The notes under the pieces were generated by a model, which did no database searches, had not been told where the DNA came from, and worked only from the letters and a program-made list of their open reading frames with translations. Source: Bacteroidales bacterium (lineage in GTDB: Bacteria; Bacteroidota; Bacteroidia; Bacteroidales; P3). Taken from it: DNA of 32,521 nucleotides. Location: assembly GCA_017633985.1 (NCBI GenBank), contig JAGBOF010000026.1, forward strand, positions 1-32,521. Reading direction: 5' to 3'. Positions 1-32,521 of the stretch are shown in pieces (positions within the stretch are counted from its first letter, which is position 1; each line of letters begins with the position of its first letter). Both the position numbers and the translations under genes were made by a program.

Positions 1-1398
1 ACCAAGGACTAAACCATTACTAACTGCAAGGGTTGTATGATTTTCACTATAACCTTTAACTAAGCCATGAGACAGTACCTCTCCCGTATTCTTATCATAT
101 TTTATAAATCCACTATGTTCCCAACCACGACCTTGCATATTGTCGTAATTCATAGGTTTTGACAATAGACTGTCTAAATATAAAACATGTTGGTTTTCAT
201 TTACACCGCGTATTCTATATGGTACATATAAATAATCCTCCTCTATGGTAGGTTTAAAAAATGCTGAATATAGATAAGGTTGAACATATTCATAAAAATT
301 ATCAATATAGAACTGTCTAATCCATTGAGCTGTTCCCGATGTATCATATTTTATTACAAATCCAGCATTATCAGTCAATCTGTTTAAGTATAACTTTTGA
401 TTATTACCGAAATCTACAGTGCCGTAGTAATCCATTTCGTTAGGTAGGTCTGAAGACTCAATAAGTCCTGCTAAATATATATTATCTTCACTGTCTCCCG
501 TTAAATGTAGATCCCGTGGTGTTGCATAAAACAGACTGTCATATTCATATCCGTTGCTTTCAATGTCGCTTATAATTTCCTTTGCCCAAACTAATTTTAA
601 ATCCGGAGAAAGTTTCAGAAATTTATGAGTAAAACAGGTATCGTCATTAAAAGATAAAGTATCTTGATCATTGATAATAAGGTCAAACGAATGCGTACCT
701 TTAATACCTGTAGTAAGATTGATGAATAAATACAAATTTCTGTTTTTATCCACAAAGAATGGTATAAAGCAAAAATCCAAAGCTTGTAGTATTGAGTTAA
801 AATCCTCACTTCCGTGATATAATGTACGGAAATAATTTGCTGTAATTAGATGCCCGTCTTCTGTATCAAGTTCTAATAAAGCATCGTGACCACATTTCTT
901 TTTAGGAAACGGAAACGTGCACTCTGTATAGTTTCCTCTGATTATGGTGTCTAAAAAATACATTCTATCTTCCTTACTGAGATAAGGAGGGTGTATTTCC
1001 GTAAAAACCATTAGAGATGAATCATTCAAAAGTTGTATTTGAATTGATGATGTTTCATCCAACTGTGATACAATGGATTTTTTCCATATTACAGTTCCTT
1101 CAGAATCTATTTTTGCAATAAAAACACCGGGTTTACTTGAAGGAATACCGAAGATGTCAGAATCATCCATTACGGCACCGCCGCCACCTGCCCGTCCTGA
1201 TATATATAAATTTCCTTTGCTGTCATAAACAGAACTCATGATGCTATTATTAGAAGTGGACGTTCCGCCGTTATAGCTTTTCGCCCATTTTATTTCTTGT
1301 GATGTTGCCATTAGCGGCACAAGGCTAAATAGTATTAAAACTAATGGTTTTAGTTTTAATGCAACGTGTGTTACTTTGTTTAAGGATAAGGATTTCAT
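1..1398 (-). CDS. Secreted beta-propeller-like protein, 3' end outside window (partial)
   Basis: This reading frame stays open to the left edge, so the C terminus is missing; 466 codons are visible from ATG 1398. The N terminus is a plausible signal peptide (basic start, hydrophobic PLVLILFSLVPLMATS, then QEIKWAKSY). The mature part repeats a pattern such as WAKSYNGG, SVYDSKGNLYISGRAGGGG, DSEGTVIWKK, DSEDNIYLAGLIESS and DTSGTAQWIRQF. This resembles the SBBP/PQQ-type blade repeats of Bacteroidota surface proteins, which often end in a T9SS sorting domain; that end cannot be seen. I chose ATG 1398 because AAAAAGGA lies about 9 nt upstream and the signal peptide starts there. An in-frame ATG at 1467 would add 23 polar residues. 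No enzymatic motif was found; a surface or secreted role is inferred. Confidence 0.8.
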   Translation of the reverse strand, partial: MKSLSLNKVTHVALKLKPLVLILFSLVPLMATSQEIKWAKSYNGGTSTSNNSIMSSVYDSKGNLYISGRAGGGGAVMDDSDIFGIPSSKPGVFIAKIDSEGTVIWKKSIVSQLDETSSIQIQLLNDSSLMVFTEIHPPYLSKEDRMYFLDTIIRGNYTECTFPFPKKKCGHDALLELDTEDGHLITANYFRTLYHGSEDFNSILQALDFCFIPFFVDKNRNLYLFINLTTGIKGTHSFDLIINDQDTLSFNDDTCFTHKFLKLSPDLKLVWAKEIISDIESNGYEYDSLFYATPRDLHLTGDSEDNIYLAGLIESSDLPNEMDYYGTVDFGNNQKLYLNRLTDNAGFVIKYDTSGTAQWIRQFYIDNFYEYVQPYLYSAFFKPTIEEDYLYVPYRIRGVNENQHVLYLDSLLSKPMNYDNMQGRGWEHSGFIKYDKNTGEVLSHGLVKGYSENHTTLAVSNGLVLG

Positions 1399-1615
1399 AT
1401 CGTAAAATCCTTTTTGCTGTGCAGTCTTGATGCTTGCTGCATTCTTTAACCTACTTGTTGTTTCCATTTTCTTTGTATTTTTAAAGTTAATACTATATGT
1501 CATTGTTCAAAAACTTGCTAAAATTCGTTGCTTTTATATACATAATAAACTTTCATCCAAAAAGTAGGTAAAAATTTTGAATTATTTTTAAAAAATCTTC
1601 ACATAGAAATAAAAC

Positions 1616-1647
1616 AGCGGTATGTTACTTAACTGTAACATACCGCT
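1616..1647 (-). terminator. Intrinsic terminator downstream of cdaA
   Basis: A perfect 13-bp inverted repeat (AGCGGTATGTTAC and GTAACATACCGCT) encloses a 6-nt loop. Read on the minus strand it is followed by a T-rich stretch (TGTTTTATTTC). It lies 22 nt beyond the cdaA stop and separates cdaA from the next minus-strand gene. It differs in sequence from the dispersed GCCGT repeat family of the window. Confidence 0.85.
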
Positions 1648-1669
1648 TTATCTTCAATAACAAGGCGTT

Positions 1670-2491
1670 TTATTTTTCGATGTTGTTTGTTTGTGGAGCA
1701 GCGGTGTTGAATTTTCTTTCCAAAAAGGATTGCAGATAACTTGTCGTGATTCCTTGTCGTATTATTCCGCCTTCGGCGATTGATATCTGTCCTGTTTGTT
1801 CACTTACCACCACGGCTATAGCATCCGTATTCTCTGTTACTCCCAGGGCCGAACGGTGCCGAAGCCCCATGGACAGAGGAATATTCGTTGCATGGGAAAC
1901 AGGCAAAATACAACGGGCTGCCTGTATCTGTCCCTTATCAATAATAACAGCTCCGTCGTGAAGCGGTGTATTTTTAAAGAAGATTGTTTCCAATAATTGG
2001 CTTGAAAGCGAACTTTTGAACATTTCTCCCGACTGTATTATGCTTTCCAATTTATTTTCCCTGCAGAAAATTATCAATGCCCCCGTATATGTCTGTGACA
2101 TGTGACCGCATGCCTGAACAATGGCATTTACATCCAAATTTTTTTCTACATGAGCACTCTTCCAAAAGAACAGCTTCCTGCCTCTTTCTGCAAAATTACG
2201 GGAACCTAACATAACAAGGAACCTGCGTATTTCGGGTTGGAAGATTACAATCAGCGCCATAAGTCCCAAAGATATAAACTGCCCGAGAATTTCACTCATT
2301 ATACGCATGCCTAATATGGAAACGATTTTCCAAATAATATAAAGAATGAAAAAACCTATGAATATACTTATTGCGTTAGTGCCTTTGATCATCTTAAATA
2401 CGAAAAATAAGACAAGGGCAACCACGAATACGTCAATAAAGTCTATGACTGTAAAAGCGGGCAGGCTTTGTATTATATCTAAAAGTATCAT
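1670..2491 (-). CDS. cdaA: Diadenylate cyclase CdaA (membrane-anchored c-di-AMP synthase)
   Basis: This 273-residue protein matches the CdaA/YbbP (DacA) family, which condenses two ATP into cyclic di-AMP, a second messenger for osmotic and cell-wall homeostasis. Three hydrophobic segments fill roughly residues 15-35, 40-60 and 68-85. The DAC domain follows at about 120-260, with the two catalytic signatures DGA (179-181, in PLHDGAVII) and RHR (211-213, in GLRHRSALGVTE). Length and order are standard for the family. It follows folP on the same strand after 93 nt, so cotranscription is likely, and a strong terminator lies just downstream. The name dacA is also used for this family. Confidence 0.95.
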   Translation of the reverse strand: MILLDIIQSLPAFTVIDFIDVFVVALVLFFVFKMIKGTNAISIFIGFFILYIIWKIVSILGMRIMSEILGQFISLGLMALIVIFQPEIRRFLVMLGSRNFAERGRKLFFWKSAHVEKNLDVNAIVQACGHMSQTYTGALIIFCRENKLESIIQSGEMFKSSLSSQLLETIFFKNTPLHDGAVIIDKGQIQAARCILPVSHATNIPLSMGLRHRSALGVTENTDAIAVVVSEQTGQISIAEGGIIRQGITTSYLQSFLERKFNTAAPQTNNIEK

Positions 2492-2584
2492 TTTTGCTTA
2501 AGGTTTAATATTTATAGTTTTAAGTTCGGTGTTTGCGGTATTTTATTTAATATGTATAACCTAAAAATTGTTTTTCTTTAAATT

Positions 2585-3487
2585 CTAAACGCTGTACATA
2601 AAACTATCGTTGCATTTTGAGCTGTAAGTTTGGAATTTCTCATAAAGTAAAAGGCAATTTACAGTTGTTTTAACATCGTGTACCCTCAATATATCGGCAC
2701 CGTTTTCCAATGCCAAAGCATGTAAAAATGCCGTTTCGCATTGAACATCCTGCGGAGTGAGATCTAACGGGCGGTATATCATGCTTTTTCTGGATATTCC
2801 CGTAAGTATAGGCAGCCCGAATACTGCAAATTCCTTTTGACGGGCAAGAAGTTCATAGTTCATGTCAATTGTTTTTCCGAAACCGAAGCCTAAATCCAAT
2901 ATTATGTCATTTACTCCTTTATCTTTTAGGATATTGATTTTTTCAGAGAAGTATTTACACATATCCAAATACAGATTGTCGTAGTGTATTTCCTTTTGCA
3001 TACGGTCGGGTGTGGTGTTGGTATGCATAAGTATGTAAGGAAGTTTATGTTTTGCCACGGCATCAAACAGATTCTCATCAAACTGTCCGCCGGATATGTC
3101 GTTTATTATATCCGCTCCGCAATCTGCAACGGCATCTACCGCATCCGCCCAGACCGTATCAATACTTATCAGAATATCAGGGTATCTCTTACGGATTTCT
3201 TTTACAACGGGCACAAGTCTTTGTATTTCCTCATGTTTATCCACCAATTTGGCTCCAGGACGTGTGGAACACGCTCCTATATCTATTATATCCGCTCCTT
3301 CGGTTATAATATTCTCCGCTCTGATAAGTGCTTTGTCCAAAGTGTTGTATCTTCCTCCGTCAAAGAATGAATCATCGGTGATATTCAATATACCCATTAC
3401 GGCAGGTTTTTCCAAAGAAAACATATTTCCTTTAATATTTATTTTCTTGTTTTGTGAAAATTCCGTAATTTTGCCTGTTGAAATCAT
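2585..3487 (-). CDS. folP: Dihydropteroate synthase
   Basis: This 300-residue cytoplasmic enzyme joins p-aminobenzoate to dihydropterin pyrophosphate in folate synthesis and is the family of sulfonamide targets. Visible family motifs are MGILNITDDSFFDGG (about 31-45; most members read NVTPDSF, so the Pro is Asp here), SIDT, NDISGG, DLGFGFGKT and GISRKSMI. About 25 residues precede the TIM barrel, as in other Bacteroidota members. The start ATG 3487 lies about 27 nt after the transcription start expected from the TATCTTTG element at 3521-3528. It is divergent from the DUF1599 gene (49-nt gap) and upstream of cdaA, a pairing common in Bacteroidota. Confidence 0.95.
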   Translation of the reverse strand: MISTGKITEFSQNKKINIKGNMFSLEKPAVMGILNITDDSFFDGGRYNTLDKALIRAENIITEGADIIDIGACSTRPGAKLVDKHEEIQRLVPVVKEIRKRYPDILISIDTVWADAVDAVADCGADIINDISGGQFDENLFDAVAKHKLPYILMHTNTTPDRMQKEIHYDNLYLDMCKYFSEKINILKDKGVNDIILDLGFGFGKTIDMNYELLARQKEFAVFGLPILTGISRKSMIYRPLDLTPQDVQCETAFLHALALENGADILRVHDVKTTVNCLLLYEKFQTYSSKCNDSFMYSV

Positions 3488-3520
3488 AGCAATATGTAAT
3501 TATTATTAAATATTATTTTG

Positions 3521-3528
3521 CAAAGATA
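3521..3528 (-). promoter_or_regulatory. folP promoter: Bacteroidota -7 element for folP-cdaA
   Basis: On the minus strand the sequence reads TATCTTTG, an exact match to the Bacteroidota -7 consensus TAnnTTTG. A -33 TTTG at the usual 19-20 nt spacing is not clear. The same short gap must hold the plus-strand promoter of the DUF1599 gene, where only a one-mismatch version (TTATTTTG, 3513-3520) is visible. Confidence 0.5.
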
Positions 3529-3536
3529 GAAATTTT

Positions 3537-4088
3537 ATGGCAAATACATCCGTTCAATACGATAATATTATTAAAAAATCACGTGATCTGTTCGTTAAAA
3601 AGATGAAAGATTACGGCACATCGTGGAGAATATTACGTCTTTCTTCCCTTACCGATCAGATTTTCATAAAAGCCAAACGTATCCGCTCTATTCAGCAAAG
3701 CGGTGTCAATCTTGTGGGTGACAATACCGAAGGAGAATTTATTGCGATTGTCAATTACGGCATTATGGCGCTGATTCAATGCGAACTGGGTACTGAAAAT
3801 TATGACGAAATACCGTTTGACAGAGCCGAAGAATTGTATGACAAATATGCGATGCAGACAAAGGATCTTATGTTGAAGAAAAACCACGATTACGGTGAGG
3901 CTTGGCGTGATATGCGTATAAGCAGTATGACGGATATTATACTTCAAAAGATTCTGCGGTTGAAACAAATTGAGGATAACGCAGGTAAAACCATCGTAAG
4001 CGAAGGTCCGCAGGGCAGTTATACTGATATAATCAATTATGCGGTGTTTTGCCTGATAAGAATGGATGAAGAAAACAGCGTTAAATAG
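3537..4088 (+). CDS. DUF1599 protein (nucleotide modification associated domain 1)
   Basis: This 183-residue soluble protein belongs to the DUF1599 family of Bacteroidota, whose biochemical role is not established. It is clearly an internal duplication. The first half (about 10-90) has KSRDLFVKKMKDYGTSWR followed by LRLSSLTDQI; the second half (about 100-180) has TKDLMLKKNHDYGEAWR followed by MRISSMTDII. Each half ends with a similar segment (GEFIAIVNYGIMALIQ and GSYTDIINYAVFCLIR). The shared core is KK-x2-DYG-x2-WR-x2-R-x-SS-x-TD. In many Bacteroidota genomes the gene sits between folP and a DoxX-family gene, as here. No signal peptide or membrane segment is present. Confidence 0.88.
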   Translation: MANTSVQYDNIIKKSRDLFVKKMKDYGTSWRILRLSSLTDQIFIKAKRIRSIQQSGVNLVGDNTEGEFIAIVNYGIMALIQCELGTENYDEIPFDRAEELYDKYAMQTKDLMLKKNHDYGEAWRDMRISSMTDIILQKILRLKQIEDNAGKTIVSEGPQGSYTDIINYAVFCLIRMDEENSVK

Positions 4089-4092
4089 ACAT

Positions 4093-4143
4093 GCAAAAAT
4101 AAGACGCCGTTTCAGTAAATTATTCTGCGTGATTAATAAAATA
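4093..4143 (+). repeat. Dispersed intergenic repeat, copy 1 (51 nt)
   Basis: This 51-nt block lies 5 nt after the DUF1599 stop and is nearly identical (2 differences) to the reverse complement of 6658-6708. It begins GCAAAAATAAGACGCCG and contains TTTCAGTAAATTATTCTGCG. The rest of the gap to 4222 carries a second decayed unit, ACGCCGTATTAAAAAATTTT at 4146-4165. The family recurs at 6536-6740, 11656-11750, 14095-14156, 17936-18004, 27017-27090 and 32242-32270. Confidence 0.9.
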
Positions 4144-4222
4144 AAACGCCGTATTAAAAAATTTTTAAGCCTTATTATTTTTAGTAAACATAGAGTATAA
4201 AGAAATAATAGTATAAAGCGAT

Positions 4223-5350
4223 ATGAATAAGCAATTTAAGACTGTATTGAATTACGTGCTGCGTATTTTGTTCGGCGGGGTGTTTATTTTTTCTGGCACC
4301 GTTAAGGCAATAGACCCTATGGGTACGGCATTCAAGATAGAAGAATATCTGTCGGTATTCGGTTTTGATTGGTTGACGGCGATGATACCGTCGGTACATA
4401 TAATATTAAGCGTACTTTTGTGTTGTGCCGAGTTCCTTATAGGCGTAACCGTTTTGTTGCATATATATAATAAGGTAAACAAATGGGCAGCGGCTGCGTT
4501 TATGTTGTTTTTCACCGTAACGACTTTAATAGACGCTTTGACCAATAATGTGTCGGATTGCGGTTGTTTCGGCGATGCTGTCAAATTAACTAATTGGCAG
4601 ACATTTTTCAAGAATATAATTTTGGACGTTATACTTGTCGGCATCTTTATAACGGATGAAAACAAACCACAACAGTTCAAAAATCCTAAAAACTGGCTTG
4701 CCTTATTGGTGTTTGCAATATTTATATTGGTATTTTGCATAAGAAATATAATGTATGAGCCTATGGTGGATTTCCGTCCGTGGAAAATAGGCAACAAGAT
4801 GGCACCTAAAGAAAGCGAACAGGCACCTGCGGTAACTTTTGCCACATATAAAAACAATCAGACGGGAGAAGAAAAAGAATTTTCGATGGATGATTTGATG
4901 GAGTTCTCACAAAAGGACACCAACTTTCAGCAACATTGGACTTTTATCGCTTCCCGCTACATTAATCCTAATGAAATAAAAGCTGACGGGTTTTCTTTGA
5001 CGGCTTTTGAGTCAAACGAAGACGAGAGTTTGGCACTTTTGTCCGATACCACATCATCGTTGTATATTTTGGCAGTGGTTGATATAAATAAGGTAAGCGA
5101 TAAGGGAATGAAAAAAGCGCTTAAGTTCCTTAAAGATAAGTTTGAAAAAGGTGAGAGGGTGATAATAATCACTGCGTCATTGCCTGATTTGTGGTATAAC
5201 TTTCAGGAGAAGTATAATCTGTCGGATTATATGATTTATTCGTGTGATGACAAGGCTATATTGGCAATGGCGAGAAACAATCCGTCAATTGTTCAGATCA
5301 AAGATACAAAGGTTGTGAATAAATGGGGCTGGCGCAGTATTCCTAAGTGA
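4223..5350 (+). CDS. DoxX/MauE-like integral membrane protein with C-terminal extension (BT_3928-like)
   Basis: This 375-residue protein starts with a DoxX-like four-helix membrane domain (about 8-150). It carries YVLRILFGGVFIFSGTVKAIDP, the DoxX-type GTAFKIEEYL segment and the loop motif SDCGCFGD, where the paired Cys are typical of MauE/DoxX redox-linked proteins. A further hydrophobic helix lies near 155-175. The C-terminal part (about 190-375) is soluble; ALLSDTTSSLYILAVVDI and VIIITASLP suggest a thioredoxin-like fold without a CxxC, but this is only a fold guess. Bacteroidota often have tpiA after this gene; here an ABC permease follows. Function is probably redox or envelope homeostasis, unproven. 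Confidence 0.85.
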   Translation: MNKQFKTVLNYVLRILFGGVFIFSGTVKAIDPMGTAFKIEEYLSVFGFDWLTAMIPSVHIILSVLLCCAEFLIGVTVLLHIYNKVNKWAAAAFMLFFTVTTLIDALTNNVSDCGCFGDAVKLTNWQTFFKNIILDVILVGIFITDENKPQQFKNPKNWLALLVFAIFILVFCIRNIMYEPMVDFRPWKIGNKMAPKESEQAPAVTFATYKNNQTGEEKEFSMDDLMEFSQKDTNFQQHWTFIASRYINPNEIKADGFSLTAFESNEDESLALLSDTTSSLYILAVVDINKVSDKGMKKALKFLKDKFEKGERVIIITASLPDLWYNFQEKYNLSDYMIYSCDDKAILAMARNNPSIVQIKDTKVVNKWGWRSIPK

Positions 5351-5362
5351 TGTTGAAATTTT

Positions 5363-5432
5363 GATATCGGATGTTAGACTTACCCAGGCGGGATTAAAAT
5401 TTTGTAATCCGTAAACGGATAAATCCGATATC
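5363..5432 (+). other. Possible structured leader between the DoxX and permease genes
   Basis: A perfect 10-bp outer stem (GATATCGGAT at 5363-5372, ATCCGATATC at 5423-5432) encloses two mutually exclusive inner hairpins: GGATTA/TAATCC (5391-5410) and ATCCGT/ACGGAT (5407-5420). It ends 26 nt before the permease start. No T-tract follows, so it is not a simple terminator. It could be a leader element or a chance palindrome. Confidence 0.35.
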
Positions 5433-5458
5433 CGAATTCAAATATAAAAAATAAGGTT

Positions 5459-6535
5459 GTGTTAAATTATATTCTAAAAAAAATAGGTTACGGCGTACTT
5501 GTGGTTTTCGGAGTGGTTACTCTGGTGTTTTTTCTTTTCAATATATTGCCCGGAGATCCCGCAAGAATGATGTTAGGACAACGTGCAGACGAACAATCAG
5601 TGGAAATGATTCACAAAGATCTGGGATTGGATAAACCATTATCCGTTCAGTATCTGAATTATCTTAATGATCTTTCCCCGGTTTCGTTTCACAGTACGGT
5701 AAGTACGAGTAATTTTTTTCTGGACAGTTCAAAATATACATCTTTTACCACTCTTATTAAAGCAGGTTCTGACCGCGTGATATTGAAAAAGCCTTATTTA
5801 AGACGTTCTTATCAAAGTAAACGCGAAGTATCCCAAATCCTTAAACAGGCTTTCCCAAATACCATAATCCTTGCGCTGGCTGCCATGGCAATAGCATTTA
5901 TTACGGGCGTGATACTGGGAAGTATTTCGTCGCTTTACGCCAATACTTGGGTGGACAGACTGATACAGTTTTTGACATCGGTAGGTATGTCACTGCCGTC
6001 ATTCTTTGCTGCGATAATTATCGCATGGCTGTTTGCCTTCGTGCTTTCGGATTACACGCATTTGAGTATGTTCGGTTCGTTATACGCAGTCGATGATTTG
6101 GGAGGCGGAGAGCATCTGCAGTTAAAGAATCTGATTTTACCCGCACTTACATTGGGAATACGCCCGCTGGCAGTTATCACCGAATTAACCAAAGCCACTT
6201 TATTGGATGTATATTCGCAGGATTACATACGTACAGCCAGGGCAAAAGGTCTTAATAACCGTCAGGTGATATGGCGTCACGCATTGAAGAATGCGCTTAA
6301 CCCCGTGATAACAGCAGCAAGCGGATGGTTCGCTTCGCTTATTGCGGGAGCGGTTTTCGTAGAATATATCTTTGATTGGAAAGGCGTAGGCGTTGTTATC
6401 GTAGACAGTTTGGAAAAATATGATTTCCCCGTTGTGATGGGGGCATTGCTTGTGGTGTGTGTGCTGTTGGTGTTGATAAATATCCTTACCGATATATTGT
6501 ACGGACTACTTGATCCGAGGGTACGGCTGCAATAA
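5459..6535 (+). CDS. ABC transporter permease, DppB/OppB family
   Basis: This 358-residue inner-membrane permease matches the peptide/nickel importer family (BPD_transp_1). The N terminus has the family hallmark GYGVLVVFGVVTLVFFLFNILPGDPARMML. A polar insertion covers about 70-125, as in other Bacteroidota homologues. The membrane core follows, with the EAA-type coupling motif at about 255-285 (DYIRTARAKGLNNRQVIWRHALKNALNPV). The start is GTG 5459, preceded by AAGG; the residues after it fit the family N terminus, so the non-ATG start is likely correct. The partner permease, ATPases and binding protein are not in the window, so the substrate is unknown and transport depends on distant genes. 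Confidence 0.92.
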   Translation: MLNYILKKIGYGVLVVFGVVTLVFFLFNILPGDPARMMLGQRADEQSVEMIHKDLGLDKPLSVQYLNYLNDLSPVSFHSTVSTSNFFLDSSKYTSFTTLIKAGSDRVILKKPYLRRSYQSKREVSQILKQAFPNTIILALAAMAIAFITGVILGSISSLYANTWVDRLIQFLTSVGMSLPSFFAAIIIAWLFAFVLSDYTHLSMFGSLYAVDDLGGGEHLQLKNLILPALTLGIRPLAVITELTKATLLDVYSQDYIRTARAKGLNNRQVIWRHALKNALNPVITAASGWFASLIAGAVFVEYIFDWKGVGVVIVDSLEKYDFPVVMGALLVVCVLLVLINILTDILYGLLDPRVRLQ

Positions 6536-6740
6536 ATATTTTTACGCTGGTTAATCTTTTTTAGGCGTCATTTTGTGCGGATGTTTTTATGTAAAACAGC
6601 CGTGTTTTGTGATGCGTGAAAAATATTACGCCGTTTTGCAAAAATAATCAGGCTGATTATTTTATTAATCACGCAGAATAATTTATTGAAACGCCGTATT
6701 ATTTTTGCGTTTTGCAAAGCCGTGAAAATAAAGTGATTAC
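6536..6740 (+). repeat. Dispersed intergenic repeat, copy 2, mosaic between convergent genes
   Basis: The 241-nt gap between the convergent permease and lptD genes is packed with family motifs in both orientations. Examples are TTACGCCGTTTTGCAAAAATA (split by me at 6627-6646), a tight 10-bp palindrome AAAATAATCA-GGC-TGATTATTTT (6641-6663), and 6658-6708, the near-exact reverse complement of 4093-4143. No gene is visible. The arrangement suggests nested or repeated insertion of short units. Confidence 0.8.
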
Positions 6741-6776
6741 AAAGGGGTAAATTTTGCCTTGAAAAAGGGCTTATTT

Positions 6777-9389
6777 TTAGTAATAATCCAGCCTGTTGCG
6801 GAAGTCGTTACGTTTTTCATATTTCAAATCCTGCAACATGGAGGCTTTGACGTTTATAGTGAAGTTCCAACCCGTGCGGTAGCCGAAAGGCACCCAGTTA
6901 AAACGCATTTCCCAACAGTGCAAATCCCTAAAGAAATCCACGGATGTATATGTCCAGTCTTTATTTACGAAATCGTAACCCGTACGCAGACCTATCTTCC
7001 AATTGTCAGTCACTGTCAAATTGCCGTTTGCCGATAAGGTGAACGATTTATTGGTGTTATAGCCCGCTATTGCTACGATGTAATTGCTTAAACGGGAGAA
7101 ATTGCCGCTTAAAGACAAATCCCACGGTACGGAAAAGTCAACAACATCGGGTAAGGTCTCCAAATTGTTCACAAACGGGGAATATTGCATCTCCTGCAAG
7201 GAGGTTCTTTCCGACGGAGAGTTTTTACTGTATGCTTTTGAGTTCAAACTCCATGACAAAGACAGGTTCCATTGCGAGGATTCGCGGGTGAACAGTTTGT
7301 TTTCTTCTTTATACAGGAATTTGTTGATAATCCTGTTGGACGAATCCATGACATACGGCGTGAATGATGCGGAATAATTCACCACCAACCTTTTTAAAAG
7401 CGTCGTACGTGCAGAAATTCTCAACGGTTGCCAGTTGCAGGTGTCTTTGGCAAGGTCATAGCCGGTTGAAAATGCAAGGTTTTCCAACAAAACGATTTTT
7501 TGTGTTCCCGTTACGGTATCCGAAGCCGATTTTACTTTCATCTCCAAAGAGTTGTTGATAGTAAAATTAATCACACCGCTTTTGGAAGACGGCGGAGAGC
7601 CGAATGCACCGTTTTCGGTCTTGCTGTAATAGACTTTTTCGCCGTTTTTGCCTATGTAATAATCGTAAAATCCCAGTGAAGGGGAGGAAAAATCAGGCGT
7701 AAAGGTAAATGATAATGACGGATTGATGACATGGCGCAATGCTTTGACGTATCCTTTTTTGAATACGAACATTCCGTATATTCTCGTGTTTACGGAAGAT
7801 GAGAAATTAACGTCCCTGTTGGCTATAAAGCCGAATACAGTATCTCTGTCAACAAGTTCCGTTTCGGGATTGTAGGCTTTTTTGACTGAATGCAGATACC
7901 ATCTTTCCGTATAGTTGATGGAGTTTGTCCAATTCAGATATTTCAGTATTTTTGTGCTTGATTGGATAGGTATATAGTGTTGGATTCCGTTGTTCATGCG
8001 TTTGAAAATATCTCTTTCAAACAACAAGGAGTCATAAGTTTGTATTGAATTGACCAGATTTAAGCGGTAAGCAATTGTTATGTCTTCATACCAACGGGTT
8101 TTACCCTTTGATTGTTTTCTTTTCAGAGGATGGAACTGCGAAGAAGATAATGTTGCCGACGGTAAATCCAAGGATATGAATTTATTGTTTACATTATACG
8201 ATTCACCGAGGTTTATACTGAAATTCCATGCGGATCCGAAGCGCGTGGAAAATGCAACGGATGATGTAGTCGTGTTATTGAAATAATCTCCCAGATTAAC
8301 GGAATTCTGATTGTACTTGGAGCTTACAAGATTTACGTTTGCCGAGAAGGTTTTATACGGATGGGCTTTGGCATCTTGTGTATGGGACCACTGCAACTTG
8401 AAGTCCCTTGAAGAAGTCCACGTGTCGGTGTTTTTCAGTCCCGAATGATTGTTTTCAAATCTGATTAAAAAGTTACCTTTGTATTTATAGCGTTTGACAT
8501 AATTGCTTCTGGCATTTACGGCGTATGAAAGGTTTGTGTAGATATCGCCTTGCAGTGCCAGATCAAAATAATCGCTTATTGCAAAATACCATCCCAGATT
8601 CCTTAAATAATAACCTCTGTTGCTGGCATAACCGTAGGTAGGCATAAGAAGGCCGCTTTTTTGTTTGTCAGTGAAAGGAAAATAAGCAAATGGCAATCCT
8701 ACCGGTAAAGGTATGCCCATTATTTGAATGCCTATTGGTCCTGTTATGATTTTATCGTCAGTGACTATTTCGGCTTTGTTGAACGTAAAACCGAAATGCG
8801 GATTATTTTCATTGTCGCATGTAGTGAACGTTCCGCCGGAGACATACAGCGTGCTGTCATTTATTTTTTTTATTTTTTCTCCGTGCAGAAAACCTTCCTT
8901 TTGTGCAGTGAACATTCCGTTTATTATACCCTTACCGTTATCAGTGTTGTATGTAAGTTCTTTGCTCTTATACGAAGTGCCGTGATCGGAAAATACGGGA
9001 TATTGCCGCAGAGAATCAGCTACGGTATCGTTGATAGGACGGGCATTCAAGAAGTTTGAATCGAAATTTATAGTTATCAATCCTGCGGAAAGTTCGATTT
9101 GATCCTGTTTTACGTTGCTTGCGTTATATAAAAAGATATTTTTTGCATCCAAATCGAATAATATGGAATCTTTAGCGAGATAATTTATCCGTTTTTTGAT
9201 TTTTTTTGTATCCGTTATAACTTTTACGGAGTCGGAAGTAAGTAAAGAGTCAGATAAAATTTCGATTGAGGTTGAGTCAGGCTCGTAAAAACTTGTTATC
9301 TTTGCATTTACGGATAAAAAACAAAGATTTAAAAAGATTAAAAAGAGACCTTTTTTTAAAATTTTATGTACTTTATTGCCTTTAATCAA
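6777..9389 (-). CDS. lptD: LPS-assembly outer membrane protein LptD (Bacteroidota type)
   Basis: This 870-residue protein matches the Bacteroidota LptD group (LptD_2), the outer-membrane barrel that places LPS in the outer leaflet. It has a signal peptide (residues 1-29, ending VNAK), then an OstA-like beta-jellyroll (about 60-210; DLDAKNIFLYNASNVKQ). The diagnostic stretch GIPLPVGLPFAYFPF with KSGLLMPTYGYASNRGYYLR follows at about 225-265. Many amphipathic strands run to the C terminus, as expected of a barrel. E. coli LptD is somewhat shorter (784 residues). It is divergent from the amidase-mlaD pair, a conserved envelope-biogenesis arrangement. No clear terminator was seen downstream on this strand. 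Confidence 0.93.
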   Translation of the reverse strand: MIKGNKVHKILKKGLFLIFLNLCFLSVNAKITSFYEPDSTSIEILSDSLLTSDSVKVITDTKKIKKRINYLAKDSILFDLDAKNIFLYNASNVKQDQIELSAGLITINFDSNFLNARPINDTVADSLRQYPVFSDHGTSYKSKELTYNTDNGKGIINGMFTAQKEGFLHGEKIKKINDSTLYVSGGTFTTCDNENNPHFGFTFNKAEIVTDDKIITGPIGIQIMGIPLPVGLPFAYFPFTDKQKSGLLMPTYGYASNRGYYLRNLGWYFAISDYFDLALQGDIYTNLSYAVNARSNYVKRYKYKGNFLIRFENNHSGLKNTDTWTSSRDFKLQWSHTQDAKAHPYKTFSANVNLVSSKYNQNSVNLGDYFNNTTTSSVAFSTRFGSAWNFSINLGESYNVNNKFISLDLPSATLSSSQFHPLKRKQSKGKTRWYEDITIAYRLNLVNSIQTYDSLLFERDIFKRMNNGIQHYIPIQSSTKILKYLNWTNSINYTERWYLHSVKKAYNPETELVDRDTVFGFIANRDVNFSSSVNTRIYGMFVFKKGYVKALRHVINPSLSFTFTPDFSSPSLGFYDYYIGKNGEKVYYSKTENGAFGSPPSSKSGVINFTINNSLEMKVKSASDTVTGTQKIVLLENLAFSTGYDLAKDTCNWQPLRISARTTLLKRLVVNYSASFTPYVMDSSNRIINKFLYKEENKLFTRESSQWNLSLSWSLNSKAYSKNSPSERTSLQEMQYSPFVNNLETLPDVVDFSVPWDLSLSGNFSRLSNYIVAIAGYNTNKSFTLSANGNLTVTDNWKIGLRTGYDFVNKDWTYTSVDFFRDLHCWEMRFNWVPFGYRTGWNFTINVKASMLQDLKYEKRNDFRNRLDYY

Positions 9390-9411
9390 CCGTTATAAAA
9401 ATTAAATTGCG

Positions 9412-9419
9412 TACTTTTG
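9412..9419 (+). promoter_or_regulatory. Bacteroidota -7 element for the amidase-mlaD operon
   Basis: TACTTTTG matches TAnnTTTG exactly and lies 50 nt before the amidase ATG, giving a leader of about 43 nt. A -33 TTTG is not clear at the right distance. The lptD promoter must share this 79-nt gap, but I see no exact -7 match on the minus strand. Confidence 0.5.
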
Positions 9420-9468
9420 TAAATAATTTGCAAATTTAAAGTTTTTTTTACTAATAACAATATAATTA

Positions 9469-10740
9469 ATGAATAAACAAGAGCGGATTATCATTATTTT
9501 TTTAATGATGTTATGCAGTCTGACGGATTGCAACTCGCTTTTTGCACAGGAGAATCAGAATGTTTTTGATAAAATAGTGATAGATGCCGGACACGGAGGC
9601 AATAAACCGGGAGCCATAGGAAGTAAATATAAAGAAAAGGATGTTACTTTGGCTGTTGCAATCAAGTTGGGCAAACTTATTAACGAAAATCTCAAAGGTG
9701 TTAAGGTTTATTATACCCGTGTAATAGATCAAGACATTGATTTGTACAAAAGATCTACGATTGCAAACAGGATTAATGCGGATTTGTTCCTGTCCATCCA
9801 TTGCAATTCCGCAACTAATAAATCTGCAGGAGGAACCGAGACATACGCTATGGGATTGGGTAAAACCGAAAGCAATCTTGAAGTGGCTAAAAAGGAAAAC
9901 GCCGAAATTCTTACCGAAAACAATGCGATTCAAAACTACGAAGGATTTGATTTGAATTCACCCGAAAGTGACATACTGATGTCTTTATACCAAAATGCTT
10001 ATCTTAACAATTCCCTTGACTTTGCTGCGAAAATTCAGGCGCAATACCAAAAGAATGTTCCGTTTAAAAACCGCGGTGTACATCAGGCTAATTTTGTCGT
10101 CTTGTGGAAAGCAGCGATGCCTGCCGTACTTACGGAGATAGGATTTATAAGTAATCCGAAGGAAGAGGAATATATAGGCAGTGAATACGGGCAATGGGTG
10201 ATTGCTTCGTGTATTTTCCGTGCTATATGCGAATACCGCAACAAAACGGACAATATTAATGACCCTATACCGTCATTGGAACAACTTATACCGAAGGATG
10301 TGCAGGAGAAAGAGCAATTGAGAAAAGACAATGAGCAGTTGGAAAAGAATCTTGCTTTAGCTTCGGGTTCTGATACGGCAAATCAATCGGATGTGCAGGC
10401 AAATAACAAATCCGAAGAAGCTGTTAAGATGACTCAGGCAAAGAATGATTCTATACAAAACATACAAAAATCTGGTTCGGAGGTGATTTACCGAATTCAG
10501 TTTATGTCTTCTCCGTCCAAATTGTCTTTAAATGACGGCAGATTCGCAGGTCTTGAGGATATTTTCGCTTATCAGGATAACGATACGTGGAAATACACTG
10601 CGGGAATGTTTGCTACGCAAAGAGAAGCATTGGATTATCAAAAGTCGGTTAAAGAAAAATATAAAGATGCGTTTGTTGTGGCATTCCATGAAGGCAAACG
10701 GATAACTATAGTAGAGGCACAAAGATTACAAAAGAAGTAA
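9469..10740 (+). CDS. N-acetylmuramoyl-L-alanine amidase (Amidase_3) with SPOR-like C-terminal domain
   Basis: This 423-residue zinc hydrolase cleaves the amide between MurNAc and the stem peptide. A signal peptide covers about 1-26. The Amidase_3 domain (about 34-255) shows all key residues: His42 (IDAGHGG), Glu56, His111 (SIHCNSA) and catalytic Glu223 (LTEIGFISNP). An Asn/Gln/Lys-rich helical linker (265-335) leads to a C-terminal domain (about 338-423, starting EVIYRIQFMSSPSKL). Its pattern resembles SPOR domains that bind denuded glycan at the septum, which suggests a role in cell separation. It is followed after 7 nt by mlaD. An AmiC-type name would be a guess. Confidence 0.92.
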   Translation: MNKQERIIIIFLMMLCSLTDCNSLFAQENQNVFDKIVIDAGHGGNKPGAIGSKYKEKDVTLAVAIKLGKLINENLKGVKVYYTRVIDQDIDLYKRSTIANRINADLFLSIHCNSATNKSAGGTETYAMGLGKTESNLEVAKKENAEILTENNAIQNYEGFDLNSPESDILMSLYQNAYLNNSLDFAAKIQAQYQKNVPFKNRGVHQANFVVLWKAAMPAVLTEIGFISNPKEEEYIGSEYGQWVIASCIFRAICEYRNKTDNINDPIPSLEQLIPKDVQEKEQLRKDNEQLEKNLALASGSDTANQSDVQANNKSEEAVKMTQAKNDSIQNIQKSGSEVIYRIQFMSSPSKLSLNDGRFAGLEDIFAYQDNDTWKYTAGMFATQREALDYQKSVKEKYKDAFVVAFHEGKRITIVEAQRLQKK

Positions 10741-10747
10741 ACGGGTA

Positions 10748-11653
10748 ATGAAAATACGCAATGAATTTAAGATAGGTCTTGTCGGACTGATTACACTTGT
10801 GGTTTTATTCTTCGGAATAAAGTTTTTAAAAGGCACTGATATTTTTTCATCGGACAGAAGTTATTACGTGATATACGATAATGTTGCGGGAATGCACGAA
10901 AGTTCCTACATATATATCAATGGTATGAAGGCAGGGTATGTAAAGAGGATAACGCCGATGGACAAACTTAATTCACGGTTTTTAGTTGAGATAGCGGTGG
11001 ATAAAAAAGTCTTTCTACCAAAGGACTCACGCTTAACATTGTTTTCCGACGGATTGTTGGGCGGCAAAGCATTGAGAATAGATGCGGGAACAAGTACTGC
11101 GGCACTTACGGAAAAGGATACGCTGATAGGTTTTATTGAAAACGGAATGATGGACGGGCTTTCTTCCAAAATAGACCCGATGATGACTGATTTGTCTTCC
11201 GTTATCAAACGTATAGATACGCTGACCAATTCGCTTAACAATACTTTGAACGCACAGACACAGGAAAATATCCGCCAAACACTTAACAATATCAATTCGG
11301 CCAGCAAGAAACTTGACCACATTGTGCTTAATGCCGATAATTTAATAGAAAACGACAGACATAAGCTGGATAAAATCGTAACCAACATAGAATCCATTAC
11401 CGAAAATCTGCTGTCCATTACCGACAGTATCGATGCTACTAAAATTTCATCGGTATTGGATAATGTTAATTCGGCGGTTGTAAGTTTGGATTCAATATTG
11501 AAAAAGGTTGATAATTCGGAAGGAAATTTGGGATTGTTGCTTAATGACAGTAAGTTGTACAATAACCTAACCGAAAGCACTAAAAACCTTAATGAATTGA
11601 TAGAAGACATAAAGAAAAATCCTAAAAAATACATTAACGTTAAGGTATTTTAA
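10748..11653 (+). CDS. mlaD: MlaD/MCE-family lipid transport protein
   Basis: This 301-residue protein has one N-terminal membrane anchor (about 11-26, IGLVGLITLVVLFFGIKFL). The MCE domain follows at about 38-115 (YYVIYDNVAGMHESSYIYINGMKAGYV and LTLFSDGLLGGKALRI). A long Asn/Ser/Leu-rich helical tail (150-300) completes it. MlaD-type proteins form hexameric rings that shuttle phospholipids between inner and outer membranes with an MlaE permease and MlaF ATPase, neither present here. Cotranscription with the amidase (7-nt gap) and closeness to lptD point to envelope maintenance. A repeat-borne terminator lies downstream. Confidence 0.9.
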   Translation: MKIRNEFKIGLVGLITLVVLFFGIKFLKGTDIFSSDRSYYVIYDNVAGMHESSYIYINGMKAGYVKRITPMDKLNSRFLVEIAVDKKVFLPKDSRLTLFSDGLLGGKALRIDAGTSTAALTEKDTLIGFIENGMMDGLSSKIDPMMTDLSSVIKRIDTLTNSLNNTLNAQTQENIRQTLNNINSASKKLDHIVLNADNLIENDRHKLDKIVTNIESITENLLSITDSIDATKISSVLDNVNSAVVSLDSILKKVDNSEGNLGLLLNDSKLYNNLTESTKNLNELIEDIKKNPKKYINVKVF

Positions 11654-11655
11654 AA

Positions 11656-11750
11656 CGCTGTAATTTTAGGCAAAAATAAAACGCCTGATTAGTAAAATAA
11701 TCAGCGATAAAAATTTACTGAAACGCCGTTTTAAAAAATTTTAACGGCGT
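11656..11750 (+). repeat. Dispersed intergenic repeat, copy 3
   Basis: This block begins 3 nt after the mlaD stop. It contains CAAAAATAAAACGCC, a CTGATTA/TAATCAG palindrome (11685-11703), TTTACTGAAACGCCG (11714-11728) and a terminal hairpin annotated separately. The order of motifs matches the reverse-oriented copy at 6638-6708. Beyond it, up to the mtnN promoter, nothing else is recognisable. Confidence 0.85.
11723..11750 (+). terminator. Intrinsic terminator of the amidase-mlaD operon, part of repeat copy 3
   Basis: ACGCCGTT (11723-11730) pairs perfectly with AACGGCGT (11743-11750) around an A/T-rich centre, followed by CTTTTTCTTT. Stem plus T-tract fit an intrinsic terminator on the plus strand. 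It shows that members of the dispersed repeat family can supply transcription ends. Confidence 0.75.
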
Positions 11751-11833
11751 CTTTTTCTTTCGTATTGTTATTCAGTATCTTCCGGACGTTAAATTATTCC
11801 GTTTATTTGCATCGGAAATTTAAATATATTTTG

Positions 11834-11841
11834 TAATTTTG
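11834..11841 (+). promoter_or_regulatory. Bacteroidota -7 element for mtnN
   Basis: TAATTTTG matches TAnnTTTG and lies 29 nt before the mtnN ATG, giving a leader of about 22 nt. The nearest upstream TTTG (11806-11809) is 24 nt away, longer than the usual 19-20 nt. Confidence 0.5.
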
Positions 11842-11869
11842 CGTTATATAGTGAAATTGGCAATATTTT

Positions 11870-12511
11870 ATGAAAATCGGATTGATTACGGCAATGGAAT
11901 CGGAGTACAAGAGGTTTATTCCGTTGCAAAAAGAAAGCAGTTTAAAAGACAAAACAATTGTTTTGCATCAATGCGGCATAGGAAAAGTGAATGCGGCAAT
12001 GAATGCTTTTGATTTTATAGTGAAACAACATCCCGACATTGTTATATCCACGGGAGTTGCAGGCGGTTGCTCCGATGAACTGAATATAACGGATACGGTT
12101 TTTGCCCAAAGTGTATGTTATCATGATGTTTGGTGCGGACAACCCAATGCTTTGGGACAAATACAAGGCATGCCCGACAAATATTGTGCGCCGAAGGAAG
12201 TTTTAAACAAAATAAAAGCGGAAAATTTTCCCAACGTACATTTCGGACTTACCGTTTCGGGGGATTGGTTTGTGGACAGTGCGGACAAAATGCGGGAAAT
12301 CAAAAAATCGTTTCCCGATGCGATGGCTGTGGATATGGAATCCGCTGCGATAGCACAGGTGTGTTACACAATGAACGTGCCGTTTGTGTCGTTGAGAGTG
12401 ATAAGCGATATTCCGTTAAAGGAAAACAATTATCAGCAATATAAGGATTTTTGGAATGTTATAGCCGATAATTCTTTTGATACGGCAAAAAAAGTTATTT
12501 TATCATTGTAA
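11870..12511 (+). CDS. mtnN: 5'-methylthioadenosine/S-adenosylhomocysteine nucleosidase
   Basis: This 213-residue cytoplasmic enzyme (MTAN, also called Pfs) hydrolyses methylthioadenosine and S-adenosylhomocysteine, recycling methyl-donor by-products. The start MKIGLITAMESE aligns with E. coli MTAN; catalytic Glu12 is kept. Other family motifs are STGVAGG (60-66), YHDVW (84-88), VDMESAAIAQV (154-164, with the ribose-binding Glu157) and RVISDIP (176-182, with catalytic Asp180). The length is about 20 residues below E. coli MTAN, but all active-site segments are present. The gene appears monocistronic, with its own -7 element; the 223-nt gap downstream holds no convincing gene. Confidence 0.92.
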   Translation: MKIGLITAMESEYKRFIPLQKESSLKDKTIVLHQCGIGKVNAAMNAFDFIVKQHPDIVISTGVAGGCSDELNITDTVFAQSVCYHDVWCGQPNALGQIQGMPDKYCAPKEVLNKIKAENFPNVHFGLTVSGDWFVDSADKMREIKKSFPDAMAVDMESAAIAQVCYTMNVPFVSLRVISDIPLKENNYQQYKDFWNVIADNSFDTAKKVILSL

Positions 12512-12734
12512 AAACAAAAGAATATACGGATTTGAAAAACTTTATGGACTGATTGAAAAAGTATTGCGGAATATGCTTTCTGGGATTGACGGAATTATGG
12601 TTTTGATGAATTTTATAAGTAAAGAATTTAAATAAAAAAGTATCTTAATCAGGTGTTTTATAAAATTAAAGCAGAAAAATTACGTTATCCGAATGACCGA
12701 TGTGTTTTGCATCGCATAAAACAGACAAATTGAA

Positions 12735-13055
12735 ATGTTGGAAGAAAAACTTTATTATTCTATCGGAGAGGTTGCCAAGGAGTATGATTTGACTCCTTCG
12801 ACTTTGCGTTTTTGGGAAAAGGAGTTTACGTTTTTAAAACCGAAGAAAAACGGACGCGGCGTAAGGTTTTACACTAAAAAAGATAAAGAAAACATCGGTA
12901 AAATAGTATATTTGATAAGGGAAAAGCGTTTGACGCTTGACGGAGTGAGAAAAGAATTCCGCTCGGAGCGTATACACGGAGATCAGGACGATGTTCTGCA
13001 AACACTTTTGGAAACAAAACGGTTTCTTTTGAAGTTGAAAGAAAATTTGAATTGA
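12735..13055 (+). CDS. Small MerR-type transcriptional regulator
   Basis: This 106-residue protein has a MerR winged-helix DNA-binding domain at about 6-75: SIGEVAKEYDLTPSTLRFWEKE, then the wing KKNGRGVRFYTKKDKENI. A short coiled-coil segment (80-106, DVLQTLLETKRFLLKLKENLN) would serve for dimerisation. No Cys-rich or ligand-binding effector domain is present, so the signal it senses is unknown. It ends 5 nt before ddl, so the two genes are probably one transcript. Bacteroidota commonly carry such minimal MerR proteins beside cell-envelope genes. No exact -7 element was found upstream; CGATG/CATCG forms a small hairpin near 12698-12714. Confidence 0.9.
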   Translation: MLEEKLYYSIGEVAKEYDLTPSTLRFWEKEFTFLKPKKNGRGVRFYTKKDKENIGKIVYLIREKRLTLDGVRKEFRSERIHGDQDDVLQTLLETKRFLLKLKENLN

Positions 13056-13060
13056 TATTT

Positions 13061-14047
13061 ATGAAGACTATAGCATTGGTTTGCGGCGGTTATACGGGAG
13101 AATATGAAATTTCTTTGCAAAGCGCCGAGCAGGTTTACGAAAAACTTAAAGACATTTACAATGTTTATAAAATTATTATAGACAAACAATCTTGGTATTA
13201 CGACAATGACGGAAAGAAAGTCGATATTGACAAAACGGATTTCACACTTACATTGAATAATGTAAAGATTCATTTTGATGCGGCGTTTATTATCGTACAC
13301 GGAACACCCGGAGAAAACGGTTTGTTACAGGGTTATTTTGATATGTTGGGTATTCCGTACAATACATGCGGTGCTTTGGCAAGTGCGGTGACTTTTGACA
13401 AGGTTATATGCAACGCAGTGGTAAAACAAATGGGTATAGTAAACGTTGCAAACAATACCTATGTTTACCAAGACGAAGGAAAGATTGATACAGACAGCAT
13501 TTTAAGCAAAGTAAAACTACCTGTTTTTGTCAAACCTTCGCAAGGCGGTTCATCATTGGGCACGTTCAAAGTGACGGACAGCGGAGATTTGGAAGAGAAG
13601 ATAAACAAGGCTTTTGAAGTTCACGGTAAGGTTATAATAGAAGAGTATATCAAAGGGCGTGAATTCAGTTGCGGAGTGATGACGGCGGATAATAAAATCA
13701 CGGCATTGCCTGTTGCGGAAATATGTCCTAAAACTGATTTCTTTGATTGGCAGGCTAAATACAAGGGATTGAGTGATGAGATAGTACCTGCACCTATTGA
13801 TACACAGACGACACGTCTTATCCAAACTACAAGTGAAAAGATATATAAGAATCTTAATTGTAAGGGAGTATGCCGTGTGGATTATATATTGGAAGAAGAA
13901 ACTGGAAAATTATTTTTCCTTGAAATAAATACCACACCAGGACAAAGCAAAGAAAGTATAGTTCCCAAACAGATAAGATGTATGGGCAAAGACGTGAAAT
14001 GGTTGTACGAGATTCAGATGGAAGCTGTTTTGCAGCAGAAAAGATAA
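13061..14047 (+). CDS. ddl: D-alanine--D-alanine ligase
   Basis: This 328-residue ATP-grasp enzyme makes the D-Ala-D-Ala dipeptide for peptidoglycan. Motifs in order are GGYTGEYEISLQS (9-21), HGTPGENG (80-87), KPSQGGSSLG (158-167), the omega loop FFDWQAKY (227-234), Arg272 and EINTTPGQS (288-296). The final loop residue, equivalent to Tyr216 of E. coli DdlB, is Tyr234, which predicts D-Ala rather than D-Lac as second substrate; the loop positions equivalent to Tyr210 and Tyr212 are Phe and Trp. I use ATG 13061, 5 nt after the MerR stop, instead of a TTG three codons upstream that would overlap the MerR gene. Coupling to the MerR gene suggests joint control. Confidence 0.94.
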   Translation: MKTIALVCGGYTGEYEISLQSAEQVYEKLKDIYNVYKIIIDKQSWYYDNDGKKVDIDKTDFTLTLNNVKIHFDAAFIIVHGTPGENGLLQGYFDMLGIPYNTCGALASAVTFDKVICNAVVKQMGIVNVANNTYVYQDEGKIDTDSILSKVKLPVFVKPSQGGSSLGTFKVTDSGDLEEKINKAFEVHGKVIIEEYIKGREFSCGVMTADNKITALPVAEICPKTDFFDWQAKYKGLSDEIVPAPIDTQTTRLIQTTSEKIYKNLNCKGVCRVDYILEEETGKLFFLEINTTPGQSKESIVPKQIRCMGKDVKWLYEIQMEAVLQQKR

Positions 14048-14094
14048 GATTAAGGCACGTATTTTGTAAAGAAATTTAACGGTATGGCATAAGA

Positions 14095-14156
14095 CAAAAA
14101 TAAGACGGCGTTTCAGTAAAATAAAACAGCGTTTCGTTGAAATAATACGGCGTTTT
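14095..14156 (+). repeat. Dispersed intergenic repeat, copy 4
   Basis: CAAAAATAAGACGGCG at 14095-14110 and TTTCAGTAAA repeat the start of copy 1 with one base changed. Two further direct units follow (AAAACAGCGTTTCGTTGAAA and AATACGGCGTTTTAATT). Here the units are mostly direct, so no strong hairpin forms, unlike copies 3, 5 and 6. The block fills the gap between ddl and the ABC exporter. Confidence 0.75.
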
Positions 14157-14191
14157 AATTTGGCGGGAAGGCTTTAAAATACGGACAAGAG

Positions 14192-16009
14192 GTGAAAAAT
14201 ATATTCAGATTACTTAAATACATCGGGAATTACAAGAAAGAAGTTGCGTTAAACATTATATTTAATGTTTTATACGTTCTTTTCAACCTGTTTTCCATGG
14301 TAATGATAGTTCCTTTTGTCAGCGTATTGTTCGGTTTGGTCGATGCACCAGCATCAAAGCCCGAATTGTCTTTCAATAAAGATGCAGTAATAGGTTACGT
14401 ATCCTTTGAGTTAAAACAATTCAGCGACGTTTACGGATTTTTCCATTGTTTGGCATTTATTTGTATGGGATTTGTGCTGTTTACATTGCTGGGTAATGTT
14501 TGCAGATATCTGGGATTTTATTTTCTGTCGCCTATACGTAACGGTGTAGTACGAGATTTGAGAAATGACGTGTATTATAAATTAACTGTTTTGCCGGCAT
14601 CGTTTTATTCTTCGCATAAACGCGGGGATATAATATCCAGAATGACTTCCGATACATCAACCGTGGAATGGAGCGTGTTTACTTCTTTGCAGATGGTGGT
14701 AAAAGACCCTGTGATGATTATTGTTTATTCCGCAGCCTTGATATTGGCTTCGTGGCAGTTCGTGGTTTTTATTCTTATAGTGTTACCTTTGCCGTTTTTG
14801 TTGATAAAAAAGATAGGCGATTCTTTAAACCGCAATTCCCTTACGGGACAAAAGAAAGCCGGCGAGTTACTTTCTTTGGCGGAGGAGTCTTTATCAATGG
14901 TTAAAGTTACCAAATCACTGAATGCAGAGGCTGTCTTGGCTGACAGATTCGATGTAAGGAATAATTCTTATGCCAAAACGGTTACCAAGATAATAGCCAG
15001 AACGGAATTAGCCTCACCTTTGACGGAATTTTTCTCCATAATGATATTGGCAATAGTCGTAACGGCTGGAGGGTTGTTTGTTTTAAGCGGCCGTATGCAC
15101 CCTGCAATCCTGATAGCCTTTACCGTAATTTTTTCGCGTATAATATCGCCCGTAAAAGAATTGATAACGGCATATTATAACTTCAGAAAAGGCGAAGCTG
15201 CGGCAGAAAGAATCAATCAAATCTTGGATGCAAAAGAAGAAGACGGCGGTTTGCAGACAGATGTTGCACAATGCAAGTTTGAAAAAGAGATAAAATTTGA
15301 GCATGTGGGCTTTTCTTACAAAGGAAATGACGGATTCAGTCTGCAGGATGTAAGTTTTACTGTTAAAAAAGGACAAAAAGTTGCCATAGTAGGTGCATCG
15401 GGAGCAGGCAAAAGCACGGTGTTTGATTTGTTTGCACGTTTTACCGACCCGACAAGCGGAAGAATTACAATAGACGGCACGGATATACGCAAGTTTTCAC
15501 TTAAGGATCTGCGTTCTTTATACGGCGTGGTGACGCAGGACAGCATACTTTTTAACGACAGCATCAAAAATAACATATCATTCGGATTGACTGACGTAAG
15601 TGACGAAAAGATTCAGGCAGCGGCACGCATTGCCAATGCAGATGAGTTTATCAAAGAGACGGAAAACGGTTATGATACCGTGACAGGCGACAGGGCGTTG
15701 CAATTATCGGGAGGTCAAAGACAAAGACTTTGTATTGCCCGTGCGGTATTGCGTAATCCGCAAATACTTCTTATGGATGAGGCAACAAGTGCAATGGATA
15801 CCGAAAACGAGCATAAAGTTACTGCGGCAATAAAGAATGCCATGCAGGGAAGAACGATGGTCGTTATAGCCCACAGACTGTCTACTGTAGTGGACAGCGA
15901 TTTGATTATAGTTCTTGACAGAGGAAAAATCGTTGAAACTGGATCTCACGAAGAACTTTTGAAGAAAAACGGATATTATACCAAACTTATTAAATTGCAA
16001 ACATTATAA
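14192..16009 (+). CDS. MsbA-like ABC exporter (fused permease-ATPase)
   Basis: This 605-residue half-transporter has six membrane helices in about 1-330 and a nucleotide-binding domain at about 365-600. Visible motifs are Walker A GASGAGKST (about 400-408), signature LSGGQRQR (about 504), Walker B ILLMDEATSAMD (about 525, catalytic Glu present; most members end SALD) and the H-loop IAHRLST. The family includes MsbA, which flips lipid A core, but exact cargo cannot be read from sequence. The start is GTG 14192; the residues after it (MKNIFRLLKYIGNYKKE) match Bacteroidota homologues, so GTG is preferred. The next gene follows after 7 nt, suggesting a joint role in handling an envelope lipid or polymer. 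Confidence 0.92.
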   Translation: MKNIFRLLKYIGNYKKEVALNIIFNVLYVLFNLFSMVMIVPFVSVLFGLVDAPASKPELSFNKDAVIGYVSFELKQFSDVYGFFHCLAFICMGFVLFTLLGNVCRYLGFYFLSPIRNGVVRDLRNDVYYKLTVLPASFYSSHKRGDIISRMTSDTSTVEWSVFTSLQMVVKDPVMIIVYSAALILASWQFVVFILIVLPLPFLLIKKIGDSLNRNSLTGQKKAGELLSLAEESLSMVKVTKSLNAEAVLADRFDVRNNSYAKTVTKIIARTELASPLTEFFSIMILAIVVTAGGLFVLSGRMHPAILIAFTVIFSRIISPVKELITAYYNFRKGEAAAERINQILDAKEEDGGLQTDVAQCKFEKEIKFEHVGFSYKGNDGFSLQDVSFTVKKGQKVAIVGASGAGKSTVFDLFARFTDPTSGRITIDGTDIRKFSLKDLRSLYGVVTQDSILFNDSIKNNISFGLTDVSDEKIQAAARIANADEFIKETENGYDTVTGDRALQLSGGQRQRLCIARAVLRNPQILLMDEATSAMDTENEHKVTAAIKNAMQGRTMVVIAHRLSTVVDSDLIIVLDRGKIVETGSHEELLKKNGYYTKLIKLQTL

Positions 16010-16016
16010 ACTAACC

Positions 16017-17846
16017 ATGGATATAAACAAAAATATAAAAGAACTTAATTCCAATATAACCAAAACTGTAAGGAGTGTATTGCCGCTGCAATTGCAATAT
16101 ATGTTCGGCGTTTATTTTTTAGGATTGTTTTTTATGCTTTTGTACAGATTTGCAAATTTTGCCGTACATTGCTTTATCTCCTTCTCGGATTTGAATATTA
16201 TACTTTTGATTCGCAGTTTGCTTATAGGAATACGTTTTGATACCGTGGTTATGTGCTGGATGACGGCGGTGTTTGTGCTTTTGATGGCAATAGGTACGGT
16301 ATTCAATATAAATAAGAAATGGTATTACCGTCCGCTCCATCTGATAATATGTTTTGTTTTCGCAATCGCATTCTTTATTATTGCTGCAGATGTTGCCTAT
16401 TTCATCTATTTCAAAAACCATATTAACATCATAGCACTTTCTTGGATTCAATCACCATCTTATATCAGTTCTTTGATATTGCGCCATCCTGCATACCTAT
16501 TGTATTTTGCTGTATTCATGTTTTCATTGGCGTGGTATTTATGGCTGATGTACTGTTTGTATAACGCAACCTTGTTTAAAGTTATACCGCCTTATAAACA
16601 ACAGACTTCATTATCGGGAAGAGTGGTATTTTCCCTTATTACTGTTTGTCTTTGCGGTCTGGGAATGTACGGAAGAATCACGGAAAAACAACCACTTAAC
16701 GTTTCGTCGGCTTATTTTTGTAACAGCAATTTTTTTAATCAATTAGGCGTAAGCCCATTGTTTAATCTGGAAAAAAGTATAGAGGAAGAAAGTTTTTCGG
16801 TATCGCAACCTTTGGCGGTTATAAGCGGTGTTGAGACAAAAAGAGCGGTAGAGGAGGAGTTCTTTTCGCGTGAAAGCCGCCCTGCATCATGTCCCGTTTT
16901 ACCCGTTCATACAAGTGTGGTTATGATATTGATGCAGGATGTGAACTTAAGGGATGTTAATTACAAAGATATGCCGTATCTTACCTCGCTTCAATCAAAA
17001 TCATTGAATTTTACCAATGTTTATCCCGACGGAGAGTTTGATTACAACGGCGTATTTACGACTCTGTTTGCTTATCCGAATATTCTTTCCGCCAATTCAA
17101 TGAATTCGACGGTTGTTCCTAAATTCAGCGGAATTACAAACGTATTAAGCGAAAAGAATTATACAAATCTGTTTTTTACGACATACAATCAAAAGAATAA
17201 TAATGCAGTACGCTTCCTTTACCGTAATGATTTTAACAAGATTATTGCTGACGGTGATTTGAATACGGAGGATGTGCTGAAGGAATTGTCGAAAATTAAT
17301 AAAAGTTTCTTTGCCTGTCTGCTTATTAATAATGATAAAACCAGCAAGCATTTGAAAAATACGGATAAAAACATAAAACAGTTTATGCTTGCCTCACGTT
17401 CTGCGGCGTGGTATTCCAATACATTGTTTGTTATAGCTGGTTGTAACGGCAAAGAGAGAATTCCGCTTATTATGTATATGCCAGGGCAAATTAAAGCTGC
17501 TTCAAATCCGTCTCTTGCATGCCAAAGCGATATTGCGCCGACTGTTTTGTCCATGCTTGATGTGAATTATATACCTAATGAGATGTTGGGAATGAATATT
17601 TTCTCTTCGCAGCGTACTTATGCTCTGTCGTCCTATCCTCACAGGATAGTTGTTCAGGACAGTGTGTGGAAATATGTTTGGCGTGATTCGGGATACGAAA
17701 GTCTTTACTACAAGGACAGCGATAAACAGGGGGTAAGTTACATTAAAGCCAATGCTTCAAAGGCTGAAGAAATGAAAACATACGCCTTTGCAATGCTTCA
17801 ATATACCCAGTATACTGTTTCGCAAATGAAGATGCAAAGAAAATAA
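16017..17846 (+). CDS. LTA-synthase/sulfatase-like membrane protein with degenerate active site
   Basis: This 609-residue protein has five hydrophobic segments in about 25-215 and an extracytoplasmic alkaline-phosphatase-superfamily domain at about 295-560, as in LtaS-like phosphoglycerol transferases. Fold markers remain: HTSVVMILMQD, LNFTNVYPDG, RIPLIMYMPG and SDIAPTVLSMLDV followed by GMNIFSS. The metal and nucleophile positions of S. aureus LtaS appear lost. Glu of the ILES motif is Gln or Asp (VVMILMQD, about 301-308), the Thr nucleophile region reads EFDYNGVF, and the GDH pair is GCN (VIAGCNGKER, about 471-480). A catalytic role is therefore doubtful; a binding or regulatory role is possible. 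It is coupled to the MsbA-like gene by a 7-nt gap. Confidence 0.85.
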   Translation: MDINKNIKELNSNITKTVRSVLPLQLQYMFGVYFLGLFFMLLYRFANFAVHCFISFSDLNIILLIRSLLIGIRFDTVVMCWMTAVFVLLMAIGTVFNINKKWYYRPLHLIICFVFAIAFFIIAADVAYFIYFKNHINIIALSWIQSPSYISSLILRHPAYLLYFAVFMFSLAWYLWLMYCLYNATLFKVIPPYKQQTSLSGRVVFSLITVCLCGLGMYGRITEKQPLNVSSAYFCNSNFFNQLGVSPLFNLEKSIEEESFSVSQPLAVISGVETKRAVEEEFFSRESRPASCPVLPVHTSVVMILMQDVNLRDVNYKDMPYLTSLQSKSLNFTNVYPDGEFDYNGVFTTLFAYPNILSANSMNSTVVPKFSGITNVLSEKNYTNLFFTTYNQKNNNAVRFLYRNDFNKIIADGDLNTEDVLKELSKINKSFFACLLINNDKTSKHLKNTDKNIKQFMLASRSAAWYSNTLFVIAGCNGKERIPLIMYMPGQIKAASNPSLACQSDIAPTVLSMLDVNYIPNEMLGMNIFSSQRTYALSSYPHRIVVQDSVWKYVWRDSGYESLYYKDSDKQGVSYIKANASKAEEMKTYAFAMLQYTQYTVSQMKMQRK

Positions 17847-17935
17847 ATTCTTATAACAATATTTTTCTTTATAATGAAGTTTAAATCAAGTATTTAGTTG
17901 CAGTAATAAGATTAAATAATATTACAGTAAAAAAA

Positions 17936-18004
17936 GACGGCGTTAAAAAAAATTAAAACGCCGTTTTATTTTACTGACGTGGCGTTTTAATTTTTTTTAA
18001 CGCC
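17936..18004 (+). repeat. Dispersed intergenic repeat, copy 5
   Basis: Two tandem hairpin units are joined by TTTTACTGACGTGGCG. The 32 nt at 17966-17997 are identical to 27049-27080 in copy 6. The second unit is a palindrome, GGCGTT (17981-17986) and AACGCC (17999-18004). Confidence 0.85.
17937..17964 (+). terminator. Intrinsic terminator of the ABC exporter/LtaS-like operon, within repeat copy 5
   Basis: ACGGCGTT (17937-17944) pairs perfectly with AACGCCGT (17957-17964) around an A-rich loop and is followed by TTTATTTTA. It lies 90 nt after the stop of the LtaS-like gene. Confidence 0.65.
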
Positions 18005-18212
18005 TTATTATTTTTACCCCTTATCAGATGCTGTTTTTTTACATATATTATACGTTTGACAGATATATGTTGAGGTGCTTTTTCAAGGATTGAGACATAT
18101 TTTTATACTGTTTTAAAAGATTTTTCTTATGCTATAATGGTATTAATGCAGGATTTTATGTGTGGTAATCAGTTCTTTAATTTACAGAGGTAAGCAAAAA
18201 GTTTAAGAAAAA

Positions 18213-18244
18213 TTTGGAAATAACAAAAAAAAGTTGCAACTTTG
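18213..18244 (+). promoter_or_regulatory. Candidate promoter of the giant T9SS protein
   Basis: A -33 TTTG (18213-18216) and a -7 CAACTTTG (18237-18244, one mismatch to TAnnTTTG) are separated by 20 nt, the usual Bacteroidota spacing. The predicted start near 18251 would leave a leader of about 110 nt. Confidence 0.5.
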
Positions 18245-18361
18245 CAAAACATAACGGAATTTAGCCTCATTAAGAGATATGATAAGTGATAAATTCCTTG
18301 TGTACAACGAATTGAAAGAATGAGATAAATAAAAATATGTTTAATTAATACCAATTACAAA

Positions 18362-21300
18362 ATGAAAAAAATGTTCGGCTTTTTGTTAGCGGTCGTATTT
18401 TTACTGAATGCTAATGTTTTTGCCCAAAAAAACGACGATTCCGGAGGCGATGACTCCAAATGTGAGAACATCTTCCTTCCTTATTACTCCTCTTTTGAAA
18501 GTGATGAAGAAATATCGTTCAGCGATTGCTTTACGGTGGTGAGTTCTGCATCCATGGGAGGTGTTACTTATCCGGGTTTGATAGACGGTGCCATTATCGC
18601 CCATACGGGAACCAAATGTTGTTTGTTCCGATTGGGTGACGGATGTTTGGCATTGCCTTATTTGGGAGACTGGACGGACCTTTCTTATTTGAGGGTTCAA
18701 TTCTACGCAAAGTCAAATACATCCAATGCAGGTAATTTATTCGTAGGTTATTTGACTGACGTTACCGATGCGTCTTCTTTTGTGCAGGTTCAGGAAATTA
18801 CCGCACCTGCCGCAGAAGAAGCATGGACGGAATTATTGACTGTTTCGTTTGAAGGTTGGTCTATTCCTTCGGGCAGTTATATCGCTTTCCGTTATGAAGC
18901 CAATCCCGGCTCTGTTGCTTGGTGGATTGATGACATAAAAGTTGATTACATTCCTAATTGTACGGGAATTGAATATGCTTCGGTTTCCGTATCAAACGTA
19001 GAGGAAAATTCCGCAACGGTATCATTCGATGATTACAATTCAGCACATAATAAATGGAAAGTATTTTACAAGAAATACAACGATACGGATTGGTCAAGTG
19101 AGACTACGGAACAAAAACAATTAACGTTAAATGATTTAGAAACCGCAACACCTTACGATGTTTTTGTCACAACGGTGTGCGGCAATGAAACTTCACCAGA
19201 TACATCACGTATAGTATCGTTTTGTACTTCGGCAAAAACTACTTACGCTCCGTTTGAATTGGATTTTTCGGACGAAACACTTTATGACGGATATATATAC
19301 AGTGTATCAAACAGCGTAAACCGTTGGTCGGTAGGCTCGGCAACAGGAACCGGTGATACTCCTAATGCAATGTACATATCTACCGACGGAGGAGAAACCG
19401 AAAGTATTGAGAAATCTATTGCAACCAATGCTTATGCAGCATTAACTATTGAGTTTGACGATGAGTTTGAACAAACTATTTCATTCGATTACCAATGTCA
19501 TTCAACCAACAGATATTACGGTTCATTGACAGCATTTTTAATCAGTGCCGATGAAGATGTCCCTACTTCATCCATCCCTAGTGATGCTATCGTTATTTTG
19601 GACAGAGCGGTTAAGCAGACTGATTGGGCAACCTGTACTTATTCTTCTACGGAATTGACGGGTAAAGCATACAAACTTGTATTTTTTTGGTTGCAGTCAA
19701 GCGGATACTCTTATGTTAATACTGAAGGTAAATCTGCAGCAATTGATAATATTACCGTATCTTCATCCAGTTGTCTGAAACCGTCAGACGTTACATTAAG
19801 CGAATTGTCTTATTCTTCGGTTCGTGTATCTTGGACGGACGAAAGCACTCCTGATCAATATAAGGTATATTACAAAAGAGTGACTGATGAGAATTGGGAA
19901 ATAGCATCGACTAACGATAAATCAATCCTTTTGACAGATCTTGATCCTGAAACCGATTATATATTGGAAGTTGCTGCAACATGTCAGAATAATGAGTCGG
20001 CACATTCGGACGCCGTTTCATTCAAAACAAGATGCGAAGAAGTAACGGAACTTCCTTGGGCAAGGGATTTTGATGATAAATCGTTGGATTGTTGGATAAA
20101 GGTAAAAACATATCAATATTTTTCTGAATATCCGTACGTATATTTTAATAATACGTTGGTATTTTATAAAGATAACGTGATTGCAACTCCTATGTTTGCA
20201 AAAAATATTAATGAATTGAGAGTTGCATTTGATGTTAGTTTTGCAAGTTACAACGATGACGAAACCTCTGACGGCGGTACATTGTCTGTCGGTGTTATGA
20301 GCGATCCTACTGATGCTAATACGTTTGAAGAAATAGCAACGGTTAAAACAGGTGCCGAATCCCATCAGGTAATAGAATTTACGGATGCCAAATATACAGT
20401 AGGACCTCACAACTACGTTGCATTTAAATTTGTGGGAGCTACTGATGAATATGCTTATATAGACAATGTTGTTGTAAGCGGTATTCCAACTTGTCCAGGG
20501 GCTGATTATCCTCTTAATGTTTCCGATATAACGGATTCTTCGGCAGTTATTGAATTTACAGATTCACACGAAGATCATACAGATTGGAATGTTTACTATC
20601 AGGCATACGGAGCTGAAGATGCCGAGGTCGTAAGAGTTCAGACAAAAACGGTGACTATCGATTTGGAACCTTCCACTCAATATTCAATCTGGGTAAAAGC
20701 TTTATGTTTCGAAGATGACGAAAGTGATGATGCTACGGAGATAAAGAAAATCACAACGAAGGCAAGAATATTGAATCCTGACTTTGAGGTGAATTTCGAA
20801 GATGCTAAAGACGGTGAAAAAGTATTGTCTGTTTCGTCGGGAACTAACCGTTGGGTTATAGGCAAGGCTCCGGATACCGAAGAAGACGATACCGAAGAAG
20901 ATATCGCTGCAAACAATACTTCTTTATATGTATCACAGGATGACGGAGAGTCATTTACTTACACGAATTGGAGTGCAACTGATGCTTATGCGGTGCTTGA
21001 CATTCAGTTCGGCGAAGAAGTTGACTACACGATAGCCTTTGATTATAAAGTAGGCGGTGAAGCTTATTATGATTATCTTTCCGTATTTTTGATTGACGGA
21101 GATAAGGACATACCTGCATCAGGTGAACCTGAAGGACAAAGATTGTTGGCTAATGCACACGATGTTGATTCCTGGGCTTATTTCGAATATAAGGTAAGGG
21201 GTATCGCAAATGCATCCAAAAGACTTGTATTTTATTGGCAGAATCAATATGGAAATGCAACTGACGGAATACCTGCGGCAATAGATAATATTAAGATTAT

Positions 21301-24300
21301 AGGCGAAGCATGCGGAGATGTAAGAAACTTTGTTTTAAGAAACCGCGGTAATAATACGGCTGAAGTTTCTTGGTCTTATCAGGGAGCAGATACCTATACG
21401 GTAGAATATATAGAAACTCAAAATCAATCAAGCGGACAATGGACTTCTGTGGTTGTAAACGATACGGTTGCCAAACTAACGGGATTGACACCCGGAACAG
21501 ATTATACGGTAACGGTACATGCTGATTGCGGTAACAATCCTTCGGGAGGTTACATTTCTTTCAGAACATTTGCCGATGTAATAGTTGTGGGAGAAAACGG
21601 ATATACGCAGAATTTTGAAAATGCGTCTTCTTTGACAAGTTTGGATACCTTAAAGAGTTCAATTAACCATTGGCTTATAGGTTCTGCACCTTATGATTCT
21701 TTGCATTCAAACGGTAAAGCATTATACATTTCTGATGACGATCAGGGTTCTTGGCATTATTCAATGGACGGATATACACGTGCCTACGCTTCGTTCCCTA
21801 TACAATTCGGCGATAAACCTGAATATTCGATTTCATTTGATTATATAGTTAACGGATCGTTATCAAGCGGATATGACAATGAAAGACTGTATGTTTACCT
21901 ACTTCCTTCAACTTATGAGTTAACATCTGATGAATTCATTACAGCATCTGATTCTGCGTTGTTATTAGCAACCAGCGGAGTAGTGGATTGGACTGCGTTT
22001 AAATCAAATCCTTTGTGGAATGTAGCAGGTAAGACATATCAATTGGTATTTTGCTGGTACATGCATTGGTTGACAGAACCTAAGGGAAACAATCCTCCTC
22101 CAGCAATAGACAATATTAAGATTGTAGGATACGATTGTTCTTCTCCTGCTGATTTGGAATTAGTAAAAACAGACAAGCAATCGGCAACTATTTCTTGGAA
22201 AGAAACGGGTACTGCGGAGAAATGGACTGTTTATTACAGGACATTACCTGAAGAAGAAGAAAAGACAGTTGTTGCTACCGACGTCGAAATGAGCGAAGAC
22301 GGTACTGTGACATATACTTTGATAGATTTGAAAGACGGACAGAAATATGCAGCTTATGTATATGCGTCATGCGACAAACGTTCCGCATATCCGACAAACG
22401 AGATTATATTCGGTACTCCTGGTGAGGTCATAAAAGACTTCCCTTACGAATTGACGTTTGAAAATTCCGAAGAAAACAATGTTTTTGAGTTCAGAGGCAG
22501 CGGCGTTAACCAATGGTTTGTGGGAGATGCTACGGGAATTGAAAGTATAGAGTATGACCAAGAACATGCATTGTATATATCGGACGATATGGGTAAAAGC
22601 AATCATTATTCAATAGCATCATCAGAAGTTTATGCTGCAATGACAGTTCAATTCGGAGACAATATTCAATACCAATTAGATTTTGATTATCATGTAGGCG
22701 GTTGCCCGGGTTATGATTTTATGGAAGTTTATTTGGTCGATAATGAAGTTGCATTACCTACTTCAGGTAAACCTACCGGTACTGTTCTTTTGAAAGAAGC
22801 TTGCGGTGTAAATTCATGGGTACATTATTCATGTCTGTTGGAAAAAGTGACGGGTAAGACGTATAAAATAGTATTCTATTGGAAAAACGGAGGACATTAT
22901 TTAGGTCGTTCGAAAGAACCTGCAGGTGCTGTTGATAATATACGCATTGTCGGTTCTGACTGTGCAGCTGTTTCCGATATTACTTTGACCGAAAAGACAA
23001 CCAATTCTTTGGACTTTACATGGAAAGACAATAATGAAAGTACTGAATCATGGACTGTTTACTACAAACAGCAGAACTGGTCGGAATATGAAGATTCTGT
23101 TACTGTTTATGACAAAGAAGTATCATTGTCAGGACTTAATGCAGGAACTTACTATGATGTTTATGTAGTTGCCAACTGCAGCAGAACATCTCATTCGGTT
23201 ACTTCATATATTTTGGCAAGTACAGAATGTGCTCCTATAGAAGCATTGGAAGGTTGGTACGAACCGTTCAGTGTTGCAGACAACCCTTATGACGGTATAG
23301 TTCCTAAATGTTGGACCAGATTGTATGCATATACATTCGGAGGAACGCAATATCCTTATCTGTCTACATTGGATGACGGTTACGGCGGCGGTTCGGATAA
23401 CACCAGACTTATTTTTGATAAAGAGGGAACGATAGCAACTCCTTTCTTTGAAAGTGATTTGAGTAACTTTGAACTTTCTGTAGATATTGCATCCGACGGT
23501 TATATAGAAGGAATAGGTGACTACATGGCAGTAGGTATTTTGATCTATGTTGCTGATGATTTGTATGACTCCACTACATGGGAAGCAGTTGATTGGATTA
23601 AATTTGCACATTTCAGAAGTTCATACCAGAACTTCAAGGTGCCTTTGACCAATATAATTAACAAAGGCGGCAACAAAGCCATTATTTTGAAGATGTGGCA
23701 ACCTTCTCATTTACATGTTTATTGTGACAATTTCAGATTGACGGACATAAGCCATGACCAAAGAGAAGATGCATGCAGTGCTCCTGAAGTAACCGTAAGC
23801 AATGTTATTGCCACAGAAGACGGTGTATCCATTGTTGCTGATGAAAACAGTGCTACAATCACTTGGAACGGCGATGCAACGGATTATTATTGGGATTACA
23901 AACTTACTTCTTACGGACAGTTCTATTCAAGCAACCTTAAATCGAGAACGTTTACAGGATTAACACCGGGAACCGAATATACGGTATATGTACGTACACG
24001 TTGTACCGAATCCAAAGTAGAGCAAACTTCTTCAGGTAATGATACGGTTATCGTAACCGAAACTGGATATGTTTCTCCTTGGAAGGCTGTTACATTCAAG
24101 ACTGCAGGTTTGGCTCCAGACGAATGTCCGAGAATCTCCAACCTTACGGCAAGTGATATTCAGGATACTGAAATAAGCGTAGAATGGACTGCAGACAGAT
24201 TTGCAGATTCTAAATGGCAGATTGCAATAAGTGATTTGGGCGGTGCTGAATTTTTAACTTCAAATGAAATTCAGACAGTCACTGAATCCGAAAAAACGTT

Positions 24301-25909
24301 TACTTCTTTACAGGATGCACATACATATACAGTTTATGTACGTCAGGTTTGTGAATACAATTATTCTGAATGGGATTCTTTGACTGTAACTACATTGAAG
24401 ACATATGTTCCTGCAGATGTTTTGACGGTTCCTCAAACTGATTTAACCCATAATTCGGTTAAATTACGCGGTAAAGTTACTCCTAACGATGACACTGTTC
24501 AAACAAAAGGATTTGAATTCAAATTGGCAAATGCTCCTGTAAGTACTGCTGATACATATACTCCTAATACGGAAGAATTCGAATATACCGTAACTGATTT
24601 GGATGAAGAAACCGATTATTCATACCGTGCTTATATAACCAACCAATTAGGTGTTACTTTGTACGGTGATTGGGTATATTTCACAACGGATAAATACATG
24701 CCTGTACCTCCTACTGTTACCACATTGCCTGTTTTGACCGAAGATTTGGATTCTGTATCCGTTGTACTATACGCTGATGCAGTTGCAGGAGAAGAGTCTA
24801 TTTTGTCGCAGGGATTCCGTTACAGAGAGTTGTCAACGAAGGAAGAAATTGATGTTAAAGTCACTCAAGAAGACGAATTTGTTGCAACTGTTACGGGGTT
24901 GAAACCTTCAACGGAATATAAGGCTTATGCTTATGTTACGACGGCTACTTATAACGGCGATTTTATGGTTAAAGGAAATGAAATAACCTTTATGACCCTT
25001 GATTCAGGTGAACCTGAAGTATTACCTCTTGTTGCAACAAACGCTGCAACTAATATATCTTATGATTCCGCAACATTGCATGCTGTTGTTCAGTTGGGCA
25101 ATGTAGCTGTAACCGAGCACGGATTCGTATACAAATCAAGTGCAGAGGATTCGGTGATAGTCAGAGTCGGAGAAAATGAAGAGCTTGTGTTTGAAGACGA
25201 TGATTTTGCTGGTTTACTTGTTGCATATACCGTAAAAGGTTTGACTGCCGAAACACAATACACGTTCTATGCTTATGTTAAAGCTGGCGGTAATATTATT
25301 GCGGGCGAAGAAAAGACATTCACTACTTTGGCTGAACCAATTGTTGAGACTGATCCTGTTGTACGTACGGCTGATGCATCGGGTATTGATTCAGTTAAGG
25401 CTACGTTGAACGCAGCGGTAACAGTTACAGAAACTTCGAAGGCAATCGTATCTTCGGGCTTCATGTACAGAAAAGCTACCGACAGCGAATACACAACCGT
25501 TGAAGCTGCAATCAATAACGGCACGATGACCTACGAACTTACAGGCTTGACTCCTGATACCGAATATCAGTTTGCAGGCTTTGTAAACACTGCTGACGGA
25601 CATTTGATGGGTGACATCAAGACGTTCAAGACGTTGGCTACATCGGGCTTGGCAGAGATAGCAAACATGATGTTGATAAGCACATATCCTAACCCTACGA
25701 CAAGCGATGCAACCTTGAGAGTTGAAGGTTTGAATTCAGACGCACAGGTTATTATGACTAACACCAACGGTCAGATAATCAGTACGAAGACACTTGCAAA
25801 GGGTCAGACGGAAATGAGAATTGAGACATCAGGTTTGGCTGCAGGCGTATACTACATCAGAGTAATATCTGACGGAGTTACAAGAACTGAAAAACTTATC
25901 AAAGAGTAA
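18362..25909 (+). CDS. Giant modular T9SS-exported surface protein (jelly-roll and Fn3 repeats)
   Basis: This 2515-residue protein begins with a signal peptide (1-21, MKKMFGFLLAVVFLLNANVFA). I see seven jelly-roll domains of the choice-of-anchor/cleaved-adhesin type, ending in motifs like AAIDNIKIIG or WWIDDIKVDY, at about 33-200, 294-469, 560-710, 803-980, 1078-1258, 1358-1534 and 1622-1800. Each is followed by a fibronectin type III domain with a pattern such as SATVSF...WKVFYKK...L-x-P-x-TxY. Five further Fn3-like domains fill about 1920-2426. The end (about 2432-2515) is a type A T9SS sorting domain: YPNPTTSDATLRV, GQIISTKTL, LAAGVYYIRVISDG, TEKLIKE. Such proteins are exported through T9SS and attached to the surface or released. 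An adhesive role is inferred; no protease motif was seen. Confidence 0.92.
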   Translation: MKKMFGFLLAVVFLLNANVFAQKNDDSGGDDSKCENIFLPYYSSFESDEEISFSDCFTVVSSASMGGVTYPGLIDGAIIAHTGTKCCLFRLGDGCLALPYLGDWTDLSYLRVQFYAKSNTSNAGNLFVGYLTDVTDASSFVQVQEITAPAAEEAWTELLTVSFEGWSIPSGSYIAFRYEANPGSVAWWIDDIKVDYIPNCTGIEYASVSVSNVEENSATVSFDDYNSAHNKWKVFYKKYNDTDWSSETTEQKQLTLNDLETATPYDVFVTTVCGNETSPDTSRIVSFCTSAKTTYAPFELDFSDETLYDGYIYSVSNSVNRWSVGSATGTGDTPNAMYISTDGGETESIEKSIATNAYAALTIEFDDEFEQTISFDYQCHSTNRYYGSLTAFLISADEDVPTSSIPSDAIVILDRAVKQTDWATCTYSSTELTGKAYKLVFFWLQSSGYSYVNTEGKSAAIDNITVSSSSCLKPSDVTLSELSYSSVRVSWTDESTPDQYKVYYKRVTDENWEIASTNDKSILLTDLDPETDYILEVAATCQNNESAHSDAVSFKTRCEEVTELPWARDFDDKSLDCWIKVKTYQYFSEYPYVYFNNTLVFYKDNVIATPMFAKNINELRVAFDVSFASYNDDETSDGGTLSVGVMSDPTDANTFEEIATVKTGAESHQVIEFTDAKYTVGPHNYVAFKFVGATDEYAYIDNVVVSGIPTCPGADYPLNVSDITDSSAVIEFTDSHEDHTDWNVYYQAYGAEDAEVVRVQTKTVTIDLEPSTQYSIWVKALCFEDDESDDATEIKKITTKARILNPDFEVNFEDAKDGEKVLSVSSGTNRWVIGKAPDTEEDDTEEDIAANNTSLYVSQDDGESFTYTNWSATDAYAVLDIQFGEEVDYTIAFDYKVGGEAYYDYLSVFLIDGDKDIPASGEPEGQRLLANAHDVDSWAYFEYKVRGIANASKRLVFYWQNQYGNATDGIPAAIDNIKIIGEACGDVRNFVLRNRGNNTAEVSWSYQGADTYTVEYIETQNQSSGQWTSVVVNDTVAKLTGLTPGTDYTVTVHADCGNNPSGGYISFRTFADVIVVGENGYTQNFENASSLTSLDTLKSSINHWLIGSAPYDSLHSNGKALYISDDDQGSWHYSMDGYTRAYASFPIQFGDKPEYSISFDYIVNGSLSSGYDNERLYVYLLPSTYELTSDEFITASDSALLLATSGVVDWTAFKSNPLWNVAGKTYQLVFCWYMHWLTEPKGNNPPPAIDNIKIVGYDCSSPADLELVKTDKQSATISWKETGTAEKWTVYYRTLPEEEEKTVVATDVEMSEDGTVTYTLIDLKDGQKYAAYVYASCDKRSAYPTNEIIFGTPGEVIKDFPYELTFENSEENNVFEFRGSGVNQWFVGDATGIESIEYDQEHALYISDDMGKSNHYSIASSEVYAAMTVQFGDNIQYQLDFDYHVGGCPGYDFMEVYLVDNEVALPTSGKPTGTVLLKEACGVNSWVHYSCLLEKVTGKTYKIVFYWKNGGHYLGRSKEPAGAVDNIRIVGSDCAAVSDITLTEKTTNSLDFTWKDNNESTESWTVYYKQQNWSEYEDSVTVYDKEVSLSGLNAGTYYDVYVVANCSRTSHSVTSYILASTECAPIEALEGWYEPFSVADNPYDGIVPKCWTRLYAYTFGGTQYPYLSTLDDGYGGGSDNTRLIFDKEGTIATPFFESDLSNFELSVDIASDGYIEGIGDYMAVGILIYVADDLYDSTTWEAVDWIKFAHFRSSYQNFKVPLTNIINKGGNKAIILKMWQPSHLHVYCDNFRLTDISHDQREDACSAPEVTVSNVIATEDGVSIVADENSATITWNGDATDYYWDYKLTSYGQFYSSNLKSRTFTGLTPGTEYTVYVRTRCTESKVEQTSSGNDTVIVTETGYVSPWKAVTFKTAGLAPDECPRISNLTASDIQDTEISVEWTADRFADSKWQIAISDLGGAEFLTSNEIQTVTESEKTFTSLQDAHTYTVYVRQVCEYNYSEWDSLTVTTLKTYVPADVLTVPQTDLTHNSVKLRGKVTPNDDTVQTKGFEFKLANAPVSTADTYTPNTEEFEYTVTDLDEETDYSYRAYITNQLGVTLYGDWVYFTTDKYMPVPPTVTTLPVLTEDLDSVSVVLYADAVAGEESILSQGFRYRELSTKEEIDVKVTQEDEFVATVTGLKPSTEYKAYAYVTTATYNGDFMVKGNEITFMTLDSGEPEVLPLVATNAATNISYDSATLHAVVQLGNVAVTEHGFVYKSSAEDSVIVRVGENEELVFEDDDFAGLLVAYTVKGLTAETQYTFYAYVKAGGNIIAGEEKTFTTLAEPIVETDPVVRTADASGIDSVKATLNAAVTVTETSKAIVSSGFMYRKATDSEYTTVEAAINNGTMTYELTGLTPDTEYQFAGFVNTADGHLMGDIKTFKTLATSGLAEIANMMLISTYPNPTTSDATLRVEGLNSDAQVIMTNTNGQIISTKTLAKGQTEMRIETSGLAAGVYYIRVISDGVTRTEKLIKE

Positions 25910-25943
25910 TCGCAGTTTTTTGAAACTCTGATACATAACCAAG

Positions 25944-25969
25944 AACGGGGAAGCAAATGCTTCCCCGTT
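25944..25969 (+). terminator. Strong intrinsic terminator of the giant surface protein gene
   Basis: AACGGGGAAGC (25944-25954) and GCTTCCCCGTT (25959-25969) form a perfect 11-bp stem with a 4-nt loop. TTCTTGTTTTTT follows. It lies 34 nt after the stop codon and is unrelated to the GCCGT repeat family. Confidence 0.92.
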
Positions 25970-26036
25970 TTCTTGTTTTTTGACAGCACATTTTTACGTT
26001 CATACCTTCTGATTTAACCTTGTCAAACGGAAAAAA

Positions 26037-26062
26037 GAAGTCAGGGATTATACTCTGACTTC
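26037..26062 (-). terminator. Intrinsic terminator of the fic gene
   Basis: GAAGTCAG (26037-26044) and CTGACTTC (26055-26062) form an 8-bp stem with a 10-nt loop. Read on the minus strand it is followed by a run of six T (plus-strand A at 26031-26036). It lies 22 nt beyond the fic stop. Confidence 0.8.
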
Positions 26063-26084
26063 ATAACCATTGGCAGCAAATGTG

Positions 26085-26657
26085 TCATTCATGCCGGTCA
26101 TTCATGACAAGATTCGGTACATTGTAGCCTTCGTAATAATAAGACTGCTCAATACCTTTGAATATTATCTCTCTGTTGTCGTATTCCGAAGTAAGGTTTT
26201 CTTTTAACAAAGTTCTGATCTCCAAATCATTCACAGGCGAACGTTCCATTGCCATCAAGTACAAATCTTTATCCACTTTCTGCCAATTGACAACCATTTT
26301 AAGGTGTTTTTTCAGCATCATATCCAACCAAATACGCATACTCCTGCCGTTACCTTCCATAAAAGGATGGGCAATATTCATCTCAACGTATTTTTCTATG
26401 ATTTGCTCAAAACTATCTTCGGGCATTTTTTCAACGGCTTCCAATACAGGAATAATATATAATGAGTTAGCGAAACGGAAACCGCCTTTTGAGATATTGA
26501 CTTTGCGTATCTGTCCTGCAAAATCATACAAACCGCCGAACAAATAACGGTGTATATCCTGCAAACCTTTAACTGTTCCGACCTCAATATTGTTTATATC
26601 GCCCGAGGCGAACAATCTTTTGGCGTTCTCTAAACTTTTACCGTCAATATCCCGCAT
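26085..26657 (-). CDS. fic: Fic/DOC family protein, probable class III AMP-transferase
   Basis: This 190-residue protein has the complete Fic motif H97[11 protein letters not shown]108, including catalytic His97, acidic Glu101 and the phosphate-binding GNGR. A typical upstream flap region is present ([22 protein letters not shown], 43-64). Such enzymes usually transfer AMP to a Ser, Thr or Tyr of a target protein. The C terminus contains S172-YYY-E176-G177, which fits the autoinhibitory consensus (S/T)xxxE(G/N). Its C-terminal place and the overall length match class III Fic proteins such as Neisseria NmFic. No separate antitoxin gene lies beside it, in line with built-in inhibition. The target is unknown. 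Confidence 0.93.
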
Positions 26658-26680
26658 AATTACAAAAAGATTTTATTTTG

Positions 26681-26688
26681 CAAAGATA
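26681..26688 (-). promoter_or_regulatory. Bacteroidota -7 element for fic
   Basis: On the minus strand this reads TATCTTTG, an exact TAnnTTTG match, 23 nt before the fic ATG. It implies a very short leader of about 17 nt. The same TTTTGCAAAGATA context occurs in front of folP (3517-3528). Confidence 0.55.
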
Positions 26689-26749
26689 CAAATTCTTTCA
26701 GTATTTTTAAATTTATTGCTTGCTTTTATTGTCTGTCTGCAAAATTTTA

Positions 26750-26757
26750 TATTTTTG
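26750..26757 (+). promoter_or_regulatory. Bacteroidota -7 element for the ferredoxin-like gene
   Basis: TATTTTTG matches TAnnTTTG and lies 25 nt before the ATG at 26783. No clear -33 TTTG is visible at 19-20 nt upstream. Confidence 0.5.
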
Positions 26758-26782
26758 CAAATAACTAATAATTAATACTGTT

Positions 26783-26998
26783 ATGGCAAAGCGTGATTAT
26801 ACAAACGGCGAGATAGTCATTCATTGGGACAGCAGCTTATGCGTAGGTGCAAAGACTTGTTGGCAAAAACTTCCTTCGGTATTCAAACCTAAACAGCGTC
26901 CGTGGGTAGACCCTTACGGAGCAACGACACAGGAAATCATCGATGTGATAAATCAATGCCCCAAAGGTGCTTTAACATGGGAACGTGTTAGCGGATAA
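26783..26998 (+). CDS. Small ferredoxin-like protein (divergent Fe-S mono-cluster, Fer4_19 type)
   Basis: This 71-residue cytoplasmic protein matches the family annotated as divergent 4Fe-4S mono-cluster domain. Its layout is C20-x5-C26 (SSLCVGAKTCWQ), the family core VFKPKQRPWVDPYGA (33-47), and C59-P-K-G (NQCPKGAL). Only three Cys are present, the count expected for a 3Fe-4S cluster or a 4Fe-4S cluster with an outside ligand. It probably carries single electrons, but its partner enzyme is not nearby. It is divergent from fic with separate -7 elements and is followed by repeat copy 6. Confidence 0.9.
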   Translation: MAKRDYTNGEIVIHWDSSLCVGAKTCWQKLPSVFKPKQRPWVDPYGATTQEIIDVINQCPKGALTWERVSG

Positions 26999-27016
26999 TT
27001 CTAATGTGACGAAAAC

Positions 27017-27090
27017 AACACGCCGTTTTAAGAAATTTTTACGGCGTATTATTTTACTGACGTGGCGTTTTAATTTTTTTAAACGGCGTG
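27017..27090 (+). repeat. Dispersed intergenic repeat, copy 6 (left flank of the accessory cassette)
   Basis: This block carries a hairpin, ACGCCGT (27020-27026) with ACGGCGT (27041-27047), followed by ATTATTTTA, which could end transcription of the ferredoxin-like gene. A second unit shares 32 identical nt with copy 5 (27049-27080). The 29 nt at 27017-27045 are identical to 32242-32270 in the same orientation, on the far side of the five-gene cassette. Confidence 0.85.
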
Positions 27091-27223
27091 TTTTTAAGGA
27101 ACAATTATAATAAAGTGCAAATTGTTGGTATTGAGGTAATACAAATCTTATAAGAAATAATAATTACCGCTATTTTGCGGCAGATAAATTACAGTTTAAT
27201 TTTCAGAAATATTCAAACAAATA

Positions 27224-27254
27224 TTTATCATCTCAAAAAACTTTCTTAACTTTG
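27224..27254 (+). promoter_or_regulatory. Candidate promoter of the accessory cassette
   Basis: The -7 element TAACTTTG (27247-27254) is an exact TAnnTTTG match, and a -33-like TTTA (27224-27227) lies 19 nt upstream. Transcription would start near 27261, leaving about 327 nt before the first ORF. Confidence 0.6.
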
Positions 27255-27345
27255 CAGGTGCTTATCGGAGGGTAGGCGTTAATAATCATTAATTTGATTG
27301 TTATCCTGTTTGAAATATGAAAGCGTTATGCTTATTTGAAACTTG

Positions 27346-27477
27346 TCATCAAAAGTGTGAGAAGCTTTATCCACAAGTTGTAGCATAAAGGTCTTGTCAT
27401 TGCCTGTTATGGCGTGATTTCCATTATAGTTATATCTTTGGATACAGGTTTTTTCTAATTCTCACACACCTTGATGA
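27346..27477 (+). ncRNA. Candidate structured RNA or leader upstream of the cassette
   Basis: A long closing stem is visible. TCATCAA (27346-27352) pairs with TTGATGA (27471-27477), and GTGTGAGAA (27355-27363) pairs with TTCTCACAC (27459-27467), separated by a 2-by-3 internal loop. Inside lie CTTTAT/ATAAAG (27365-27390), a small GCC/GGC hairpin (27402-27413) and a possible TCCA/TGGA hairpin. No open reading frame of note covers it. It sits between a consensus promoter and the first genes, so it may be a leader element or a separate small RNA. I do not recognise an Rfam family. Confidence 0.4.
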
Positions 27478-27587
27478 AAGGTATAATGAAAAGTTGTCAA
27501 TATGTATTAGTGGTTTCACGCTTTCTTGATATAAAATAATTAAAGAAAAGTTCCTTTTGAAATCACGGGGAAACAGAATAAGAATAA

Positions 27588-27785
27588 ATGAAGTATTGTT
27601 TATTAGGTTTAGCGGCATTGCAGACTTCAGTCTGTTATGAACGGGATTATAACTCCTGTCAAACTTCTGCCGTAACAGACGTAGATGCAGGAACGCATTA
27701 TGTATTACAGAAAGACTCTGATTCTAAAGAAAAAGTATCAGTAAAGATAACGCCGTCGGAAATAAAAAGAACATTAAAATTATAA
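27588..27785 (+). CDS. Doubtful 65-residue ORF, possibly a translated palindromic repeat
   Basis: An ATG ORF ends 5 nt before the membrane coiled-coil gene, which favours a translated leader or small protein. Against this, 27621-27680 is rich in palindromes: CAGACT/AGTCTG (27621-27634) and GTCTGTTA/TAACAGAC (27630-27680). The peptide (start MKYCLLGLAALQTSVCYERD) has no convincing membrane segment or lipobox and no family I recognise. It could be a REP-like element that happens to be open. Confidence 0.35.
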   Translation: MKYCLLGLAALQTSVCYERDYNSCQTSAVTDVDAGTHYVLQKDSDSKEKVSVKITPSEIKRTLKL

Positions 27786-27790
27786 ACGAT

Positions 27791-28849
27791 ATGAACAGTT
27801 CAAATAAAACATTCAGAATTATCTGCGCTGCGCTGTTTTTAGCATTTGCAGGTGTCAGTTGCTGGGCAACAGTAGAATCTCTCTTTTTATCATTACCCGA
27901 TATTCCGAAGATTGTTTTCTGGGTAGCGGTAGTTGGTATATTCCTTCTTACTTCGTATATAACAAAGATATTGATTAATTGTTTTAATCCTAATATCTAT
28001 ATGGAAAAACGGGGAATTAAACTTATAGGTTGTATTCTCGGAATAATTCTTTTATGGCTGTGTTTTTCTATGCCGACCAACACTCACACTTTCTTCTATA
28101 AGAAGATGGCGAAAGATATTGCAAAGAAGGAATTAAACTTCTTGAATGTAGAATTAAACAAACTTACTAACGAAGACTTGTACATTCAAAATTATAATAA
28201 TGAATGGGAAAATAAAAAGTCTAAAGTGTTGAGTTTGCAAAAAGTTTATGAAGCCGAAGTTGATGACTTTCAGAAATTAGGACATGGTAAAGAGGCTGAA
28301 GAAAAACTGCAAAAAATAGAAGATGAATTAGGACTGAAACGGGGAGCTTTAGAAAGAAAGTCTGCTCAAGGAATATCCGTTCAAGAAAGAACTGCAATAA
28401 AAAAGTACTATGATAATCAAATCAAGGATCAATTAGAGATTTTGCGTAAAGAACACGAAACAAGATTGCAAAGCCAATTAAAAGGTTTCCGCAGTGAAGC
28501 AAATAAGATTAAGGATATAAAGAAAAATATATCCAATACCTTAAACGAATTGGATAACCCTGCATTAAAACAAACGGAAGTAGTCAATAAGGCGACAATG
28601 CTGGCACAGACGGGACACGCTGTACTTGATGCCAAATACGGCTATCTTAACGTGGATCCTTCATATAAGAAGCAGAATGTTTATTCTCTTGACAGGTTAA
28701 AAAGTATCACTAAAGTTTGGGGTGATTATCTTAAAGGAGAATTTAAAGATAAGAATTACGGTTTGATTTATTGGATTCTGTTATCAATAATTGTTGATTT
28801 AGCAGCATTCTTATTCTTTAATATCGCATTCAAAACAGAAGAATATTAA
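27791..28849 (+). CDS. Multi-pass membrane protein with long coiled coil, first gene of the accessory cassette
   Basis: This 352-residue protein has three N-terminal hydrophobic helices (about 9-27, 40-60 and 76-95). A Lys/Glu-rich, mostly alpha-helical region (about 103-310; ELNKLTNEDL, VYEAEVDDFQKLGHGKEAEEKL) is predicted as coiled coil, followed by a C-terminal helix (about 323-344, GLIYWILLSIIVDLAAFLFF). With four helices both ends lie on the same side and the coiled coil sits on the opposite side from the N terminus, cytoplasm or periplasm. No enzymatic motif was found and I do not recognise the family. It is 20 nt upstream of the GTPase-like gene, so it may be its membrane partner or an oligomeric scaffold. 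Confidence 0.75.
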   Translation: MNSSNKTFRIICAALFLAFAGVSCWATVESLFLSLPDIPKIVFWVAVVGIFLLTSYITKILINCFNPNIYMEKRGIKLIGCILGIILLWLCFSMPTNTHTFFYKKMAKDIAKKELNFLNVELNKLTNEDLYIQNYNNEWENKKSKVLSLQKVYEAEVDDFQKLGHGKEAEEKLQKIEDELGLKRGALERKSAQGISVQERTAIKKYYDNQIKDQLEILRKEHETRLQSQLKGFRSEANKIKDIKKNISNTLNELDNPALKQTEVVNKATMLAQTGHAVLDAKYGYLNVDPSYKKQNVYSLDRLKSITKVWGDYLKGEFKDKNYGLIYWILLSIIVDLAAFLFFNIAFKTEEY

Positions 28850-28869
28850 TTAAAAACACAAATAAAACT

Positions 28870-29796
28870 ATGCCAGATATAGATATAAACACACCGACAC
28901 AGGAAGTAAAAGAATATGCATCTTCTGTGGAAGATAAAATGCAGAATTCTGTATCCGAAACCATTGATGAATATGATTCAGATAGTCAAAACTCTGTAAC
29001 ATACGATGGGTATAATGATATTACAGTCAGTATCAAGGACAAAGATACTCCGATTGTAATACTTTTCGGTCCAAAATCTTGCGGTAAAACGATGACGCTT
29101 GTACGTTTATCCCGTTATTTAAAAGAACAGATGTATACCGTTTCTCCTGACAGAACATTCAGGGATTCGGGAGACAAACATTATGAAAGGATGTGCAGGG
29201 AATTCCCGAATATGATTAATTCCGATGATGCGGCATCTTCCACTAATTTGATTAGTTTCATGCTTGCAAGTATTACAAGAAACGGTAAGAAAATATGTCA
29301 GATCTTGGAAGCTCCGGGCGAATTGTATTTTGACGAAGATAATCCTAAAAAAGATTATCCGACTTATATTAACCAGATAAAGAATTTGAGTAACAGAAAA
29401 ATTTGGATATTTATGCTTGAACCTGATTGGAAGAATGAACAGGACAGGCAAAATTACGTGGATAGGATAACGGATTTCGCTAAAAATATCAGATCCAAAG
29501 ACAGTGTTATTTTGCTAATGAATAAGATTGATAAATCCAATCTTGTCATCAAAGTAGGAGTTGTCAATACATCGGCATTATTTAAGGAGGTTAAGGACAG
29601 TTATCCCGGTATTTTAGAACCTTTTGTGAATAAAATACCTATACTTAATTGGTTTGAGAAGTACCGTTGCAGGATTATTCCGTTCCAAACAGGTGATTAT
29701 ACGGTAACGGACAGCGGGAAGATGAAATATCAAAAAAGCGATGATATTTATCCTATGATGTTATGGAGAGCAATTAGAAAAATAGTGAGGGGTTAA
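28870..29796 (+). CDS. GTPase-like P-loop protein of the accessory cassette
   Basis: This 308-residue soluble protein starts with an acidic, disordered-looking segment (1-55). The P-loop domain shows Walker A G67-PKSCGKT74, a G3-like ILEAPGEL (145-152, where the usual Asp of DxxG is Glu), a strand IWIFMLEPD (178-186) and the guanine-specificity motif NKID (218-221, in VILLMNKID). These features fit TRAFAC-type GTPases. They resemble the double-GTPase groups seen in predicted bacterial conflict systems, but I cannot confirm membership. No membrane segment is seen. It is 4 nt before the next gene. Likely role: nucleotide-dependent switch acting with the membrane proteins around it. Confidence 0.8.
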   Translation: MPDIDINTPTQEVKEYASSVEDKMQNSVSETIDEYDSDSQNSVTYDGYNDITVSIKDKDTPIVILFGPKSCGKTMTLVRLSRYLKEQMYTVSPDRTFRDSGDKHYERMCREFPNMINSDDAASSTNLISFMLASITRNGKKICQILEAPGELYFDEDNPKKDYPTYINQIKNLSNRKIWIFMLEPDWKNEQDRQNYVDRITDFAKNIRSKDSVILLMNKIDKSNLVIKVGVVNTSALFKEVKDSYPGILEPFVNKIPILNWFEKYRCRIIPFQTGDYTVTDSGKMKYQKSDDIYPMMLWRAIRKIVRG

Positions 29797-29800
29797 TATT

Positions 29801-30847
29801 ATGAATATAGAAGTTTACTTACACGGAGTGCCTTCGGGACAGAAAGTTTCTGATAACGGTAAAGATGTTCGGTATATCTCTGGTTTTTATAACGGGAATG
29901 TTTTGCATGCAGACAGAGGATTGGTTATTGAGGTCGTAGGTAAGAAAATTTATTACACATATCTTAAATATGATCTTATTGCCAATGACAACCGACAAGG
30001 TTCCTATTTCGGATTGACTTTAATGATTGATGCGAACTATTACGAAAATTACTTGCATATATATAGTCTGTTGGAAGGTATTTACAGGCAAAAAATTGAC
30101 GGCAGCATCATAAAGAACAATAAGTTTATAGTTGCAGACTTTACCAAACAACTGCAAGAAGAAATTTCTAAAATCATTGAACAGGATATAATATCCAATC
30201 ATACGGGTAAGATTTTTCCGATTTTAGACGGGTTCGTAAAACAAAAAGGTGAATTATTAAGGATTAATTGCGGAGAAATAAATGATTTTGAAATAACCAA
30301 GTTATTAAAAAAGAATCTTGTTATTTATCTTTCTGACCTATATCAAACCAACTTATCCAAAGTAAAAGATTTTAAGCAAAAAATAGAAAATAAAGACAAT
30401 GAAATATCTTCTTTAACAAGTTCGTTGCAGAGATTAGAAAATGAGAAATCTTCCTTAAAATCAGAAATCCAACAAATGAAAGAACAGAACAAAAAACTTC
30501 AAGACCAAAAGTCTTTTAGCGAAAACATTAACAGAATAGAAACTCCGATAAAAGAAATTGCACAATATCTTCAAAAAAGGCAAACTTCGCAAGGTAGGGG
30601 TAAACTTTCGGGAAAAAAGATTTTGTTAATTATTATTGCAGTACTGTTAGCCGTAAATGTAATAATGTTTTTCAAGTTTAATACTACTTTGAAAGAGATA
30701 AACAGAAATACAACTCTGCTTGAAACAATTATTGAAGACCTTTCGGACAACCATTCACAGCCAAAGGCAGATCGTGACAGAACGGCAGAAGATACTGTTT
30801 CACATCAAACAGGCGAAGAACATAAAGAAAAAGATGTTAAAGAATAA
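29801..30847 (+). CDS. Single-pass protein with membrane helix near the C terminus, paralogue A
   Basis: This 348-residue protein has an N-terminal globular domain (about 1-180), a coiled coil (about 185-260, KIENKDNEISSLTSSLQRLENEK), one membrane helix (about 273-291, ILLIIIAVLLAVNVIMFF) and a polar tail of about 57 residues rich in Glu, Lys and Asp. Lys/Arg just before the helix suggest a cytoplasmic N domain and a periplasmic tail. The segment 50-91 (IYYTYLKY..., GSYFGLTLMI, YYENYLHIYSLL) is shared with the last gene of the cassette (46-81). I do not recognise the domain. Its last 14 nt overlap the start of the protease gene, pointing to translational coupling. Confidence 0.78.
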   Translation: MNIEVYLHGVPSGQKVSDNGKDVRYISGFYNGNVLHADRGLVIEVVGKKIYYTYLKYDLIANDNRQGSYFGLTLMIDANYYENYLHIYSLLEGIYRQKIDGSIIKNNKFIVADFTKQLQEEISKIIEQDIISNHTGKIFPILDGFVKQKGELLRINCGEINDFEITKLLKKNLVIYLSDLYQTNLSKVKDFKQKIENKDNEISSLTSSLQRLENEKSSLKSEIQQMKEQNKKLQDQKSFSENINRIETPIKEIAQYLQKRQTSQGRGKLSGKKILLIIIAVLLAVNVIMFFKFNTTLKEINRNTTLLETIIEDLSDNHSQPKADRDRTAEDTVSHQTGEEHKEKDVKE

Positions 30848-31352
30848 TTGCATATTATTGTTTGTGCTGTTGCTGTTTGTTTCTTGTTCAAAGAAAGAGT
30901 CACCTTCTGCGATAACTTACGGTTATAGTGAAGATGTTGTTGAAGAATATGTAGATGTAGTTGAAGTGCCGTTTAAAGAAACAGACGGAGTCAGAATTAT
31001 TCCTGTATCTATTAACGGTATAGATATGACGATGATATTTGATACAGGTGCTTCAACTACATGTATTTCATTAACGGAAGCAATGTTTCTTTTAAAACAG
31101 GGATTATTAACCGAAGATGATATACTTGGGAAGGTTAATGCAACTGTTGCCGACGGCAGAATTACGCAAAATACAATAGTAAGGTTGAAAGAGGTAGTTA
31201 TCGGCGGTAAGATATATTTCAAAGATGTCCGTGCTGTGGTTGTCAATAGTATGGATGCTCCGTTATTGCTCGGTAATGCTGATATTTTAGACAGAGTTGC
31301 ATCGTTTAAAATCGATAATGAAAATGAAACAATACATTTTATATTAAAATAA
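30834..31352 (+). CDS. Retropepsin-like aspartic protease, predicted lipoprotein
   Basis: I place the start at ATG 30834, giving 172 residues. From there the N terminus is a lipoprotein signal (KNNCILLFVLLLFVSC, acylated Cys18), whereas a longer frame from 30720 would bury it. The clan AA fold follows: RIIPVSINGIDMTMIFDTGAS with catalytic D70-T-G, the flap region VNATVADGRI (about 105-114) and the closing PLLLGNADILDR (about 149-160), which corresponds to the LLG motif of single-domain retropepsins. Such proteases act as homodimers. The lipid anchor predicts a periplasmic location, possibly outer membrane. The start overlaps the upstream gene by 14 nt, and the next gene begins 1 nt after the stop. 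Its substrates may be the tails of its neighbours. Confidence 0.85.
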   Translation: MLKNNCILLFVLLLFVSCSKKESPSAITYGYSEDVVEEYVDVVEVPFKETDGVRIIPVSINGIDMTMIFDTGASTTCISLTEAMFLLKQGLLTEDDILGKVNATVADGRITQNTIVRLKEVVIGGKIYFKDVRAVVVNSMDAPLLLGNADILDRVASFKIDNENETIHFILK

Positions 31353-31353
31353 T

Positions 31354-32229
31354 ATGAATTTTGAATTATATATATTTGAAAAGGCAATCAGTACGTACTC
31401 TCAATATGTAGAAGACTCTGCAAAAGATATTTTTCAGAATATAGAGATACAATCTGAAGAACAATTGTCAATATATCATGATGAAACATTGGTATATTAT
31501 ATTTATACCAAACAGACATCCGGCGGATATATCGGGTTCAGTATTGTTTTCAACGGTGTTATTTATCAAAATTTCGCCCATATTTACACTCTGTTCAAAA
31601 ATCTTACAACAGTAGCAGAATTTTATAAAGTTAATGATAAAACTATTATAGGAAATGAATTTTATCAAAAATGCTTAAACATCGTAATCAATGACAGGTT
31701 TGATAAACATTTGTTTGTAACATGTGATAAACCCACTTATAATCTGGTAAATGAATCTTCTGTAAGCTGCAAAACCTTTGATACATCGGGTATGATGTCC
31801 ATCCGACACGTGGAGACACAAGCTCTTATTAATGCCATAAGACAGTATAGATGGGTTTTTATAATTCCGCAGGAAAATGAAACTGTTAATCAGTCGGTTA
31901 TTGCTGATAAAGAGGTTTCGGATAATACTGCAAAGGAAAATTTATCCGAAAAGCCAGAAGCAAAAACAGGAAAATCTAGAACTATACCGGTTCCTATGTT
32001 CTTGGTGTTTTTATTGGCTATCGGCTTTTTTATCTTTGTGGTTATAAACGGAGCGTTAGACAAATACGAAGATTCCAAACCTTCCGAACCTCCTGCAACA
32101 GAAGATTATGATAACCCCATAATTGATTACAACTCCGAAATTGATGACAGTGCAGCAAGAGAACAATACATGCGTGTACTGGAACTGATAGAGCAGTATC
32201 AAAATGAAAATCAAGCTGCAAAAAAGTAA
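31354..32229 (+). CDS. Single-pass protein with membrane helix near the C terminus, paralogue B
   Basis: This 291-residue protein parallels the gene two places upstream. It has an N-terminal domain (about 1-175) with YYIYTK, GGYIGFSIVF and YQNFAHIYTLF aligned to the same block in paralogue A, a polar linker (175-210), a membrane helix (about 212-232, VPMFLVFLLAIGFFIFVVING) and a 58-residue acidic tail. Unlike paralogue A it has no long coiled coil before the helix. Basic residues before the helix (KTGKSR) suggest a cytoplasmic N domain. The start is 1 nt after the protease stop. It is the last gene of the cassette; repeat copy 7 follows. Confidence 0.75.
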   Translation: MNFELYIFEKAISTYSQYVEDSAKDIFQNIEIQSEEQLSIYHDETLVYYIYTKQTSGGYIGFSIVFNGVIYQNFAHIYTLFKNLTTVAEFYKVNDKTIIGNEFYQKCLNIVINDRFDKHLFVTCDKPTYNLVNESSVSCKTFDTSGMMSIRHVETQALINAIRQYRWVFIIPQENETVNQSVIADKEVSDNTAKENLSEKPEAKTGKSRTIPVPMFLVFLLAIGFFIFVVINGALDKYEDSKPSEPPATEDYDNPIIDYNSEIDDSAAREQYMRVLELIEQYQNENQAAKK

Positions 32230-32241
32230 TAAAAAACAAAA

Positions 32242-32270
32242 AACACGCCGTTTTAAGAAATTTTTACGGC
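32242..32270 (+). repeat. Dispersed intergenic repeat, copy 7 (right flank of the accessory cassette)
   Basis: These 29 nt are identical to 27017-27045. The hairpin GCCGT (32247-32251) with ACGGC (32266-32270) starts 18 nt after the last stop and may end the operon, though the T-tract is weak (TTAAAAATCC). Confidence 0.85.
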
Positions 32271-32299
32271 TTAAAAATCCGCACCGAAGTATCAAAAAA

Positions 32300-32322
32300 T
32301 TACGGACTCTCAATGTCCGTAA
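32300..32322 (-). terminator. Hairpin terminator, minus orientation
   Basis: TTACGGAC (32300-32307) and GTCCGTAA (32315-32322) form an 8-bp stem with a 7-nt loop. On the minus strand the stem runs into TTTTTTGA, the better T-tract of the two directions, so it may end a transcript entering from the right. Confidence 0.5.
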
Positions 32323-32440
32323 AACTTTTCCAGCGTTGAAACGTTTTTAACTTCGCCTCAAAAGTCCGAAAAAACCGTCCAAAAACTTATATCAGTGATT
32401 TTGAACTTTTTAGCGTGTTTTTCTGTTGTTAAATAAAAAG

Positions 32441-32480
32441 CGGACGGACGGACAACTATATATAAATGTCCGTCCGTCCG
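32441..32480 (-). terminator. Long GGAC-repeat hairpin, probable terminator of a minus-strand gene right of the window
   Basis: A perfect 14-bp stem (CGGACGGACGGACA at 32441-32454, its complement at 32467-32480) is built from tandem GGAC units around a 12-nt loop. On the minus strand CTTTTTATTT follows, fitting an intrinsic terminator; on the plus strand ATTTCTT follows. The remaining 32323-32440 holds no gene that I can see. Confidence 0.6.
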
Positions 32481-32521
32481 ATTTCTTAACAGGAGAAGTA
32501 CGGAGTATATTTGAATGTATA

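Follow-up and report, generated by a model that had tools for sequence, protein, structure and literature searches.

Organisation of the locus

The window (the whole stretch of DNA that was analysed, 32,521 nt), from a gut-type bacterium of the Bacteroidales, contains five genes on the forward strand, termed A to E. Gene A (27791..28849) encodes a 352-residue protein with four transmembrane (TM) segments and a predicted large outer domain, and gene B (28870..29796, 308 residues) a soluble P-loop GTPase-like protein, probably a remote DO-GTPase relative. Gene C (29801..30847, 348 residues) encodes a predicted cytosolic N-terminal domain, a coiled coil, one TM segment (residues 273–291) and a variable outer tail. 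Gene D (30834..31352, 172 residues) encodes an accessory lipoprotein of the retropepsin-like aspartic protease kind, and gene E (31354..32229, 291 residues) a paralogue of C with an N-terminal domain, one TM segment (213–231) and an outer tail. Hydropathy analysis counted four TM segments in A, none in B and one each in C and E, together with an N-terminal segment in D. Gaps of 20, 4, −14 and 1 nt between successive genes, reported in a first-pass annotation, were borne out by the ORF coordinates. The same annotation had started the cassette at 27588; genes A–E were confirmed at 27791–32229, and the 65-residue ORF at 27588–27785 was rejected as a sixth gene because it had no relative among the cassette loci (best tblastn E 0.36).

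About 15 nt upstream of A, the nucleotide sequence starts to resemble that of the closest genus-mate cassette, and pN was lower than pS for all five genes in the same comparison. No known RNA family was found in 25850–32521, and a promoter and terminator scan stayed at chance level. A 36-nt repeat flanks the cassette on both sides (27013–27048 and 32238–32273). It was rejected as att sites or transposon ends since it is dispersed genome-wide, a 29-nt piece of it occurring in 22 copies (up to 3 mismatches).

Conservation and distribution

Within the reach of each contig, 43 mapped loci kept the order A-B-C-(D)-E on one strand. L039, L043 and L045 were left out of the mapping (same contigs as L005, L006 and L007); alignments were made without L016, L017, L026, L036, L040, L047 and L048, and that of E also without L010, L031, L035 and L038. 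Distance matrices from 24 loci correlated for all ten gene pairs (r 0.54–0.85), a level reached in none of 2000 permutations for each. Of 114 genomes of the order, A turned up in 2, and both also carry B. A to E are a real, repeatedly inherited set, as first proposed, and homologues were not mostly found apart. The core is A, B, C and E, and D is accessory. Nothing was found in favour of a chance grouping of unrelated genes; it is refuted by the fixed order in 43 loci and the correlated distances, and its probability is close to nil.

The cassette is sporadic, with 4 carriers in 393 genomes of the order and 6 in 14 of the genus; named-strain carriers include Bacteroides luti, Parabacteroides distasonis and Segatella copri. 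The sites of the cassette differ between genus-mates, save for one shared site, and each flanking family is limited to 5 or fewer of 46 loci. The Fic gene of the window was rejected as a member: of 45 other loci, L006 alone matches it well, and in L023 the match is weak and partial (E 4e-4). A phage or plasmid origin was also rejected, as relatives of B were absent from phage and plasmid collections and, by a pattern-based scan, from viral contigs. Distant A′-B′-C′ cassettes were found in 9 loci of other Bacteroidota.

The GTPase-like protein B

The first-pass annotation had described B as a soluble P-loop protein with GPKSCGKT and NKxD, and both motifs are present. Walker A/G1 (GPKSCGKT, residues 67–74, 29068..29091, forward strand) has G67, P68, G72, K73 and T74 invariant in 36 aligned rows. 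The Walker B/G3-like EAPGE (residues 147–151, 29308..29322, forward strand) keeps E147, P149, G150 and E151, and the G4 motif NKID (residues 218–221, 29521..29532, forward strand) keeps N218, K219 and D221, again in all 36 rows. B has the G1 and G4 motifs expected of a DO-GTPase. The available text of Kaur et al. (2020; PMC7159879) describes a conserved Walker B glutamate in DO-GTPases, a feature that B shares; which of E147 and E151 corresponds to it is assigned on our own reading.

B from the window scored 16 bits (E 0.01) against Pfam DO-GTPase2, below the cut-off of 27, and passed no Pfam cut-off. DO-GTPase2 was rejected as its family (0 of 21 relatives). The DO-GTPase1 cut-off was passed by three of the six distant B′ proteins examined (L060, L091 and, only with its neighbours in the frame, L092), those of L056, L058 and L093 falling below it; the B′ of L085, L086 and L087 were left out. 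Profile comparison aligned B with B′ at E 1.7e-10 over 236 columns and with the first plasmid-type DO-GTPase at E 2.8e-8 over 199 columns, reversed controls giving E 0.089 or worse. GTPases of the same genome, used as controls (14 rows, 13 different proteins; L122, without an ORF, left out), matched B over 17–44 columns only. A P-loop alone can score well, as with FtsY (E 1.1e-6, 61 columns). Single-sequence comparisons with the first plasmid type were mixed (26–179 columns, E 7.5e-5 to 0.4). For one B′ the match to B covered just 33 columns. Single GTPases of the second plasmid type (22–59 columns, E 6.5e-4 to 0.052) did no better than the controls, the best of which (L119) reached E 3.1e-4. 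These matches suggest that B is probably a remote DO-GTPase relative, linked to that family through the A′B′C′ cassettes of other Bacteroidota, a kinship that the first-pass annotation had missed. The genome has one match to B; L033 holds a second B-like gene.

The membrane proteins A, C and E

A has three N-terminal TM helices, about 230 residues predicted to lie outside and one C-terminal TM helix; a P-T-N-x-H motif following the third helix is invariant. It was linked to A′ of the distant cassettes by HMM matches and by a profile match (E 7.5e-16); reversal as a control still gave E 7.8e-4 over 18 columns. Identification of A as DUF4407 was not supported (2 of 36 members, best E 0.013).

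C and E had been called paralogous single-pass proteins, and profiles of their N-terminal domains align over 178 columns with E 4.8e-13. Mean identity is lower in the outer tails than in the N-terminal domains (0.15 against 0.28 for C, 0.17 against 0.32 for E). The tail of C ranges from 36 to 231 residues, and one E carries a BACON domain. The path across the membrane suggested earlier agrees with topology statistics, which predict a cytosolic GTPase B, single-pass C and E with variable outer tails, and a four-TM A with a large outer domain. A to E seem to couple a cytosolic GTP-driven switch to proteins beyond the inner membrane.

The diversified tails could belong to an outside-in receptor, in which ligand binding by the outer parts of C and E switches B, and B would in turn act on a chromosomal cytosolic partner. 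Variation in tail sequence and length, the BACON domain and a cassette that holds no cytosolic output gene would suit such a receptor. It is nevertheless improbable, as it leaves unexplained both the repeated link with D and the bias towards signal-like downstream genes.

For C there is no more than a hint of a GAP1-N-like domain. Comparison of GAP1-N with the combined C and C′ profile gave E 0.024 (equalled in 0 of 60 shuffles) and with C alone E 0.031 (1 of 60). Values were E 0.14 and 0.15 for C′ (2 and 4 of 60), 0.21 for C with E (10 of 60) and 0.77 for E alone (51 of 60). L102 was left out of the GAP1-N set, and L086, L087 and L091 out of some C′ sets.

The accessory protease D

D has a lipoprotein-type N-terminus, a predicted catalytic DTG (residues 70–72, 31041..31049, forward strand) and a match to PF13975 (49.8 bits, cut-off 28.2), in agreement with its first description as a lipid-anchored DTG protease; against TIGR02281 it scored 40.6 bits, below the cut-off of 57.95. 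Retropepsin-like aspartic proteases are active as homodimers. D70 and G72 are invariant in 29 aligned rows. Among 33 cassette D proteins, pattern matching gave DTG in 30 and DSG in 2, and L024 reads DTG followed by X letters. D of L130, from the same genus, has DNG instead.

In 33 of 40 loci D sits between C and E; the other 7 lack it and retain A, B, C and E, and at least 3 changes in its presence are forced on the B tree. Matches to the D family occur in 35 of 114 genomes of the order, against 2 of 114 for A. A D-family lipoprotein also lies in the same gene run as A′B′C′ in 2 of 9 loci (HMM E 3e-46 and 3e-44). The earlier model took proteolysis as the central output; this is not supported, because D is missing from loci that keep the core and because its family is far more widespread than A.

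Envelope-stress signalling by regulated proteolysis was weighed on the same evidence. In this reading A, C and E would sense damage with their outer parts, D would cut a partner, perhaps the tail of C or E, and B would reset or drive the cycle. The position of D between C and E, its retained Asp and Gly, and its recurrence beside distant A′B′C′ speak for it, as does a DO-GTPase that the accessible part of a PSP-operon study (PMC11237479) predicts to act in membrane-related stresses. Against it stand the repeated changes in D while the core stays, the DNG protein of a genus member, a cassette without a regulator gene, and a distribution (4/393; 6/14) unusual for housekeeping stress control. We consider it unlikely, though the strongest of the alternatives.

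Downstream genes

Operonic extra genes downstream of E (riders) were present in 10 of 40 loci, 35 of which extend at least 1000 nt past E. Signal-like N-termini were predicted in 14 of 19 such extras against 80 of 394 other flanking ORFs. The p value of 1.9e-6 is too small, because the comparison is crude: at least 2 of the 14 predicted signals (those of L018 and L010) are apparently spurious or represent TM anchors, and L013, L019 and L023 are related. L017, L024, L026, L036, L047 and L048 were left out. Rider types, among them nucleases, caspases and a Zor-like pair, vary between loci, and nucleases, peptidases or other exported proteins lie near some cassettes; these extras may be effectors.

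L010 carries a ZorA/ZorB-like (MotA/MotB-type) pair directly 3′ of E, and a relative of its ZorB lies just before a D gene in L164. These genes and the signal-like extras would fit an envelope machine of a transport, motor or secretion-like kind, in which B powers the assembly of a complex of A, C and E, or its opening, and the exported neighbours are cargo. However, the other cassette loci examined yielded no relatives of the L010 pair, and on our reading no core gene resembles an outer-membrane channel. Such a machine is improbable, about as much so as the outside-in receptor.

Comparison with known systems

The nearest described relatives are the DO-GTPase/GAP1 systems, predicted "GTPase-centric" conflict systems, as presented in the available text of Kaur et al. 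(2020; PMC7159879). Shared features are a GTPase beside a partner with a possible GAP1-N-type domain at its N-terminus, changing neighbourhoods, variable extra components and membrane parts; in the cassette the variable components and mobile neighbourhood take the form of varying riders and differing sites. By length and layout, C and E do not make up a full GAP1 with its N, M and C domains, each having a single N-domain followed by a coiled coil (in C) and a TM segment. Unlike GAP1-N1 systems the cassette has no GASH match, and A as GASH was not supported (hhalign E 0.53). Unlike GAP1-N2 systems it has no FNIII among the matches listed (for C, the best 25 of 39), and kinship with those systems was rejected (0 of 247 Bacteroidota genomes). 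No N-terminal zinc ribbon was seen in B. Two paralogous GTPases occur in 38% of DO-GTPase-GAP1 systems according to the same text, whereas here a single GTPase stands with a duplicated single-pass partner, the four-TM A and, as the usual accessory, the retropepsin-like lipoprotein D. Since neither a full GAP1 nor GASH was found, these systems explain no more than part of the cassette.

D resembles clan AA retropepsin-like proteases in its PF13975 match and DTG, and differs from them in its short length, its lipoprotein nature, its association with a GTPase cassette and its TIGR02281 score. B weakly matches the MADS component mad8 (PADLOC model; E 1.5e-5, profile positions 20–187 of 314), whereas A, C, D and E match no MADS model; the literature search found no text describing mad8. 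The first-pass annotation knew of no described system with this exact set. No title among the literature matches listed concerns the gene set, although an entry in the supplementary tables of Kaur et al. is possible; the cassette is not unrelated to every described system, because B is probably a distant DO-GTPase. Beside Kaur et al., the PSP-operon study was the one relevant DO-GTPase mention among the matches listed.

Proposed function

The reading that we favour, at a probability of roughly 45%, is a GTPase switch that works across the envelope and has interchangeable exported effectors, with a probable role in conflict or envelope defence. The sporadic, mobile pattern and variable cargo suit such a role better than housekeeping. 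B, likely though not proven to be a DO-GTPase, would be the cytosolic GTPase. The N-terminal domains of C and E would tether it to the inner membrane and either sense or determine its nucleotide state, and A, with four TM helices and a large outer domain, would act as scaffold or sensor. A change in nucleotide state, presumably through GTP hydrolysis, would pass through C, E and A to the outer parts. Exported hydrolases would be the interchangeable outputs: in most cassettes this would be protease D, and near some there are nucleases, peptidases or other exported proteins.

More tentatively, and with rather less probability, the cassette may be a bacterial GTPase-coupled receptor system, in which paired single-pass C and E and the four-TM A couple the periplasm to a soluble cytosolic GTPase, with changing exported proteases and nucleases as outputs. 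This would make it a membrane-built third branch of GTPase-centric conflict systems. If the proposed function is right, the predicted class of GTPase conflict systems would gain a transmembrane form in Bacteroidales, and bacteria would have a GTPase-based signal route across the inner membrane. The four-gene core would allow one to ask in which direction the GTPase works, driving effectors outside or reading signals from there, and the named carriers B. luti, P. distasonis and S. copri make testing possible.

Organisation and distribution of the cassette

The window is one entire contig (32,521 bases) from a genome of 2.39 Mb. Five head-to-tail ORFs on the + strand occupy 27791-32229: A (352 aa, four-TM protein), B (308 aa, GTPase-like P-loop protein; 20-nt gap after A), C (348 aa, single-pass; 4-nt gap after B), D (172 aa, lipoprotein retropepsin-like aspartic protease; gap to C of -14 nt) and E (291 aa, paralogue of C; 1-nt gap after D). 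The GPKSCGKT, NKxD and DTG motifs named in the first-pass annotation were all found in these ORFs; its start at 27588 adds a 65-aa ORF without relative among the cassette loci compared. A 36-nt repeat lies on either side of the cassette (27013-27048 and 32238-32273) and is dispersed, a 29-nt piece having 22 genome copies (≤3 mismatches). A Fic protein adenylyltransferase gene lies upstream (26085-26657, - strand; NF046029, 296 bits). Cassette L006 is also near a related Fic domain (53% identity), and L023 gave a weak, partial match. An exported-looking repeat protein of 2515 aa is encoded at 18362-25909 (+); its end may resemble a type IX secretion sorting domain.

Locus searches were seeded with B, placing free-standing C, D or E outside their reach. 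Scanning genome contigs yielded 42 loci, three of which were dropped as the same contigs as loci already included; the remaining 39, three from another search and the window made 43 loci, which were mapped by means of iterated HMMs. Among the order's 393 genomes B was found in 4 (window's genome counted), and among the 14 of the genus in 6, two of which have two copies. A was found in 2 of the 114 genomes of the order searched, both also carrying B. The A-B pair was kept in 43/43 mapped loci, and the order A-B-C-(D)-E held on a single strand in all 43 up to contig ends. L017, L047 and L048 were excluded from D counts (contigs end before the D position), leaving 40 loci; the L024 contig is too short for E as well. 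E was found in all 39 loci with contigs reaching its position; its scores were weak in L031 and L035, the L016 gene is split, and contig ends truncate it in L026 and L036. Four further genus loci (L128-L131) agree with this layout; L128 has one additional ORF between C and D, and in L131 B is broken and the contig stops after D. Two loci bear non-Bacteroidota labels, L036 (Opitutales MAG) and L049 (Roseburia MAG). We suspect mis-binned contigs, because L049 was placed inside Bacteroidales on the B tree.

Distance matrices were correlated for every gene pair (r 0.54-0.85, 0/2000 permutations each; 24 loci with all five genes). Between the window and its nearest genus-mate (L125), pN/pS was 0.10/0.79 (A), 0.23/0.84 (B), 0.38/0.72 (C), 0.26/0.65 (D) and 0.40/0.80 (E).

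Probable relationship of B to DO-GTPases

Window B gave no Pfam or NCBIfam match at or above cut-off; its best PADLOC match was mad8 (E 1.5e-5). The 36 B members matched general P-loop families only. Weak hits in a phylum search, then follow-up searches, led to three-gene cassettes (A'-B'-C', counterparts of A, B and C) in nine loci of other Bacteroidota (L056, L058, L060, L085, L086, L087, L091, L092, L093). The A HMM matched eight of these (E 3e-5 to 2e-14); the exception, L087, was included by its layout. The B HMM matched three (L060, L058, L092; 3.5e-6 to 1.7e-3); none of the nine was hit by the C HMM. The Pfam DO-GTPase1 cut-off (27 bits) was passed by 3 of 6 B' tested (L060, L091 and L092, the last only with neighbours in frame); L056, L058 and L093 fell below it.

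The comparison set contained nine plasmid systems (seven GASH-annotated, two of like layout) and two from Bacteroidota (L089, L090). In profile comparisons, B matched B' (E 1.7e-10, 236 columns) and the first (E 2.8e-8, 199 columns) and second (E 4.2e-5, 184 columns) plasmid-type GTPases, and B' matched the second (E 1e-15); reversed controls gave E 0.089 or worse. Single B' aligned with B over 165-215 columns in six of nine cases, the exceptions being L086 (117 columns), L091 (229 columns at only E 0.018) and L093 (33 columns). A control set of same-genome GTPases, with 13 distinct proteins in 14 rows, aligned over 17-44 columns only. Single plasmid-type GTPases were weaker: the first ones covered 26-179 columns (E 7.5e-5 to 0.4), and the second ones covered 22-59 (E 6.5e-4 to 0.052) and did not outscore the best control (E 3.1e-4). 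FtsY, compared as a single sequence, scored E 1.1e-6 with 61 columns aligned. By our own reading of the alignment, the spacing of [DE]xxGE and [NT]KxD is shared. The case for B as a DO-GTPase relative therefore rests on profile match length, this spacing and the B' bridge, not on E-values alone.

Partner proteins and predicted topology

The A and A' profiles matched at E 7.5e-16 over 191 columns (reversed control E 7.8e-4, 18 columns); A gave no match to the GASH profile (E 0.53). The N-domains of C and E are homologous (profile E 4.8e-13). C matched C' at E 2.3e-4 over 91 columns, and at E 2.3e-5 with trimmed sets; omitting three divergent rows left only 7.7e-3 over 32 columns. The GAP1-N profile contained 10 sequences (L102 omitted), and each comparison was repeated with 60 column shuffles. 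E-values, with shuffles reaching them, were 0.031 (1/60) for C, 0.14 (2/60) and 0.15 (4/60) for C', 0.21 (10/60) for C with E combined, and 0.77 (51/60) for E. C plus C' gave E 0.024 with 93 columns in register (0/60); here the HGxPxGq stretch aligns to HGYxdGH, and RxGsYfGxTL to RPGCVWTHtL. This likeness of the C N-domain to GAP1-N is suggestive only.

Hydropathy assigns four TM segments to A in 31/36 rows, none to B in 36/36, one to C in 35/36, and one to E in 24/35 (two in nine, none in two). K+R per 100 residues in A was 22 (N-terminus), 3 (loop 1-2), 16 (loop 2-3) and 38 (C-terminus). Net charge before the TM segment was +2 (C) and +3 (E), and about 0 after it. Because of this charge bias, the N-termini of A, C and E are predicted to lie inside, and the 229-residue loop of A (K+R 14.6 per 100 residues, uninformative alone) and the C and E tails outside. 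These tails vary much more than the N-domains do, and a BACON domain is present in one E.

Gene D as an accessory

D is an accessory of the cassette, present in 33/40 loci and absent from L011, L022, L027, L041, L042, L044 and L046. Its absence required 6 changes on the 36-row B tree, at least 3 forced by well-supported branches, and was not clustered (183/500 shuffles equally low); L044 and L046 sit on long branches, their placement unsure. Each change may have been a gain or a loss. The D-domain family is common beyond the cassette, with a match in 35/114 genomes of the order; 28 of the 49 listed matches sit in open frames of at least 600 aa. A 680-aa protein at L028 combines TPR repeats with a D domain (Pfam), and by eye those at L165 and L168 appear similar. 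The L165 domain, the second of the family in the window's own genome, lies inside a long exported-looking protein (6989-9352), with DnaJ- and TerB-like genes nearby (by eye). D recurs in distant cassettes, directly after C' in L085 and one gene further in L091 (HMM E 3e-46 and 3e-44), so its association with the cassette is old or repeatedly favoured. Genus locus L130 reads DNG instead of DTG, and protease activity may therefore not be kept in every carrier.

Neighbouring genes

Across 46 loci, no flanking gene family recurred in more than five. L031 and L035 have a common site, and L022 and L027 a common upstream neighbour (by eye). Riders were defined as genes downstream of E on the same strand with gaps ≤100 nt; 10/40 loci carry them (19 genes), 35 of the 40 extending at least 1000 nt beyond E. 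Exported-looking proteins made up 14/19 riders versus 80/394 of the remaining flanking ORFs (Fisher p 1.9e-6). This p value is too small, since there are relatives among the loci and two or more of the signals (those of L018 and L010) seem false or TM anchors. One rider, in L013, is a secreted-type non-specific endonuclease. Near cassettes, outside the strict rule, are a relative of it (L030), an SNase lipoprotein (L023) and a caspase-domain protein (L033). In distant cassettes, an SNase gene immediately follows D in L085, and genes for caspase-domain, papain-type and 8xMP membrane proteins lie upstream in L086. Large RHS/SpvB-type proteins (by eye) are encoded directly upstream of A'B'C' in L060 (1756-7101) and L093 (169-3792), two genomes of one genus. 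A ZorA/ZorB-like (MotA/MotB-type) pair follows E in L010 (13279-15586); in another genome, a relative of this ZorB (L164 1-516) lies just ahead of genes for a D protein and an SNase-like protein. The PADLOC scan of neighbours covered ten chosen proteins.

Proposed function

In the most economical model, the cassette would form a GTPase switch spanning the envelope, its outer effectors being exchangeable. It may serve defence, competition or the reporting of envelope stress. The sporadic distribution and the changes in exported cargo favour a putative role in conflict; that the searched phage and plasmid collections lack the cassette speaks against a strong defence claim. The cassette differs from the predicted DO-GTPase-GAP1 conflict systems (Kaur et al., 2020; PMC7159879) in that no full GAP1, GASH or FNIII component was found in it and that the partner, not the GTPase, is doubled. 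L033 has a second, divergent B-like gene after E (10454-11263), which recalls the paired GTPases of the classical systems.
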